Counted from the first letter of the stretch, positions 1 to 64,000 are shown. The stretch is DNA of 64,000 nt from Desulfosarcina sp. BuS5 (GCF_028752835.1 NZ_CP087952.1:2461041-2525040); one strand, 5' to 3'. The notes: generated from the sequence alone by a model not told the origin. Numbers and translations are program-made.

Positions 1-362
1 CGTAGTGAAGTTATTTTTAAGTGAGCTCTTATATAGATTTTCAGATAATAAATTTCAGAAAGATTATCCAGGAGATCTGAGCTTTACTCAATCATTTTTG
101 AAATTATCCAGGTTACGCAATATAGGTTGAAATCTATAACATATTGTTCTGATATGTTGCAACAGGCAAGGTGCAACAATTATCCAGAAAATATTTGACT
201 TGTTAAAGGCAATCTCATATTCAACTAAGAGAATTATTTAAAAATAAATGTGCCTGTTATCAAATATTCCATTACTCAAAGTCTGAAAAACAAATTTTTT
301 AACCTAAGTTGAGCGAACCCTTAGGTTTAATCTTCTTAAATCGGCGCAAAGGATATTATTGA
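1..362. other. Non-coding leader before rng
   Basis: I see no open frame of useful length and no RNA gene here. The stretch is AT-rich and precedes the rng start codon, which has an AAAGGA ribosome-binding site at about 347-352. It probably holds the promoter of the rng operon, but I cannot pick -35/-10 boxes with confidence. Confidence 0.4.
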
Positions 363-1823
363 ATGAGTGTAAAAATCCTTGTTAATGCAGTAGATCCTGA
401 AGAATGTAGAATAGCGACCATAAGAAAAAATAAATTGGATGGTTTTTATATTGACCGTGCTTCAAAGGCTATTACACACGGCAATATTTATAAAGGTATT
501 ATAACCCGCATTGAGCCTAGTCTGCAAGCCGTATTCGTTGATTATGGAGCCGAGAGACATGGTTTTCTCGGTCAGAAAGAGATACACAGCGATTATTATC
601 AGGACAATCCTTCAAGAAGCAAAACCCTGAGTAACTTAGTCAAAACCGGACAGGAGCTGATCGTACAAATAACAAAAGATCCTTTTATGAAAAAAGGAGC
701 AATGCTTACGACATATATTTCACTACCTGGAAGATACGTAGTTCTTATGCCGGGTACTGTCAATAAAGGAATTTCACGGAAAATTGAGGATGAAAAAGAA
801 CGTAGCAGATTAAAGAATATAATCGAGAGGCTTAAACTGCCTGAGGGTTTTGGTTTAATAGTGCGCACAGCAGGGGAAAAATGTACAACCACCAGTATCT
901 CCAAAGACATGAGCTATCTCCTGCGGCTTTGGAAAAATATTAATAAAAACGTAACTAATGAAAAAGCGCCCTGCCTACTTTACAAAGAAAGGAATCTGGT
1001 ACTGAGATCATTGCGTGATTATTTCACTCCTGATGTTACCGAAATTTTAATAGATAATGATGTCTTATTCAGGGAGGCCAAAAATTTCATTAAAATTATT
1101 GCTCCCAAAGAGACCCGGATCGTCAAACTCTACAAGGGGGCTAAGCCGATATTTTCAAAATACCAGCTTGAAAACCAGATCGCTTCCATTTTTCAAAGCC
1201 GTGTCGGGTTAAAATCCGGCGGTTCCATAGTAATTGAACAGACCGAAGCCCTTGTGGCAATAGATGTAAATTCAGGAAAAGCAACCAAAGAAAAGTCTAT
1301 TGAACAGACTGCATCACATACAAACATAGAAGCGGCTGAAGAGATTGCCAGGCAGCTTAGACTTCGGGATCTTGGTGGTCTTATTGTACTCGACATGATA
1401 GATATGAGAGACCGCAAGCATAAAGCAGAAGTAGAAAAGGCACTTAAACTCCATCTGAGAATCGATAAGGCAAAAACAAAAATCGGTAAAATATCACAAT
1501 TCGGTTTAATCGAAATGTCAAGGCAAAGAATACGTCCATCCATAGAGTTCAGCAGTTTCGAAACCTGCAAGCATTGCCAGGGAAAGGGACAGATTCCATC
1601 TCCTGAAACACGCGGCCTCAGTTTTTTACGGGAATTAAGCGCGACGACTCTTAAAAGTGAAATGGTTTCGATTAACTGTATTGTGCCTGTTGATGTTGCC
1701 GAATACCTGTTAAACAAAAAAAGAAAGGAACTTGTTGAACTGGAAACAAGCCGGGGGATTCAAATTAATATAGTCGCAGAAAGCTCTATGACGCGTATGG
1801 AATCAAAAATAGATTACTGTTAA
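363..1823 (+). CDS. rng: Ribonuclease G (RNase E/G family)
   Basis: A 486-residue endoribonuclease of the RNase E/G family, which matures 16S rRNA and cleaves single-stranded AU-rich RNA in the cytoplasm. An N-terminal S1 RNA-binding domain lies at about residues 38-120. The catalytic DNase-I-like part carries AIDVNSGK (Asp301) and VLDMIDM (Asp344), which align with the two magnesium-binding aspartates of E. coli RNase E. A CKHC zinc-link follows at 402-405 (E. coli has this pair at 404/407), so tetramerisation through zinc is expected. The length is that of RNase G and there is no RNase E-type degradosome tail. The ATG start is supported by an AAAGGA upstream. It opens a same-strand series leading into the LysM protein and yajC. 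Confidence 0.95.
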   Translation: MSVKILVNAVDPEECRIATIRKNKLDGFYIDRASKAITHGNIYKGIITRIEPSLQAVFVDYGAERHGFLGQKEIHSDYYQDNPSRSKTLSNLVKTGQELIVQITKDPFMKKGAMLTTYISLPGRYVVLMPGTVNKGISRKIEDEKERSRLKNIIERLKLPEGFGLIVRTAGEKCTTTSISKDMSYLLRLWKNINKNVTNEKAPCLLYKERNLVLRSLRDYFTPDVTEILIDNDVLFREAKNFIKIIAPKETRIVKLYKGAKPIFSKYQLENQIASIFQSRVGLKSGGSIVIEQTEALVAIDVNSGKATKEKSIEQTASHTNIEAAEEIARQLRLRDLGGLIVLDMIDMRDRKHKAEVEKALKLHLRIDKAKTKIGKISQFGLIEMSRQRIRPSIEFSSFETCKHCQGKGQIPSPETRGLSFLRELSATTLKSEMVSINCIVPVDVAEYLLNKKRKELVELETSRGIQINIVAESSMTRMESKIDYC

Positions 1824-1844
1824 ATTTCATAATTGAGGGAATAT

Positions 1845-2603
1845 ATGCCAATAAAAAAAAATGAAAAATCAAAATTTTCCTTAAAATTGAGCCTGATATT
1901 TGTAGTAATTATTATCCTTATTATTGCAGGATTATGGATAGTGTCAAAATATAAACCTGTTGTAACTGATACTACAGAAGTTAAGCCAATTCAGGTTAAA
2001 AAACAGTCTGTTATAGATTATAACAAAATTGAGAACGATACTGCACTAAAGGAGATGATGGAACAACGAAAAACAGACTACGGTATCGAAAACGGAGTTG
2101 ATGTTATTGTTAAATCCGATGAAGCGCTGAAAATCGGCGATTCAACGGTTCCCATGAAAAGAATTATTGAAAAGATACGCTTAAAAAGCGGTGAGATAGT
2201 CGAATCTGATATCGGATCGGCAAAAAAAGATCCAAAATATAAATTTGAGACGTTCGGAATATATATAGTAAAAAAAGGAGACAGCATATGGAACATACAT
2301 TTCAAATTTTTAAAGGACTTTTTTGACCATAAAGGCATTCCACTGGCGCCCACCTCCGATGAACCGAATCAATCAGGTTACAGCTCCGGTGTGGGTAAAA
2401 TTTTAAAATTTTCTGAAAACCTGGTAAGTATTTATAACATTAAAGAGAACAGTCTGGATGTGGATCTTAACCTGATCCATCCTTTAAACAAAATGGTTGT
2501 GTATAATATGACACAAATTTTCGGGCTGCTCGATTCTATTGATTACAGAAATGTAAACAGCATTCAGTTTGACGGTGAGACCCTCTGGATTCCTTCGGAA
2601 TAG
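1845..2603 (+). CDS. Membrane-anchored LysM-domain protein
   Basis: A 252-residue protein with one N-terminal membrane segment (about residues 14-36) after a lysine-rich cytoplasmic tip, so most of it should be periplasmic. Near residues 143-190 there is a LysM-like stretch beginning YIVKKGDSIWNIHF, the usual opening of peptidoglycan-binding LysM repeats. I place the start at the ATG at 1845 rather than the TTG at 1833, because GAGGGA at 1835-1840 is well spaced for the ATG. It starts 21 bases after rng and is probably co-transcribed. No catalytic motif is visible; a structural or cell-wall-anchoring role is inference. Confidence 0.75.
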   Translation: MPIKKNEKSKFSLKLSLIFVVIIILIIAGLWIVSKYKPVVTDTTEVKPIQVKKQSVIDYNKIENDTALKEMMEQRKTDYGIENGVDVIVKSDEALKIGDSTVPMKRIIEKIRLKSGEIVESDIGSAKKDPKYKFETFGIYIVKKGDSIWNIHFKFLKDFFDHKGIPLAPTSDEPNQSGYSSGVGKILKFSENLVSIYNIKENSLDVDLNLIHPLNKMVVYNMTQIFGLLDSIDYRNVNSIQFDGETLWIPSE

Positions 2604-2756
2604 AGGAGCGCTGCGCTTTAGGGCTGCTTTGCGGGAGGGTTAAATTCGGCAATGTTTATAAGAAATAATTGACGTATAATTTTTTTTACAGTATATCAGC
2701 ACCAATTAAATTGAATCGAATTATATGATATTTAGAAGGCTTAAAGGGAGGTTGTT

Positions 2757-3104
2757 TTGACAAGTATCGCATATGCACTGGGAGCGGGAGGCGGAGCAGG
2801 CCAGGGATCCGGAGGATTTACGGCATTTATCCCGCTGATTCTTATGTTTGTTATTTTCTATTTCCTGCTTATCCGGCCACAGCAGAAAAAACAGAAAAAA
2901 CATCAGGAAATGATAGGCAATCTGAAAAAAGATGACAGGGTTCTCACAGGAGGCAGCATATACGGCCGTATTACCTCTGTGGATGAAAACGACATTACTG
3001 TTGAAATAGCAAATAATGTTCGCGTAAAAGTAGCTCGGGGGAGCATTACCGCACTTGTCTCCCCACAGCAGCAGACCCAGGCAAAAAAAGGAGAAGAACA
3101 ATAG
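2757..3104 (+). CDS. yajC: Sec translocon accessory protein YajC
   Basis: A 115-residue small inner-membrane subunit of the SecDF-YajC complex that assists SecYEG-dependent export. It has a glycine-rich N-terminus, one membrane segment (about 24-41, ending in the family-typical FYFLLIRPQQKKQKKHQ), and a basic cytoplasmic domain with the conserved VLTGGSIYGRI turn. The start is a TTG with a strong AAAGGGAGG upstream. It is followed by secD and secF, the usual order. The stop codon TAG lies inside the left end of a 103-bp inverted-repeat element (3101-3203), so the last residues may have been altered by that insertion. Confidence 0.95.
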   Translation: MTSIAYALGAGGGAGQGSGGFTAFIPLILMFVIFYFLLIRPQQKKQKKHQEMIGNLKKDDRVLTGGSIYGRITSVDENDITVEIANNVRVKVARGSITALVSPQQQTQAKKGEEQ

Positions 3105-3203
3105 ATTTCCACATAAATAATTTCACTGCGTTATCGGTCGTCGGAGTATTATAATACGCCTTCCTCCCTCTGGCCTTGTGAAATTCATTATCTGGCAATC
3201 TAT
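3101..3203. repeat. MITE-like inverted-repeat element, copy 1
   Basis: This sequence matches 62521-62622 almost base for base over its central 60 positions. Both copies have about 26-bp terminal inverted repeats (left end with ACATAAATAATTTCAC, right end with its complement) and an inner GTATTATAATAC palindrome. The left tip overlaps the yajC stop codon. Partial relatives lie at about 23605-23655 and 24889-24916. It encodes nothing. Confidence 0.85.
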
Positions 3204-3260
3204 AGAGTCTGAATGACTTGTCGGGTATAATCAATTTTTTCCCAAGAAAGGAACCTGGTT

Positions 3261-4835
3261 TTGAAGGATATTACCTGGAGACCTATTTTTGTTCTGCTGG
3301 TTTTGATAACCGCTGTTATTTATATACTTCCCACGATACAGCCGGGCTGGTGGCCGCATAAAAAAATAAACCTGGGGCTCGATCTCCAGGGAGGAATGCA
3401 CCTTGTCCTTGAAGTGGATACGGAAAAAGCTGTTGACAGTACACTTGAGCGGATTTCCCACGAACTGCGGGGAGATTTAAAAAAGAACAGTATCCGGCAT
3501 ACCGGGATAAAGCTGGTGGAAGGAACCGGTATTGCACTTAAGATGCCGGATAAGAGTGTGAATAATTTTGAAAATTTTATTCATAAAGAATACCGGGATT
3601 TACATATACAATCCAGATCTGCTGAAAATGGGATTAATACTATAGTTATAAATCTCCCTGCTGATGAAGCCTTGCATGTCAAAAAAATGGCTACTGAGCA
3701 GGCTCTGGAAACAATAAGAAACAGGATAGACCAGTTTGGCGTCAGTGAGCCCGATATAAGAATACAGGGTGAAAAACGGATATTGATCCAGTTGCCCGGC
3801 ATAAAAGATACCCAAAGGGCCAAGGATCTTATAGGCAAGACTGCCCTGCTTGAATTTAAACTTGTAGATGAAACCCATGATGTCAATACTGCTTTAAACG
3901 GTACCCCGCCCCCGGGAAGCGAAATACTCTACCAGATCCATAAGGATGATCAAACAGGTCGAAGCAGTAAAACTCCGATGCTGATAAAAAAGAGAACCGC
4001 TTTAACCGGTGCTACCCTGACAGATGCGAGGGTGCAGATAGATTCTCAATATAACGAACCTTATGTTTCAATTAAATTTGACAAAAAAGGCGGAAGAGAT
4101 TTTGCCAGGATAACCGGCGCAAATATAAAAAAACGGCTTGCCATCGTGCTTGACAACAAAGTCTATTCAGCGCCTGTTATACAGGATAAAATTGCAGGCG
4201 GCGAGGCCCGTATTACAGGCAATTTTTCAACAGAAGAGGCGCGTGATCTGGCCATTATACTGCGCGCCGGCGCTCTGCCGGCTCCTGTAAAAATACTAGA
4301 AGAGAGAACCGTAGGTCCTTCACTGGGCTCGGATTCGATCAAAAAAGGACTTTTTTCCATGATGGCCGGCGGCGTGCTGGTGGTTCTGTTTATGCTGGTC
4401 TATTATAAAGGCTCCGGACTTATCGCTGATCTTGCCCTGGCCCTGAATATTCTTCTGATTGCCGGAGGTCTGGCAGGATTCCAGGCAACCTTAACACTCC
4501 CCGGCATAGCGGGCATTATACTCACCATAGGCATGGCGGTAGATGCAAATGTTTTGATATTTGAGCGGATAAGGGAGGAACTGCGTTTTGGCAGGACCCC
4601 CAGGGCTGCGGTGGATGCCGGTTACAGCAGGGCTACGCTTACGATTCTCGACGCAAATGTTACCACCCTTATTGCCGCTCTTGTTCTTTTCCAGTTCGGC
4701 ACCGGACCTGTCAAGGGTTTTGCCGTTACCTTAAGCCTGGGAGTGATAGCCAGCCTGTTTACAGCGTTAGTCCTGTCACGTCTCATATTTGACTTTTTAC
4801 TTATTAACAGGAAAATAAAGAATTTAAGTATATAA
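3261..4835 (+). CDS. secD: Protein translocase subunit SecD
   Basis: A 524-residue RND-type inner-membrane protein that, with SecF, uses the proton gradient to pull exported proteins out of SecYEG. Visible parts in order: first membrane segment (about 8-26), GLDLQGGMHLVLEVD signature, periplasmic P1 head (about 110-330), then five membrane segments in the last 170 residues including the conserved GMAVDANVLIFERIREEL. The start is TTG with AAGAAAGG upstream. It lies between yajC and secF, with 42 bases to the secF start chosen here. Its length fits SecD proteins without extra domains. Confidence 0.97.
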   Translation: MKDITWRPIFVLLVLITAVIYILPTIQPGWWPHKKINLGLDLQGGMHLVLEVDTEKAVDSTLERISHELRGDLKKNSIRHTGIKLVEGTGIALKMPDKSVNNFENFIHKEYRDLHIQSRSAENGINTIVINLPADEALHVKKMATEQALETIRNRIDQFGVSEPDIRIQGEKRILIQLPGIKDTQRAKDLIGKTALLEFKLVDETHDVNTALNGTPPPGSEILYQIHKDDQTGRSSKTPMLIKKRTALTGATLTDARVQIDSQYNEPYVSIKFDKKGGRDFARITGANIKKRLAIVLDNKVYSAPVIQDKIAGGEARITGNFSTEEARDLAIILRAGALPAPVKILEERTVGPSLGSDSIKKGLFSMMAGGVLVVLFMLVYYKGSGLIADLALALNILLIAGGLAGFQATLTLPGIAGIILTIGMAVDANVLIFERIREELRFGRTPRAAVDAGYSRATLTILDANVTTLIAALVLFQFGTGPVKGFAVTLSLGVIASLFTALVLSRLIFDFLLINRKIKNLSI

Positions 4836-4877
4836 AAAAAAGTGAAACCAGGGTTTCAAAGCCGGAGATACCAATCT

Positions 4878-5936
4878 ATGCAATTTATAAAACCAGGTAT
4901 TAATATTGATTTTACCAGTAAAAGAAAGATTGCTTTCTTTATCTCAACAGCATTCATAGTGATCAGTATAATTTCCCTGGTCATGCACAAAGGCCCCAGG
5001 TACGGAGTCGATTTTTCAGGGGGCACCCTGATACAGGTCAGGTTCACATCTCCGATCAGCATAGACGACATAAAAAAAGGGCTTGCCCGGATAGAACTCG
5101 GTAAATCAGCCGTACAGCAGTTCGGTGATCAAACGGAGAATGAATATCTGATCAGAACCGATAAGTCGGTTTTAGCGGCCGAAGATTTTTCTCTGAAAAT
5201 AAAAAACGCACTTGAAGCTTCAACAGGTAGTGAGGCTGATATTCGCAGAATCGAGATGGTCGGCCCCCAGGTCGGCAAGGATTTAAGAGAAAAAGCGCTA
5301 TTTGCCATGTTTTATGCTTTGCTCTTTATTACAATATATATTTCCGGACGTTTTGAATTAAAATGGCTGTTGAGCGGATTCATAGCGGTTGTGCTGATTG
5401 GCGCAGTTATCGTTATCCTTAAAATATGCGATTTTTTTTCTTTGGAAAACAGTATACCAGTACTTATCGCCGTTGCAATTATTGTTACCCTGATACTTTT
5501 CTGGTTCCTTGAGCTTAAATATGCCATGGGCGCAATAGTGGCTCTTATCCATGATGTGATCATAACCGTTGGTATATTCTCTATAATGAACCTTGAATTT
5601 ACTCTTCCTATTATCGCAGCCCTGCTCACAATAATAGGTTATTCTCTCAATGATACAATCATTGTATTTGACCGTATCAGGGAAAATCAGCGCAAACATC
5701 ATAAAGAACGGCTTGAAAGTATTATCAACGCGAGCATAAACGAAACTTTAAGCCGTACTATTCTTACATCAATCACCACGCTGGTGGTGGTGGTCGCACT
5801 CTTTTTAATGGGCGGCGGAATAATTCATGATTTTGCATTTGCAATGATCATCGGCGTACTCACAGGAACCTACTCCTCAATTTTTGTAGCAAGCCCCATA
5901 CTTCTATCCTGGCAGGGGAAAAGTAAAAAAAAATAA
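4878..5936 (+). CDS. secF: Protein translocase subunit SecF
   Basis: A 352-residue partner of SecD. It has the N-terminal membrane segment, the GVDFSGGTLIQV signature, the periplasmic P4 domain with RRIEMVGPQVGKDL, and the C-terminal membrane bundle with GYSLNDTIIVFDRIREN. I prefer the ATG at 4878 (GGAG at 4863-4866) over an in-frame GTG at 4842, which has no ribosome-binding site. The two membrane segments around residues 175-215 are separated by a polar stretch (KICDFFSLENS) that makes this copy somewhat longer than usual. It abuts dprA with no spacer. Confidence 0.95.
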   Translation: MQFIKPGINIDFTSKRKIAFFISTAFIVISIISLVMHKGPRYGVDFSGGTLIQVRFTSPISIDDIKKGLARIELGKSAVQQFGDQTENEYLIRTDKSVLAAEDFSLKIKNALEASTGSEADIRRIEMVGPQVGKDLREKALFAMFYALLFITIYISGRFELKWLLSGFIAVVLIGAVIVILKICDFFSLENSIPVLIAVAIIVTLILFWFLELKYAMGAIVALIHDVIITVGIFSIMNLEFTLPIIAALLTIIGYSLNDTIIVFDRIRENQRKHHKERLESIINASINETLSRTILTSITTLVVVVALFLMGGGIIHDFAFAMIIGVLTGTYSSIFVASPILLSWQGKSKKK

Positions 5937-7040
5937 ATGGATAGACTGCTGCCCTGGTTTTCTTTAAAGTCTGTTCCCGGAGTCGGAAACCATATATTTA
6001 AACTGCTGATCGACCGTTTCGGATCGCCGGAAACAGTTTTTAAATCAACAATCGCAGATATTGCCGGCGTTGACGGTGTAAACTCAAAAACAGCCTCTGC
6101 AATACTGAATTTCAAAACACTTTCTAAAGATAAGAATGAAATTGCTCTCATAAAAAAAAAGAGTTACCGCATTATAACCCTTACCGATCCGCTTTACCCT
6201 TCACTATTGTATCAGATACATGACCCACCGCCATTTCTTTATGTTTATGGAACCATTGACAGATCCATAAAAAAAATTGCAATAGTAGGATCAAGAAAAG
6301 CTACCGCATATGGAGTTACAATAACAAAGCGCCTGGCCCAGGAACTGGTCTCCTACAAGGTTACTATTATAAGCGGGATGGCACTTGGTATAGATACAGC
6401 CGCCCATATAGGAGCGCTTGCAGGCCATGGAAAAACAATTGCCGTGCTGGGAAGCGGACTCGAAAAGATTTATCCTCAAAAAAACAGGAAGCTTTTTCAT
6501 AAAATATCCGAAAACGGCGCTGTAATATCGGAGTTTCCCCTACACGCTGAGCCTGAGCCTCATAACTTTCCTAAAAGAAACAGGGTTATCAGCGGCATCT
6601 CCCTTGGGACCATAATAGTTGAAGCGGCCGGCAGAAGCGGATCACTCATTACCGCTCGGCTGGCAGCAGAACAGAACCGGGAAGTTTTTGCCGTACCTGG
6701 CAATATTAATTCTTTTAAAAGCACAGGAACACACAGACTGATAAAACAGGGCGCAAAACTTGTGGAAAACGTAGACGATGTCCTGGAAGAGTTCCAGCAC
6801 ATTTTCAATATAGACGACAAAAAAAAAGAAACGGGGAGCAGACCCATTGAAAAAATACCGGAGCTGTCTGATGATGAAGATAAAATATACAGGGTACTGG
6901 GACCGTATCCAATCCACATTGATGAAATTGTGAGAAAATTATCAATGGAAACCGGAAAGTTATCGAGTATGCTGCTGCAAATGGAATTAAAAGGTATTGT
7001 TCAGCAATTTCCAGGAAAACTTTTTTCCTTAAAAATCTGA
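5937..7040 (+). CDS. dprA: DNA-processing protein DprA (Smf)
   Basis: A 367-residue cytoplasmic protein that binds incoming single-stranded DNA and loads RecA during transformation; it is also widespread in non-competent bacteria. The N-terminal third has a helix-hairpin-helix-like region (VPGVGNHIFKLL). The Rossmann-type core carries IVGSRKATAYG, ISGMALGIDTAAH, and HNFPKRNRVISGIS. The last 65 residues look like the DprA winged helix. Its ATG directly follows the secF stop codon, so translation is probably coupled. topA follows after 11 bases, a frequent pairing. Confidence 0.96.
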   Translation: MDRLLPWFSLKSVPGVGNHIFKLLIDRFGSPETVFKSTIADIAGVDGVNSKTASAILNFKTLSKDKNEIALIKKKSYRIITLTDPLYPSLLYQIHDPPPFLYVYGTIDRSIKKIAIVGSRKATAYGVTITKRLAQELVSYKVTIISGMALGIDTAAHIGALAGHGKTIAVLGSGLEKIYPQKNRKLFHKISENGAVISEFPLHAEPEPHNFPKRNRVISGISLGTIIVEAAGRSGSLITARLAAEQNREVFAVPGNINSFKSTGTHRLIKQGAKLVENVDDVLEEFQHIFNIDDKKKETGSRPIEKIPELSDDEDKIYRVLGPYPIHIDEIVRKLSMETGKLSSMLLQMELKGIVQQFPGKLFSLKI

Positions 7041-7051
7041 GGAATAAACAA

Positions 7052-9328
7052 TTGAGTAAACCGCTTATTGTAGTTGAATCACCAACCAAAATAAGAACCA
7101 TCAAAAAATATATCGGCAAAGATTATAATGTGGCGGCAACCGTCGGTCACATAATGGATCTTCCCAAAAAAGAGATCGGCGTAGATATTGATAACAAGTT
7201 TGAACCAAAATACACCACTATTGCGGGCAAGGCGAAAGTTATCAAATCATTAAAACAAGCCGCCGGGAATGCCACCGAGATATACCTGGCTCCCGACCCG
7301 GACCGGGAAGGCGAGGCAATTGCGTTTCATGCTGCCGAAGTTCTAAAAAAAAAGGGCCGAAAATTTCACAGGGTCCTCTTTCATGAGCTTACTAAAAAAG
7401 CGATTATAGCAGCTCTGGCTTCCAACGAGGAGCTGAATATAAATAAATATAAAGCTCAACAGACCCGCAGAATTCTTGACAGGATAGTAGGCTATATGAT
7501 CTCCCCTCTTTTATGGCGAAAAATAAAAGGCGGGCTGAGCGCCGGGCGTGTGCAATCGGTTGCAGTAAGAATTATTTGCGAAAGAGAACGGGCTATCCAG
7601 GCTTTCGAACCGGAGGAATACTGGACAATAACAGCCGGTCTGGCATCTGATTTACCACCGGAGTTTGACGCCAGGCTGGTTAAACAGGATAATAAAAAAT
7701 TAAAAATATCTGACGGGAAAACATCTTCAGCAATAGTTGCAGAGATTAAGGATGAAAAATTTATTGTTGATGCGGTCAAAAAGAAAACAACCAAAAGGAA
7801 TCCCCCGCCTCCCTTTATAACGAGTAAACTCCAGCAGGAAGCCATCAGGAAATTAAGATTTTCTGCAAAAAAAACCATGACTATAGCCCAGCAGCTTTAC
7901 GAAGGGATAGAGCTTGGGCCTGGTGAACCTGTTGGTCTGATTACATATATGAGAACCGATTCCACCCGGATTGCCCAGGAATCGGCTGAAGAGGCCGGGC
8001 ATCTTATCCTGGAGCGTTTCGGGAATGAGTATAAACTGGACAAACCCAGATTTTTTAAAAATCGTAAAAAAGTTCAGGATGCACACGAGGCTATCAGGCC
8101 GGCATCTGTTTTTAATACACCAGAAGAAATCGAACGCTTCCTTGATAAAGACCAGTTGGCCCTGTACCGGCTTATATGGCAGAGGTTTGTGGCATCCCAG
8201 ATGCAGCATGCCCTTATAGATCAAAACTCCGTCTCAATCAAGGTCGGCCGCTATACTTTTACCGCCAGCGGATCCTCGATCAAATTCCCCGGTTTCCTGG
8301 CTCTTTATCAGACCGTTGATGATGAAATAGCCAGCAAAAAAGAGAAAAAGATGCTGCCGGAAATGACCAAAGGAATGATCCTGGATCTTAAACGCCTGGA
8401 ACCGAAACAGCATTTTACCTTACCACCTCCGCGTTTTTCAGAAGCATCCCTGGTAAAGGAACTGGAAGAGAACGGAATCGGAAGGCCCAGCACATATGCT
8501 GCCATCCTCTCCACCATCAGGGGAAAAGAATATGTTGATCTTGTTAAAGGTTATTTCAGGCCCAGTGAACTCGGTTTTATTGTCAACGACCTGTTGGTGC
8601 AATCTTTTCCTAATATTATGAGTGTCGACTTTACAGCACGGCTGGAGAATCGTCTCGACAGTATTGAGACTGATGAAATGAAAGCATTAAAAGTCCTGAC
8701 TCTATTTTATGACCCTTTTAAAAAGGATATTAATGCAGCAGCAGAAGGGATGCTGAGCATGAGAGGGGTAGGAATAACCACAGAGCATGACTGCCCTGAA
8801 TGTGGAAAAAAACTTCATATCAAAATGGGCAAAAACGGGCATTATCTGGCCTGCATAGGTTACCCGGAGTGTAGATATACCACAAACTATACCAGGGATG
8901 AAAAAGGCGGAATCCAGCCCGCAGAACAGATTAAGTATGAAGTCTCTGATGAGGTATGTAAAAAATGCGGCAAGCCGATGGTAATTAAAAATGGCAAATA
9001 TGGGCCATTCCTGGCATGTTCGGGATATCCTGATTGTAAAAATACCATATCCATAAATTCAGGAGGACCACAACAGGAAACCGGCATCAATTGTCCCCAA
9101 AAAGACTGCCAGGGAACCATTGTTACCAAAAAAACCAGGCGAGGCAAAACATTTTATGGCTGCAATCAGTATCCTGACTGCAAATTCGCGCTTTGGGATA
9201 AACCTGCACCGCAAAAATGCCCGGAATGCGGAGCCGAATTCATGGTTGAAAAATCGACTAAAAAGGAAGGAAACTTTCTGCTATGCATAAACCAGGAATG
9301 CCGGCACAAGATAATAAAGGAGAAGTAA
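7052..9328 (+). CDS. topA: DNA topoisomerase I
   Basis: A 758-residue type IA topoisomerase that relaxes negative supercoils. The N-terminal TOPRIM domain has VVESPTKIRTIKKYIG and the acidic APDPDREGEAIAFH. The catalytic tyrosine lies in ITYMRTDST at about residue 299. ARLENRLDSIE closes the toroid. The C-terminus has four tetra-cysteine zinc fingers, from about residue 577 onward (pairs such as CPECGKK and CKKCGKP). The start is TTG. The TAA stop overlaps the ATG of the next gene (TAATG), so the hydrolase downstream is probably translationally coupled. Confidence 0.97.
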   Translation: MSKPLIVVESPTKIRTIKKYIGKDYNVAATVGHIMDLPKKEIGVDIDNKFEPKYTTIAGKAKVIKSLKQAAGNATEIYLAPDPDREGEAIAFHAAEVLKKKGRKFHRVLFHELTKKAIIAALASNEELNINKYKAQQTRRILDRIVGYMISPLLWRKIKGGLSAGRVQSVAVRIICERERAIQAFEPEEYWTITAGLASDLPPEFDARLVKQDNKKLKISDGKTSSAIVAEIKDEKFIVDAVKKKTTKRNPPPPFITSKLQQEAIRKLRFSAKKTMTIAQQLYEGIELGPGEPVGLITYMRTDSTRIAQESAEEAGHLILERFGNEYKLDKPRFFKNRKKVQDAHEAIRPASVFNTPEEIERFLDKDQLALYRLIWQRFVASQMQHALIDQNSVSIKVGRYTFTASGSSIKFPGFLALYQTVDDEIASKKEKKMLPEMTKGMILDLKRLEPKQHFTLPPPRFSEASLVKELEENGIGRPSTYAAILSTIRGKEYVDLVKGYFRPSELGFIVNDLLVQSFPNIMSVDFTARLENRLDSIETDEMKALKVLTLFYDPFKKDINAAAEGMLSMRGVGITTEHDCPECGKKLHIKMGKNGHYLACIGYPECRYTTNYTRDEKGGIQPAEQIKYEVSDEVCKKCGKPMVIKNGKYGPFLACSGYPDCKNTISINSGGPQQETGINCPQKDCQGTIVTKKTRRGKTFYGCNQYPDCKFALWDKPAPQKCPECGAEFMVEKSTKKEGNFLLCINQECRHKIIKEK

Positions 9329-10179
9329 TGAAATTTGGTGAATACGAATGCCTGTCTGTAGATCTTGGCAGTTTTTATACTGACGGCGGCGCTATGTTCG
9401 GGGTTGTTCCCAGGACATTATGGGAGAAAAAAATACCTCCGGATGAAATGCACAGAATTCCTATGAGAGCCGTATCGCTTTTAATAAAGGGAAAAAACCG
9501 CAACATCCTGGTAGATACAGGATACGGCGACAAGCTGTCGGAAAAATCAAAAAAAATCTACGGAATTACCAGTTGCCCGAATATCGATGCATCCCTGTCA
9601 AAGTACGGATTAACCGGCAATGATATAACAGATGTTTTCATAACGCATCTTCACTTCGATCATACCGGGGGAGCAACCTGTGTCAAAGATAACCAAACAG
9701 TCCCGTTTTTTTCAAATGCAGTATATTATATCCAGAAGGACCAGTGGGAAGCAGCTATTCATCCAAACCTAAGGGACAAATCGAGCTATATAGACGATAA
9801 TTACCTGCCCCTGGAAAAAAAAGGTCTGCTAAAATTAACAGAAGGACCTGAAAAGCTGTTCCCTGGAATTGAAACAATAGTTACCCACGGCCACACACCC
9901 GGCCAGCAGCATCTTTTAATTAAAGGAGACCCTTTAGAAAATAAGGAATCACTATTTTTCTGCGCCGATCTAATACCAACCGCAGCCCATATGCCCATAG
10001 CCTGGAACATGGCCTATGACCTTGACCCCCTTATGATAATGCAGGAAAAAACAAAACTCCTCAAAAGAGCAATAAAAGAAAACTGGGTACTCTTTTTTGA
10101 GCACGATCCTTACATTACAGCAGCAAGAATCACAGAAAAAAATAAAAAAATCACCCTGAGCGAAAAAATAACAATCTAA
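9328..10179 (+). CDS. MBL-fold metallo-hydrolase (lactonase-like)
   Basis: A 283-residue metallo-beta-lactamase-fold enzyme. Metal ligands are visible as THLHFDHTGG (the HxHxDH motif, about residues 108-115), a later VTHGHTPGQ histidine, FFCADL (bridging aspartate) and a C-terminal FEHDP histidine. This arrangement is closest to the AHL-lactonase-like / N-acyl hydrolase branch. The substrate cannot be told from sequence. The start at 9328 is fixed by AAAGGAG at 9316-9322 and by overlap with the topA stop; a longer in-frame start at 9283 lies inside topA and is unlikely. No signal peptide, so cytoplasmic. Confidence 0.85.
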   Translation: MKFGEYECLSVDLGSFYTDGGAMFGVVPRTLWEKKIPPDEMHRIPMRAVSLLIKGKNRNILVDTGYGDKLSEKSKKIYGITSCPNIDASLSKYGLTGNDITDVFITHLHFDHTGGATCVKDNQTVPFFSNAVYYIQKDQWEAAIHPNLRDKSSYIDDNYLPLEKKGLLKLTEGPEKLFPGIETIVTHGHTPGQQHLLIKGDPLENKESLFFCADLIPTAAHMPIAWNMAYDLDPLMIMQEKTKLLKRAIKENWVLFFEHDPYITAARITEKNKKITLSEKITI

Positions 10180-10242
10180 ACCCCTCAAGCGAAGCGCCCC
10201 TCAAGGCCGAAGGCCGCTCCTCAAGCGAAGTGCTCCGTTTTT
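10180..10242. repeat. Short GC-rich palindromic spacer
   Basis: Between the convergent hydrolase and ssb genes lie repeated blocks of the form CCTCAAGCGAAGCGCC and CAAGGCCGAAGGCCGCTC. They can fold into small hairpins and may act as a shared terminator or be decayed REP sequence. There is no clear poly-T run. Confidence 0.4.
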
Positions 10243-10710
10243 CTAAAACGGAATATCATCATCCTTTTGTTCCGCATTCTGAGCCGTGGTCTGCCCCATA
10301 TTTGACCCCATATCCTGTCCCATATTTTGTTCTGGCCCATCATAAACAGGCCCGGATTGATTACGGTCATAAACGGCACCCTTGGGACCAAGCATCTGCA
10401 TGGTATTAGCGATAATATCCGTAGAGTATCTTGTTATGCCGTCCTTTTCCCATGAACTTGTCTGAATCCGCCCCTCAACATAGACCTGCTTACCCTTGGA
10501 AAGATATTCCCCACATATTTCAGCAAGCCTCCCGAAAGCAACAATCCTGTGCCATTCCGTTTTTTCTTTTTTCTCTCCGGTAGCCTTATCCTTCCATTCC
10601 TCGCTTGTCGCAATGCTGAACTTTGCTACTGCGAGACCTGCCGGAGTATAGCTCATTTCCGGATCCCGGCCCAGGTTACCAACCAGAATAGCCTTGTTTA
10701 TACCGGCCAT
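10243..10710 (-). CDS. ssb: Single-stranded DNA-binding protein
   Basis: A 155-residue SSB. The OB-fold occupies residues 1-110 ([44 protein letters not shown]). It is followed by a low-complexity linker rich in Gln, Gly, Asn and Met, and the acidic tip DDDIPF that recruits replication and repair proteins. The linker carries a short repeated motif ([13 protein letters not shown]). It is transcribed alone toward the hydrolase gene. The ATG is preceded by a GGAGG-type site. Confidence 0.97.
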
Positions 10711-11070
10711 ATTTTTTACCTCCAGTAAGGTCGGCCCTTGTGGCCGCCCTGATTAGGGGCGGCCACAAGGGCCGACCCTGCGATTGAAAATTTCATCAAA
10801 CATATTCCACAAACATCTCGTATATATCACCAGAAATTTACAAATTCATTTTACCTCATTATAACTATCCGATAGTTAGGGTAAAAGATTGATTAACAAT
10901 CAATTTTTTTGGTGGATTCGCTTCGCTTAATCCACCCTACAAACTACCAACTTTTTTATATGAAAATTGTAGGGTGGATTAAGGAGCGTAGCGACGAATC
11001 CACCAAAGTTAACAATATCAAACAGTTATTCAGTTTGTAAATTTCTGATCACAGTGTATGGAACCATCCC
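10711..11070. repeat. Intergenic repeats: 20-bp-arm hairpin and a pair of REP-A copies
   Basis: Just upstream of ssb, about 10731-10779, two near-perfect 20-base arms (GTCGGCCCTTGTGGCCGCCC and its complement) surround a six-base loop. Two REP-A units then follow in inverted orientation: 10911-10940 (GGTGGATTCGCTTCGC, then TTAATCCACCCTAC) and 10969-11004. The flank 11005-11050 recurs, reverse-complemented, at about 29823-29870. No coding frame is seen. Any ssb promoter must lie within or beside the hairpin. Confidence 0.8.
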
Positions 11071-11550
11071 CTATTTCAACAAACCCAGGCCGACCTCACT
11101 TACAGTCGGCGCAACCCATACCTTGGCATGGGTGGTGAAATTACGCTCAGTAATAGATACAACACACCATCTATTATCCTTTTGAAACAGCATTAACGTA
11201 TGCGCTGATTTGAATGAACACACCTTCTTCCAGTTATCCTTGGCCATGTTGTTCTCAAAAAATGCGATCAGCGAATTAGTATCCACCCTTCCGTTTAAAA
11301 CAAGAACACCTGCCGAAAAACCGGTGGAATTGTAAATAAAAGACTCTTCTTTGTCTACTTTAAGTTCACCCGGTAGCAGGACATCCCCAAAATCATAATA
11401 TAAAGGGGCCGGCCTCTTGCCGGCAGATTTTTGAATGTTGCTTGAAGGACTCTTCATCCTGGTCTTAAATAGACCGCATCCAGTAAAAAATAATAAAGAA
11501 ACAGACAATATTATTGCAAAATTTACTATCCTTTTATTCCATAATTTCAT
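11071..11550 (-). CDS. Conserved lipoprotein of unknown function
   Basis: A 159-residue protein with an N-terminal signal peptide ending in the lipobox-like LLFFTGCG, so an outer- or inner-membrane lipoprotein. I choose the ATG at 11550, which has GGAGG upstream (complement of 11561-11565), over a longer open frame that would run into the neighbouring gene. The mature part has a compact alpha/beta look (LPGELKVDKEESFIYNS, then a segment with a C-terminal WCVVSITERNF). I do not recognise the family with certainty. It sits 31 bases downstream of the membrane epimerase gene and is probably in its operon. Confidence 0.65.
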   Translation of the reverse strand: MKLWNKRIVNFAIILSVSLLFFTGCGLFKTRMKSPSSNIQKSAGKRPAPLYYDFGDVLLPGELKVDKEESFIYNSTGFSAGVLVLNGRVDTNSLIAFFENNMAKDNWKKVCSFKSAHTLMLFQKDNRWCVVSITERNFTTHAKVWVAPTVSEVGLGLLK

Positions 11551-11581
11551 AACAGATATACCTCCTTTAAAGGGATAAACC

Positions 11582-13471
11582 TTAACCCGGTTTATAATCC
11601 AAAACAATTTCCTTGAGTTTAGCCTTGATCCTTGCCGCATCATAGCTTCCGGCCAGCAGGATCAATTCATTTACATGACCGTTTAGTAAATTCTGATCTT
11701 TATCGGTTCCATTTAACACTAAAATCTTCTCATGACAAGAAGGAAGAATCTTCTCTCCATCGGTTATCAACTCTTCAAACAACTTTTCACCAGGTCTCAA
11801 ACCTGTGTATTCTATTTTTATATCCCGGCCGGGCTCAAATCCGGAAAGACGAATCAAATCCTCTGCCATATCAGCAATTTTAACAGGCTGTCCCATATCA
11901 AAAAGATACATCTCGCCGCCCTTGCCCATGGCGCCGGCCTGGAGAATAAGCTGACAAGCTTCCGGAATTGTCATAAAATATCTGGTTACATCAGGATCGG
12001 TAACAGTAACAGGCCCCCCCTCTTTAATCTGACTCTGAAACAAGGGAATAACACTCCCCACGCTGCCCAGCACATTACCGAAGCGCACGCTGATAAGTCT
12101 GGTTTTACAACTTTCATCTTCATTCCGGCTTTGCACAATCATCTCGGAAACACGTTTTGAGGCCCCCATTACATTTGCAGGACGGACAGCCTTGTCCGTA
12201 GAAACAAAAACAAACTGCTTTATATTAAATTTTCTTACAACCTCAACCAGATTCAAAGTACCGGCAATATTATTTTCAACCGCTTTCCAGGGGTGCAGTT
12301 CCAGCATGGGGACATGTTTGTACGCGGCCGCGTGAAAAACCGTTTGGGGTTGATATTGTTTAAAAATATAATCGAGCTGTTTTGTGTCCCGGATATCAGC
12401 CAACATGGGCACCACCGCTACACTTTTAAAACGTTTTTTCAACTCCAGCTCAATTTCGTATAAAGGGCTCTCGGCTCTTTCATAAAGAATTACGCTTGAA
12501 GGATTAAACTTGCAAACCTGCCGGCAGAGCTCGGAACCGATTGAACCACCCGCTCCAGTAATCAGGACGCTCTCACCCTCAAGATAGTCTCCGATTTTAT
12601 CCTTATCGAGCCTTATAACATCACGACTGAGAAGATCCTGATAAGAGACTTCCCGAATAGCGCTGATCGATACCTGGCCGCTAAGGAGCTCACCAATTCC
12701 CGGAACAGTTTTAAATATAATCCCGCTCGCCTTGCAGATTTCAACAATCTTGCGCATCTTTTCAGCGCCGGCGGAAGGTATGGCAATAAGAGCCTCATCA
12801 GCGCCGGACTTTTTCATCACAAAGCCTATATCCTTGATACTGCCCAATACTGGTATGCCATGAATTTTTTTCCCCAGCTTGACAGGGTTATCATCAAGGA
12901 ATCCTACAACATTATATAAAAGTTTAGAATTATCGCGTATCTCGCGATAGATTTTTTCACCGCCGTCTCCGGCCCCTATAATCAGAAGATTTGCAGTATC
13001 GGTCCTGCCGGTTGTGAAAAGCCCTTTAGAAAAACGAAACAGAATCATCCTGACACTGTCTCCTGTAAAATGCTCAAAATAAAAGCGCACACTTAACCGG
13101 AACCCGGCAATCAGCAAAACCGTAAACCCAAAATCAACAATAAAAACAGAACGGGGGACCCCGATGAAACGGTTGCTGAACAGAATATAAGTAATGATCA
13201 GAAGAGAGCTGATAGTGCTTGCCTTTATGATATTTAAAAGATCCTCAACACTTGTATAGCGCCACATACCGCGGTATAGATCAAAAAAATAAAAACAGGT
13301 AATTTTGATTAAAAGGAGAACAGGTAAAATCTTTAAAAACATTCCCAGCATATAATCCGGGATATTGAAATCAAAGCGTAATAAATAAGCTGCATAAACA
13401 GAACAAAGCAGAATAAGGATATCCAGACAGAATACTATAACAAAATTTTTAGATAGAATTTTTGGTTTCAT
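11582..13471 (-). CDS. Membrane nucleotide-sugar 4,6-dehydratase/epimerase (CapD/WbpM-type)
   Basis: About 629 residues. Four membrane segments fill the first 130 residues. A CoA-binding-like Rossmann domain follows (LLIIGAGDGGEKIYREI, about 165-280). A short-chain dehydrogenase domain comes next with the NAD motif VLITGAGGSIGSE and the active-site segment STDKAVRPANVMGASKR. The Ser/Met/Lys pattern in place of a Tyr is typical of the WbpM/FlaA1/PglF inverting or retaining UDP-GlcNAc dehydratases. GLRPGEKLFEELI near the end is also family-typical. Product: a UDP-4-keto-6-deoxy sugar for surface polysaccharide or glycoprotein. The ATG at 13471 (weak GGTGAA) is preferred to a TTG at 13507. Confidence 0.9.
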   Translation of the reverse strand: MKPKILSKNFVIVFCLDILILLCSVYAAYLLRFDFNIPDYMLGMFLKILPVLLLIKITCFYFFDLYRGMWRYTSVEDLLNIIKASTISSLLIITYILFSNRFIGVPRSVFIVDFGFTVLLIAGFRLSVRFYFEHFTGDSVRMILFRFSKGLFTTGRTDTANLLIIGAGDGGEKIYREIRDNSKLLYNVVGFLDDNPVKLGKKIHGIPVLGSIKDIGFVMKKSGADEALIAIPSAGAEKMRKIVEICKASGIIFKTVPGIGELLSGQVSISAIREVSYQDLLSRDVIRLDKDKIGDYLEGESVLITGAGGSIGSELCRQVCKFNPSSVILYERAESPLYEIELELKKRFKSVAVVPMLADIRDTKQLDYIFKQYQPQTVFHAAAYKHVPMLELHPWKAVENNIAGTLNLVEVVRKFNIKQFVFVSTDKAVRPANVMGASKRVSEMIVQSRNEDESCKTRLISVRFGNVLGSVGSVIPLFQSQIKEGGPVTVTDPDVTRYFMTIPEACQLILQAGAMGKGGEMYLFDMGQPVKIADMAEDLIRLSGFEPGRDIKIEYTGLRPGEKLFEELITDGEKILPSCHEKILVLNGTDKDQNLLNGHVNELILLAGSYDAARIKAKLKEIVLDYKPG

Positions 13472-13507
13472 AAAATTGAATTCACCATTTTTAGTCGAAT
13501 GAAACAA

Positions 13508-13937
13508 GAAAAATATCAGCAGCTCCCGCTTATCACCTTAATTAGTTTTGACCATATATAGAATAAAAAGCTAACATTATCACAACATATTCTGATAATA
13601 TAATAAAATTTATAACCTTTATACTTGTAACGTAAAGCTGAAAGAAACGCAAATTGGTTTAAATTCTTAAGGGATTAATGCTGCATACCGTAAAATCTTA
13701 TTCTTATGCCGGTTAAAAAATCGCTTTTATTTACCGCAGTAAAATGTTTCAAAAAAAATACATTTTAGTAATATTTTATCAATTTAATACATTTATGTTA
13801 TTTCAATTATTTTAACCGTAATAATTATAAACTATAAAAACAAAAGGTTATCACAATTTAGCAGCACATAAAATTGCGGCATATTTTTTGCGTTTAATTA
13901 TAATAATTAAAAAATTATAAAAAAAGAACCGAATATA
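13508..13937. other. AT-rich divergent intergenic region
   Basis: About 430 bases between two divergently transcribed genes with no coding frame. It is strongly AT-rich, with several TATAAT-like hexamers and runs of A and T. It must contain promoters for both the polysaccharide gene (minus) and the GNAT gene (plus). I cannot assign individual boxes. Confidence 0.45.
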
Positions 13938-14405
13938 ATGTCCTTTGCATCCGATATAATCAGGGAAGCCGAGCCTTACGACATAAATCAAATGACACAT
14001 CTTCTTGAAGAGCTGTTTTCAATAGAAGATGATTTTACCTTCAATGAGTTTACCCAGCGTCAGGGCCTTTTAATGATGCTTGATGATAATGAAAAACGCT
14101 GCATTATGATTGCTGAATCCGGGGATCAAATCATAGGGATGTGCAGCGCTCAACTCCTTGTATCAACAGCGGAAGGGGGAATATCTGCATTGATTGAGGA
14201 TATGATTGTTGCCAAATCATATCGAGGACAGGGTATAGGCAAAAGACTGTTGCTGTCGATTGAAAAATGGGCGTATAAAAAGAAAGCAAAAAGGATGCAG
14301 CTTCTTGCTGACAGAAATAATATTAATGCCCTCGATTTTTATAAAAAACAAAAATGGGCAGCAACGCAGTTGATCTGCCTGCGAAAAAAGCAGGAAAGGA
14401 ATTAA
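13938..14405 (+). CDS. GNAT-family N-acetyltransferase
   Basis: A 155-residue acetyltransferase of the Gcn5-related fold. Motif A, the acetyl-CoA pyrophosphate-binding loop, is visible as SYRGQGIGKRLL at about residues 94-105. It is followed by a motif-B helix with NALDFYKKQKW. The acceptor is unknown. It is four bases upstream of the DUF364 gene and must be co-transcribed with it. Confidence 0.9.
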   Translation: MSFASDIIREAEPYDINQMTHLLEELFSIEDDFTFNEFTQRQGLLMMLDDNEKRCIMIAESGDQIIGMCSAQLLVSTAEGGISALIEDMIVAKSYRGQGIGKRLLLSIEKWAYKKKAKRMQLLADRNNINALDFYKKQKWAATQLICLRKKQERN

Positions 14406-14408
14406 AAT

Positions 14409-15155
14409 ATGTATACAAAACTAAAAACAGCGTTAATTGCTTTATCTGAAAAAAATGATCTTTTGGAAAGTGAGATCAACATTACAGCCAAGATCCTGAC
14501 ACCTGAAGAGGCTATAGGCGAGACAGAAAGAAAGGATTTTCCTTTGCTACAGGGCAAAGAGTTTCTAATGCAGGCGGATTTTAAAAATGCCCTGGGGCAG
14601 GCATTTACAGATGCTCCGAGTAATTTTAAGGGAAAACTCAAAAAAATACTTGAATTAAAATTAACGGATAACAGTGACAGGGCTCTTTTTATTGCTACCC
14701 TCAATGCTGTAATGCGATACCTTGGTGCAGCCGAAAAGACTATTCACTGCAAAAATGAGGAACCTGAATTATGTGCCCGGGAAATAGCAGGTACAATTAT
14801 TGATAAATACGGCGCTGATATAAAAATCGGAATCGTTGGATTCCAGCCGGCCATCATAGATAATTTTGCTAAAAGCCTGACTCCCCAAAATGTAAAGGTA
14901 ATAGATCTGGATAAAAACAATATTAATAAAAAAAAATATGGGGTGCTTATCCGGGATGGCAAAAAAATGGCGGGAGAGCTTTTTAAAATCTCTGATGTTA
15001 TTCTGGCTACAGGCTCAACAATAGTAAACGACAGCCTGTCTGATTTGATTGCCCTGGCCAAGAAGTATCAAAAGCCTTTATATCTTTACGGCACAACAGT
15101 TGCCGGGGCTGCCAAAATTTTAAACCTGGAAAGGCTCTGCTTTCAATCCTCTTAA
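14409..15155 (+). CDS. DUF364 / putative heavy-metal chelation protein
   Basis: A 248-residue protein resembling the DUF4213/DUF364 family, whose Rossmann-like C-terminal domain has been proposed to bind metal. The N-terminal half has the enolase-N-like fold region. The C-terminal half contains IGIVGFQPAIIDNFAK, then VIDLDKNN, and LATGSTIVNDSL, the phosphate-binding-like loop. Family function is not settled. It follows the GNAT gene by three bases. The assignment rests on memory of family patterns, so moderate certainty. Confidence 0.7.
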   Translation: MYTKLKTALIALSEKNDLLESEINITAKILTPEEAIGETERKDFPLLQGKEFLMQADFKNALGQAFTDAPSNFKGKLKKILELKLTDNSDRALFIATLNAVMRYLGAAEKTIHCKNEEPELCAREIAGTIIDKYGADIKIGIVGFQPAIIDNFAKSLTPQNVKVIDLDKNNINKKKYGVLIRDGKKMAGELFKISDVILATGSTIVNDSLSDLIALAKKYQKPLYLYGTTVAGAAKILNLERLCFQSS

Positions 15156-15689
15156 GGAAAAGGGGTTATCATGAAAATAACCGCCAATTTTAAAAAATAT
15201 AAAATACTTCTAAAGGGTGTTGAAAAGTAGGCTGCTGTCGCCTGATTAAGGTTCCCCATCAAGCGTATTCGCCGTAATTTTTTTGCTTGCTCGTCGGTTT
15301 TGCTCAACTATCGAACTGTTAGGTGTTGTTTGACCCATTTTATCCCTTATAAGGGCGGGTCCTATTTTAAAACAGATCGTCTTGAACAAATTTCAAACAA
15401 GGCTATAATATGTTTCCGTAATAATTTTGTTAAATTATATAGTATCTGCTGAATTTCTATATTCGTAGTATTTTAGGCTGGTTAGGGATTTCCATATTAT
15501 TGCTGCCCAAGAAGGAATTGTCATAGTTTCCCTGTTGCCGCTATATATGAAAAGGCCGTTTTTGATGTCTCGCAAAGAGTCGAACGTAACCATGGCTAAC
15601 TACCTGAAAACATGGTACAATAGAAATTCAGCAGATACTAACTAATAAAATATCGACGAATTTTACACATTGTTTGAATCAGGATTTTG
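15156..15689. other. Intergenic region holding a micro-ORF and a MITE
   Basis: After the DUF364 gene comes a ribosome-binding site (GGAAAAGGGG) and a 19-codon frame at 15171-15230, which looks like the beginning of a truncated gene. A short hairpin (TTATCCCTTATAAGG) lies at about 15334-15348. The 199-bp inverted-repeat element (listed separately) fills most of the rest. No other gene is seen. Confidence 0.5.
15441..15639. mobile_element. 199-bp MITE with the ends of the IS at 42.6 kb
   Basis: The ends are AGTATCTGCTGAATTTC at 15441-15457 and its exact complement at 15623-15639. The left repeat equals the left end of the IS at 42606-44252; the right repeat differs from that IS end by one base. 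The inside does not obviously match the transposase. It is therefore a non-autonomous derivative that could be moved by that transposase. I see no convincing target duplication. Confidence 0.8.
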
Positions 15690-16523
15690 ATGTCAACAAA
15701 TAGAAATGTTTTTGATGTACTCAGAGAGCACAAAACACTGTTAACAATAATAGGTATTATTACGTTTTTAATTGAGATTGAGATATTTGCTATAGCTGCA
15801 ATGAAATCAGGGCGTAAATCGTGGCTCCAGGTGCTCGACAACAATGGTACCGTTATTCATGAAACAGATGGCAAAAATTTAAGCGATTTTAATAAATATT
15901 ATTTTGAAAAAACCTTTGGCCCATTTGAACAATACAATGTAAAACTTGTTACCAAAGAATATCCTTTCCCGTTCAGGGCCTGGTTTGTGGCTGCTGCGGG
16001 GGTGCCCGTATGTGTGATTTTGTTGTTTGCTTTTATCATAAAAGCTTATATATCAATATTTTACGGTGAACAATATAAAATCGATAAAAATGATTCTCTT
16101 AATATTGAATATGATACACAATTTGAAAAGATATTAAAGAGTATCAGCCGGCTAAATATTTTTACAATAGGATTCCTTGTGTTTCTGGCTATTTTTTCCT
16201 ACTGGGTAATACCTAACCTGATTACATATCTCGGCAAAGTGGGTATTGAAACATTAATAAAATATAAATGGGCATTTATATCAATGACCGCAGCATTTGC
16301 CGGGTTCATAATGTGGGTAGTTTATCTAAGGTATAACCTGGCAAAAAAAACTATGGAAAATCATATGGAAGTCGAAAAGTATCGCCTTAAGTTGGAATAT
16401 GAGAAACAAAGTACTTTACCTTTACTGCTTGAACATGGCGATGAAGGCAAAAACGGAAGCACCTGTATTGCCTGGAATAACAAAAAAGGCAATATCAAAG
16501 AGCAAACAAGGGAACGACTTTAA
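15690..16523 (+). CDS. Multi-pass membrane protein of unknown function
   Basis: A 277-residue protein with four likely membrane segments (about 14-36, 95-117, 153-175 and 192-214). A roughly 55-residue extracytoplasmic loop lies between the first two. The C-terminal tail is charged and helical (MEVEKYRLKLEYEKQST) and probably cytoplasmic. I choose the ATG at 15690 over the preceding TTG. I do not recognise a family. It stands alone, 50 bases downstream of the MITE, with a gap of about 240 bases behind it. Confidence 0.65.
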   Translation: MSTNRNVFDVLREHKTLLTIIGIITFLIEIEIFAIAAMKSGRKSWLQVLDNNGTVIHETDGKNLSDFNKYYFEKTFGPFEQYNVKLVTKEYPFPFRAWFVAAAGVPVCVILLFAFIIKAYISIFYGEQYKIDKNDSLNIEYDTQFEKILKSISRLNIFTIGFLVFLAIFSYWVIPNLITYLGKVGIETLIKYKWAFISMTAAFAGFIMWVVYLRYNLAKKTMENHMEVEKYRLKLEYEKQSTLPLLLEHGDEGKNGSTCIAWNNKKGNIKEQTRERL

Positions 16524-16764
16524 ATATTAAAAAGCAACCCAGGTTTTTATACCCCCGGGTGCCCCGCATCCCTTTTGCGGCCGAAGCTACCGCGCGGCAA
16601 TTCCTCAAAGGGCATGCAACAATCCAAAAAATAGTAATCAACACTTATAGGAATTGCTGATTTCTCAGTAGCACCTGGTATACGTTCGATATATTGAGAT
16701 AAACCTCGTTTTTGACTATCACAGTAGTTTGTATTATTATACCAAGTAAAAGGAGTGTTGTTAA

Positions 16765-17520
16765 ATGGATGAAAAGATTGAAAGACCTGATGATCTCTCC
16801 CAAAAGGACCTGGCGCTGTTTATCATTGATATGTTTCACCGCATCATGGTTCACCATACCCTGTGGTTTTGTGAGGTTGAACATCAATTGGGAATGAAGA
16901 AGGCCCTGGACGTTATGGGTGTGGCTTCAAAGCGAAGCTATGACATCCAAATGAAAAGGCTTAGTTCGGCATTAGGTTTTGAGATGAAAGACGGCGTGCC
17001 AAAGGCTTTGCTGGATTTGCCCAAGAAATCACTTCTAACCCTGGCGGATGATATTGGCAAAAATTGGATCGCGAACGATGGAGTGTGGTTTCAAGCGGTA
17101 GAATTTGCTTATGGAATGAATGATGCCAAACGATGCAATGATTCCTGCTGGGGCCGTTTTTCTCCCTTTGAAGCGTGGGCCATCAAACAATCTTTGGATT
17201 TGCCTGAAAATGCAGGACTTGAAGGATTGAAAAAGGCGCTTGGGTTTCGCATATACTCCCGTGTCAATCTGCAATCAATTATTGACGAAGGCCCGGGCAG
17301 CTTCATCTTTCAAATGAATAAATGCCGTATTCAATTAGCCAGGAAAAGAAAAGGTCTCACTGATTACCCTTGCAAATCGGGGGGCATGGTTGAATACACA
17401 TATTTTGCGGAAGCGATAGATCGTAGAATTCATACGGAATGTATCGGTTGCCCTCCCGACAAACATCCTGATGAATGGTATTGCGCCTGGCGTTTTACCA
17501 TTCCGGAACATAATGAATAA
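16765..17520 (+). CDS. DUF6125-like cysteine-containing protein
   Basis: A 251-residue soluble protein. The N-terminal half is helical (VEHQLGMKKALDVMG). The C-terminal half has a cluster of cysteines and histidines, DYPCKSGGMVEYTYF then HTECIGCPPDKHPDEWYC, which could bind metal or a cofactor. The pattern resembles proteins annotated as DUF6125, related to L-2-amino-thiazoline-4-carboxylate hydrolase-like proteins. That link is from memory and the substrate is unknown. An AAAAGGAG site precedes the ATG. It lies 44 bases before the SNF2 helicase. Confidence 0.6.
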   Translation: MDEKIERPDDLSQKDLALFIIDMFHRIMVHHTLWFCEVEHQLGMKKALDVMGVASKRSYDIQMKRLSSALGFEMKDGVPKALLDLPKKSLLTLADDIGKNWIANDGVWFQAVEFAYGMNDAKRCNDSCWGRFSPFEAWAIKQSLDLPENAGLEGLKKALGFRIYSRVNLQSIIDEGPGSFIFQMNKCRIQLARKRKGLTDYPCKSGGMVEYTYFAEAIDRRIHTECIGCPPDKHPDEWYCAWRFTIPEHNE

Positions 17521-17564
17521 TTGTACAAACTTGCTGGAACTATAAACAATCTCATATAAAAAAA

Positions 17565-20500
17565 ATGACCAAAAAATCTACTGCACAATTATCTTTAGCT
17601 TCCAATAACAAGAAATATGAAAGCTTAATTAAATCTTATACGGAGCTATCCCCCACCCACCAGGCAATCGTCCATGTCCTTTCCGTGATATTCACTGAAA
17701 CATCAAGATCTACTTTATTAAAGTGCCTGCGCAAACTTAAGGTTCGTGGTCCTGATGACAAATTTTTTACACTTAAAGCCCTTGATGCTTTTATCAGGCA
17801 AATGACTTTGGACGGTATTATCGAGCAGGATGAATCTTTGAGATGCACTGACATGCTTAGAGAGCCTGTCTCTCGAATGCTCCTTCAGGCGGGGTATTTT
17901 GGCCTAATCGCAAAAATTGTACAGGAAGTTATTCCGCAAAGAGAAAACTGGGGAACAGGATTATATCCCGCAAATTATGGGCAGTTCATCAGGGAAATCC
18001 GGATCGGCCTGTATAGTAAAGATATTGATTATGTTAAAAATCTGTTTTCGAATGATATTAAACATAACAGGTATCTAGACTTGTACCCGCATCCTTATGT
18101 AAGCATTTTTGGAAGCTCTTTTGATGCAAACTGGTTTACTGAAAATTTACCTGATGAGCTGCTCGTTGATGTTCTCCAAGTTCTTTTGGAAAATGCCGAG
18201 CATAAGCTTCTTCCGATTCACAAGGATGTTTTCCCGCTATTGCAGGATTGCTTTGGGTCAATCAGGGAGGAGCTTAAATATCCCACAGCGCTTGTTATTG
18301 CAGAACAGTTGATACTTCAAGGAAGGATAGCAGATGCGGAACAACTGCTTATCAATTTTGAAGGATTGGAGGCTTTAGCATTTAAAGGTTTTTCAGCTTT
18401 TCTTTCCGGCAGAGACGAAAAATCAATCTCTCATTATAACGCTGCCTTAAAGCTTTTAAAAAAAACAACAAGAAAACGGAAAATTTACTTTAAAACAATC
18501 CCTGGCATATTTTTTATTTTTGCTCTTATTCGAAGCGCTACAAATACGAATTTTCAAGCTGCAAAAAACTATAGCAGTATTGCAGGAGATGATGTTCGTA
18601 ATCCTTTTCAGGAAGGCTATGGTTTTTTATTAAATCTGCTGAAAGCACATGAAGGCGATTCTGATTCTGCTGAATTTATCCTGTCATGGTCAACACCACC
18701 ATTCGCGATAAGTACTTTTAATGATTTTATAAAAACCCTTTCCCTTTACTGGATAGACAAAAAGAAGGCCGGCAAGGCGAAAAAATTCCTCAAAGATTTT
18801 CATGAAAAATCTGAAAAAAACGGTTATGAGTGGCTGGCGGCTGAATCTGCCGAGTTGCTGTCACGGCTTTTAAAAAGCGACACCTTTTACAAAGAAAAAG
18901 CCGCACTGTTTCGTAAAAAAACAGGAATTAAGAGTATTGTTGATCTTATTGAACCTGAAGAAAAATGGAAACAGGTTCTAAGGGCTTTGACAAATATTAA
19001 ACAGTCGCCATCAAACAATACAAACAATAAAACTTCGCGCATGGTCTGGTTTGTCGAATTTTCTGAAAAATATCATCACTGGAATATCAATCCGCGTGAA
19101 CAAACCAGGAATGCTAAAGGCGTTTGGAGCAAGGGGAGGCCGATTGCCCTGAAACGCCTGCACAATCAGATCGAAACTTTTGATTTTTTTACACCCCAGG
19201 ATATCAGGATTTGTTCCTGTATTAAAGAAGAATATGACTCCAACTGGCGGGGGTATTCAAGGGTTTTTTATTATTTCAGTTCCAGGGTGCTTACTGCTCT
19301 TGTGGGGCATCCGTTGCTTTTTTGGGAAGATTCACCAACAGTTCAACTGGATATTGTCAAAGGAGAACCTGAACTTATAGTGAGCCAAGCTTCCAAAGGA
19401 AAAATTGAACTTTCATTTTACGCTGCTTTAGATACAGAAAATAGAATTCAATTGGTCAAGGAATCGCCGACGCGAATAAAAGTTATTGAAATCAGTGAAG
19501 AAGTCAAACAGATGGCCAAAATTCTCAATAAAGGAATAAAAATTCCTGCCACAGCAAAAAAGCAGGTTCTTGATGCGGTTAAAAGTATTTCCTCCCTTAT
19601 AACCGTTCATTCCGAGATAGATGGCAGCATTGGTGACGCAAAAAAAATTTCCGGCGATCCAAAGCCCCATTTTCATATTTTGCCTTTTGGGCAGGGCTTG
19701 AAACTTAATCTTTTGACACGTCCGTTTTCAACGGATGGTCCTTATTTCCGGCCGGGAGAAGGCGGTGAAACCGTTATCTCCAAAATCGGAGATCAACAGT
19801 TTCAAGCAAAACGTAATCTTGAAAAAGAAAAAAAACTGGCAGATCAAGCTGTTTCAGCCTGCCCTACCCTACTTGCGATCGAGGAATCCGAAGCAGGCGA
19901 AGCTGAATGGCATATTGATGAACCGGAGGATTGCCTTGAAACTTTGCTGGAACTTCAGGCTCTGGATAAGTCGGCAATCGTTGAATGGCCCGAAGGGCAA
20001 AGTTACAAAATCAGGCAGCAGGCGGATATAAACAAATTTCATATCAGGATTAAAAAGCAGCAGGAATGGTTTTCCGTATCCGGTGAGTTGAAACTCGATA
20101 ATGACCTTGTGCTTTCAATGCAGGAAATTTTTAAACTTTTGGAAAGTTCTACAGGACGGTTTGTTCAGCTTAAAGACGGCCAGTTTCTGGCGCTGACCAA
20201 AATATTCCGAAAGCGTCTGGACGAAATGAAAGCCTATTCAAATAAATCCGGCAAAGATTTACGTTTTCATCCCCTGGCAGCTCTTTCCCTGGATGATTTA
20301 ACAGGAGATATTGGAAGCATTCGGGGCGACAAAGAATGGAAAGCACATTTAAAACGTATGACTGCCGCCAGTCTGTTGGAGCCGAAGCTTCCTTCCACTT
20401 TTAAGGCTGAACTGCGCGATTACCAAACAGAAGGCTTTAAATGGCTTGCCCGCCTTTCCAATTGGGGTGTAGGCGCATGCCTGGCTGATGACATGGGCCT

Positions 20501-21788
20501 CGGCAAAACCATCGAAGCCCTTTCCATAATCCTGGAAAAAGCCGCCAAAGGCCCGACACTGATAGTAGCGCCCGTATCAGTCTGCATGAACTGGCAAAAT
20601 GAAGCCGAACGCTTTGCGCCGACACTAAATTTTGTTTCACTGGTAAACGGCAACAGAAAAAAAATTCTTGAAACTTTACAACCCTTTGATTTGCTGGTTA
20701 TAAGCTATGGTTTATTACAACAGGCTAGTATAGCGGAAATGATTTCCGAAATAAAGTTTCAAACCATTGTTCTGGACGAAGCCCAGGCCATTAAAAATTT
20801 TACAACTAAACGCTCCCAGGCGGCCATGAATCTGAAAGGCGAATTCAAGCTTATCACAACCGGAACTCCCATTGAAAATCATCTTGGCGAGCTGTGGAAC
20901 CTGTTTCGTTTTATCAACCCCGGCTTTTTGGGTTCTTTGTCACATTTTAACAAAAATTTTGTCGTTCCGATTGAAAAGTATCAGGACCGAAGCGCCAGGC
21001 GGCGGCTAAAAAAACTAATTCAGCCATTTATGCTGCGGCGCACCAAAAATCAGGTTCTGGAAGAACTGCCGCCGCGAACGGATATTCTTTTAAACGTAGA
21101 ATTAAGCGTCGAAGAGATGGCAGTTTATGAAGCCTTACGGCGCCAGGCAATCGAAAAACTGGAAAACAAGGATCTACCCCCCGGGCAAAAGCATCTCCAA
21201 ATTTTTGCCGAGATCATGAAATTACGCCGGGCATGTTGTAACACCAGCCTTGTCTTGCCGGATACTCCACTTGCATCATCAAAACTCACCGTATTCGGCA
21301 ATCTGCTGGATGAATTAATCCTAAACAAACACAAGGCTTTAATCTTCAGCCAGTTTGTTGATCATTTAAAAATTATCCGGGAATATGTTAAGGAAAAAGG
21401 TATCAGCTACCAGTACTTTGACGGGAGCACCACCCAGAAAGAACGTAAAAAACGGGTCGATGCTTTCCAGGCCGGAGAGAGTGATATCTTTTTGATCAGC
21501 CTTAAAGCCGGCGGCCTTGGATTAAACCTGACCGCAGCCGACTACGTGATTCATATGGATCCATGGTGGAATCCGGCAGTTGAAGATCAGGCCTCGGATC
21601 GCGCGCACCGGATCGGTCAAAAAAGACCGGTAACAGTCTACCGGCTGGTTGTAAAAGATACAATTGAAGAAAAAATCGTTGCATTACATCAAAAAAAACG
21701 TGACCTGGCCGACAGCCTGCTTGGCGGCGCGGATATAAGCGGAAAAATGTCGGCCAATGAATTGCTGCGCCTCATCAAAGAGAATTAA
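17565..21788 (+). CDS. Large SNF2-family DEAD/DEAH helicase
   Basis: A 1407-residue protein. The last third is a complete SNF2 ATPase: DDMGLGKTIEA (Walker A, about 976-984), DEAQ (about 1070), TGTPIENHLGELWNLF, and the second RecA lobe with FDGSTTQKERKKRV, LISLKAGGLGLNLTAA and QASDRAHRIGQ. The first 900 residues are helical and I cannot place a known domain except that bacterial SNF2 proteins of this size commonly carry such an N-terminus. It is expected to translocate on double-stranded DNA or remodel nucleoprotein. All helicase motifs are intact. It is not beside recognisable methylase or nuclease genes, so a defence role has no support here. Confidence 0.92.
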   Translation: MTKKSTAQLSLASNNKKYESLIKSYTELSPTHQAIVHVLSVIFTETSRSTLLKCLRKLKVRGPDDKFFTLKALDAFIRQMTLDGIIEQDESLRCTDMLREPVSRMLLQAGYFGLIAKIVQEVIPQRENWGTGLYPANYGQFIREIRIGLYSKDIDYVKNLFSNDIKHNRYLDLYPHPYVSIFGSSFDANWFTENLPDELLVDVLQVLLENAEHKLLPIHKDVFPLLQDCFGSIREELKYPTALVIAEQLILQGRIADAEQLLINFEGLEALAFKGFSAFLSGRDEKSISHYNAALKLLKKTTRKRKIYFKTIPGIFFIFALIRSATNTNFQAAKNYSSIAGDDVRNPFQEGYGFLLNLLKAHEGDSDSAEFILSWSTPPFAISTFNDFIKTLSLYWIDKKKAGKAKKFLKDFHEKSEKNGYEWLAAESAELLSRLLKSDTFYKEKAALFRKKTGIKSIVDLIEPEEKWKQVLRALTNIKQSPSNNTNNKTSRMVWFVEFSEKYHHWNINPREQTRNAKGVWSKGRPIALKRLHNQIETFDFFTPQDIRICSCIKEEYDSNWRGYSRVFYYFSSRVLTALVGHPLLFWEDSPTVQLDIVKGEPELIVSQASKGKIELSFYAALDTENRIQLVKESPTRIKVIEISEEVKQMAKILNKGIKIPATAKKQVLDAVKSISSLITVHSEIDGSIGDAKKISGDPKPHFHILPFGQGLKLNLLTRPFSTDGPYFRPGEGGETVISKIGDQQFQAKRNLEKEKKLADQAVSACPTLLAIEESEAGEAEWHIDEPEDCLETLLELQALDKSAIVEWPEGQSYKIRQQADINKFHIRIKKQQEWFSVSGELKLDNDLVLSMQEIFKLLESSTGRFVQLKDGQFLALTKIFRKRLDEMKAYSNKSGKDLRFHPLAALSLDDLTGDIGSIRGDKEWKAHLKRMTAASLLEPKLPSTFKAELRDYQTEGFKWLARLSNWGVGACLADDMGLGKTIEALSIILEKAAKGPTLIVAPVSVCMNWQNEAERFAPTLNFVSLVNGNRKKILETLQPFDLLVISYGLLQQASIAEMISEIKFQTIVLDEAQAIKNFTTKRSQAAMNLKGEFKLITTGTPIENHLGELWNLFRFINPGFLGSLSHFNKNFVVPIEKYQDRSARRRLKKLIQPFMLRRTKNQVLEELPPRTDILLNVELSVEEMAVYEALRRQAIEKLENKDLPPGQKHLQIFAEIMKLRRACCNTSLVLPDTPLASSKLTVFGNLLDELILNKHKALIFSQFVDHLKIIREYVKEKGISYQYFDGSTTQKERKKRVDAFQAGESDIFLISLKAGGLGLNLTAADYVIHMDPWWNPAVEDQASDRAHRIGQKRPVTVYRLVVKDTIEEKIVALHQKKRDLADSLLGGADISGKMSANELLRLIKEN

Positions 21789-21870
21789 TTCTGATATAGT
21801 CTATACCCTGCCTGAAAAAAAAATTGAATAAACATGTTAACCCTGCGTCAATAATAAACAAAGGAACATT

Positions 21871-22464
21871 TTGTCGTTTCTATTTGATGAACATCCGGCT
21901 GATAAACATCTGGTGAAATCATGCGCCGGTGGAAACCGCCGGCACTGCCGCCTGATTTACGAAAGGTATAAAAAATTCGTTTATAGCCTTGCATGGAAAT
22001 ATTTCAAAGATGTTGAAACGGCTGAAGATTTTACCCAGGAAATTTTTTTAAAGGTTTTTAAAAATATAGAAACATTCAGGCATAATTCGTCTTTTAAAAC
22101 ATGGCTGGCAAGAATTACGGTCAATCTTTGCATCTCTCATCTCAGAGCCATGAAAAGCCGGAAGGCAGATGACCATTTTTCCCTAAATGATCAGGATAAC
22201 CCGGATGAGAATAGAAATAAAAAAAATATCGAAAAAAACAGAACTTATGACCCGCATGACCTTTTATTGCAAAAGGAAAAAAACAAACAAGTCATGCTGG
22301 CTGTTGATGAACTTAAGCCGGAAGATAAAACAACTATTTTACTCTGGAGCGAAGGTTTTACCTATGCCGAAATTGCCGAAACAACCAAAACCAACCCAAA
22401 AACCGTGGGAACCAGGATATATCATATAAAGATTAAGCTGATAAAAAAACAAAATATCGCTTAA
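21871..22464 (+). CDS. ECF-type RNA polymerase sigma factor
   Basis: A 197-residue sigma-70 family protein of the extracytoplasmic-function type. Region 2 spans about 25-95 (YKKFVYSLAWKYFKDVETAE, then FKTWLARITVNLCIS). Region 4 spans about 135-190 (helix-turn-helix GFTYAEIAETTKTNPKTV). The start is a TTG with AAGGAAC upstream. No anti-sigma gene follows: the next 230 bases are a C-terminal fragment of an envelope-type protein. This suggests that the original partner was deleted and the factor may be unregulated or decaying. Confidence 0.9.
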   Translation: MSFLFDEHPADKHLVKSCAGGNRRHCRLIYERYKKFVYSLAWKYFKDVETAEDFTQEIFLKVFKNIETFRHNSSFKTWLARITVNLCISHLRAMKSRKADDHFSLNDQDNPDENRNKKNIEKNRTYDPHDLLLQKEKNKQVMLAVDELKPEDKTTILLWSEGFTYAEIAETTKTNPKTVGTRIYHIKIKLIKKQNIA

Positions 22465-22690
22465 AGTAAACGATAAAACCCGCCTGATATTATCTCCCTA
22501 CCGGCAGGTTGAGGTTAAACTCCTGGAGTTGGATGATTACAAAGCCAGGTTGTCGGTCAGAATTCTTGAAAAGAAAAAAGAAACCTTTAAAACAGTCCTT
22601 TTGCTTATTGATAACGGCAGCGCCCTTATCGGCGGTCCTCCCCATGAAGGCGGGACGCTTCTTTTAAGAATCAAGGTAAAATTTGAGTAA
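22445..22690 (+). pseudogene. C-terminal relic of an envelope protein related to the lipoprotein at 39.6 kb
   Basis: An open frame without a start codon runs from the sigma-factor tail to a TAA at 22688-22690. Its translation (NGSALIGGPPHEGGTLLLRI near the end) parallels the C-terminus of the lipoprotein at 39635-40888 (GAAIIGGPKTGSKIILIRLV). The matching zone begins upstream with a short beta-like segment, LSVRILEKKKETFKT against IEIFITQESKEIFNT. The N-terminal part is missing, so this is the remnant of a paralogue once downstream of the sigma factor. Confidence 0.65.
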
Positions 22691-22742
22691 GGGGGGGGAT
22701 TACAGGTTGAAGGTTGAAAAATTTGGCTACCAACGTAACTTT

Positions 22743-22772
22743 GTAGGGTGGATTAAGCGAAGCGAATCCACC
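22743..22772. repeat. REP-A unit
   Basis: A single copy of GTAGGGTGGATTAAGCGAAG followed by CGAATCCACC, identical to the units flanking the RAYT gene at 44.7 kb. It sits directly after a short GGTTGAAGGTTGAA run (22707-22720). Confidence 0.9.
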
Positions 22773-22954
22773 AAAAAGCGGAAAATGTCCCACTTTAAGT
22801 TGGTAGCCCAACAAATCAACAGACTATTTCTAAATATTATACCTGTTTTTTGTCAAGCGGCTGTGATATAATTTTTATTATAAAAAATTGATTTTATAGA
22901 ATAGCAGAGACCAATATTAAAATATATTGACTCATCAAAATTATCATAGGGAAA

Positions 22955-23254
22955 ATGGAAATCATGAACCGGAAAGCAATCCTTGATTTTCTGAAAAAGA
23001 ATAAACCTGAAATCGAAACCCGTTTCGGTGTGACAAAACTTGGTTTGGCAGGCAGCTATGCCCGCAATGGGGCAAATGAATCAAGTGATATTGATATTAT
23101 CGTGAGCTTACGGAGTAGTAATCAATTCCGCAGTTTTTTCGGGCTGCTTCATTTTCTACAGGACTCCCTTCATTCGAAAATCGACCTTGCAACTGAAAAC
23201 AGCTTGAAGCCCATTGTTCTAAAATCCATATCCAAAGATATTTATTATGTTTAA
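22955..23254 (+). CDS. mntA: MntA-type nucleotidyltransferase antitoxin
   Basis: A 99-residue minimal nucleotidyltransferase with GSYARN (33-38) and the catalytic pair SDIDI (Asp45, Asp47). In the HepT/MntA system this enzyme AMPylates a tyrosine of the HEPN toxin and so neutralises it. The third acidic residue is probably the aspartate of KIDLAT near residue 76. The next gene starts before this one ends (8-base overlap), the usual arrangement. An alternative ATG at 22964 would remove three residues. Confidence 0.88.
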   Translation: MEIMNRKAILDFLKKNKPEIETRFGVTKLGLAGSYARNGANESSDIDIIVSLRSSNQFRSFFGLLHFLQDSLHSKIDLATENSLKPIVLKSISKDIYYV

Positions 23255-23606
23255 AAGGGATGTTTCGCTTTACATATCAGATATAGAAGATTCTATTGAG
23301 GCTATAAATGAATTTACAGAGGGTATAACATTCGATTTTTTTGTGTCCGATCGAAAAACCTATTCAGCAACCTTGCGTGAATTTATTGTGATTGGCGAAG
23401 CAGTAGCCAATATGCCCGATGATATCAAAACACGGTTTCCAACTGTACAATGGCGTTTGATTAAGGACTTCCGCAATTTTATTATCCATGAGTATTTTGG
23501 TATTGATCCTCAAATTGTTTGGGATGCTGTTCAGCAGGAGCTGCCTTTGCTGAAGGTGGAAATGCAAAGATTATGTTTTTATATTACTTCACAAACCAGT
23601 TTGTAA
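23247..23606 (+). CDS. hepT: HepT-type HEPN RNase toxin
   Basis: A 119-residue HEPN-domain protein (DUF86). The RNase motif RX4HXY is complete: RNFIIHEY with Arg76, His81 and Tyr83. The tyrosine is the residue AMPylated by MntA in characterised systems. The protein is expected to dimerise and cleave RNA when freed. It overlaps mntA by 8 bases. All key residues are present, so the pair is likely functional. Confidence 0.9.
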   Translation: MFKRDVSLYISDIEDSIEAINEFTEGITFDFFVSDRKTYSATLREFIVIGEAVANMPDDIKTRFPTVQWRLIKDFRNFIIHEYFGIDPQIVWDAVQQELPLLKVEMQRLCFYITSQTSL

Positions 23607-23883
23607 ATATAGACCGTGCTATCGGTCGTCGCAGTGCTGTAATACGCCTTCTAATCCTCCAATCTCAACACCAAAAATTTTCCTCGTTCCCACGGTCCTC
23701 CGTAGGAATGCAGACTTAATTTATACGTTCTCACGCTGGAGCGTGGGAACGCATACGGAAAGGGCTTACCCCCTTCCCGCGACAAATTTTTTACACGTTT
23801 TTTCAGGTGAAAAACTTTATAAATTCAGCCACTTACAATTATAAAAATTAAATGAGCGATCTTATAACCAGGCCCGATGCAAA
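23607..23883. repeat. Intergenic repeat cluster (partial MITE, two REP-B units)
   Basis: About 23607-23655 resembles the left half and centre of the inverted-repeat element at 3101-3203 (ATAGACCG, CGGTCGTCG, TAATACGCCTTC). REP-B units follow at 23682-23710 and 23726-23751 (ACGCTGGAGCGTGGGAACG). No gene is seen between the convergent hepT and PIN genes. Confidence 0.75.
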
Positions 23884-24306
23884 TCAATCAATAACGTCAC
23901 GAAATCTAAAATCTACGATCTTGGAGATCTTCACGAAATCTGAAATATTCCTGGTTACAACTATAGCGCCGATCTGCCTGGCAAGCAGAGCGATGGAAAC
24001 ATCATTGTAAATACGGGGACAGGACGGGTCAAGCTTGCCGGAAAGGCGGAGTTTTTGGCACACTTTACCAATCAGGATTTGCGTAGAATCTGTTGGACTG
24101 ACAAGCCGCTCTAATTTGATAAAACTTTCTCCGAATCTGATCAAATGCTTAACTTCATTTTTACCTTTGGCTCCTATCCACAGCTCATGAAGCACAGGAT
24201 GAACCAGATATATGATCTTGTTAAATCCATTGATTTCAGTACGATAAATCCCGTGATTAAAAATTCCGATATATACATTGGTATCAAAAACTACTTTTTC
24301 CTGCAT
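23884..24306 (-). CDS. PIN-domain RNase toxin
   Basis: A 140-residue VapC-type PIN protein. The acidic residues are in VVFDTNVYIG near the N-terminus, a central acidic region, and NDVSIALLARQIGAIVVTRN with IVDFRF close to the end. Such proteins cleave tRNA or rRNA. I use the ATG at 24306, which has GAGG ten bases upstream and lies five bases after the antitoxin stop. The longer open frame would overlap the antitoxin by 20 bases. The REP-rich region follows downstream. Confidence 0.85.
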   Translation of the reverse strand: MQEKVVFDTNVYIGIFNHGIYRTEINGFNKIIYLVHPVLHELWIGAKGKNEVKHLIRFGESFIKLERLVSPTDSTQILIGKVCQKLRLSGKLDPSCPRIYNDVSIALLARQIGAIVVTRNISDFVKISKIVDFRFRDVID

Positions 24307-24310
24307 GGAG

Positions 24311-24493
24311 CTATACCTCATCAAATTCAAAACTACCCGCGTTTTTTAATATCACTTCTGCTAATTGCAAGTCTGTATCAAATCGTTTAAGCACCTCATT
24401 TATTGCTTCCTTTTCCGATTTGGCTTTGAGGGCTATCTTAATCCGATTAATCTGGTTTTGATCTAATTCAATGGTTTTTTTTACAAGCGCCAT
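24311..24493 (-). CDS. Small antitoxin partner of the PIN toxin
   Basis: A 60-residue basic/acidic protein (KKTIELDQNQINRIKIALKA at the start) with the size and pattern of a ribbon-helix-helix-type antitoxin. The ATG has a strong GGAGGG. It precedes the PIN gene in one transcript. A perfect 14-bp-arm palindrome lies 20 bases upstream of its start and is probably where the toxin-antitoxin complex binds for autoregulation. Confidence 0.8.
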   Translation of the reverse strand: MALVKKTIELDQNQINRIKIALKAKSEKEAINEVLKRFDTDLQLAEVILKNAGSFEFDEV

Positions 24494-24512
24494 TTTTCCC
24501 TCCAGTTAAAAC

Positions 24513-24543
24513 ATAAAAACCATACATATTGTATGGTTTTTAT
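24513..24543. promoter_or_regulatory. Palindromic operator of the PIN toxin-antitoxin operon
   Basis: Arms of 14 bases (ATAAAAACCATACA at 24513-24526 and its exact complement at 24530-24543) surround a three-base spacer. The position just upstream of the antitoxin start fits an autorepressor site. It has no T-run and is not a terminator of a neighbouring gene. Confidence 0.75.
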
Positions 24544-25005
24544 AGTATGTGAAAAGAATTTCGTTTGTCAAGAGAAAAGGACGACCTTACATAGTCAAAT
24601 AACTCAGGTTTCCAGTTAAAAACCTCGTTCCCACGCTCTACCGCCACATCCTCGTTCCCACGGTCCTCCGTGGGAATACATACCTGACTTATGCATTCCC
24701 GCGCTGGAGCATGGGAACCAGACAAAATTATGATGAAAAGTATTTTTTAAGCCTATATTACTCCGGCAATTAAATACCTGAAAATTGTCATTCCCGCCTG
24801 CCTGCTGCAGGCAGGTCCGGCATGACGGAGTAAGCCTGTTTAATGGCAGGGTTAATAATGTTAATCGTATATCTCCGACCGATAACACAGTGAAATTATT
24901 TATGTGACGGTCTATATATCAGGAAAAAGCTTGAAGAGTGGCGAATATTTACCTGCATAAAAAATAAGCTTGCATTTTCAAACACATCGTTTTATTTTGC
25001 AAGGT
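24544..25005. repeat. Intergenic region with REP-B, REP-C and a half MITE
   Basis: A degenerate leader of the REP-B type (AAAAGGACGACCTTACATAG) lies at about 24575-24594. REP-B hairpins span about 24627-24720. A REP-C unit (GTCATTCCCGCCTGCC with its partner CCGGCATGACGG) is at about 24789-24829. The right end of the MITE (GTGAAATTATTTATGTGACG) lies at 24889-24908. No gene is evident. Confidence 0.7.
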
Positions 25006-26229
25006 ATGAAACGAGCTTGTGAAAAACTGTTAAAGGAATACCTCGGATTTTTTTCATGCACGGCAATTATCGGCCCGCGACAATGCGGCAAAACGACGTT
25101 TCTTGAATCCCTGCCCGGCGGATGGAAAATATTCGACCTGGAAAAACAGAGTGATTTCCAGATTATCGCACAGGATATTGATCTTTTTCTTCGTTTAAAT
25201 CCTGAAAAGGTGGCTATTGATGAAGCGCAGATGCTTCCTGAACTGTTTCCGGCCCTGCGTGTGGCAATTGATAGAGATCGGCGATTGACGGGCAGATATG
25301 TGATCACCGGTTCCAGCTCCCCAAAACTGGTGAGATCGGTTTCCGAAAGTCTTGCCGGTCGTATCGGAACAATTGAAATGTCGCCATTTTCTTTTGCTGA
25401 AACTACCAAAAATATTTCGCCTGCATTTTACCGGCTTTTAACCCGGCGTGCTTCTGTAGAAGATATTATCGAAAATTTAGAACCTGTTGCAAAAATAAAA
25501 AATATTCATGAATTCTGGTTCAGGGGTGGATATCCGGAACCATGGATAAAAAACAACCAGCGGTTTTATTCCCTGTGGATGAATCAATATGTCGGCGCTT
25601 ATCTCTATCGTGATGTTGCCAGACTCTTTCCAGGGATTAATGAAAACAGGTTCCGCATGTTTACGCAGTTTCTTGCCGGAATTTCCGGAAATATAGTTAA
25701 CTATGCAAACGTAGCGCGTTCACTTGGTGTATCCCAGCCCACAGCGCGTGATTACTTTGAAATTGCCCATGGAACTTTTCTGTGGAGAACCATTCCTGCC
25801 TATACTCAAAATGCATTAAAGCGGGTTGTAAAACATCCCAAAGGATATCTGCGTGATAGTGGCCTGTTGCATTACCTGTTGCAAATTCCTGATATAAACA
25901 GCCTGCTGGCGCATCCCGGCATGGGGCAATCATGGGAAGGCATGGTCATTGAAGAGATAATTCGCGGACTCAACTGCCTTGGGACAGGGTTTGATTATTA
26001 TTATTATCGCACCGGAGGCGGCGCCGAAGTTGATCTGATACTTGAAGGCGATTTCGGTCTGATTCCGGTTGAGATTAAATATGCCCAGACAGTGCCGTCA
26101 AGGCAGTTGAGGGGATTAAAGGATTTTGTCAGAGAAAGAGATTGCAGATTCGGGATTGTCATAAACAACGATGAACGCCCGCGCCTGTATGACGAAAAAA
26201 TAATCGGAATCCCGTTTGCGTCTCTTTGA
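25006..26229 (+). CDS. DUF4143 AAA ATPase (first copy)
   Basis: A 407-residue P-loop ATPase. Walker A is GPRQCGKTT (about 25-33) and Walker B is VAIDEAQMLP. The C-terminal DUF4143 part has a winged-helix stretch and a nuclease-like PD-(D/E)XK core, GGGAEVDLILEG with IPVEIKYA (Asp...Glu-x-Lys all present). The family function is unknown. The ATG at 25006 gives the usual family N-terminus; the frame extends upstream to a TTG. It stands alone, bounded by repeats and by the convergent FlgT-like gene. Confidence 0.85.
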   Translation: MKRACEKLLKEYLGFFSCTAIIGPRQCGKTTFLESLPGGWKIFDLEKQSDFQIIAQDIDLFLRLNPEKVAIDEAQMLPELFPALRVAIDRDRRLTGRYVITGSSSPKLVRSVSESLAGRIGTIEMSPFSFAETTKNISPAFYRLLTRRASVEDIIENLEPVAKIKNIHEFWFRGGYPEPWIKNNQRFYSLWMNQYVGAYLYRDVARLFPGINENRFRMFTQFLAGISGNIVNYANVARSLGVSQPTARDYFEIAHGTFLWRTIPAYTQNALKRVVKHPKGYLRDSGLLHYLLQIPDINSLLAHPGMGQSWEGMVIEEIIRGLNCLGTGFDYYYYRTGGGAEVDLILEGDFGLIPVEIKYAQTVPSRQLRGLKDFVRERDCRFGIVINNDERPRLYDEKIIGIPFASL

Positions 26230-26255
26230 GCCAAAATCATACTCTCCCTCAGCCT

Positions 26256-27407
26256 TCAACCTTCAGCCGTCAACGCCAAAAACCGCCCCTTTGACCCCTC
26301 GGTTTGCAGGCTGGTAAATCTTTTGTCCCGCGCAAGCCTTTTAAAGATTGCCCTTTTAAATTCAGAGACGGTTCCCTTGTATTTTACCATCATTTCCGTA
26401 ATCCCCCCGGCGGAGCTTCTTTCCGTCAACGAAACCACCCGCGGGATCGATTCAACCGCGTCCTGAAATGCAAAAACCAGCCTGTCGGCGTTTTTCCCGG
26501 TTTTTAATCTGATTGTATACGGCAGCCCGTTGGCCGTATAATCCGCCCACCATGAAACAATGCCGTTTATCATGGGAGATGCAATATTTTCAGCAGCCCT
26601 GCGCGCGCCGTTTAAACATGCAATGTCCGCAGATTCCCCGATTCCGGATATGCTTTGTTCGTCTGCAAAAAGAATCTGCGCGGTGGTTGTTACAATCGCC
26701 TTTACCCGCATGGTAACCGAAGCTGTCTCCATCATCCCGTCAAATCCAGCCGGTTTTGCCTTGACCCCGTAAAGCAGCACGATTTCGGCATGATGCTCAA
26801 GCCCCAGCTTTGCCGCCGCATTGTTTATGGTGTCAGCCTTAAGCAGGCTTTTTGTATCATCATGCAGTTTTAAAGAGATGCCGGGATCGACCAGGTCAAA
26901 ATGCTTGCTGGTCAGGGTTTTTAAAAATACGCTCTCCGCCGCTCCGGCCGCATCTGTAACCTGTGCGTCAGGAGAGCAGATAACAAGAATCCTGGGATAA
27001 TCCATCATACACTTGTAAAGACCCAGCTTGATGAGCGTATCAACAAGAATACCAGGTTTTACCACGGCGCGTATCTTTACCCTGTAAAGACCGTTTTGCT
27101 CCCGGCGTTCTTTAATGATTTTATACCCGGTGATATATCCCCGGGCGCTTGTATAAATTTTTTCCATCAGCAGATCATCCTGCAAAATGGAATCAGCATC
27201 CATCAGCGTTCCCACCCCTTGTTCAACAGCCTTTCGCAAAGCGTCTTTTACGGCATTATTGCGCGCGCCTTCAATATTTTCTCCTGAAACAGGAGCCGCG
27301 CCATCCACAACAATTTCTTTTTCCTCCGACCATGCAAAAGGGGCAAACAAAAAAGCACAAACAAGAACAACTGATATAATTAAATGCCATTTAGATTTAG
27401 TTTTCAA
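26256..27407 (-). CDS. Exported FlgT/LPP20-like protein
   Basis: About 383 residues with a clear signal peptide ending near PFAWSEEKE. The segment ENIEGARNNAVKDALRKAVE followed by a predicted beta-rich domain (YRVKIRAVV) is characteristic of FlgT-N/LPP20-type outer-membrane assembly proteins. The middle resembles a CsgG/FlgT fold (VICSPDAQVTDA). The start is fixed at the TTG at 27407 by GAAGGAG; the ATG-less frame upstream is part of the heptad repeat TTGAAGG. It lies 23 bases after the FlgO/CsgG-like gene, in the same operon. No flagellar genes are nearby, so a non-flagellar role is likely. Confidence 0.75.
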   Translation of the reverse strand: MKTKSKWHLIISVVLVCAFLFAPFAWSEEKEIVVDGAAPVSGENIEGARNNAVKDALRKAVEQGVGTLMDADSILQDDLLMEKIYTSARGYITGYKIIKERREQNGLYRVKIRAVVKPGILVDTLIKLGLYKCMMDYPRILVICSPDAQVTDAAGAAESVFLKTLTSKHFDLVDPGISLKLHDDTKSLLKADTINNAAAKLGLEHHAEIVLLYGVKAKPAGFDGMMETASVTMRVKAIVTTTAQILFADEQSISGIGESADIACLNGARRAAENIASPMINGIVSWWADYTANGLPYTIRLKTGKNADRLVFAFQDAVESIPRVVSLTERSSAGGITEMMVKYKGTVSEFKRAIFKRLARDKRFTSLQTEGSKGRFLALTAEG

Positions 27408-27430
27408 TTTTTTCTCCTTCAACCTTCAAC

Positions 27431-28900
27431 CTAATAAACCTTTACAATGCATTCAGCCGCAGAACTCAGTTCAGCCTGACTGAAATTTTTGCCTGCCTGA
27501 TAAACCTTTATATCCCTGGTTCTGCCGCGTGTTAATGATGTAAAGGCCTGTTTATTAAAATCATCATCAAAAATATGTATCGGCCGGGTTCCTGCTACTG
27601 CATACACCCTCTCTTTTCCGGAAGGCCCTTCAACAAGGAACTCAAACCCATAGGTGTCATCCGGTATCCGGTGCGTAACGCCGGCCCTTACAAAATTATT
27701 CGAATGAAACCGGTTAGGAAATATTTGGGTAATATCACCGCTGCTGCCTATGTTAACAAGAACAAGATAACAATCCTTTTCAGAGCGGAAAGAAAAACAG
27801 ATCGGGTCATTTAGATTATATGAACTTTTATCTGTCCATAATTTAACATTAAAGTCCTGCTTTTTCCGGATCTCTTTATATTTTTGAAAAAATTTATTTT
27901 TCAGCGCAAAAAAAGGATCGTCTGTTTCAAGGTGAATCGCAATGGTCTGATTATTTGCAGGGTTAAAGGTTTCCAGCCTGCTGCCGTGTCCTTTAGCTTC
28001 AGCCACATAACTGCATTTTCCTGACTTTAGATCTGAAACCGTTGCATATCCCTGGGAGTTAAGCTTTATTTTTTTTCCATCAACTGTAAGTTTTGCATCA
28101 GGCGGCACAATCTGAAAAGATACGCTGTATCTCTTTGCTTCAAGCCTGACGGATACGGCCTCATTTGCCGACCGGACAATAATATTTTTATGAACCGGCG
28201 CATAGCCTTCCGGTTGAATAACAACCCGGCATTCGCCATAGGCAATGCCGCTGAAAACGGCGGTTCCATTTACAAGCCGCCCCTGTTTCCCCCCTGCAAT
28301 AACACTTCCGCCTGCCCGGGGAACAGTAGAAACAGTAAGAGTGGCGGTTTTTTGCCTGCGGATAAGGTTTTTTACAGATTCATCCTTTACGACACGCACA
28401 TCAGCAGCCCCCTGAATACGGCCGGTTTCGGATTGAACTATCCTGGCGGTAACATCAAGATAACTCTCCATGTCCTTGACAGTCCCTATGACCATGCTTT
28501 CAACCCCGATCATTTTACCGTATTTTGTCACGGTATTCTGATCAAAATATCCGCCCTGCTCTATTTTTATAGCAGATATGACCTGCTTTAATTTTTTACG
28601 CTCCATCACATCGGAAAATCTGCCGGATGCAAACAGCTTGATAGTCAGCTTGTCGGAAATATGCTCCCCAATTCCTGTAATATGTTCACCAGGGCCTGTA
28701 AAATCAGCCACAGCAATTTTATCGACCTGGCGCTGACCTAAAGACGTCACAAGTTTTTCACCAAGAACATCAACAGCCTCAAAAAGCTGTTTTGCCTGTG
28801 CGTATGCCGGTGGTTTTTTTGCGGCGCCGGGAACAGTCGCGCATCCTGAAAATGCCAGGATCAGGCATAATAAACCGGCAAGACAGAGCCTCTGGTTCAT
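27431..28900 (-). CDS. FlgO/CsgG-like lipoprotein with PEGA and DUF4384 domains
   Basis: A 489-residue lipoprotein (signal peptide, lipobox LAFSGCAT). Residues about 35-165 look like the FlgO/CsgG fold (KIAVADFTGPGEHITGIGEH, MIGVESMVIGTVKDM). Two PEGA-like beta domains follow (GYAPVHKNIIVRS, then VDGKKIKLNSQGYATVSDL). The C-terminal third is DUF4384-like (DKSSYNLNDPICFSFRS, GDITQIFPN). Proteins of this layout sit on the inner face of the outer membrane. The ATG has AAAAGGAG. It is the first gene of a two-gene operon with the FlgT-like protein and is divergent from ompA-like. Confidence 0.82.
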   Translation of the reverse strand: MNQRLCLAGLLCLILAFSGCATVPGAAKKPPAYAQAKQLFEAVDVLGEKLVTSLGQRQVDKIAVADFTGPGEHITGIGEHISDKLTIKLFASGRFSDVMERKKLKQVISAIKIEQGGYFDQNTVTKYGKMIGVESMVIGTVKDMESYLDVTARIVQSETGRIQGAADVRVVKDESVKNLIRRQKTATLTVSTVPRAGGSVIAGGKQGRLVNGTAVFSGIAYGECRVVIQPEGYAPVHKNIIVRSANEAVSVRLEAKRYSVSFQIVPPDAKLTVDGKKIKLNSQGYATVSDLKSGKCSYVAEAKGHGSRLETFNPANNQTIAIHLETDDPFFALKNKFFQKYKEIRKKQDFNVKLWTDKSSYNLNDPICFSFRSEKDCYLVLVNIGSSGDITQIFPNRFHSNNFVRAGVTHRIPDDTYGFEFLVEGPSGKERVYAVAGTRPIHIFDDDFNKQAFTSLTRGRTRDIKVYQAGKNFSQAELSSAAECIVKVY

Positions 28901-29226
28901 ATTTTTACTCTCCTTTTATTTAAAAATTATTAAATTTCTGATAGAAAGTATTTTTTTGAGCTTATAAAATCAAGATAATTCAGGCTTTTTAATTAATGAC
29001 GCATAAAACAGATATTTATTCAATCTTTTATCACGAAAACATGAAAGTACGAAAAACATGGGAAAGTGGAAATCTATACCTGAATATTGAATAAAATACC
29101 GGCAATTGCGTCTACACTTAAAGCGTAGGGGCTTAAAGCGTAAGGGCAGGCCTCTGTTGCCCGCCCTTTTACGGCTCAAACCATTTTTTTCGTGTTTCCG
29201 CAATAAAATAAAAAAGGAGAATTATT
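28901..29226. other. Divergent intergenic region with shared repeat blocks
   Basis: Between the lipoprotein operon and the OmpA gene. About 29028-29066 (ATCACGAAAACATGAAAG) recurs in reverse complement at about 40938-40982. A GC-rich hairpin (GGGCAGGCCTCTGTTGCC) lies at about 29146-29163. Promoters for both sides must be here. No gene is seen. Confidence 0.5.
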
Positions 29227-29811
29227 ATGATTCGTTTAATGATTGCCGTGGTTTCACTAACCGTATTAAGCGCTGTTTCCACAGCGGCCGAAGAAAAACC
29301 CCTGTTCCAGACAACAAAAGATGAAATCATAAAGGAGCTGACCCGGCCTGTTTCACGCACCAGGGGATTTATTCCGCAAGGCAAAACAAGGAATATTGTG
29401 GTTTATGAAAAGAAAAATACGGAAACCATAGAAAAAATCGTGGTGGTAAGCAGCAATGATAATACCCCAAAAGTTAATTTGAAAATAGAGTTTAATTTTA
29501 ATTCATACAGAATCCGGCCGGAATCATACAGCCTGCTCCGTGAACTTGGCAAGGCTCTTGCTGCCGAAAATATAAGCCGCAGAAACATTGCAATCAAGGG
29601 ACATACCGACTCGGACGGAACAGAGCGGTATAACCTTGGTTTAAGTCTGAACAGAGCGTTGTCTGTTAAACAGTATCTGACCGCTAATTTCAATATAAGC
29701 CCCGGCAAACTCAAAATTTTTGGGTATGGTGAAGCCATGCCCCTTGTATCCAACACAACCGCTGCAAATAAACAGATTAACAGACGGGTTGAAATTCAGC
29801 TTGAAAAATAG
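29227..29811 (+). CDS. OmpA-family peptidoglycan-binding protein
   Basis: A 194-residue exported protein. Signal peptide to about residue 21 (SAVSTAAEE). The C-terminal OmpA-like domain (about 80-194) has FNFNSYRIRPESYSLL, IKGHTDSDGTERYNLGLS with the peptidoglycan-binding Asp/Arg pair, and INRRVEIQL. There is no beta-barrel, so it is a periplasmic or lipoprotein-associated anchor. An AAAAAGGAG site precedes the ATG. Its neighbours suggest that it anchors the same envelope assembly. Confidence 0.88.
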   Translation: MIRLMIAVVSLTVLSAVSTAAEEKPLFQTTKDEIIKELTRPVSRTRGFIPQGKTRNIVVYEKKNTETIEKIVVVSSNDNTPKVNLKIEFNFNSYRIRPESYSLLRELGKALAAENISRRNIAIKGHTDSDGTERYNLGLSLNRALSVKQYLTANFNISPGKLKIFGYGEAMPLVSNTTAANKQINRRVEIQLEK

Positions 29812-29870
29812 AAAATCATCTTGTTACCAGAAATTTATAAACTGAATAACTGTTTGATATTGTTAACTTT

Positions 29871-29906
29871 GGTGGATTCGTCGCAGCGCTCCTTAATCCA
29901 CCCTAC
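29871..29906. repeat. REP-A unit with long shared flank
   Basis: GGTGGATTCGTCGCAGCGCT then CCTTAATCCACCCTAC. The 48 bases on its left match, in reverse complement, the flank 11005-11050, so the two copies share about 80 bases. A REP-B unit follows at about 29936-29962. Confidence 0.85.
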
Positions 29907-29990
29907 GTCGGCTGCCAACGTAACTTTCACCCTCGTTCCCATGGTCCTCCGTGGGAACGTATACGAAATGAAGGCAAAAGGAAAAACATC

Positions 29991-32009
29991 ATGAAACAAA
30001 AAATATCCATATACATTCTGACTTTCTTCTGCATTCTGACAGTCTCTTTTCCCGCGTTTGCTTCATCAAGCAGGGTTGCCCTGATTATAGGAAACAGCGC
30101 CTACAAAAGCGCGCCCCTTGCCAACCCAGCCAATGACGCAACAGATATGGCAGTGGTTTTAAAACGTCTCAGCTTTGATGTAATAAAAAAGATAAACGCC
30201 GACAAAAGGCAGATGAAAAACGCGATCAACAAGTTTCACAAAGGGCTCCGCAACTCCGAAATCGGTCTTTTTTATTTTGCGGGCCACGGCATGCAGATAA
30301 ATAATGCAAACTATCTTGTGCCGGTCAATGCAGACATCGAATCAGAATTAGACGTGGAATATGAATCCATCCACGCCGGCCGTGTCCTGGGCAAGATGCG
30401 TGACGCCGGCAACCGGCTCAACATCGTAATCCTCGATGCCTGCCGCGACAATCCCTTTAAACGGAGTTTCCGGACAGAATCAAAAGGACTGGCCCAGATG
30501 GACGCGCCCAAAGGCTCCATCATAGTCTATGCAACCTCTCCAGGCTCTCTCGCGGAAGACGGAAATGGCCGGAACGGAACATACACCGGCAATCTGCTTA
30601 AAAATATCGAAAGAAGCGACCTTACCGTGCAGCAGGTCTTTAATGAAACCGGGCGGGGCGTTATGGCGCAGACCGATGACAAACAGGTTCCCTGGATGTC
30701 ATCCACTCCGGTGGCCGAGTTTTACCTTGCGGGCGGAAGCGTGATTGTCACCGAACCGCAAGCCTCTGATACAGGCAGCCTGAAGGTTAAATCCACTCCC
30801 CGTGGAGCGCGAATATACCTGAACGGAAAAAACCGGGGCGCCGCCCCAAAAACATTTTCAAACCTTGCGCCCGGCGCTTACAAAGTAAAAGCCGTACTCT
30901 CCGGTTACAACGCTGAAGAAAAAAGAATCCGCGTAAACAGCGGCCGCGCTGCAATTCTTACATTTTACCTTGACCCTGTGACATCTGCGGGTCGTTTATA
31001 TGTAAATACCGACCCATCCGGCGCAACTGTAAAGGTCCTGAATATTACTCCAGAATTTTATCAGGGCATGGAACTTGATGCCGGAACTTATAAAATTAAA
31101 GTCTTGAAAAAAGGATATATTTCAAAAACCGAGCTTGTCGATATTGCCGCGGGCAAAGCTGTTGATCTTTATGTGGAACTTGAAAAAGAAAAAAGAGTCT
31201 CAGCCGGAGAAAATTTTACCAACAGCATCGGCCAGGAGTTTGCGTATATCAAACCCGGCACATTTATGATGGGCAGCCCATCGAATGAATCAGGCAGGGA
31301 CGATAATGAAAAACAGCATGAAGTTACCCTGACCAGGGGATTTTATATGCAGACTACCGAGGTGACAATCGAACAATGGAAATCATTCGTAAAAGATACA
31401 GGCTATAAGTCTGAAGCGGAAACAGGTGGAGGCGCTTATATCTGGACAGGGAAAAAATGGCAAAAGAAAAAAGGGACATACTGGAACAATCCGGGATTTT
31501 CTCAAACAGATCGTCATCCTGTAACTTGTGTTTCATGGAACGATGCACAAAAATTTATCAAATGGCTGAACCGGAAAGAAGGCCGGGTTTACAGGCTGCC
31601 AACAGAGGCCGAGTGGGAATATGCCTGCCGGGCCGGAACTGCAACCCCGTTTTCATTCGGCAGATGTTTATCGACCGATCAGGCCAATTATAACGGTAAA
31701 TATCCTTTAGACGGATGTTCAAAGGGAAAATACAGAAAAAAGACAGTCTCTGTGGCAAGTTTTTCGCCCAATGCATGGGGACTTTATAACATGCACGGCA
31801 ATGTCTGTGAGTGGTGCCGGGACTGGTTCGGTAGCTATCCTTCAGGTTCCGTGACTGATCCGACAGAGCATTCAATGGGCTCTAGCCGGGTGGCCCGCGG
31901 CGGTAGCTGGTTCTGCAAAGCTCGCTTCTGCCGTTCAGCGTATCGTGGCTTCAATTTGCCGGGCTTCCGCTTCAGCGCCCAGGGCTTTCGCCTTTCCAGG
32001 ACCTTTTAG
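29991..32009 (+). CDS. Exported caspase-like protease with PEGA repeats and FGE-sulfatase domain
   Basis: A 672-residue exported protein. Signal peptide to about residue 25. A caspase/C14 domain (26-240) has both catalytic residues: His99 in YFAGHGMQI and Cys151 in ILDACRDNPF. Two PEGA domains follow (about 260-330 and 333-400). The C-terminal formylglycine-generating-enzyme-like domain (about 410-672) has PGTFMMGSPSNESG, RLPTEAEWEYACRAG and MHGNVCEWCRDW. FGE-type folds without the catalytic cysteines are often ligand-binding. The last 34 codons look hypervariable and are discussed separately. It lies 180 bases after the OmpA gene across a REP. Confidence 0.9.
   Translation: MKQKISIYILTFFCILTVSFPAFASSSRVALIIGNSAYKSAPLANPANDATDMAVVLKRLSFDVIKKINADKRQMKNAINKFHKGLRNSEIGLFYFAGHGMQINNANYLVPVNADIESELDVEYESIHAGRVLGKMRDAGNRLNIVILDACRDNPFKRSFRTESKGLAQMDAPKGSIIVYATSPGSLAEDGNGRNGTYTGNLLKNIERSDLTVQQVFNETGRGVMAQTDDKQVPWMSSTPVAEFYLAGGSVIVTEPQASDTGSLKVKSTPRGARIYLNGKNRGAAPKTFSNLAPGAYKVKAVLSGYNAEEKRIRVNSGRAAILTFYLDPVTSAGRLYVNTDPSGATVKVLNITPEFYQGMELDAGTYKIKVLKKGYISKTELVDIAAGKAVDLYVELEKEKRVSAGENFTNSIGQEFAYIKPGTFMMGSPSNESGRDDNEKQHEVTLTRGFYMQTTEVTIEQWKSFVKDTGYKSEAETGGGAYIWTGKKWQKKKGTYWNNPGFSQTDRHPVTCVSWNDAQKFIKWLNRKEGRVYRLPTEAEWEYACRAGTATPFSFGRCLSTDQANYNGKYPLDGCSKGKYRKKTVSVASFSPNAWGLYNMHGNVCEWCRDWFGSYPSGSVTDPTEHSMGSSRVARGGSWFCKARFCRSAYRGFNLPGFRFSAQGFRLSRTF
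31908..32009 (+). other. Candidate diversity-generating-retroelement variable region
   Basis: The 3' end of the caspase-FGE gene encodes RGGSWFCKARFCRSAYRGFN and then PGFRFSAQGFRL. DGR target proteins with this fold end in exactly this frame (RGGSW, RSAYR, GFRL), with variable positions between. Here five of the seven Phe codons are TTC while most Phe codons elsewhere in the gene are TTT. Variable positions are of the form NNC (TTC, TGC, GGC, AGC, GCC), as expected if template AAC codons were mutated. No template repeat or DGR reverse transcriptase is visible in this window. Confidence 0.45.
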
Positions 32010-32411
32010 ATTTGACGGGAAAGAGGGACGTCCTTAAATAATTAAATAACTTGACCCATTTTTATTTGCCCTCGTTCCCACGGTCCTCCGTGGGAACGAG
32101 GGCAAACCTCGAAAATTCGCATATTTTTTGAATTTACATATATTTCTTGTGTTAATCTTAATAACTGCCTATTTCTTGATTAGCAATTTCTCCATTACGA
32201 TATGTTTGTTAGTGTCATGTCAATTGTGTAATGTTGTAAAGATGGTTGTCATTCCTGCGGAAGCGGGAATCCAGAACTATCGAAGTAGCCAAAAATATTG
32301 GATTCCCGCCTTCGCGGGAATGACAAGTACCTGATACAATATTTCACACATGACACAACAATAGGCTAACGCAAAGGTAACCATAATTAATCTTGATAAG
32401 GAAAAAAGAAA
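32010..32411. repeat. Intergenic repeats (REP-B with leader, REP-C pair)
   Basis: A leader GAGGGACGTCCTTAAATAAT (about 32023-32042) precedes a REP-B hairpin at about 32071-32102. A REP-C inverted pair (GTCATTCCTGCGGAAGCGGG and its partner) spans about 32249-32324. Nothing else is seen before hicB. Confidence 0.8.
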
Positions 32412-32642
32412 ATGGAAAGAGTTTTAAATATCCACATTGAAAAATTACCTGAAGGAGTTTATCTGGCAACGTCAGAATCAGTGCAAGGACTCATTGCTCA
32501 GGGACGAACTGTTGCCGAAACTCTGGAAATTGCCCGTGATGTTGCAAGAAAATTGATTGAAGCAAAAGCGGAAAAAGAAATTGCCACAGAGTTGCCAACA
32601 GTAAATAAGTCTTTTGACTATCCTCTCATTATTGGAGTTTAA
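32412..32642 (+). CDS. hicB: HicB-like antitoxin
   Basis: A 76-residue protein with the HicB N-terminal partial RNase-H-like fold (VYLATSESVQGLIAQGRTV). There is no DNA-binding tail, so it is of the short DUF1902-like type. It binds and blocks HicA. It lies one base upstream of the hicA ATG, antitoxin first, the reverse of the classical hicA-hicB order. The ATG has AAGGAAAAAAG upstream. Confidence 0.85.
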   Translation: MERVLNIHIEKLPEGVYLATSESVQGLIAQGRTVAETLEIARDVARKLIEAKAEKEIATELPTVNKSFDYPLIIGV

Positions 32643-32643
32643 C

Positions 32644-32871
32644 ATGGGCAGATTGGCTGGTTTTAGCTATCGACAAATTACCAGGAAATTAAAAAAGTTA
32701 GGATTGGTTTTCAATCGTCAGGCTGCAGGAAGTCACGAAATCTGGTATAATCTTAAGGCCGATAAATATACAACCATCCCTAATCATCCTGGCGATATGC
32801 CTGAAGGGACATTAAAGGCAATCTTGAAACAAGCTGAGATTGATCTCGAAGAGTTTTTATCTCAAAAATAA
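32644..32871 (+). CDS. hicA: HicA mRNA-interferase toxin
   Basis: A 75-residue dsRNA-binding-fold toxin. The catalytic histidine is His31 in AAGSHEIWY. The C-terminus contains IPNHPGDMPEGTLKAILKQA, the family-typical helix. The start at 32644 directly follows hicB; an open frame begins further upstream inside hicB but lacks a ribosome-binding site. Both members are intact. Confidence 0.9.
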   Translation: MGRLAGFSYRQITRKLKKLGLVFNRQAAGSHEIWYNLKADKYTTIPNHPGDMPEGTLKAILKQAEIDLEEFLSQK

Positions 32872-32882
32872 GCAAGAAAATG

Positions 32883-32970
32883 GAAAAGAGGGACGTCCTT
32901 AAATAATTAAATAACCTGACCCATTTTTATTTGCCCTCGTTCCCACGCTCGAGAGTGGGACGAGGGCAAA
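32883..32970. repeat. Leader plus REP-B unit
   Basis: The same leader as at 32023 (GAGGGACGTCCTTAAATAAT) lies 40 bases before another REP-B-like hairpin (TCGTTCCCACGCTC, GAGAGTGGGACGAGG). Leader and hairpin together match the block at 32019-32082 almost completely. Confidence 0.8.
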
Positions 32971-33058
32971 TCACAAAAAAATAATCTCCGTTGCTTTTCA
33001 AGTCTTACACATGATAAACTATTTTATAATGTGTAAGAAAATAATAAGGAGGAAAAAC

Positions 33059-33259
33059 ATGGCCACTAATTTAGCAATTGACGACCAATTAGTCGAAGAT
33101 GCCCGTTTAATTGGTTCTCATCGTACCAAAAAAGCAGCTGTGACTGAAGCGCTCATTGAGTACATCCAAAGGCGCAAACAGGTTGAAATTATTCACTTGT
33201 TTGGCACAATAGAATATGAGCCCGATTATAATTATAAAGAACAGCGGAAGGTTAAATGA
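33059..33259 (+). CDS. VapB-type antitoxin (orphaned)
   Basis: A 66-residue protein of the VapB/DUF2191 type. The N-terminal strand and helix-turn-helix-like part (NLAIDDQLVEDARLIG) are of ribbon-helix-helix character, and the C-terminal tail (GTIEYEPDYNYKEQ) is toxin-binding. The ATG at 33059 has a perfect AAGGAGG. It overlaps the next frame by ATGA, as in intact VapBC pairs, but the toxin is truncated. Confidence 0.85.
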   Translation: MATNLAIDDQLVEDARLIGSHRTKKAAVTEALIEYIQRRKQVEIIHLFGTIEYEPDYNYKEQRKVK

Positions 33260-33405
33260 AAGTTTTGGTAGATACCTGTATTTGGTCTTTGGCCCTTCGC
33301 AAAAAAAACAGCCGACCTCAAATGTTGAGATTGCTGAGTTTATTGCCCCTCGTTCCCACGCTCCTCCGTGAGAACGCAGACGGAAGATGTATAATAATAA
33401 ATTGA
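33256..33405 (+). pseudogene. Truncated VapC-type PIN toxin
   Basis: The frame begins MKVLVDTCIWSLALRKKNSR, the normal start of a PIN toxin with the first catalytic Asp. After about 20-30 codons it passes into REP-B sequence (33351-33375) and stops at 49 residues. The remaining acidic residues are lost, so it is a toxin destroyed by repeat insertion and deletion. The sequence to 33506 holds no remainder of the gene. Confidence 0.85.
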
Positions 33406-33506
33406 CATGAATACCTGTTTGCTTTATAAAACAAATATATACATTTTTGTTTTATAAATAATCCGACTATCCGTTTTATTCGGCATATCCGATTTAAAAA
33501 GGTATT

Positions 33507-34817
33507 ATGTTAAAAGAAAAACTCAAAATTATCATCAAGGAATTTCACGACACCCCGCTTCCTGATCTGATTGAACGGAATCAAAAAATCGATTTTTCCA
33601 TTCTTCAATCCCCTGTAAAAAAAATCATAACCATCATCGGCCCGCGGCGGGCAGGCAAAACATATTTTCTGTTCCAGATTATAAAAAAGCTGCTTGCCGG
33701 AAAAACCGATATAACCGACATACTCTATATTAATTTTGAAGATGAACGTATTTTGCCGATGAGCGCCAATGACTTTCAGCAGATTATGGATGCCTATTTT
33801 GAGCTGTACAAAGATAAACAGAGCCCGTTTATTTTTTTTGATGAGATTCAAAATATCAGCGGCTGGGAAAAATTTGCAAGAAGAATTAATGATCAGGGAT
33901 ACAGGGTTTTTCTTACCGGTTCAAATTCCCGGCTGCTCAGCCGTGAAATTGCAACGGAATTAAGAGGTCGTACCCTGGTGTATGAAATATTCCCCTTTTC
34001 TTTTATAGAATTTCTTGCGGCAAAAAGGGTAATCGTAAATAATAATATATTATACGGATCGGAAAGGCATCAAACACGACAACTCTTTGAAGAGTATCTT
34101 TTTACCGGAGGATATCCGGAAATTGTGTTTATAAAGGATAAAATTACAAAAAGCAGAATATTACAGGATTATTTTAACACTGTTTTTTACAAAGACCTCG
34201 TAGAGAGGTATAAAATCAAAAACAGGGAATTGCTGAGGCATTGGTTAAATGCCTTGATCATGAACATTTCATCGCTGGTGAGCTTCAGTAAAATTGAAAA
34301 CGATTTTAAATCAAGGGGCATGAAGCTTTCCCGGGCCACATTAAGCGCCTTTGCCCGATATATTGAAGATGTCTTTTTCGGTTTTTTCGTAGAAATCCAT
34401 TCCGAATCAATTCGAAAACGGCAGGTAAACCCAAAGAAATTTTATCTTATAGATCAGGGAATCCACAATTTCCTCACATTAAGTTTTGCTGAAAACAAGG
34501 GCCGTATTTTAGAAAACATGGTTTTTCTTGAATTAAAGAGAAGGGGGTTTCCTGTTTATTATTATAAAACAAAAGGAGGGCTGGAAGTCGATTTTCTGCT
34601 GACGGAAAACGGGAATAACAAACTTGTTCAAGTCTGTTATGATATGGCTCATATTAATACTTATAACCGTGAAAAAAAGGCTCTTCTTGCCGGAATCAGT
34701 GAACTGGGGCTTTCAACCGGCCTGATTTTGACCAAAGATGAGAAACGACTGGAAAAGCATGGCAATTATTTATTAAAAATTGTTCCGGTATGGGAGTGGC
34801 TGCTGAATTTGAAGTAA
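33507..34817 (+). CDS. DUF4143 AAA ATPase (second copy)
   Basis: A 436-residue ATPase with Walker A IIGPRRAGKTYF and Walker B FIFFDEIQNI. The middle has the sensor-like FLTGSNSRLLSREIATELRG. The C-terminal nuclease-like domain reads GGLEVDFLL but then VQVCYDM where active PD-(D/E)XK members have Glu-x-Lys, so any nuclease activity is probably lost. The copy at 25.0 kb keeps that triad. It stands alone. The family is often annotated as archaeal-type ATPase with unknown role. Confidence 0.85.
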   Translation: MLKEKLKIIIKEFHDTPLPDLIERNQKIDFSILQSPVKKIITIIGPRRAGKTYFLFQIIKKLLAGKTDITDILYINFEDERILPMSANDFQQIMDAYFELYKDKQSPFIFFDEIQNISGWEKFARRINDQGYRVFLTGSNSRLLSREIATELRGRTLVYEIFPFSFIEFLAAKRVIVNNNILYGSERHQTRQLFEEYLFTGGYPEIVFIKDKITKSRILQDYFNTVFYKDLVERYKIKNRELLRHWLNALIMNISSLVSFSKIENDFKSRGMKLSRATLSAFARYIEDVFFGFFVEIHSESIRKRQVNPKKFYLIDQGIHNFLTLSFAENKGRILENMVFLELKRRGFPVYYYKTKGGLEVDFLLTENGNNKLVQVCYDMAHINTYNREKKALLAGISELGLSTGLILTKDEKRLEKHGNYLLKIVPVWEWLLNLK

Positions 34818-35231
34818 TTCCCCGTTCCCGCGGAGGATCGTTGAGGCTGCTTTTACCTTCCTGCCTTATTTTTTGAAAGGGCAACCACAGGGGGTTGCCC
34901 CTGCGGCGGCCCTTTCGAAAAAATCCCAATGCCCGGAGAAAACAATCTGTTTTTATGCAATCTATGATTTTCGGGGTCTGTATAAAAAAAAATGAATATT
35001 TTTTCAACTTATCCGTCAATAGTTTTTAAAAGCCGATTTTTTTAACAGTTTAGTAAGATAGGTAGGAGGTGGAAGGTGGAAGGTGGAAGGTGGAAGGTAA
35101 AAAACAGCACCGTAGCTGATTTATATTTTTTCTAATGGAAAACATATAATTATTTGTTGGAAGCAGCTCACGTTTCCTTCAACCTTCAATCTAAATAATC
35201 TTTTAACATTTAATACTCTAAGGAGAAAAAA
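34818..35231. repeat. Intergenic region with GC hairpin and heptad repeats
   Basis: A decayed REP-B lies at about 34820-34842. A hairpin-forming block (GGGCAACCACAGGGGGTTGC) is at about 34880-34899. At 35064-35099 a GGTGGAA/GGAAGGT unit is repeated about five times, and a related CCTTCAACCTTCAATC run lies at 35177-35192. The promoter of the envelope operon should be in the last 130 bases. No gene is seen. Confidence 0.65.
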
Positions 35232-36113
35232 ATGAAAAAAACAGTCTTTATTTTTGCAGTCTTTTTTCTTGTCAGCATGCCATCTTCAAGCTTTGCAGCC
35301 GAAGGAGTCGCTATCCAGCGGGTAATAACCAATACCCGGTCTGAGCTGGGCCAGCTTGCTTCATCGTCAAAAGCCCGTAACATCACAGAACTTATGAAAA
35401 AATTCGACACGCAATATGAAACCTGGAGCAGTTCCTGCGGGGGAGGGGAAAATTTTGATCCGGCAAATGTCAGCGATGCCTGCAAATCCATGGCATCCCA
35501 GATGCGTGAAACCGGCATACTGCTTTACGGCAATCTATCCGGATACCTGCCTGATGTAGCGGCAAGATATGAACAAGGCGCCAAATCCGCCAACCGCATT
35601 ATTAATAAAAAAGCAGCCGGTCAAACACCTGCTGCTCTTTACCGGGCAGCCATGGACGGAGCAGCCCGGGCTCCAAGGCTTGGAAGTCTTTCCAGTCAAA
35701 ACGCCGAAAGTCCGTTTGATTTGGAAACGGATAATTTTATCGATCCAACTGAACAGATGTTTTCCGTTCTGGAAAAACTTGTGCCTGATTTCGGCAAAGA
35801 GCTTCCTGAAGTGGTAAGAGCGGGAAGCGCTCAGGTAACCATGATGAAAAAGGCAAAACGGGCCCGGTACCTGGCGGAAAAATTTGAAAAGGCAAAATTT
35901 ATTCTGGAATCCCAGCGTGAATACGGCGACATCATTTTTAATGCCACAAACGCTGTCAGCGCAATGCCGCAGGTGCTTGGTTTGCAGTACACCGGCGCCG
36001 GTCTGTCAGCCAGGCCGAATGCTAAAGTAATAGAATATTATCGCAAAAAAAATGCGCCCGCATCACCGGCTGTAAAAGAAAAAAAAATCGGCGGATTTAA
36101 ACCAAGAACATAA
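35232..36113 (+). CDS. Exported protein of unknown function, first gene of the envelope operon
   Basis: A 293-residue protein with a signal peptide ending near SSSFAAEG. The mature part is helical, has an N-terminal cysteine pair (SSSCGGGE, SDACKSM) that could form a disulfide, and a basic helical segment (MMKKAKRARYLAEKFEKAKF). No known domain is recognised. The ATG has AAGGAG. It is followed at 36 bases by a lipoprotein and then by the TolQ/ExbD-like pair, so it is probably periplasmic and part of the same assembly. Confidence 0.7.
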   Translation: MKKTVFIFAVFFLVSMPSSSFAAEGVAIQRVITNTRSELGQLASSSKARNITELMKKFDTQYETWSSSCGGGENFDPANVSDACKSMASQMRETGILLYGNLSGYLPDVAARYEQGAKSANRIINKKAAGQTPAALYRAAMDGAARAPRLGSLSSQNAESPFDLETDNFIDPTEQMFSVLEKLVPDFGKELPEVVRAGSAQVTMMKKAKRARYLAEKFEKAKFILESQREYGDIIFNATNAVSAMPQVLGLQYTGAGLSARPNAKVIEYYRKKNAPASPAVKEKKIGGFKPRT

Positions 36114-36149
36114 TTCATGGCCATGTTTCAGACAAGGAGGATTAATATA

Positions 36150-36710
36150 ATGAAAAAGGCAACAATGCTTATCGCATCAATTATCTGCATCTTTGCTTCA
36201 GGATGCGCAAACATGCACAACAAGGCTAATACGTCAGCTATCACACAGCAGCCCTTAACCATGATTTCACAAATCGATTCCTTTAAACCGGAAATCGCCT
36301 GCAGCCAGGCGCTTGAGGTAGTAAACAGCAATCCTTACGGCCAGGAATTCTTTGAAAAGATTTTTGCAAAGCTTGTCGAGCAAAGCAAAAACAGCGCAGC
36401 GCCTGAAAATGCCGACCTTATCTGGGACAATTTTGTGTCGCCGTTAAATCAGACCGGCAAGGTGCCGCCGGATTTGGTAAAAAATCTGTGGAATTCTTAT
36501 TTTTCAGCGCAATTTGTAAGCCTGCCTGCTGTAGATTCAGTAGAGCAGTGCTGTCACAAGCTGATTGATATAAAAAAGAATATTGAAAAGGAATACAGAC
36601 TCAAGCAACAAGGTTTTGCGGCATGCAAACAGGGTAATCCGGATACTCATTTTTTAAACGCCATGTATGTTTACAATACTATCTGGGCGGTTTGCAACGA
36701 AGTTGATTAG
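36150..36710 (+). CDS. Lipoprotein of unknown function
   Basis: A 186-residue lipoprotein (signal peptide MKKATMLIASIICIF, then ASGC). The start at 36150 is decided by AAGGAGG at 36134-36140; an in-frame ATG at 36117 has none. The mature part is helical with several cysteines (SVEQCCHKL, FAACKQG, IWAVCNE), so disulfides are likely. No family is recognised. It is followed by a REP-A/REP-B insertion that separates it from the next gene. Confidence 0.7.
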   Translation: MKKATMLIASIICIFASGCANMHNKANTSAITQQPLTMISQIDSFKPEIACSQALEVVNSNPYGQEFFEKIFAKLVEQSKNSAAPENADLIWDNFVSPLNQTGKVPPDLVKNLWNSYFSAQFVSLPAVDSVEQCCHKLIDIKKNIEKEYRLKQQGFAACKQGNPDTHFLNAMYVYNTIWAVCNEVD

Positions 36711-36716
36711 CTTTTT

Positions 36717-36783
36717 GGTGGATTCGCTTCGCTTAATCCATCCTACTATAACGGGTTCCCACGCAGAAGCATGGGAACCAGGG
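36717..36783. repeat. REP-A unit followed by a REP-B-like hairpin
   Basis: REP-A at 36717-36746 and a REP-B-like hairpin (GGTTCCCACGCAGAAGCATG) at about 36752-36780. They lie inside the envelope operon, between its second and third genes. Confidence 0.8.
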
Positions 36784-36842
36784 GATGAACGGGAACATGG
36801 GACCACAGGCAACCTCTTCCGATGTATAGCATGGAGAATTGA

Positions 36843-37457
36843 ATGAAAACCCTGTTTGCCATAATTATATCATCCGCTCTTGCTGCTGTTATCTGCCTGG
36901 CGCTTGTTTCAACAGGCATTATCAGTTTTAAAAAAAATGATGCGGAACCGTTGAAAACGGAAATCAAAAAAGCGGAAGCTGTTTTTCACAAGGTTCAGGA
37001 TATTATGCCAAAAATACCGCCTGAAAAAACGCCTGAAACTTTGCCTGAACCTTTGCCTGAAACAGGCATACAAGATATTATTTTTAATAAAGTAACTGCG
37101 TTTTTGCAGTCTGCTATTGAAAATGGGACGGCTGACATTGAAGATCAGTTCAAAAAATTTTTAAAAGAAGAGCAAAAGCTTGATGAAAAAAGCGTTCAAA
37201 AATTTTTAAAAATGAGCTTCTGGAAAAATTTCGTCACCCTGCAGAATATTAAAGAAACTGATGATTACGATAAAATCCGCCTGGAATTTGCCAGGGAAAT
37301 GGAGCTGAAAAAAGCCGGGTTTGCCGCAAAAGGGATAGTTCTTATGAAGAGCGAAATTGAATCGGCTGAAAAAGAGCTTGAGACAAGGTTGAAGGTGGAA
37401 GGTGGGAAGATAGAAGGTGAGAAGGTGGAAGGTAGAAGATTGAAGGTAGAAGATTGA
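36843..37457 (+). CDS. Bitopic membrane protein with a repeat-encoded tail
   Basis: A 204-residue protein with one N-terminal membrane segment (about 5-28), a proline-rich spacer (EKTPETLPEPLPETG) and a helical domain. The last 24 residues (LKVEGGKIEGEKVEGRRLKV) are translated heptad repeats of the GAAGGTG type, so the natural C-terminus probably lay near residue 180. Length changes in the repeat could alter or frameshift the tail. It precedes the TolQ-like gene and probably works with it. No known domain. Confidence 0.65.
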   Translation: MKTLFAIIISSALAAVICLALVSTGIISFKKNDAEPLKTEIKKAEAVFHKVQDIMPKIPPEKTPETLPEPLPETGIQDIIFNKVTAFLQSAIENGTADIEDQFKKFLKEEQKLDEKSVQKFLKMSFWKNFVTLQNIKETDDYDKIRLEFAREMELKKAGFAAKGIVLMKSEIESAEKELETRLKVEGGKIEGEKVEGRRLKVED

Positions 37458-37480
37458 AGATGGGAAGGTGGGAAGGTGGT
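37384..37480 (+). repeat. Degenerate GAAGGTG heptad array within coding sequence
   Basis: About a dozen imperfect units of GAAGGTG/GAAGATT run across the end of one gene and the start of the next. They form the C-terminal tail of the 36843 protein and supply the ribosome-binding site (GGAAGGTGG) of the TolQ-like gene. The same heptads recur at 26245-26272, 27410-27432, 35064-35099, 38003-38030, 40900-40918 and 22707-22720. Confidence 0.8.
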
Positions 37481-38017
37481 ATGAAATCAATATTTACTAT
37501 TTTAATTCTTTCAATATTCTGGAGCTTTTTGTTTGTCTGTGCCGGGATTTTCAGCGGTATGATTACGATTACTGCATCCCCGGACTGGCTGCTCCATCCC
37601 CTCGCTGCATTGTACCGGCATCTTAAGTTATCTATTGTTCCTTTTGGGGCGCTTTTTGTTCTCTATTTTTATCTGATCAACAAGATTCGAAGCGAACTCG
37701 GCAAAGAAAATTCTGTTCTTTCACGGCTTACATTTTATGACCGCCTGCTTAACACAACCATTTCCATGTTCTTCGGCGTGGGCGTTATATGGACGGCCAT
37801 AGGTATGGAAACCGCGCTTATGAACGCCCTTGACGGCACAGGCGCTTCAACCGACATGACAGCCCAGGGGGTTCTGAAAAATCTTGTCAACGGAGGGCTT
37901 CTTCTGGCTCTTAGCACGACTGTTTTCGGAGGCGCATGCGGATATATGCTGCGGCTTTTAAAAATTGTTTTTATCGGCAGGAACTGGGACAAGGTTATTC
38001 TTAAGGTTGAAGGTTGA
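37481..38017 (+). CDS. TolQ/ExbB/MotA-like membrane protein (divergent)
   Basis: A 178-residue protein with four membrane segments (about 4-30, 42-62, 86-106, 122-150). The last two are rich in Gly/Ala/Thr (FGVGVIWTAIGMETALMNAL, then LALSTTVFGGACGYMLRLL) as in the proton-channel helices of TolQ/ExbB/MotA, and end in a basic cytoplasmic stretch. The similarity is weak and I rely on pattern and on the ExbD-like neighbour. The ATG at 37481 has a repeat-derived GGAAGGTGG. It would form the ion-driven motor of the operon. Confidence 0.55.
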   Translation: MKSIFTILILSIFWSFLFVCAGIFSGMITITASPDWLLHPLAALYRHLKLSIVPFGALFVLYFYLINKIRSELGKENSVLSRLTFYDRLLNTTISMFFGVGVIWTAIGMETALMNALDGTGASTDMTAQGVLKNLVNGGLLLALSTTVFGGACGYMLRLLKIVFIGRNWDKVILKVEG

Positions 38018-38039
38018 AGGTGGAAGGGGGGGTAAACCT

Positions 38040-38822
38040 GTGAATAAAGCAGCGCTGCTTTGCGGTGATTCCAGCCAGGACGACCAGGTTCTGGAAACTG
38101 ACATTATGCGGTTTATGGCAATTATCGGGATTATTTTCTGGATAATTTTTTCCATGATCAAAAGCATGCCCTTTAAGGCTGCGGAAACATTTCCTGAAGA
38201 AAAAAGCGTATCTATTCAAATGCCGGAGCCGGTAAATCTTCAAAAACAAAAACCTGTTATAAAAACAGAAAAAAAGCCGGGACATAGAATAGAATCCGTA
38301 CCGGAACCCCTGCAAAAGGCTGAAATGTTTGCGCAAACCAAAACCGATAAACTACCGCTGAAAGATAAACAGCCCATGCAAAAGGGTGTGTTCATGCAGT
38401 TTCAAAGCCGCCGGGATCTGCTTTTTCTGATGGCAAAAGGCAAAGCGCGGATTTTCTGCCGCGCCCGGGCAAAGGGGTTTGATCTTTTTTTCGAGGGCTT
38501 CCCCATGGAAGATGCGGTGGTTTTCAAGAGTGTTTCAAACATTCCCGCAAGCCTGTGGGAGATTAAAACCGGGAAAGACAGAGACTATTTTATCGATATT
38601 ATAAGAAGATCATTTCCTGCTCTGCGTTCTTTTACCGACCGCCGGGTAATGGTCTCTTTTACGGATCAGGAACTTGAAAACCGTGTTATCAGTGAATTAA
38701 GCCGGCTGCAAAAAGAGTTGCGCAATGGAATTTTATCAATCAACGCCGGAGGCGAGGTGATCTTTTCCGGCTTTGAAACCGGACAGGACGCCGAAAAAAC
38801 CATAGTTGAAGGAGGGAAATAA
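38040..38822 (+). CDS. ExbD/TolR-like single-span protein
   Basis: A 260-residue protein with a short cytoplasmic N-terminus, then ETDIMRFMAIIGIIFWIIFS, a membrane segment with an Asp at its entry as in ExbD/TolR-type partners. A proline- and lysine-rich periplasmic linker follows (about 60-115), and then a globular domain with a central SRRDLLFLMAKGKARIFC. The start is a GTG at 38040 with GGAAGGGGGG. It overlaps the transglycosylase start by one base. Together with the TolQ-like gene it suggests a proton-driven pair. Assignment is by context and pattern. Confidence 0.55.
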   Translation: MNKAALLCGDSSQDDQVLETDIMRFMAIIGIIFWIIFSMIKSMPFKAAETFPEEKSVSIQMPEPVNLQKQKPVIKTEKKPGHRIESVPEPLQKAEMFAQTKTDKLPLKDKQPMQKGVFMQFQSRRDLLFLMAKGKARIFCRARAKGFDLFFEGFPMEDAVVFKSVSNIPASLWEIKTGKDRDYFIDIIRRSFPALRSFTDRRVMVSFTDQELENRVISELSRLQKELRNGILSINAGGEVIFSGFETGQDAEKTIVEGGK

Positions 38823-39631
38823 TGAAGACCGTTAAAAATATTATATTTTACTTATGCCTGCCGCTTCTAATTTCAGGGTTCGGGCAGGCTGACGCGGCAA
38901 TCCCGCCGGACCGGCTAATCAGCGCCGACTTGAAAGCGCTCTTTGCAGACCCGCCTTCCGTCAAAGGGTATCCGTATCAGGAGCTTTTTAAAAAGGCCGC
39001 GCAGCGTTACGGACTTCCCCTTCCTTATCTGCTCGCGGTTGCCCGCGGAGAGTCATTTTTTGACCCCAATGCCGTAAGTTCCAAAGGCGCCATCGGGCTT
39101 ATGCAGGTTATGCCCGCCACAGCCGGTGATTACGGCGTTAAAAAAGAAAAACTTTTCGATCCTGCCGAAAATATCGATACAGGAGCCCATCTTCTTTCCG
39201 ATTTGAACACACGGCTGAATGACCCATACCTTGCGCTTGCCGCCTATTATTGCGGGCAGGGAGGCGTGGATATTGATAATTTTACAATAAGAGAAGATTG
39301 CAATGAATATGTTCATTATATCCATTCGCATCTGGAAAAAATTTTAAAAAAAGCCGGACAGCATCTTCCTGATTCCGCTGTCATGGAAAAGCATTTTGTT
39401 TTAACGGTGTTTGACAATTTTCTTGATGCCCAGTCTTTTGTAAAATTTTTATCAGAAAAACTGCCCCTGATGCAGTTTGAGATATTTCGCAAAGAAGCGG
39501 CTTTGCAAGACCATAACCGTTATCAGTATCAGATCATGGCTGCTATCAGCGGCAAAAAAACAAAGAATGAAGTCTGCGCCATGGTTGAAAAGGCAAGCGG
39601 TTTTTCCTTCTGCGACGGCAAAGGAGAGTAA
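38822..39631 (+). CDS. Lytic transglycosylase (SLT family 1) with SPOR-like tail
   Basis: A 269-residue exported enzyme. Signal peptide to about residue 26. SLT domain (about 52-165) with catalytic Glu77 in VARGESFFDP, then SKGAIGLMQVMPATA and ALAAYYCGQGGVD. The last 75 residues (VLTVFDNFLDAQSFVKFLSE) have the alpha/beta pattern of SPOR-type peptidoglycan-binding domains. It cleaves the glycan strand to 1,6-anhydro ends. Within the operon it would open the murein layer for the apparatus. It overlaps the ExbD-like gene by one base. Confidence 0.87.
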   Translation: MKTVKNIIFYLCLPLLISGFGQADAAIPPDRLISADLKALFADPPSVKGYPYQELFKKAAQRYGLPLPYLLAVARGESFFDPNAVSSKGAIGLMQVMPATAGDYGVKKEKLFDPAENIDTGAHLLSDLNTRLNDPYLALAAYYCGQGGVDIDNFTIREDCNEYVHYIHSHLEKILKKAGQHLPDSAVMEKHFVLTVFDNFLDAQSFVKFLSEKLPLMQFEIFRKEAALQDHNRYQYQIMAAISGKKTKNEVCAMVEKASGFSFCDGKGE

Positions 39632-39634
39632 AAA

Positions 39635-40888
39635 ATGAAGACGATATTTAAAACAATTCTGTTTTTGATAATGGTTGCTACTCTAAATAGCTGCGCAGGT
39701 CTGTCCGGAGCCGTAAAACCTCAGGAGCCTGACAGGTTAAACAGCGTTGTGCCTGAGGCTTTTCATTTCAACATTCATGATAAAACCATCCGTAATTATC
39801 TTGCCGAAACCGAACCTGACCGATTTCCCCCAAACTGCCAATCAGAACGCAGGCTGGAAATTATTCTGTTGGCAGGCCTTGCGGAGGCAAAGGACGAAGA
39901 AGATCTTGCGAGGGTTTTTGACAATCTATGGCAAAAGCATGAAAAAATCAGGGAACTTATTAACAATCCCCAACAACGGGCCGATCTTGTCAGGCCGACA
40001 GCAGAAATTTATTATCTCCTGTCGGCAATTCCGGGAGCCGACTGGCGGCATGAAACCGCCGGCCGGATTTATACCGAAACATTAAAGGATATAAACCCGG
40101 AGCAGCTTTCAGGTTATGCCCTTCATTTTTACACGCTTGCGCTTTTAAAAAACGGAAAATCCAATACCGCCCTGCCCTTTCTGCTGCGGCTCAAAGGTTT
40201 TGCCGAACCTGCTGCATATCTGAAGGATTTAAGCATTGCTCTTTCCTTTGCGATTGAAGGCAAAGACTATTCAACCGCTGTTAAAATCATGGAGCAGGTA
40301 TGCAGGTTTGACCTGCAAAACAATCTGAAATTTCCTGATCAGCAAATGTATGACGCAGTCAAAGCAATGAAAGCTTCAGGAAAACTATCTTTGGCTCAAA
40401 TAGCGCTCGCACCGCTCATTAAAGAGAATCCCGGCCTTGAAACCTTTCAGTTTGCAAAACTGCTTAGCAAAAAAGCTGTTTTTGTAAATAAACAAAAACA
40501 CGCGGCACAAAAAAAAATTATCATAAAAGCGCAGGTCATAGAAGCAGGGCAAGACTCGAAGCATATCGACATAAAGCTAACAGGAGCAGTTGAGAGCCTG
40601 AAAAAAACACTCAACTATTCAAGCTTCAAGCTGATCAGCGAAAAAACATTTTATCTTCACACCGGCCAAACAGGAAAAATGCCGCTGTTAAAAGGCAGCA
40701 GACTTAAAATTACACCTCAAAAGATTACTTCCAAAACCGCTGTAATCGAAATTTTTATCACACAGGAAAGTAAAGAAATTTTTAACACAGTTATTGAAAC
40801 CATTAACAAAGGGGCAGCCATAATAGGCGGCCCGAAAACAGGGAGCAAAATTATTCTGATTAGATTGGTTACGGATATTTTGTTGTGA
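39635..40888 (+). CDS. Lipoprotein with a conserved C-terminal beta domain
   Basis: A 417-residue lipoprotein (signal peptide, lipobox ATLNSCAG). The N-terminal two thirds are helical with a TPR-like look (YALHFYTLALLKNGKSNTAL). The C-terminal 120 residues are a beta-type domain (KIIIKAQVIEAGQDSKHIDI to IIGGPKTGSKIILIRLV). That domain recurs as a relic after the ECF sigma factor at 22.4 kb. It starts three bases after the transglycosylase. A scaffold role in the outer membrane is inference. Confidence 0.65.
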   Translation: MKTIFKTILFLIMVATLNSCAGLSGAVKPQEPDRLNSVVPEAFHFNIHDKTIRNYLAETEPDRFPPNCQSERRLEIILLAGLAEAKDEEDLARVFDNLWQKHEKIRELINNPQQRADLVRPTAEIYYLLSAIPGADWRHETAGRIYTETLKDINPEQLSGYALHFYTLALLKNGKSNTALPFLLRLKGFAEPAAYLKDLSIALSFAIEGKDYSTAVKIMEQVCRFDLQNNLKFPDQQMYDAVKAMKASGKLSLAQIALAPLIKENPGLETFQFAKLLSKKAVFVNKQKHAAQKKIIIKAQVIEAGQDSKHIDIKLTGAVESLKKTLNYSSFKLISEKTFYLHTGQTGKMPLLKGSRLKITPQKITSKTAVIEIFITQESKEIFNTVIETINKGAAIIGGPKTGSKIILIRLVTDILL

Positions 40889-40994
40889 TAAATTAATAGG
40901 TAGAAAGGTGGAAGGTTTTTGTGAAAAATGTATATTTTTAACTTTTCGTGTTTTCGTACTTTCGTGTTTTCGTGATAAAAAAAGGAGAGTAGCA

Positions 40995-42521
40995 ATGAAA
41001 AAACGCACATCATTTTTAATCTTATTCGCAGCATCTTTTCTCTTAACAGGCATGTTTCCCGTTTATGCGCAGGAGCCCGGCGCCGGTGAAAAGGCTGCTG
41101 TTTCCGCAGAAGCGCAGGAGTGGCAGGTGCTGGCAACCTCCCCGGGTGTGAAAGTACTCAGCCAGGTCGTGCACAGCCCCGGCAAAATTCTCGAACAAGG
41201 TGAAAATCCCCTGGAAACAGCCCAGGACTGGCTGACAGACAAAAATCTGGAAGAAGGCCGGAATTTAAAAAATAAAAAGCTGCTTTATATCAGTATCGGC
41301 GCTGCAACAATCAATGCCAGGCCGGAAGATCCAGGTTTTATAGACAGCCGGTTTCTTGCGTTTCAGAGGGCGGAGCTTGAGGCAAAGGCAAAAACAGCAA
41401 TATTCCTCGGCGCTGATCTTACAACCTCAAGAGGCGCTTCGGAAAGGGAAATCAACCCTGAAGAACGGGCGGCCATGGAAGATATTATAAATACAAGTTC
41501 CGGGCTTAAAAAAACTACAAAAGCCATGAATATTGCCGGCTCTATCTCCGAGCTGTTTGAAAAATCCAAAACCTTGATAAACGCAAAGCTTGATAAGGCC
41601 ATCAGGGAAACAGATGAAACTTCCGATCAGGAGCGACAAGAGGAACTCAAACGTAAAAGAGCCGCTGCAAAATCGAAAGCCAAAAAAAGAAACCGCCTGA
41701 GAAATATCAGCGAAACATCCATGAAAGCCGCTGCATGCGCCTTTACCGAGGTGCAGGGTTCCCAGGTGATCCAGTCCTTTGAAGGCTCCTATCATAAAAA
41801 CTATCAGGTTGTTGTTATTACCCTCTGGTCTCAAAACCTGCAGAAAATGGTGGACAGCATGCTTTCCGGCAGCGCGCCCTATGGGCTTGAAGGGAAAAAA
41901 GCCAAAACCGAAATTACAAGTCAACTGCCGAAAGATTCCAACAAACTGGCCTGCATGTCCGGCGTCCGGGCATATATTAACCAGCACGGCGAGCATGTGC
42001 TGCTTGCGTTTGGCCAGGCCGGAGTTGAAGTAATAGGCGGCAGGGAAGACAAAGCCTATGAAAAGGCCGGGAAAAAGGCCAGACTGCGCGCACTTGCCTC
42101 AATGCGCACGTTCATGGGCGAAAAGGTGGCTTTTGTTGCAAATGAAGAGCTTGCCGAAGCCCTTGCCCTGTATGCTGACGAGTATAAAGGAGGCGAAGGA
42201 TCGCAGGAATACAAATCCATCAGTCAATTCCAGGAAAAAATCCGCGCCGTGTCAGTCAGGCAGAAACTCACCGGCGCACACGGCCTTTTAACCAAAGAGC
42301 TTATTCATCCATTCACGAACAAACCGATGGTATTAAAAATAATGGCATGGTCTCCGTCATCCCAGAAAATGGCAAAAGATATTAAACAGGCTATTGAATA
42401 TAAGCCTGAACATTCATACGGCCGGAAGAGGAAAGAGGCGGCTGCTGTTGAAAAACAAGAGGTGATTAAACGTAAAGGCGTTATCTCGTCCGGTGATGGG
42501 GCTGATTCGGATGCCTGGTAG
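40995..42521 (+). CDS. Large exported protein of unknown function, last gene of the envelope operon
   Basis: A 508-residue protein with a signal peptide ending near FPVYAQEP. The start at 40995 is decided by AAAGGAG. Recognisable features: FLAFQRAELEAKAKTAIFLG, resembling the LPP20/FlgT-type opening; a basic region (LKRKRAAAKSKAKKRNRLR, about 218-236); and a duplicated alpha/beta unit (QVVVITLWSQNLQKMVDSML and HVLLAFGQAGVEVIGG). The tail is lysine-rich. No family name is certain. A repeat block (40938-40982) lies between it and the lipoprotein upstream. Confidence 0.65.
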   Translation: MKKRTSFLILFAASFLLTGMFPVYAQEPGAGEKAAVSAEAQEWQVLATSPGVKVLSQVVHSPGKILEQGENPLETAQDWLTDKNLEEGRNLKNKKLLYISIGAATINARPEDPGFIDSRFLAFQRAELEAKAKTAIFLGADLTTSRGASEREINPEERAAMEDIINTSSGLKKTTKAMNIAGSISELFEKSKTLINAKLDKAIRETDETSDQERQEELKRKRAAAKSKAKKRNRLRNISETSMKAAACAFTEVQGSQVIQSFEGSYHKNYQVVVITLWSQNLQKMVDSMLSGSAPYGLEGKKAKTEITSQLPKDSNKLACMSGVRAYINQHGEHVLLAFGQAGVEVIGGREDKAYEKAGKKARLRALASMRTFMGEKVAFVANEELAEALALYADEYKGGEGSQEYKSISQFQEKIRAVSVRQKLTGAHGLLTKELIHPFTNKPMVLKIMAWSPSSQKMAKDIKQAIEYKPEHSYGRKRKEAAAVEKQEVIKRKGVISSGDGADSDAW

Positions 42522-42605
42522 GGAATAGGTGGAAGGCTTAAGGGGTATGCATTCCCACGCTGGAGCGTGGGAATGAGGATTATTTTGGCTGGAAAAGGAT
42601 TACAT
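42522..42605. repeat. REP-B unit and IS target site
   Basis: A REP-B hairpin (GCATTCCCACGCTGGAGCGT, then GGGAATG) lies at about 42547-42573. It is followed by the ACAT at 42602-42605 that is duplicated on the other side of the IS. Confidence 0.85.
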
Positions 42606-44252
42606 AGTATCTGCTGAATTTCTTTTTTATGAAAGAAATGCTTTGCTATCCATAGCAGTATATGCCATTTTTTAAATTGCAGCTAAATGGTATTTTAAGC
42701 ACTCTAAAAAGGATAGGAGGTATTCTGATGATAAAAAATACTTTTGAAGAAGTTCTTTCTGATGAATGGGTGAAAGCAAATATAACCAATCCAGTTCAGG
42801 AATTGGTTATTATCCGTGGGATAATTCCATGGCAAAAAATGATTACAAAGTTGTGTAAATTTTATAACACCAGTCAGGGTGCTTTTGGAAAATCTCTCAG
42901 GATGATGACAGCGATTTTGATTTGTATAAAATACTATCAATTAAGTGATAGGCAAATGGTTAAGCATATAAAAGAAAACCACTATATTCAATATTTTTGT
43001 AACATCACAAATGAGGAATTGCAAACATGCCTGGATCCGAGTTCTATATGTGTATTTCGAAAACGTATAGGTGAAGAAGGTGTTGAAATTATAGAAAAAG
43101 AAGTTTTTGAGGTTCTACGCAAAGCTGGGATAATACAGGGTGATAATGCTATGATAGATTCAAGCGTATTGAAAAATAACGTTATCTATCCAAATGATGT
43201 ACATTTAATTTTTAAAGCTTTTGACAAAATGAAACAATTTGCCGTTTTGCATCAAATCTCCTTGTGGTGGGACAATAATGAAGTAAAAAAATTATGGCGA
43301 GAATTTTTTTTGAACAAAAAACAAAACCGTTTGGAATGGTTACTCAAATTTAATATATTATTTATTCCTGCTCTAAAAATATTTGATAAAAAAGTTGAAT
43401 CATTAAAGACCACAAAGAAAAAACAAATAAAAGCTGACAATATGTTTGCTATTCTTACTATTCTTGAAGCACAAACCTTAGAAAAACTCGAAGGTAAAAA
43501 ACAGATAAAAAACCGGATTGTATCCATTGATGAACCGGATGCCCGCCCGATTGTAAAAGGAAAAGAGCATCCGAAGTGTGAATTCGGCACAACAATGGAA
43601 ATGACTTTCAATAGGGAAGGATTCATGATTACCATTGAAAATTTTATCGGTAATCCAAATGATAAAACGCTTTTTGCTGGAACACTCGAACAGTTCAAAA
43701 AACGGATGAAAGGCGAACCGGAAAATATTATTACCGACCTTGGTTACAGAAGCAATGGTAATTTTAAAATTGCAGACAATATCAGTAACGTTTTTTTGGG
43801 GCGTAAAAAAGATGTATCCGAAGAAAAACAGAGTTTTTGCTGTAAAGCCCGTTCAGCAACAGAAGGTTTCATAGCTATTGCAAAAAATATTAGAGGTTTT
43901 GGATGCAGTCTTTATAGAGGATTTGAAGGAGACCGTATATGGTCATTGCTTTGTCAAACCGCTTATAATCTTAAAAAGTTTATTCAGCTTCTAATGGGAG
44001 AAAAGATTGAAGAAAAAAAACTGATGAAACTCGGGCTGGCATAAGCCGAACAAGGATTTTATCAAAAATAGTTGATTTTAAAAAATATGCGGATAGGAGA
44101 GGTGCGTCTATAGGTGTTAACAATTTGCCGTTTTTTACCAAAATTCAATTAAAATACCACAAATGAGCTTAAAATTTTAGATTAAAATTCTCTATGATTA
44201 ATATATGAACAATGCTGATATACTATGTTATTATCGAAATTCAGCGGATACT
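42606..44252 (+). mobile_element. Complete 1647-bp insertion sequence (DDE, IS1182/ISNCY-like)
   Basis: Terminal inverted repeats AGTATCTGCTGAATTTC at 42606-42622 and GAAATTCAGCGGATACT at 44236-44252, with one mismatch. They are flanked by a perfect 4-bp target duplication ACAT (42602-42605 and 44253-44256). The element has one transposase gene. Intact ends and duplication indicate a recent insertion. The target was the 3' part of a RAYT-type transposase unit. Confidence 0.93.
42728..44044 (+). CDS. DDE transposase
   Basis: A 438-residue transposase. The catalytic acidic residues are likely Asp in AMIDSSVLKNNV, Asp in ITDLGYRSNGNF, and Glu in SATEGFIAIAKN. The middle has SIDEPDARPIVKGKEHPKCE, as in ISNCY/IS1182-type enzymes. 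I start at the ATG at 42728, which has AGGAGG; the open frame begins further upstream. It is intact and probably active. It may also mobilise the 199-bp element at 15.4 kb. Confidence 0.88.
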   Translation: MIKNTFEEVLSDEWVKANITNPVQELVIIRGIIPWQKMITKLCKFYNTSQGAFGKSLRMMTAILICIKYYQLSDRQMVKHIKENHYIQYFCNITNEELQTCLDPSSICVFRKRIGEEGVEIIEKEVFEVLRKAGIIQGDNAMIDSSVLKNNVIYPNDVHLIFKAFDKMKQFAVLHQISLWWDNNEVKKLWREFFLNKKQNRLEWLLKFNILFIPALKIFDKKVESLKTTKKKQIKADNMFAILTILEAQTLEKLEGKKQIKNRIVSIDEPDARPIVKGKEHPKCEFGTTMEMTFNREGFMITIENFIGNPNDKTLFAGTLEQFKKRMKGEPENIITDLGYRSNGNFKIADNISNVFLGRKKDVSEEKQSFCCKARSATEGFIAIAKNIRGFGCSLYRGFEGDRIWSLLCQTAYNLKKFIQLLMGEKIEEKKLMKLGLA

Positions 44253-44500
44253 ACATAATCGGAAAAAGTAGGCAAAAGAACAGGGTACATGCCAGGGATT
44301 TGGTTTGCTATTGGTCTGCAATTGAGCTTGGAATCTCTATGGCGGATTTAGCCAAAAGATTTGGGTTAACACTCTCGGCAGTGAGTTACGCAGTAAAAAG
44401 GGGAGAGGAAATAGCAAAAAAGGCGATTATCTACTGGAGGATTAAGTTATTGGATTATTTAAGGACGTCCCTGAAACTCGTCCCAGTTCTCACGTTCTAA
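44253..44500 (+). pseudogene. 3' relic of a second REP-associated transposase
   Basis: The frame after the IS reads KNRVHARDLVCYWSAIELG, ISMADLAKRFGLTLSAVSYA and VKRGEEIAKK. This is the C-terminal helix-turn-helix of larger Y1 (IS200-like) REP-associated transposases. The catalytic N-terminal part is absent on the other side of the IS (only a REP-B unit is there). It ends at a block (44455-44473) that is the complement of the REP-B leader, followed by REP-B. It probably once served the REP-B family. Confidence 0.75.
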
Positions 44501-44563
44501 TCATTTCTACGCTCCCGCGTGGGAACGAGTGAAAAAAACCAAACATTAAAAGGAGGAAACCGC

Positions 44564-44662
44564 CATGCGCTTTTTCAATACGGCCGGTCCTGTTGTTCCC
44601 AATGACCATTACTGTTTATCTCCATTAAACAGGTTTAATCTGAAAGTTTGTAGGGTGGATTA
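44564..44662 (+). pseudogene. 5' stub of an AAA-type ATPase gene cut by REP-A/RAYT
   Basis: A strong AAAAGGAGG is followed by MRFFNTAGPVVPNDHYCLSP, the N-terminus of a family of ATP-binding proteins that continue into a Walker A loop (from memory of the family). After about 29 codons the frame enters the REP-A at 44650 and stops. No remainder is found after the RAYT gene. Confidence 0.7.
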
Positions 44663-44679
44663 AGCGAAGCGAATCCACC
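44650..44679. repeat. REP-A unit upstream of RAYT
   Basis: GTAGGGTGGATTAAGCGAAG followed by CGAATCCACC, 38 bases before the RAYT start. It matches the copy at 45319-45348 exactly. Confidence 0.92.
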
Positions 44680-44717
44680 GAAAACCGATCCGCCAAACAA
44701 AAAACGAAATACATGCT

Positions 44718-45236
44718 ATGGGGAATTATCGTCGCGTTTATCAAGAAGGTGGCTGTTATTTTTTTACCGTTGTCACGTATCAACGGAAAAAAATCCTGAC
44801 GCAACCGGTGCATATCAAACGGCTCAGATATGCCTTCAAAAGAGTCATGGACAAAAGACCATTTAAGATGGATTCAGTGGTAATTTTGCCGGATCACATT
44901 CATTGTATTTGGAATCTGCCGGAAGGAGATGCGGATTTTTCGACCCGGTGGAAACTCATAAAACGCAATTTTTCAGCAGGCATTGCCGCACCTGTTACAA
45001 AACGCGGAGAAAAGAAAATCTGGCAGAGAAGGTTCTGGGAGCATGTGATACGAAATGAAGAGGATTGGCGAAGGCACGTAGATTACATCCATTATAATCC
45101 TGTTAAACATGGTTACGCAATGCGTCCGTTGGATTGGCAGTACAGCTCATTTTCCCGCGCGGTGGAGCGTGGCTGGTATTCTCAGGATTGGGGAAACCAC
45201 GAACCCGGAAATATAAAAGGGGTAGAGTGGGAATAA
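44718..45236 (+). CDS. REP-associated tyrosine transposase (RAYT, IS200-like)
   Basis: A 172-residue Y1-type transposase. The metal-binding HUH-like motif is DHIHCIW; the catalytic tyrosine is the first or second Tyr of VDYIHYNPVKHG. The N-terminal YFFTVVTYQRKKI is typical of the family. It is flanked on both sides by REP-A units (44650, 45254, 45319). In characterised systems the enzyme binds and cleaves its cognate REP. All motifs are intact, so it can account for the REP-A copies across the window. Confidence 0.92.
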   Translation: MGNYRRVYQEGGCYFFTVVTYQRKKILTQPVHIKRLRYAFKRVMDKRPFKMDSVVILPDHIHCIWNLPEGDADFSTRWKLIKRNFSAGIAAPVTKRGEKKIWQRRFWEHVIRNEEDWRRHVDYIHYNPVKHGYAMRPLDWQYSSFSRAVERGWYSQDWGNHEPGNIKGVEWE

Positions 45237-45253
45237 TGGAAAAGTGAAGATTT

Positions 45254-45348
45254 GGTGGATTCGTCGCTTATGCTCCTTAATCCACCCTACAATTTATGAC
45301 AATTTACGAGATGGCGCTGTAGGGTGGATTAAGCGAAGCGAATCCACC
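45254..45348. repeat. Inverted pair of REP-A units downstream of RAYT
   Basis: 45254-45290 (GGTGGATTCGTCGCTTATGC variant) and 45319-45348 (canonical, opposite orientation), separated by 28 bases. Together they form a BIME-like pair ending 28 bases before the start of the giant lipoprotein gene. Confidence 0.9.
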
Positions 45349-45375
45349 GAAAACTCTATATGGAGAAGGAAAAGT

Positions 45376-47334
45376 ATGAAAGGTAAAATTCATAGGTTAA
45401 GGATCGGGATTATTCAAAAACGGTTGATGGCTCTATTTATGTCAATAATTTTCACTAGCTACACTTTTTGTGGCTGCGCTGGCACAACAAAGCAGCTAAT
45501 TCCCACAAACACAGGCAAAAAAGATAGCTTTATACATGTCATTATAGACGATAAGTTCATTAAATCTGAAAAATATGGTCCAAAGCTTGTCGGCAAAATA
45601 GAGGAGGTCTTTCGGAAGTCCTTTGAGAACGTCTCGGTACGGACGGGGTATGATAATTGCCAAATTGGGGACATGTTAATTCAGCCTACCACGCTTTCTG
45701 TAGTACCTTCAAAATTAGAAACAGGAGAAATCCAAAATACATATCTCTATGCAAATATTCGAGTAATAACTAATAATTCTTCTCTGGAATTCACAATAAC
45801 AGAAACAACCGAAGGTGAAACACCGGGTGTAGTGCTAATTGGTGAAATACTTTTAGCGTATATTTTTCTTTTTCCAATTGGGGGAAGTTATAATGCATCT
45901 GATTTAGTAGATAGAGCTTTTACCACCAATAAAGCATTGAAAATTGGAGCTATCGATCTCCATAACAAGATTATAAGTTCATCTGAATTCAAAGCATACG
46001 CTAACTCATCGCAAATGATTCAAACCTCCCCTGCCACCCTCACAGCCCAACTTCACTACTCCGACAAAACCTCATTCCTTCCCAACAACACCATAGACGC
46101 AGCCGAAAAATCCACAATAACCGCCATCATCACAAATTCCGGCAAAGGCACCGCCTTTGACGTAAACCTAATCACCGAATCTAAATATAAAAACATCAAC
46201 TTTCCTGAAACAATCCCAATCGGAGATATCCAGCCGGGTGAATCCAAGGATATCACAATTCCGATTAATGCGGATTTGTCCCTTGCTTCCGGCACTGCTT
46301 CATTTTTGATTAACGCCCGTGAAAAAAGGGGTTATGATGCAAGGCCGGTTGAGCTTCAAATTTCCGCGGCTCAACTGCGAAGCCCTGAACTGCTCTTTGC
46401 TTCATGCAATATCAATGATTCTTCAGGTCTTGCAGACGGCGACGGGGATGGTGTCCCTGAAAATAATGAAATTATTGAGTTGAATCCTTATGTCAGCAAT
46501 AAAGGGATAGGGGATGCCCTGAAAATTTCCGTTCAATTGACGAATATTACGGACGGAATAGAGATAATAAAGAAAAAGGACGATCTGACATCAATCGGGT
46601 CAGGCGCGATTGGCAAGTCAACCCTGGCATTTAAAATCCCCCGCACCTTTGCTCAGCCTGAGATCAAATATACTGTTGCCGCAACAGATGTAAGAGGAAT
46701 GCGAACCGAAAAAACCTATACAATACCGTTTCAGTCAAAAGCGCCTGAACTCTATTGCACTTACCGGATTGTTGACACAGGCCTCAGAGAAATATCAACT
46801 CTGAAGAATGGTCAATCCTGCAGGCTGAAAATTATACCCAAAAATACAGGGAAAAACATTGCCGAGGGAGTAACTCTTCGAGTCACATCCGCATCCGGTA
46901 AAGCAAATATCGGCAACTATGATAATGATATTGGCGTGTTGTCACCAGATACCACGGGGAGCGCCGTCACAGTGCCGGTCTCTTTGAGCCGTTCTTTTGT
47001 CGGGCAATCATTGACACTAAATGTTTCCATGGAACAGGACGGTTTTGCCGGATTTTCCAGGGAGATAACTCTCCCTGTCATGACCACACGGCCTGAATTG
47101 GAATGCAGGGTTGTGCTGCTTAATGGAATCTCGGAAAATGCCGTATCTCAAAATTCCCGGCCAAAATTTCGGGTCAGCCTGAGCAATAACGGCAGCCTGG
47201 ATGCAAAGGACGTAAAAATCGCATTTAAAGCCAACGGCGCCAACATTACATATGACAAGGAAAATTTTATTGGAACTATCAAGGCTGGAGAAAGCCAATA
47301 TAAAGATTTCACCTTTTTTGTCCGTTCCAGGTAG
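45376..47334 (+). CDS. Giant surface lipoprotein gene, 5' exon-like part (interrupted)
   Basis: An N-terminal lipoprotein signal (SYTFCGCAG) opens 652 residues ending at the group II intron. The first 220 residues resemble a periplasmic domain with VIIDDKFIKSEKYGPKLVG. They are followed by at least four CARDB-like beta repeats (NNTIDAAEKSTITAIITNSG, EIIELNPYVSNKGIGDALKI, KNGQSCRLKIIPKNTGKNIA, NSRPKFRVSLSNNGSLDAKD). The start at 45376 has GAGAAGGAAAAG; the frame upstream is repeat. The stop at 47332-47334 belongs to the intron. Removing 47331-49522 continues the frame. Confidence 0.8.
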   Translation: MKGKIHRLRIGIIQKRLMALFMSIIFTSYTFCGCAGTTKQLIPTNTGKKDSFIHVIIDDKFIKSEKYGPKLVGKIEEVFRKSFENVSVRTGYDNCQIGDMLIQPTTLSVVPSKLETGEIQNTYLYANIRVITNNSSLEFTITETTEGETPGVVLIGEILLAYIFLFPIGGSYNASDLVDRAFTTNKALKIGAIDLHNKIISSSEFKAYANSSQMIQTSPATLTAQLHYSDKTSFLPNNTIDAAEKSTITAIITNSGKGTAFDVNLITESKYKNINFPETIPIGDIQPGESKDITIPINADLSLASGTASFLINAREKRGYDARPVELQISAAQLRSPELLFASCNINDSSGLADGDGDGVPENNEIIELNPYVSNKGIGDALKISVQLTNITDGIEIIKKKDDLTSIGSGAIGKSTLAFKIPRTFAQPEIKYTVAATDVRGMRTEKTYTIPFQSKAPELYCTYRIVDTGLREISTLKNGQSCRLKIIPKNTGKNIAEGVTLRVTSASGKANIGNYDNDIGVLSPDTTGSAVTVPVSLSRSFVGQSLTLNVSMEQDGFAGFSREITLPVMTTRPELECRVVLLNGISENAVSQNSRPKFRVSLSNNGSLDAKDVKIAFKANGANITYDKENFIGTIKAGESQYKDFTFFVRSR

Positions 47335-49522
47335 GAGCATCGGTTACCCGACGCCCCCCCTACAGACCCGTACGTGAAGATTTCCCTCATACGGTTCCTC
47401 GGTTCAAATCCTTTTTACCGGATTATCAACCAAACAGGCGACACCCCGTTTGGCGTATAACTTTGCAGCCCTTACGGCATCAAATATTATGGACTATTCT
47501 GGGTAATGGCAGTGGGTATGTTGTGCGCAAGTCCTCGAACATTACTTCGCCCTTGTGACTTCTTCGGCTTAACCATCGACGCCATGCTTTCTCAGTATAT
47601 TCAAACACAACTTCCAGCACTTTGTAGTTACTTATTACTCCAAAGTACTGGTAAAAACCTCGCAGTTTACTGCAAAGAATCTCATACTGCTCGGCCATTG
47701 GCTTATGACGGTTATCCTTGCACCATATCCATATTCTCTTCATAAAACGGCTTGAACGCTTTCTTGCCGTCTTTTTCTTTATTACCATGTACCCTTTTAA
47801 TGATTTTGACCAGTAAAATGTAAACCCTAAAAAATCAAACGTCCCGTTTCCCTTTCCGCTAATGCGTTTGGAAAATCGAATCAGTTTTGTCTTTTCCGGG
47901 TGAAGTGACAGCTCGAACTGTTCGAACCGCCTGGGTAATACATCCATGACACGCAATGCGTCTTTTTCATACTCGAACCCGAGGATGAAATCATCCGCCC
48001 AGCGTATGATGGAGCATCTCCCTTTCATCCGGGGGATCACTTCTTTCACGTACCAGTCATCTAAAACATAATGAAGAAAGATATTACTGAGCACAGGGGA
48101 AATTACTCCTCCCTGTGGAGTGCCCGTTTCAGAGTACGTCAGGTTGCCTTCCTCCATTACGCCTGCATTCAACCACTTCCCTATCAGGCGAATCATTCCG
48201 CCGTCACTTACTCTCCGACGTATCATGTCTTTAAGTAACTCGTGATTAATATTGTCAAATAGTCCTGTAATATCTGCGCTTACTATCCAGCTGATATTCT
48301 GCTTCAAGCATTGCTCACGTAAATCTTTGATTGCCATGTGTTGGCTCCGACCTTTTCTGAATGCATGGGAAAAATTGTAAAAATTCCTGTCAAATATGAC
48401 ATTCAATATGGCTGCTGCTGCTTTCTGGACAATTTTATCCTCAAGTACAGGTATGCCAATTGGACGCTTTTTCCCTCCTTCCTTGTCTATCCAGATACGC
48501 TTTACAGGAGACGCAACGTACTGTCCTCTCCGCAGTCGTTCATACAGATTATAGAGGTTTTGATCAAGATTTTCGGCATACTCCTTTGCCGTAACCTTGT
48601 CCACTCCTGCAGATTTGCTTTTCCGAATTTTACGAAAGGATTGTTTCAGTAAATCAAAGTCTATCCGATGGACTACTGATGTAAATACCAGTTCAGGATT
48701 ACTTTGAGCAAGCAGCTCGATTTTGATAAGGGATGACCCACCTGTTAACACCGGTGGTTGTCCCCATTCTATCGGTCTGGAATTGCAAGCGACCGTTCTT
48801 GCAATTTCTCGGCTTTTTGTTGATATGGTTTGTGACATCTGTGTATCTCCCATAATTCCTGCCAAAAAAACGTTATACCCTGCTTCACCTTCCCTGCAGT
48901 GGGTCGCTTGGGCATCACTTCCCCACCTTTCCGATCAAGATAGTTCAATTCTTAATCATCGGTACTATGATCTGCTAAGACTTCCGAATGTTTATCTCAG
49001 GTTCGTTCGCTCTTCGCTATCCTCCCCTGATACCTTGTATCGCCCATCTTTTAATGTTTGTGTTTCTGCCAATGGCAGACTCGTTGCAAGGCGGGACATT
49101 CCTATGCAACGCCGGGATTTCGCTTGCGCTGGATTTCCTGTTACCGTTCTTTTTACCCAAGGAAACATCCGGGTCTCCCAAGTTCCCGAGCTACCCCTTT
49201 GAGTACATGCCCTGGTCTAAGACCCCGGTGGTGTCCTGAATACTTGCCTTAGCATATTCAGGACTGCTGCCTTCCGCTGTCTCCAAAGCGTCGGCTTTTT
49301 CCTGCAAGCAGGATTATCACAATGACCACAACCATACATTTTTCGGGGCTCAATACAGAGCCTGCAATCTTGCTCCGTCCAGCTCCAGACTCCCGTTACC
49401 GGGTTTACCTGTGGACTTCGCTACTGACCTGCTGGTTAGTCTTTAGTCAGGTGGGACTATCTTAACATCAATGCCAGAGCAAGCCCTGCAGAGATGAAGG
49501 AAACAAACCGTTTCCCGAGCAC
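47331..49522 (-). mobile_element. Group II intron, inserted antisense to the host gene
   Basis: About 2192 bp on the minus strand. The 5' end is GTGCTCGGGAAACGG at 49522. The domain V hairpin (GAACCGTATGAGGGAAATCT and its partner) lies at about 47371-47404. Domain VI is next, and the 3' end is near 47331 (CTCCTAC). The maturase/reverse transcriptase is inside. Its ends were placed by the fold and by the fact that their removal restores the host frame exactly. Because it is antisense it cannot be spliced out of the host mRNA. Exact ends could shift by a few bases. Confidence 0.82.
47480..48838 (-). CDS. Group II intron reverse transcriptase/maturase
   Basis: A 452-residue protein. RT blocks are visible: KSAGVDKVTAKEYAENLDQN, RPIGIPVLEDKIVQKAAAA, HAFRKGRSQHMAI, SADITGLFDNINH, GTPQGGVISPVLSN, and an active site RWADDF in place of YADD. 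The maturase X domain ends in GFYQYFGVISNYKVLE. There is no HNH endonuclease domain. I start at the ATG at 48838 with GGGAG; a TTG lies at 48865. It sits in intron domain IV. Confidence 0.9.
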   Translation of the reverse strand: MSQTISTKSREIARTVACNSRPIEWGQPPVLTGGSSLIKIELLAQSNPELVFTSVVHRIDFDLLKQSFRKIRKSKSAGVDKVTAKEYAENLDQNLYNLYERLRRGQYVASPVKRIWIDKEGGKKRPIGIPVLEDKIVQKAAAAILNVIFDRNFYNFSHAFRKGRSQHMAIKDLREQCLKQNISWIVSADITGLFDNINHELLKDMIRRRVSDGGMIRLIGKWLNAGVMEEGNLTYSETGTPQGGVISPVLSNIFLHYVLDDWYVKEVIPRMKGRCSIIRWADDFILGFEYEKDALRVMDVLPRRFEQFELSLHPEKTKLIRFSKRISGKGNGTFDFLGFTFYWSKSLKGYMVIKKKTARKRSSRFMKRIWIWCKDNRHKPMAEQYEILCSKLRGFYQYFGVISNYKVLEVVFEYTEKAWRRWLSRRSHKGEVMFEDLRTTYPLPLPRIVHNI

Positions 49523-50110
49523 CCACTTGGTAACAATATCGAGTTTCAAAGACCTTGTGTCTTATCCCAACGATTCGGATTTATCTTGGCACGAGAAGAC
49601 GCCGGTTCGGTGTATGATACCACACTTCAGCCGATTGACCAGCCGCCGGAAATATCATCGAGGATAATTGTTGAATATGCATCATCCATATACGACAACC
49701 AGTTTGTTTTTCCTGAAGATATTGGTGGATCTACACAGGATCTCCCGTCAAGGATTATCGTGGAATATGCGTCATCCATATACGACGGCTGGCTTGTTTT
49801 TTCTGTGGATATTAACGCATCAACCCAGGATCTGCCTTCACGGACAATTGCAGAATATGCAACTTCGATCTTTGATAAAAAGCTTGTTTACCCTGCTGCA
49901 ATGACAGCATCCACCCAAAACCTCCCTTCAAGAATCGCAGTCGAATATGCCACTTCAATAATGACTATGGAATTACACCGGCCTGATATCCCTCTTGACA
50001 GCGATAATGACGGCATGTCCGACGCCTGGGAAGTCTCAAACGGTCTCGATCCTGACGATCTCATCCGATGCCCAAAACGATCCGGACAACGACGGCCTCA
50101 CCAACCTTAA
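49523..50110 (+). pseudogene. Giant lipoprotein gene, second segment with four 30-residue repeats
   Basis: The first part (frame continuing from 47330) reads SHLVTISSFKDLVSYPNDSD. A frame break at about 49550-49620 then leads to the frame of 49586-50110. That frame has four tandem copies of an about 31-residue unit: SRIIVEYASSIYDNQF, SRIIVEYASSIYDGWL, SRTIAEYATSIFDKKL, SRIAVEYATSIMTMEL. A calcium-binding thrombospondin-3-like sequence follows (DSDNDGMSDAWEVSNGLDPD). The frame is lost at 50060, where skipping one C restores it. Confidence 0.7.
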
Positions 50111-51800
50111 AGAGTTCAACAACCAAACCAATCCTAAAAATCCTGATTCGGACGGCGACGGCATGCCGGATGGCTGGGAGGTTATTAATAATTTAGATCC
50201 GAATTCCAATGACGCTGATAATGACGAGGATTCGGACGACCTGACGAATTTCCTTGAGTTCTCACATGAAACAAATCCTTTTAATGGAGATACGGATAAT
50301 GACGGAATAAGTGATTATGATGAAGTGAACTCTGGAATGGATCCAAATTCCGGTAAGGTTGTTAACCTCTCCTTTGATCAAAACGATGTGACAATCTCTC
50401 TTTGTGGTGAAAACAGTATCTATTTTACGGTAAAAAATCTGGTGGATATTTATAATCAATATAAGCTGGATATAAAGATAGAAATAAATGAACAGGTTAT
50501 GGATCCTGCATGGTATTCTCTTGAAAAAAAGGGTTTCCTGAGTACGTGGCAGCCTATAACCGGTGATTCCATATTTATGCTTTACGGGTCTAAGAAAGCA
50601 TTCAGAATTAAATTCAATATACCATGCGAATGTGAAACACCTGAAGCTGACTACACCTTAACGATTACTGCATCAGTCAAAGACAATGGAGCGATTGATC
50701 CGGTTGAAGCTTCGGCAAATATTCACGTTGATAAAAAACCGCATATCACACCCCTTAATTTTAACCCGGATGATAATACTTTTCATAATGCTGCAGGCAA
50801 TAGTATTTTTGTGTCATGGTTGACAGATGTGGAAACTTCAACCGAAATTTATTACAAAAAAATTGATGATGAAAGTTTTTCTACTTTAACCGGCGCTCCC
50901 GGAAAAGAACACCGGATGCTATTGGATAATCTTGAATGGGGAACAAGCTATATATGGTATGTCAAAAGTGTTTCCGACTGTAACGAGTTTGCAGAGACAA
51001 AACCGATCTTGAGCACAACAGGCAAGGCGATTACTTTTGTCAGCGGGAATCATGAATTTACCGTTAACAGGGATTATGACCAACAGGCGGAATTAACGGT
51101 TGTTAATAATGATTCTGAATCGGGACATGAACTCCTTTTATCTGTGATTAATCCTTATGATGATATAATTACAGGATTTATTGGAGAAGGGAGCGTAAAC
51201 CATCTGATTACCCTTGCTCCTGGTGAAACAAAAAATGTAAAACTTGTTATCCACGCACAAGATGCCTCCAAAACAGACTATAATCTGCTGCTCAAGGTCG
51301 TGTCTGATCCAGGTTCGGAAAAAGAATTTACCGATTATGCGCCTGTAATTTTGCATGTGCCAGATGATTTTTTTGTTTTAAATCTCGATTTGCAGGAAAC
51401 CTCGCAAGACTTTCAAGGATTTAAAAACACTTATCGAATCACAAATTATGGACACCCACTGACAGATCTGGTTGTTTATCTCAATGATGAGGCCATCCCA
51501 ATAGTTACCTTAACTCCTACAACAGATCACGGAAAACTTGAAACAGGTGAATATCTTGAGTTTACTCTTTCATCAACAGAATATGTTTCAGGTCATGTAT
51601 ATGCGGCATCAAGGAACATATCTGGCGCTCCTGCGAGTCTTGCTTTTGAGCTGGGATGCGGCCCTAACTTTGAATCCAGGGAGTTTGAAGTTGCAGATCC
51701 GGTAATTGCCTGCAGAATTGCGGACTGGTATTGCATAAACAGGCCGGTTATTGAGCTCCCCTTTACATTGCCCCCCCGGTTTTTTGATTTCAGATATTAA
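50061..51800 (+). pseudogene. Giant lipoprotein gene, third segment (TSP3-like and Ig-like domains)
   Basis: It continues the calcium-binding repeats (NDPDNDGLTNLKEFN, DGDGMPDGWEVINNLDPNS, GDTDNDGISDYDEVNSGMDP). Beta-sandwich domains follow, one fibronectin-like (TEIYYKKIDDESFSTL, WGTSYIWYVKSVSD). The frame ends 25 bases after a C7 tract at 51771-51777; six C would continue into the next frame (LPPGFLISDIKEASF). There is no start codon of its own that makes sense, so it is a fragment of one large gene. Confidence 0.7.
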
Positions 51801-52290
51801 GGAAGCTTCTTTTAGCGCCGTGTTTGAATTATTCGAGGGGTTTGATTACCAGAATCATAATATTACCATATTACTTAACGATCATCCTATTGGTTCATTA
51901 TACAATACCGTGCCCTCCGGAAAATATACATTTACGATACTGGCAGACTACCTCCATGTTTCCGAGAATCAGCCGACTACCAATATTCTTACTATAAAAA
52001 CTGAAGGTATGAATCAGGGCAACTATATCGTTTCAACAGATTTTGAAATTATTCTAAGCCTTGACAAAATGAAGATTACCCATTGTGTTCCTTTGCCTAT
52101 GGATGAAATTGACAGGCCCCCTTTGATACTGGTCTCAGGAAATCGGTGTGTGGAAGAGGGAGAAACCATTACTTTAAAGGTAATTGCTGTTGACCCGAAT
52201 AGAGAAAGCGTATGTATTAATGCAAACAACCTGCCCCCGGTGCAGTTTTTGAATCAGCCTGTGCAGCAGGTTACGTTACCACAAATTTAG
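51778..52290 (+). pseudogene. Giant lipoprotein gene, fourth segment
   Basis: A short stretch between two frame breaks. It encodes a beta domain (SAVFELFEGFDYQNHNITIL) and the beginning of a cadherin/Ig-like repeat (VSGNRCVEEGETITLKVIAV). It goes out of frame at a C5 tract (52234-52238); with six C the next frame continues as PPGAVFESACAAGYVTTNLV, which parallels the following repeat (AGAEFETTCSTGSVNQVFSW). Confidence 0.7.
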
Positions 52291-55200
52291 TTTGGACGCC
52301 TGGAGCCGGAACTGCAGGGACATCATATAATGTAGAATTTACAGCAGTTGATGAAGATTTGATGACTGATTCCGAATTTGCTCAAATAACGGTTTCAGAA
52401 ATATGTGATACTCATTCCCTGATTCTCGAAAATATTGGGAACAAGATAGTCCTTGTTAATGAATTGCTTGAATTTACTGTTTCTGCAGCAGATTCCTTCG
52501 GACATCCGATCTGGTATAATCATCCTGACAATGACAGTAGATTTACAGACAACGGAGACGGTACCGGCACATTTTCCTGGACACCTGCAGAAGGTGATCT
52601 GGGAAATCATAGTCTCCTCTTTGATGTTACCGATGGCATTATCAACGATTCTGAAAATATTGCAATCCAGGTGATTCAGCAACAGGAAAACAACCTTCCG
52701 ATCCTTGAATATATTGGCAGTAAAAGCGTTACAGCAGGAGATACGCTGACTTTTACGGTCAGAGGTATGGATCCAAATAATGAAAGTGTTTGTCTCAAAG
52801 CTCCTGATCTGGCTCAGATAGCTGCCGGAGCTGAATTTGAAACAACCTGTTCAACAGGTTCGGTAAATCAGGTTTTTTCATGGACACCGGATGAAGATCA
52901 GATTGGTACGCATTATATGATGTTTTACGCTTATAATGAAAACAACCAATCACTCAAAGACTGGGAAAAAGTAGCAATCACGGTCAAACAGGACGTTCCT
53001 GTAGTGTCATGCCCCAAAGTAATGGGAAACATCAGCACTTTTACAGAAATAGAAAATGATAACGGTGAAATGCAAACCATTGAAACAAATGTGATAAGGC
53101 CGGGGCAAAATGTAACTGTCAAAGCTGTCATATCAAACCCGACCCGGGAAATACAGGAAATTGCTCCGATTTTAAGCATACGAAATAATTTAAATATCGA
53201 AGAAATAGCAGGAGAAACAATTTATGTTGCTCCCAGCACTCTCCGTGAAGTTACCTGGCAATATACGGTTCCGGAAGATGCCGATGATATTGAATATGAT
53301 ATCAGCATACGCCTGATTGCCGCTGGTATCGGATGTGATACGTCAACCGGATATCGATGGTCTTTTTATGTAAAAACCCCGATTATTATTTTGCCGGGAG
53401 TAATGGGGAGTACTTTAATTGATGAAAGTATCAGCGAGAATGAACCATGGAACCGTGAAGTTTGGCCAAATATTCCTAAAATGGCTGTAAAGGAATTGCC
53501 TGATTTGTGCCAAAACTTGGGACGTAAATATCTTTCATATGGATATTTTTATACTTCTATTTTGTTAAAACATGGTTTCGATGTTTCAACTAATTTTGCT
53601 GAAGCCTGGGATGATTGGAAAAATTCTGAAGAAAATGATCAATATTTATTGGCCTTGATGCTGGATCAAAATGGTGAACCGGTAAATAACAATATAAAAG
53701 CAGAAAGAGTAATAAGAAAAACGTTGGATATATATGGCAAGACAGGACTTTTTGGGACAGACTCATTTGCCGGATTAGAATCATGGCTAACCAAGAAAGG
53801 GTATTATGAAGGAGAAGGAGGGGATTTTAATTTTTTTCCATATGACTGGCGTCTTGATATCAGTGTTCTTGCCGGTGCATTAAATGCAAAAATAGAAAAC
53901 GTTTTAAAAAAAACCGGGGCAAAAAAGGTAACAATCATTGCCCACAGCATGGGAGGCCTTGTAACTAAAAAATATATTATTGATAATAATGAAAATCCTA
54001 AAATTAAAAATTTTATTCTACTCGGTACTCCAAACCTGGGAGCGCCCAAAATACTTTTGCCGTTGGTATATGGAGATACCGGATCATCCGATATGAATAT
54101 GTATCTGGATAAAAACATAATCAGGGAAATCAGCAGGAATTTCCCTTCTTCTTATCAACTTTTACCATCGTATAGATACTTTCAAACTATTGGCAGTTAT
54201 TTTGAGACCGATGATCCTGAAAATACATTTCCTGTTGATACCTATGAAGGCATGCAGGATTATCTAAAAAATAATTATAACCTTCGTCTTGTTAATAGTG
54301 CAAAAATTTTTCAGAAAGATATGGAGATCTGGAACAGTTCCCATTCGTCAATTAAAACCTATATGTTTGCCGGTTGTGGTCTGGGGACAATTCATAGAAT
54401 TATAGAACAGACTGATTCGGCTAAACCCTACTATATTGGACAACAAAACGGCGATAGCACTGTGCCTCTGCAAAGCGCTATAGAGGAAGATATCTCTTTT
54501 GATACAAGGTATCTGATTAAAAAAATAGAACATATATCATTACCAGGTTCAAAAGGGGCTTTTACTTTATTAGATTTGATTCTAAAGGGCGATGAAGATA
54601 GCTTTATTGCTGATAATAACGTTAGAGAATATGATGGCAGCGCTGCGTGTGATAAATTCTGCGAGCTGAATGAAATTGAAATAGTTCTGGATGATCCATG
54701 TATGGAGATAGAAATATTTGGCGGAGATTATCGCGTTTCTCCTGATTGGATGACTTATTACATACCCAATAACGGACAATATAAACTGCGCATTAATGGT
54801 ACATCTGATTCTGATGGATTATTAGACCTTAAGCTGAGACTTCTCCAGGAAGGCGGGTATTCAAAAACTGTAATTTTTTATCAATTGCCATTACCGGAGG
54901 GTGGCATCGGGGAATTCATTATAAATTCTGATCTTTTGGAACCGGTAATGGATATAGATATAAATGGTGACGGGATTTTTGAATCTCATGTGAACCCGAC
55001 AGATGTTTTAGATTTTCCGGAAAGCGATGATTTTATGCCGCCGGTTACAACAGCAAACATAACCGGAACCACAGACGGAGCAGGCTGGTATCTGCCGGAT
55101 CTTTCAATCAGCCTGGCAGCAACTGATAATGCTGGCGGAAGTGGTCTGTCCGCAACCTATTATCGTCTCCAGGGAGATACGAATTTTACCAAATATAATA

Positions 55201-56864
55201 CCGATCCCATTATAATTTCGGAAACAGGAAAGCATACGCTGACATTTTATTCGATAGACAGGAATTTGAACCGGGAAACCAACAAAACGCTCGAATTCAC
55301 AATCGATAATGGCCCGCCGCAGGTTATATCGTCAACACCTTCCAACCTGTCTTTCGGCGCTGATAGATCGACAAGTATCCATGTGGTTTTCAGCGAAATG
55401 ATGGATGTAAGCTTCCTGACAGAAAGCAATATCACAGTCAGCGGAAGCATTACAGGTATGCATAAGGGTTCTATTTCGTATGATTCAGTGACTAACACTT
55501 TAACTTTTGACCCGAACACTGAATTTATGCTCCAGGAAGATGTAATAATGACTATCAGCGGCGAAATTGCTGATATGTCAGGAATCACCCTTGATGGAAA
55601 CGGAAACGATCTTTCAGAAGGAAGCCCTCCTGATGATTATACGTTATCTTTTATAATAAATGAGAGTGACGGCCTGATAGTCAGGATAAGTGAATTAACC
55701 CCGATTTTTTGTCCCACAATTCAGCCTGTTGTAATTGTTACTGATGAAAACGGGGAAATAGTGCCTGATCTCCCGGCATCGGCATTTACTCTTTACGAAG
55801 ATCATATTGCATATCCGCTTCTTTCGGTTGACTTTGTAAACCTGATCTCATCTCCGGTTTCAGTAAGCTTGGCTCTTGATTACAGCGGAAGCATGGGCAG
55901 TACTGCAATAAACGATATGGAAGATGCCGCTGCGGAATTCATCAACAACATGATTGAAGAAGATGCAGGGGAAATTATCAAATTTGCCGATGGCGTTGAA
56001 ACCATGCAGGAATTCACCACTGATAAAACGGATTTGATTGATGCTGTGTATGCCGACCCAAGCCTCTCACGCTACTTAACTTCGCTTTATGATGCTGTTT
56101 ATCAGGCAGTAACAGCAAGTTCCGCCGAAACAGGGCGAAAGGCGGTAATCGTTATGACCGATGGGAAGGATACAAGCTCATCTCACAATGACAGCGAGGT
56201 TATTGCTTATGCTCAAACAAACGAAATCCCTGTCTTTACGATTGGATTGGGAACTTCCATAAATGCTGCGGTACTTGAGGCAATAGCGGAGCAAACCGGG
56301 GGGCTCTATTATGAGGCCCCGGCATCTTCCGATTTGCAGGCAATTTATCAATCCATTTCCAGACTGTTAAAAAACCAGTACATTATCAGATATAATCCCG
56401 CCATTCGGGACGGGCTGGAGCATACTCTGCAAATTGTCGTTAATTCCGGAATATTGAGCGGAAGCGATAAAACAACATTTATATCATGCCTTGATCTGGA
56501 TAATGACGGCCTGCCTGACAACTGGGAGCAGCAAATTATCGATGCGGACCCAGGTGATGATATTGATAATATTGCGCAAGTATTGCCCGGGGATGATTTT
56601 GATGGAGACGGATTCTGCAACTTAAGAGAATATATGTTTAATACAGATCCTGCCAACAGTCTGGATATTCCGGTTTGTCTTGGAGATTTTTTCAATGACG
56701 GTGATGTTGACGGATCTGATTTGTTTTATTTTACAAGTGAATTCGGGAATGAAACTTGCTCGGTCTCATCTCCCTGTGATGCTGATTTTAACTATGATAA
56801 CTGGATAGATGGTCTCGATCTCCTGTTTTTCTCGGAAGATTTCGGCCGGATTGATTGTCCGTAA
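52239..56864 (+). CDS. Giant lipoprotein gene, C-terminal segment: Ig-like, LCAT-type lipase, Big, VWA and dockerin-like domains
   Basis: A 1501-residue open frame from 52359, 1541 residues counting the in-frame upstream part. In order: two cadherin/Ig-like repeats ending in FSWTP; an alpha/beta-hydrolase of the lecithin:cholesterol acyltransferase type (IIILPGVMGSTLIDES, nucleophile in IIAHSMGGLVTKKY); a Big-type domain (AATDNAGGSGLSATYYRL); a bacterial Ig-like copy (STPSNLSFGADRSTSIHVVF); a VWA domain with an intact MIDAS start (LALDYSGSMGS); and two EF-hand/dockerin-type repeats (FFNDGDVDGSDLFYFTSEFG, DADFNYDNWIDGLDLLFFSE). The whole reads as a surface hydrolase/adhesin. Confidence 0.82.
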   Translation, partial: GAVFESACAAGYVTTNLVWTPGAGTAGTSYNVEFTAVDEDLMTDSEFAQITVSEICDTHSLILENIGNKIVLVNELLEFTVSAADSFGHPIWYNHPDNDSRFTDNGDGTGTFSWTPAEGDLGNHSLLFDVTDGIINDSENIAIQVIQQQENNLPILEYIGSKSVTAGDTLTFTVRGMDPNNESVCLKAPDLAQIAAGAEFETTCSTGSVNQVFSWTPDEDQIGTHYMMFYAYNENNQSLKDWEKVAITVKQDVPVVSCPKVMGNISTFTEIENDNGEMQTIETNVIRPGQNVTVKAVISNPTREIQEIAPILSIRNNLNIEEIAGETIYVAPSTLREVTWQYTVPEDADDIEYDISIRLIAAGIGCDTSTGYRWSFYVKTPIIILPGVMGSTLIDESISENEPWNREVWPNIPKMAVKELPDLCQNLGRKYLSYGYFYTSILLKHGFDVSTNFAEAWDDWKNSEENDQYLLALMLDQNGEPVNNNIKAERVIRKTLDIYGKTGLFGTDSFAGLESWLTKKGYYEGEGGDFNFFPYDWRLDISVLAGALNAKIENVLKKTGAKKVTIIAHSMGGLVTKKYIIDNNENPKIKNFILLGTPNLGAPKILLPLVYGDTGSSDMNMYLDKNIIREISRNFPSSYQLLPSYRYFQTIGSYFETDDPENTFPVDTYEGMQDYLKNNYNLRLVNSAKIFQKDMEIWNSSHSSIKTYMFAGCGLGTIHRIIEQTDSAKPYYIGQQNGDSTVPLQSAIEEDISFDTRYLIKKIEHISLPGSKGAFTLLDLILKGDEDSFIADNNVREYDGSAACDKFCELNEIEIVLDDPCMEIEIFGGDYRVSPDWMTYYIPNNGQYKLRINGTSDSDGLLDLKLRLLQEGGYSKTVIFYQLPLPEGGIGEFIINSDLLEPVMDIDINGDGIFESHVNPTDVLDFPESDDFMPPVTTANITGTTDGAGWYLPDLSISLAATDNAGGSGLSATYYRLQGDTNFTKYNTDPIIISETGKHTLTFYSIDRNLNRETNKTLEFTIDNGPPQVISSTPSNLSFGADRSTSIHVVFSEMMDVSFLTESNITVSGSITGMHKGSISYDSVTNTLTFDPNTEFMLQEDVIMTISGEIADMSGITLDGNGNDLSEGSPPDDYTLSFIINESDGLIVRISELTPIFCPTIQPVVIVTDENGEIVPDLPASAFTLYEDHIAYPLLSVDFVNLISSPVSVSLALDYSGSMGSTAINDMEDAAAEFINNMIEEDAGEIIKFADGVETMQEFTTDKTDLIDAVYADPSLSRYLTSLYDAVYQAVTASSAETGRKAVIVMTDGKDTSSSHNDSEVIAYAQTNEIPVFTIGLGTSINAAVLEAIAEQTGGLYYEAPASSDLQAIYQSISRLLKNQYIIRYNPAIRDGLEHTLQIVVNSGILSGSDKTTFISCLDLDNDGLPDNWEQQIIDADPGDDIDNIAQVLPGDDFDGDGFCNLREYMFNTDPANSLDIPVCLGDFFNDGDVDGSDLFYFTSEFGNETCSVSSPCDADFNYDNWIDGLDLLFFSEDFGRIDCP

Positions 56865-57212
56865 TAGTAGAATGGTGGGCAATGCCCACCCTGCATGATT
56901 AATCATCAGTAGTTTGAGCAGGTCTTCTTAAGTTCTTTAGTTTACTTCTGTGACGTTTGCCGTAATGGTGTTTTGACCAACCAAAAACCAGCAACACTTT
57001 GTATATATAACAGCATCCAACATTAAATTGCTGATCACGGATCCCATATCTGTTCTACGATCTGAGCTGTTGTCTGTTGAATAAATCTGTCCAAAACCGT
57101 TGGAATGCCAAGCAAGCGCACGCCTCCGTCTGGTTTATCGATTTCTTTCCTCCTAACCGGGAATGGATTTTATTTACTGTTTAGCAAATCTTCAGGGTAA
57201 AGAGAAAAATCT
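56865..57212. other. Intergenic region with a hairpin and an RT relic
   Basis: A palindrome GGTGGGCAATGCCCACC at 56873-56889 is probably a REP or terminator of the giant gene. On the minus strand, 57035-57165 is a degraded reverse-transcriptase piece (listed separately). The rest shows no gene. Confidence 0.6.
57035..57165 (-). pseudogene. Fragment of a second group II intron reverse transcriptase
   Basis: The minus-strand frame reads KEIDKPDGGVRLLGIPTVLD then RFIQQTTAQIVEQIWDP and stops. It matches the RT2 block of group II intron proteins of the type with PDGGxRPLGIPTVLDR, which differs from the RT at 47.5 kb (GGKKRPIGIPVLED). About 40 codons remain. Confidence 0.75.
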
Positions 57213-58304
57213 TCATAACATGTAAGATAGTCTTTCCAAAGCATGATCATATTTTTTGATCATGCTTTCCCATGCAAAGCGGCCCATGGCCTCGGAGATT
57301 TTTATTTGTATATCTTGCAACTCGTTGATATTCAGAATGATAAAGGTGAGTTTTTCAATCAAATCCCGTTGATCCAGGTACAGGAAATCTTTATAAAATT
57401 GTTTTGGTAAAACTTCATGATATGCAAGTCTGGCGGGAAGCAGGGGTATGCATCCGTAACGGATTGCCTCTATCACTGATATACCGAAATTTTCATTGTT
57501 GGAGGTGCTTATTACTATTTGACCCTGGGACAGGATACTGACGTATTCTTTTTTTGATTTGATATAACCATATTGTATAATTTTGTTCCCAAAACGTGCT
57601 TTGGCATCGATAAAAGCCTTGGGGACTTTTTGAAAATTCTCTCCAAGCAGGGCGATGCGGAAATCAAACCCCAGCTTCTCCACTTCCGCTAACGCGTCGA
57701 AAAAGTCTTCCGGATTTTTATCGAATTCCCAGCGGTGATTCCAGATGACGAGGGGAGCCAAAGGAGATTGGCTGGTTATTCTATTTCTTTTTTGATAAAA
57801 ACGGCATCCCGGATACAACACCTCCGCTTTGGCCTTTATGGCGTCCACCACCCACATGGGCTTGTATTCCGGCATCGTTCTTATAAAACCGGGCAGGGCT
57901 TCAAAAAAAGCATTCATATGGGTGTGGGAATTGAACAAAATTTTTTGGGCGGCCAGTGCTGTGGTAATATCTGTAAAGCCGAACTGAAAATCCCTATGCT
58001 CTCCGGCGGCAAGGGGATAAGTAATCTGATTTTCATGGAAGTAGACCAGGACAGGGGGGCATGCTGCTCCCCAGAGCATTTTTAAATCAGACAGGCTCAT
58101 AAGATTGGTTGTTATGAGCCCGTCATAATCGGTAGGTGAAGTTATTTTTTCTGCAAAATATAAGGCCGCTCCCCGCATTCGCCATTTCCAGAAACGGGCA
58201 GGCAAAGTGTAAAGATCTATCTGATGGCAGGAGTGCGCAATCAGGCCTTCTGCAAAATCCCTGTGGGATCCGCCAAAAAAAGGTTCTATGAAAAGAAACC
58301 TCAT
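57213..58304 (-). CDS. tRNA-queuosine alpha-mannosyltransferase (DUF3524/GT4)
   Basis: A 363-residue glycosyltransferase. The N-terminus RFLFIEPFFGGSHRDFAEGL is the signature of the DUF3524 domain, the QTMAN/GTDC1 family that mannosylates queuosine in tRNA-Asp. The C-terminal GT-B half has VIWNHRWEFDKNPEDFFDAL and STSNNENFGISVIEAIRYGC with the nucleotide-binding Glu. The start is uncertain: ATG 58304 is used; a TTG lies at 58319; neither has a clear ribosome-binding site. It stands between the atp terminator and the mobile zone. Confidence 0.85.
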   Translation of the reverse strand: MRFLFIEPFFGGSHRDFAEGLIAHSCHQIDLYTLPARFWKWRMRGAALYFAEKITSPTDYDGLITTNLMSLSDLKMLWGAACPPVLVYFHENQITYPLAAGEHRDFQFGFTDITTALAAQKILFNSHTHMNAFFEALPGFIRTMPEYKPMWVVDAIKAKAEVLYPGCRFYQKRNRITSQSPLAPLVIWNHRWEFDKNPEDFFDALAEVEKLGFDFRIALLGENFQKVPKAFIDAKARFGNKIIQYGYIKSKKEYVSILSQGQIVISTSNNENFGISVIEAIRYGCIPLLPARLAYHEVLPKQFYKDFLYLDQRDLIEKLTFIILNINELQDIQIKISEAMGRFAWESMIKKYDHALERLSYML

Positions 58305-58420
58305 ATTATAAAAAACCAAACCAGACTGAATAATCTAAAATTTATTGAGGAAAGCATGAAAAATTGGCTGAAGCTGTACACCTGTTTGTGGAAATTATTT
58401 CGTCCCCGTTCCTTAAAAAT

Positions 58421-58457
58421 AAAAAAGGAATGAACAAAAACTACTCATTCCTTTTTT
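58421..58457. terminator. Bidirectional rho-independent terminator of the atp operon
   Basis: A 13-bp stem (AAAAAAGGAATGA at 58421-58433 and its complement at 58445-58457) with an 11-base loop and T-runs on both strands. It lies 27 bases after the atpE stop. Confidence 0.85.
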
Positions 58458-58483
58458 ATTATTAATATACTTTGTCTTAATTC

Positions 58484-58795
<312 letters not shown>

Positions 58796-58851
58796 TTATA
58801 TTATTCCGCTTCTTCCATTTCCCATTAAATTTTGAAGCAGATTGTAAATTC

Positions 58852-59541
58852 TTAATGTGCATGCTCGAGTGCGCCTGTAAAATATATAATTGCAAGCAAA
58901 AAGAAAACAAACGCCTGTACGAGGGCCACGAAAATACCAAGTGCCATTATCGGCAGGGGAGCAAAAAAAACTCCCGCAAGCCCGAAGAGTATAAACAGAA
59001 CAATTTCATGCCCCATCATATTCCCAAATAGCCTGAAAGAAAGAGAAAGGATGCGCGCAAGATGACCGATAATTTCTATAAGAAATATTAAAGGACTCAT
59101 CCACCATACCGGGCCGAGGAAATGTTTTATATACTTTATCCCATGATATTTAATGCCGATAACATGTGTAAAAACAACGACAACCAGGGCTACGGAAGCT
59201 GTGGTGTTAAGATTGGCTGACGGGGGCAGGAACCCTGGTACAAGGCCTATCAGATTGCATACGGCAACATAAATAAAAACAGTTGCCGTCAACGGCACAA
59301 GCCAGCGGCCCTCTTCACCGGTAATATCCACCATAAATTCTTCCATGCCTGAAATAAGCACTTCGAAAAAATTTTGTGCTCCTGACGGGATTATTGTTAT
59401 TTTTTTGGTCGCCATTGCACTACAACCGATAAGGAGTATCATTATTACCCATGAATAAATAACATGCGGATATGTGTGTGCGAAATGACCAAGACCTATT
59501 AATTCAAAAAGTTTTACAAAAAACAGATAGGGGTGTTCCAT
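58852..59541 (-). CDS. atpB: ATP synthase F0 subunit a
   Basis: A 229-residue membrane protein with at least five helices. The essential arginine lies in ILSLSFRLFGNMMGHEIV, and LIGLVPGFLPPSANLNTT is the conserved periplasmic region. It forms the ion half-channels against the c-ring. It lies three bases after the AtpI-like gene and 80 bases before atpE. The length is typical. Confidence 0.97.
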   Translation of the reverse strand: MEHPYLFFVKLFELIGLGHFAHTYPHVIYSWVIMILLIGCSAMATKKITIIPSGAQNFFEVLISGMEEFMVDITGEEGRWLVPLTATVFIYVAVCNLIGLVPGFLPPSANLNTTASVALVVVVFTHVIGIKYHGIKYIKHFLGPVWWMSPLIFLIEIIGHLARILSLSFRLFGNMMGHEIVLFILFGLAGVFFAPLPIMALGIFVALVQAFVFFLLAIIYFTGALEHAH

Positions 59542-59543
59542 GT

Positions 59544-59933
59544 TTAAACAGCCTCCTTAATAATAAAATTTTTAAGTTCACGCAGGGTTGCAAGAAATAT
59601 GCTGACCACCACAACAGAGAGTCCTATCAATAGACCCAGCGGATTGACACAGTGATTTACAATAAGTAAAAATATGATTAACCCGCTGATAACAAACCTT
59701 ATATAGTACTTTGCCAAAATTACATTATGAGAAGCTATCTTCGGGGGAATAAAGGCTTTTTTGAGTGTTTTGGCAAGCAAGTGGAAGTTAATTGTAACAA
59801 TAAGTCCACCCAATATGATACCAAATGCAAAATCGGGTGGAAAAACCACGAACCCGGCCGCTCCGAATATACAAAATATTATCCAGTTGGAGAGTGTAAC
59901 AAATTTTACAATACTGAGCTGTTTATTATTCAT
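59544..59933 (-). CDS. ATP synthase subunit I-like protein (AtpI)
   Basis: A 129-residue protein with four membrane helices matching the ATP synthase I family pattern (PPDFAFGIILGGLIVTINF, then LAKYYIRFVISGLIIF). It is thought to assist c-ring assembly or stability. It starts 18 bases after atpZ and is part of the F0 operon. Confidence 0.83.
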   Translation of the reverse strand: MNNKQLSIVKFVTLSNWIIFCIFGAAGFVVFPPDFAFGIILGGLIVTINFHLLAKTLKKAFIPPKIASHNVILAKYYIRFVISGLIIFLLIVNHCVNPLGLLIGLSVVVVSIFLATLRELKNFIIKEAV

Positions 59934-59951
59934 TCAAAACTGTATATATAA

Positions 59952-60170
59952 TTAAAATTTTCTGCTTTTTTTAATCGCAAGACCGATATTTCTAAATCCC
60001 GCTACAATACCGAGTCCAAGGAATATAAACATGAATACGGGCGCTGTGTTAAAACACTTGTCAAGATACAACCCCATGGCAAGCCCTATAAAAACCGAAA
60101 GAGCAACCGAGAGTCCAATACTACTGTAGTATGCCAGATCTTTTAAATAGCGTCTTGTCTCTCTTTTCAT
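59952..60170 (-). CDS. atpZ: AtpZ/AtpI-type F0F1 assembly protein
   Basis: A 72-residue protein with two membrane helices (LAYYSSIGLSVALSVFIGLA, FMFIFLGLGIVAGFRNIGLA), the AtpZ pattern. It usually leads the F0 operon and is linked to Mg2+ or assembly function. The operon promoter should be upstream, in 60171-60279. Confidence 0.85.
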   Translation of the reverse strand: MKRETRRYLKDLAYYSSIGLSVALSVFIGLAMGLYLDKCFNTAPVFMFIFLGLGIVAGFRNIGLAIKKSRKF

Positions 60171-60279
60171 GGAAAAGTTAAATTAAATGAACTCATTATT
60201 CATAATTTATTATCATGATGTATTGAACTAATCAATATAAAACTTAAGGAATACCAAAAATAAAAACCGGCGCTAAACG

Positions 60280-61047
60280 CTAAATTAGAGCTATGATCGA
60301 CGCAAACCTTCCTGTAACGGTCTCTTTTCGATAGGAAAAGAATAGATCCGGCCTGCATTTTGTACAGGTATTGCTTGAAAAAATATTTTTCCGCAAAACC
60401 CCTTCGGCCGCAAGCTGATCGACGCTGATTGACCAGAAGTTGAAATGATTAAGCCTGTCCCCGTATTTCCAATATGCTTTATGGATTTCCTTTTTGTAAT
60501 TAATAAATTCCGCACAGCATGGGCCCAGTGAATGACCTATACATACAATTGCATCAGAGGGTCTGCAACGAAAACTTTGGTTCATTTTTTTTATAACGCG
60601 GCCGGCAATATTTTTTAAACTCCCCTGCCAGCCGGAATGAACATTTGCCACAACCTGCCTGACCGGATCATAGATAAGGATTGACTGGCAGTCTGCGGTC
60701 TGAATTACAAGGAATTTTTTTTTAATATCGGTGATCACGGCGTCCCCGCTAAAGGGAGTTTTAGTATTGATATTAAAATCTGATCTCCTGGAGAGTGTAA
60801 TGATTTTATCCCCGTGGATCTGTCTGAGAAATACAAAGTTTTCAGCCCCAAGTGATTCTGAAATAATTGCCCTGTTTGATTTAACATCTGAAGTATTGTC
60901 GCCCACAGAAAAACTAATATTAAGACTGTTAAAAGGGCTTTTACTGCGGCCTCCCTTTCTTGTGAAAATCCCGTGTCTTACACCATCAAAGCATGCAAGC
61001 CCAGGAAATATAAAGATCGGAACACCGTTTTTTTCGATCAAATCCAT
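60280..61047 (-). CDS. pgeF: Peptidoglycan editing factor PgeF (YfiH, laccase-domain)
   Basis: A 255-residue DUF152 protein. The zinc/active-site residues are visible as FLRQIHGDKI, IQTADCQSILIYDP and NVHSGWQGSLKN, with SLGPCCAEF further on. The family removes L-Ser mis-inserted in peptidoglycan precursors and has been reported as a purine nucleosidase/phosphorylase-type enzyme. It is 109 bases upstream of atpZ. The TTxxTGGT region before the start shows no clear site. Confidence 0.9.
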   Translation of the reverse strand: MDLIEKNGVPIFIFPGLACFDGVRHGIFTRKGGRSKSPFNSLNISFSVGDNTSDVKSNRAIISESLGAENFVFLRQIHGDKIITLSRRSDFNINTKTPFSGDAVITDIKKKFLVIQTADCQSILIYDPVRQVVANVHSGWQGSLKNIAGRVIKKMNQSFRCRPSDAIVCIGHSLGPCCAEFINYKKEIHKAYWKYGDRLNHFNFWSISVDQLAAEGVLRKNIFSSNTCTKCRPDLFFSYRKETVTGRFASIIALI

Positions 61048-61128
61048 ATATTTTACTGGTAATGTTTAGTCTTAGTATATTATTACGTTAAAAATAAGAT
61101 AGTTAGTGTTAATACATAAATAGGATAG

Positions 61129-61222
61129 TTTGTTCGAGATCAAGGCGCTCTAAAATTTTAACCACAGGAATACATTGAGTATTTCGAGGATTAAAATTTT
61201 AGCGCAACGCAGATATCGAGCA
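61129..61222. repeat. Long imperfect inverted repeat
   Basis: Nested arms: TTGTTCGAGATCAAGGCGC at 61129-61147 with GCGCAACGCAGATATCGAGC at 61201-61220, and inner TAAAATTTTAA (61150-61160) with TTAAAATTTTA (61190-61200). The region between pgeF and rfaE2 holds no gene. It has the look of a REP/MITE-type unit, but I see no second copy in this window. Confidence 0.7.
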
Positions 61223-61256
61223 AAATAGCCATTTATGGATGGGCAATAGTTACAAC

Positions 61257-61742
61257 TCACCCCATAGTATCCATAATTCTTTGAATAATATCAGATGTTG
61301 AAATCTGCTGCACAATATCCACCCTGACAATTCTGCCCCCATTTTTTTTGACGATATCAGCGCCGATAATATCCTTCTCTTCCCAGTCGGCGCCTTTTAC
61401 AAGCACATCCGGCTTTATCCTGCAAATCAGCTTAAATGGGTCGGGTTCATTAAAGATTATAACATAATTGATCGGTTCAAGCGCTGCAAGCACTTCCGCC
61501 CTCTGAGCCTGGCTGATTATAGGCCTTTTATTACCCTTGATCAATTTTACGGATTTATCTGAATTAAGGCCCACAATTAGAATATCACCTTCCGCCCCGG
61601 CGGCAGCGAGATACCTGACATGGCCGGCGTGCAGTATGTCAAAACATCCGTTGGTAAATACGATTCTTTTTCCATTTTTTCTAAGTGGTTGTATCTTTGA
61701 GGAAATATCATCGGATTTTATGATTTTATCTAAAATATGCAT
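61257..61742 (-). CDS. rfaE2: D-glycero-beta-D-manno-heptose 1-phosphate adenylyltransferase
   Basis: A 161-residue nucleotidyltransferase of the HIGH type: TNGCFDILHAGHVRYL and the later ISTSDIIQRI. It makes ADP-heptose for the LPS core. It is the stand-alone C-terminal half of HldE. It overlaps the amidase gene by 17 bases. It supports a Gram-negative, heptose-containing LPS. Confidence 0.95.
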   Translation of the reverse strand: MHILDKIIKSDDISSKIQPLRKNGKRIVFTNGCFDILHAGHVRYLAAAGAEGDILIVGLNSDKSVKLIKGNKRPIISQAQRAEVLAALEPINYVIIFNEPDPFKLICRIKPDVLVKGADWEEKDIIGADIVKKNGGRIVRVDIVQQISTSDIIQRIMDTMG

Positions 61743-62505
61743 CGGGAACTCTCTCTTTTAAACAGGGAATCCGCTTGCGGAATTCTGCAAGTTCATTCAT
61801 ATCTATTTCAGCACTCAGCCGGCGGGCTTTGTTTTCGGCTTTTGCGAGTACCACTCCCTGGGGTGACACAATCTGTGAGCAGCCGCCGTACACCAAATCC
61901 GGGTCCCGGCCGCACATGTTAGCCGCTATAATGAAAATCTGGTTTTCAACAGCTCTGGCCTTAAGCAGGATATTCCAGTGATCTATACGCGCAAGAGGCC
62001 ATTCCGCTGAAACAAGTACAATACGAGCTCCCTGCAAGGCCAGCGACCGGCATAGTTCCGGAAATCTTAAATCATAGCAGGTCATCAGTCCCACCGGCCC
62101 GATAGAAGTCTTTGCGACAACCGCCTTGTTGCCTGCGGCAAAATATTTGTTTTCTCCTGTTAGGGTGAAAAGGTGGATTTTTCTGTATGCAGCGGCAATA
62201 TCCCCATTTTTGTCAATGAGGTAGAGGGTGTTGTAGATTCTATCACCGGATAATTCCGGAAGTGATCCGGCTATGATGATATTATCATCTTCAGCCTTTT
62301 CTCGCAGCCTTTCTATTATTGCAGGGGTCTGTTTCGCATGGGTAATCAGTTTTTGATTGTCAAACCCGCTGGACCAGAGTTCGGGAAGAAGAATAATTTC
62401 AACGCCCAGGTCTGCAAGGCGGCCTATTCCGTCGACAGCCGCCGCCAGGTTTGATTCCACATCAGCAAATTTTACATCCATCTGCACTAATCCTGCTTTT
62501 AACAT
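61726..62505 (-). CDS. Carbon-nitrogen hydrolase (nitrilase superfamily, omega-amidase-like)
   Basis: A 259-residue enzyme with the Glu-Lys-Cys triad: Glu42 (LLPELW), Lys109 (YRKIHLF), Cys143 (MTCYDLRFPE). The length and motifs fit the Nit2/omega-amidase branch; the substrate is not decided. It overlaps rfaE2 and is probably co-transcribed with it. A MITE copy lies directly upstream and may carry or disrupt the promoter. Confidence 0.9.
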   Translation of the reverse strand: MLKAGLVQMDVKFADVESNLAAAVDGIGRLADLGVEIILLPELWSSGFDNQKLITHAKQTPAIIERLREKAEDDNIIIAGSLPELSGDRIYNTLYLIDKNGDIAAAYRKIHLFTLTGENKYFAAGNKAVVAKTSIGPVGLMTCYDLRFPELCRSLALQGARIVLVSAEWPLARIDHWNILLKARAVENQIFIIAANMCGRDPDLVYGGCSQIVSPQGVVLAKAENKARRLSAEIDMNELAEFRKRIPCLKERVPDAYFR

Positions 62506-62520
62506 ATTTTACCTCAAGTT

Positions 62521-62622
62521 ATAGACCGCCACATAAATAATTTCACTGCGTTATCGGTCGTTGGAGTATTACAATACGCCTTCCTCCCTCTGGCCTTGTG
62601 AAATTATTTATCTGACGGTCTA
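62521..62622. repeat. MITE-like inverted-repeat element, copy 2
   Basis: 102 bp with 26-base ends: left tip ATAGACCGCCACATAAATAA, right tip ATTTATCTGACGGTCTAT. The ends match with three differences. The centre is nearly identical to 3101-3203. It lies between comF and the amidase gene. Confidence 0.92.
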
Positions 62623-62634
62623 TAGGAACGGAGA

Positions 62635-63588
62635 TTAAATCGTGTGAGCCAGGGTCAACACATCAACATTTTTTGCCCCGCCGTGCAAGAGTATTCGCGC
62701 GCACTCATCTACTGTGGCGCCTGTTGTATAAACATCATCCACCAAGAGTATTCTTTTTCCGTTTATTAATGCAGGCCTGTTTAAACTGAAAGCATTTTTA
62801 ATATTTTTCTTCCTGCTTGTACGATCAAGACCGGTTTGCTGTCCGGTATTCCTGCTCCTCACAAGGGCATCCCTGTTAATCTGTCTGTCTGATAACATAA
62901 ATCCCAGATTTTTTGCAATCCCAGGCCATTTTCTGATTAAAAGAAAGGCCTGGTTAAAACCTCGTTTTCTGAACCTTGTTATATGCAGCGGCACAGGCAG
63001 AATCAAGTCGATCTCCTGGGGATCCCAATGACTGATAAAGGTAGAAAAAAGGAGCAGCCCCAGGGGACGCGCGAACTCGATCCGGCCTCTATATTTCAAG
63101 GCGTGGATCACCTCCATAAGCGCTCTTTCATATATTCCTGAAGAACGCGCCTTTCCATAATGTTTTGGAGAATCGAAACACTCGCCGCAAATATGGTCAT
63201 CCGCCTCCCGACTCTTAAACATAATTCCACATTTGGAGCAAACTGGGGATTCAACAGGCAAAAAATCCCGTGAGCAGGATGGGCACAAAAATCGATCCAT
63301 TAACAGTTTAAAGGATAATTGTGAGGGTGCGGACAATATTGAGTCGCGGGTAACGGTATTATTGATGCTGTTCATTGCAGCATAATTATCAGGTTTAAAG
63401 AATGATCCGCATGCCGGACATTTATAAGGAAAAACAGCACTTATTATGCCTCTGCCCAGATAAAGCAGCAGATTTTTATGATTAATTTTTTGTTCTGTTT
63501 GATTTATTTTTATTTTTTCCCTTTCCTGAACCCGAAGGCTAAATAAATCATAAACCCGATAAAAGGAATGGAAGCAATAACCATCCAT
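62635..63588 (-). CDS. comF: ComF-family phosphoribosyltransferase-like protein
   Basis: The C-terminal PRTase loop RILLVDDVYTTGATVDECAR and the double zinc ribbon (FPYKCPACGSFF, FLCPSCSRDF, SPVCSKCGIMF, HICGECF) define ComF, which acts in DNA uptake or recombination. The start is unclear. The expected N-terminus (LYLGRGIISAVFPYKC) has no ATG, GTG or TTG nearby, so translation may start at a rare codon near 63500 or at the ATG at 63588 within the small membrane gene. The coordinate used is the nearest ATG. Confidence 0.82.
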   Translation of the reverse strand: MDGYCFHSFYRVYDLFSLRVQEREKIKINQTEQKINHKNLLLYLGRGIISAVFPYKCPACGSFFKPDNYAAMNSINNTVTRDSILSAPSQLSFKLLMDRFLCPSCSRDFLPVESPVCSKCGIMFKSREADDHICGECFDSPKHYGKARSSGIYERALMEVIHALKYRGRIEFARPLGLLLFSTFISHWDPQEIDLILPVPLHITRFRKRGFNQAFLLIRKWPGIAKNLGFMLSDRQINRDALVRSRNTGQQTGLDRTSRKKNIKNAFSLNRPALINGKRILLVDDVYTTGATVDECARILLHGGAKNVDVLTLAHTI

Positions 63589-63707
63589 AGAACTTTTTTC
63601 TTTAAACTGCCGAATTCTTTTTGGGCTGCATTTACAACAGCCCATACTGTTAAAAGGAAAAAGGGAATGCATAAACAAATAAAAAACAGAATTTCTTTTG
63701 GGTTCAT
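63510..63707 (-). CDS. Small membrane protein (PLDc_N-like)
   Basis: A 65-residue protein with two membrane helices (LFFICLCIPFFLLTVWAVV, LWMVIASIPFIGFMIYLAFG) and a basic tail, the pattern of PLDc_N domains. The ATG has AAAGAGGAG. It overlaps the transglycosylase stop by four bases and the comF frame at its other end, so all three are probably coupled. Confidence 0.72.
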   Translation of the reverse strand: MNPKEILFFICLCIPFFLLTVWAVVNAAQKEFGSLKKKVLWMVIASIPFIGFMIYLAFGFRKGKK

Positions 63708-64000
63708 TTCTCCTCTTTCAAACTGTTGGCTATTTTTAAAATCGTATTAACATAATAATTGCTGTGGTTATATCTATAAATAACTTTAAATGCATTTTTC
63801 TCGTTTATATCGGGATACCATCCATGATGCTTAAGGTAGTTTGCAATGCTGAAAATGGCATCAGCATGATTAAATAGATCCACTTTCCCGTCATTATTTC
63901 CGTCGACAGCCAGGGATATAATGTTGCTGGGCATAAATTGGGCGATCCCTACTGCTCCTGCGTAGGAACCGAAAATTTTATCAGGCCTGATATTTTCCCT
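63704..64000 (-). CDS. MltB-type lytic murein transglycosylase (3' part only)
   Basis: The gene runs off the window. The visible 98 residues include SYAGAVGIAQFMPSN, the conserved MltB segment, and LAVDGNNDGKVDLFNHADAI, with HGWYPDINEK and YNHSNYYVNTILKIA near the end. It cleaves the glycan backbone of peptidoglycan. It overlaps the next gene by four bases (ATGA). Confidence 0.88.
   Translation of the reverse strand, partial: RENIRPDKIFGSYAGAVGIAQFMPSNIISLAVDGNNDGKVDLFNHADAIFSIANYLKHHGWYPDINEKNAFKVIYRYNHSNYYVNTILKIANSLKEEK

Follow-up and report, generated by a model that had tools for sequence, protein, structure and literature searches.

A divergent ion-motor-like gene pair, probably of a new branch, in a conserved envelope operon of Desulfosarcina sp. 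BuS5 with its own lytic transglycosylase and recurrent caspase neighbours

To our knowledge, the ion-driven stator engine has only a handful of uses: flagella, the Tol system, the Ton system, gliding together with type IX secretion, and Zorya. An operon in the 4.2 Mb genome of Desulfosarcina sp. BuS5 raises the question whether a further engine of this kind exists that has escaped recognition, and what it would drive. The operon was noticed in a stretch of 64,000 nt (from here: the window; NZ_CP087952.1:2461041-2525040, positions counted from its first letter). A reading of the nucleotide sequence alone (from here: the original prediction) had interpreted positions 35232-42521 as seven envelope genes, among them divergent partners resembling TolQ/ExbB and ExbD/TolR and a murein hydrolase, and had proposed an ion-driven trans-envelope apparatus. 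Here we investigated whether this gene set is conserved, what its products resemble and which alternative readings have to be considered.

The interval 35232-42521 contains eight genes instead of the seven originally counted, here named A to H, all of them on the plus strand. The predicted short or overlapping junctions were confirmed, with distances ranging from -1 (an overlap of 1 nt between E and F) to about 130 nt (between B and C). Gene A (35232..36113) encodes a secreted, helical protein of 293 aa, gene B (36150..36710) an outer-membrane-type lipoprotein of 186 aa with the lipobox ASGC, and gene C (36843..37457) a protein of 204 aa with a single N-terminal membrane segment. These are followed by D (37481..38017), a four-helix membrane protein of 178 aa, by E (38040..38822, 260 aa) and by F (38822..39631), a secreted lytic transglycosylase of 269 aa. 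The last two genes are G (39635..40888), encoding a lipoprotein of 417 aa, and H (40995..42521), encoding a secreted protein of 508 aa. On direct reading, signal peptides were found in A, F and H, lipoboxes in B and G, and membrane segments in the other three products, with four in D and a single one each in C and E; hence, the expectation that every product carries one of these envelope signals holds for all eight genes. A terminator-like hairpin of 11 pairs, seven of them GC, is located immediately 3′ of H (42550..42575, plus strand) and is the strongest in the region. It is followed by a cluster of mobile elements (42662-48865) consisting of a DUF772/DDE transposase (42662-44044), a Y1 (IS200-like) transposase (44718-45236) and a group II intron-type reverse transcriptase on the minus strand (47480-48865). 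The same genome harbours a decayed second copy of A-B-C-D at about 2078.0-2079.7 kb (G000:C1; loci L002 and L038), in which A is split into two pieces, B and C are open and D is truncated, with a transposase reading frame close by.

When 84,980 species genomes were scanned with the D alignment, 68 D loci were obtained in Desulfobacterota and Gammaproteobacteria, and dozens of marine and sediment bacteria are carriers. They include Halieaceae, Chromatiales, Exilibacterium and tubeworm symbionts; the named relatives of the window's genome are Desulfobacterales and 'Deltaproteobacteria' bins, and D relatives within the order share 37-94% identity. About 70 loci of the two groups possess A, B, D and E as a set, nearly always accompanied by F. 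In 53 of 54 testable loci A is located directly upstream of D on the same strand, B lies upstream of D within the spacing limit in 54 of 60, E follows D directly in 57 of 60, and an F-family gene is found at most 5.2 kb from D in 44 of 52. The order is rearranged in Halieaceae and Exilibacterium, where the F side now lies upstream of A and the same genes stay together. All eight genes were found in the exact order A to H in a genome of another family of the same phylum (G174, locus L150), where a divergent caspase gene adjoins the set. Gene order is therefore kept far outside this genome, as the original prediction demanded. In a comparison with the nearest relative (L039), C had a dN/dS ratio of 0.75; for A, B, D, E and F the ratios were 0.12-0.24. 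The low ratios of these five genes and the retention of the gene set in about 70 loci argue against a chance arrangement; the operon is real and conserved.

The loci fall into two clades with a long branch between them. The window's clade possesses C (in 9 loci, plus L150), G and H. In the other clade E is followed by a lipoprotein with a DUF4384 domain (c3), and its gammaproteobacterial members have an additional protein (c4) with an F-like tail. The system is rare: a sample of 395 genomes from the phylum contained four carriers, and the gammaproteobacterial sample of 369 contained six. Searches of viral contigs and of plasmids found no relatives, and a phage or plasmid origin was rejected on this basis.

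By sequence alone, neither D nor E had a significant match in Pfam, NCBIfam, PHROGs, PADLOC or the PDB sequences. Against PF01618 (MotA_ExbB) D reached 12.6 bits (E 0.12), below the gathering cut-off of 22.9; two weak matches, the best with E 0.12, were obtained among the 59 D relatives, and D is absent from the genome's own PF01618 matches. The AlphaFold2 model of D, based on 59 sequences and of moderate confidence (pLDDT 76), predicts helices at residues 3-24, 40-73, 80-118 and 128-177. When this model was compared with the PDB using Foldseek, the top five places, at weak E-values of 0.6-1.1, were taken by two ZorA proteins, type I (probability 0.97) and type II, and by three chains of ExbB; TolQ came next. 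With VIA-align, 120-139 residues were aligned to TolQ, ExbB and ZorA at Z scores of 9-10, and the alignment with PomA extended along all of D (residues 1-178). As a Z score of 10 is also obtained with unrelated helical bundles, each of these structure scores is weak when taken alone. What count are the crowding of motor subunits in the top Foldseek places and the sequence register. In a profile alignment with the TolQ/ExbB proteins of the same order, WTAIGM of D corresponds to GTVxG and ALSTTxxGG to ALxTxxxGL; the score of 25.1 was attained by none of 100 local shuffles (15.0 ± 2.7). The aligned threonine motifs, characteristic of the MotA/TolQ/ExbB family, are located in the last two membrane helices (TM3/TM4), with T105 invariant and T146/T147 conserved in at least 90%. 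Judged from the alignment, D has no ExbB-like transmembrane glutamate. A motor fold of D is probable. The predicted TolQ/ExbB likeness of this protein agrees with its best PDB matches, but it stayed below the Pfam cut-off and became visible through structure prediction.

Several features of the D-E pair are informative with regard to its topology. The loop between helices 2 and 3 of D comprises about six residues; the cytoplasmic domain that TolQ and MotA possess is therefore missing from D. The D and E reading frames overlap by 4 bp in most loci and form a single frame of 544 aa in L062, which fits a cytoplasmic location of both ends at the junction, as in TolQ/TolR. Canonical MotA/TolQ/ExbB and ExbD/TolR genes exist elsewhere in the same genome; hence, D-E is an additional system.

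For E, the AlphaFold2 model predicts a membrane helix at residues 12-42, then, up to about residue 112, a linker that is disordered or coiled, and a periplasmic domain at 113-245 with pLDDT values mostly above 90. All 51 sequences have Asp21, Met23, Arg24 and Phe25 (motif D21-x-M23-R24-F25) where the helix begins on the cytoplasmic side. E thus shares with ExbD/TolR a single N-terminal transmembrane helix with a conserved aspartate near its cytoplasmic end, at a position that we take to be that of the ion-binding aspartate in ExbD, TolR, MotB and ZorB. Arg24, three residues further on, is unusual. The periplasmic domain matched nothing in the PDB with Foldseek or VIA (best Z 3.6), neither ExbD nor OmpA, and E had no match in Pfam, PF02472 included. 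In profile alignments with ExbD, neither the whole protein nor the transmembrane segment scored above shuffles; the C-terminal domain by itself scored weakly above 60 shuffles, which was not taken as proof. Since the periplasmic domain resembles neither ExbD nor OmpA, the term ExbD/TolR partner describes an analogy of architecture: E resembles the central subunit of a motor in its layout, and membership in the ExbD/TolR family is not established. Of the original assignment, the membrane helix with its invariant aspartate stands, but not the periplasmic domain.

Among the remaining products, F is an SLT lytic transglycosylase as predicted, matching PF01464 with an E-value of 2.4e-28 (98.5 bits, cut-off 21.3). 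The tail described as SPOR-like is not recognised as such; Pfam found no SPOR domain in the C-terminal tail domain of F, nor in the gammaproteobacterial F1/F2 proteins. This tail recurs in c4, the second operon protein of the gammaproteobacterial relatives. A, B, C and G, like E, belong to no Pfam, NCBIfam or PHROG family. The cysteines C69 and C84 of A are invariant (46/46), and the lipobox cysteine Cys19 of B was found in 50 of 50 sequences. H belongs to a DUF6844-containing family; the window's copy stays below the cut-off, and the ortholog in G174 (L150) matches at 5.5e-7 (30.1 bits, cut-off 27). In L041 (5130-7310) G and H are joined in one frame of 727 aa, which supports a functional link between them. 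None of A, B, C, G and H matched TolA, TolB or Pal in Pfam. A relationship of c3 to G or H was rejected, as no profile match was obtained; the only feature that c3 has in common with the window's CsgG-type protein is DUF4384. The neighbours c5 and c9 were excluded, being of histidine-kinase type or spurious frames. In many gammaproteobacterial loci the second F-type gene is followed by a gene for a small secreted protein that resembles glycine-zipper proteins (c6, e.g. L084:14510-14905); it had no Pfam match and is possibly a further operon member.

Upstream of the operon we noticed an association that was not part of the original prediction. A secreted protein with caspase (C14), PEGA and FGE-sulfatase domains and an intact GHG/DAC dyad (29991..32009, plus strand) is encoded 3.2 kb upstream and represents one of the three caspases in the genome. 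Secreted caspase-fold proteins with intact His/Cys dyads, often with DUF4384 at their end, adjoin the operon in several separate Desulfobacterota lineages (the window, L045, L058/L060/L086/L091/L053, L079, L150 and L151) and on one gammaproteobacterial contig (L047). At this locus are found all three caspases of genomes G528 and G899, both of G903 and three of the four of G902. Caspases without the DAC motif carry DTC in its place, and a reading of these as pseudo-caspases was rejected for this reason. The genomes of L043 and L103 have no caspase at all and most gammaproteobacterial operon copies have none nearby, which makes the caspases a recurrent accessory and not a core component. This association of caspases and DUF4384 with the operon is newly seen here.

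The CsgG/FlgO, FlgT-like and OmpA neighbours named in the original prediction are real. They comprise a CsgG/FlgO-like lipoprotein with DUF4384, the domain also found in c3 (27431..28900, minus strand), a secreted FlgT_N-like protein with a PF16548 match slightly under the cut-off (26259..27422, minus strand; 1.9e-6) and an OmpA-domain protein (29227..29811, plus strand); OmpA genes follow the operon in other Desulfobacterota, too. Several caspase-linked loci also possess an OmpA gene and a sigma-factor/zf-HC2 pair. In L058, L060, L086 and L091 two genes directly upstream of A, one for a sigma-70-like protein of 250 aa and one for an anti-sigma-like membrane protein of 198 aa with zf-HC2, point to control by an envelope signal. 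Between the window's caspase and the operon, an AAA ATPase/DUF4143-type protein (33507-34814) matched the PADLOC candidate defence family PDC-S01 (2.7e-110); small HicA-like and ribbon-helix-helix-like genes are located just before it (32614 and 33011).

Reviews list MotAB, ExbBD, TolQR, AglRQS and GldLM as ion motors (PMC9389320), and a 2025 survey by Puente-Lelievre et al. describes heterogeneous non-flagellar MotAB relatives ('GIT', generic ion transporters) besides Zorya (PMC12505986). The best structural match of D is ZorA of the Zorya system (PDB 8vvn, 8vvi, 8qyd), and ZorAB likewise is an operon pair of a multi-helix protein and a single-helix protein with a transmembrane Asp. In contrast to ZorA, D ends with helix 128-177 and lacks the long cytoplasmic tail, E lacks the OmpA-like domain and the partners of D-E are envelope proteins; no ZorC, ZorD or ZorE genes were found beside D, and PADLOC was negative for D and E. 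With TolQR/ExbBD (PF01618/PF02472) the pair shares the probable fold of D helices 2-4, the Thr motifs, the Asp of E and envelope-spanning partners. It differs in that D and E score below the Pfam cut-offs, D has an extra first helix and no cytoplasmic hairpin domain, E carries another periplasmic domain and the operon contains no TolA/TonB, TolB or Pal. MotAB/PomAB resemble the pair in the four-helix topology of D and the whole-length alignment of D with PomA, but D has no torque-generating cytoplasmic domain and E no OmpA-like domain. AglRQS and GldLM are similar as ion motors that drive periplasmic or outer-membrane machinery (PMC9389320); they were set apart by their partner genes, no homologous ones being recognised here. 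The GIT proteins are likewise non-flagellar MotAB relatives with diverse added parts, but are Exb/Tol-like in sequence, while D is unrecognisable by Pfam (PMC12505986). The original prediction knew of no described system of this composition, and our search of the open literature (outside subscription journals and preprints) found none. Within the ion-motor superfamily, D-E probably represents a new branch that has partners of its own, so far without names.

On balance, we favour a divergent, small ion-driven stator unit formed by D and E that powers a trans-envelope complex to which a dedicated wall hydrolase belongs. D would be the multi-helix ring subunit in the inner membrane, of the MotA/TolQ/ExbB/ZorA kind but with one more helix at the N-terminus and hardly any cytoplasmic loop, and E the central single-helix subunit, perhaps in a 5:2 assembly. 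Asp21 would carry the ion, and the long periplasmic arm of E would have a new domain at its end. The passage of ions through D might turn or displace E, whose arm could then exert force on a periplasmic or outer-membrane complex formed by A together with the lipoproteins B and G. In the window's clade C and H may also belong to this complex, and in the other clade c3 could take the place of G. The transglycosylase F may open the wall locally for the complex to pass or to be remodelled. In many Desulfobacterota the machine would be equipped with secreted caspases, OmpA proteins and the sigma/anti-sigma pair, an outfit more suggestive of an envelope response that can be switched than of housekeeping. 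Interaction of the machine with the caspases, in either direction, is conjectural; that the D-E motor gates, loads or activates them in the periplasm through shared DUF4384-containing lipoproteins, and so couples a switch for stress or death to the proton gradient, appears quite doubtful.

The ZorA match and the caspases could also be read as a machine for defence or self-killing, in which D-E senses envelope damage, as is thought for ZorAB, and releases or activates the secreted caspases, while F and the lipoproteins execute or sense. The intact caspase dyads beside the operon in several lineages, the concentration of all caspases of G528 and G899 at this locus, the sporadic spread of the system, the decayed second copy and the surrounding mobile elements would suit such a machine. 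It is nevertheless unlikely, given that ZorC/D/E-like effectors, the long ZorA tail, PADLOC matches for D or E and relatives in viral contigs or plasmids were all missing from our searches and that most gammaproteobacterial copies lack a caspase.

Two further readings dispense with ion flow or with a motor altogether. A stationary envelope scaffold, or a complex for the assembly of a secretion system or appendage in which D and E are structural, would agree with the CsgG/FlgO, FlgT-like and OmpA neighbours, the DUF4384/CsgG-type lipoproteins and the missing ExbB-like glutamate of D; yet the invariant Asp of E and the TM3/TM4 threonines of D occupy the ion-path positions of known motors, and we regard this reading as improbable. 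A cassette for programmed lysis, with D as holin-like protein, F as endolysin and B and E as spanin-like proteins, has still less to commend it. An SLT enzyme indeed adjoins small membrane proteins with caspases close by, and weak matches to a holin family were obtained for 4 of the 59 D relatives (the best at 4.3e-5). However, in L084, the sole member for which the position was seen, the match covers only the poorly conserved first helix (residues 5-35), whereas the conservation of D sits in TM3-TM4; moreover, E possesses a folded domain of 130 residues, and viral contigs contained no relatives.

If the stator reading is true, profile searches would be shown to overlook a portion of the superfamily, namely a branch invisible at the sequence level that has conserved partners of its own and a wall hydrolase encoded in the operon. 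The cultivable carriers Desulfobacter latus, Exilibacterium tricleocarpae and Seongchinamella sediminis would then open its task to deletion studies, and the caspase linkage would provide a first genetic handle on the role of secreted bacterial caspases.

Elsewhere in the window, positions 52359-56861 encode a 1501-aa protein that combines an LCAT/alpha-beta hydrolase region with an Ig-like and a VWA domain, and a reading frame of 1407 aa (17565-21785) is followed by an ECF-sigma-like one (21871-22461).
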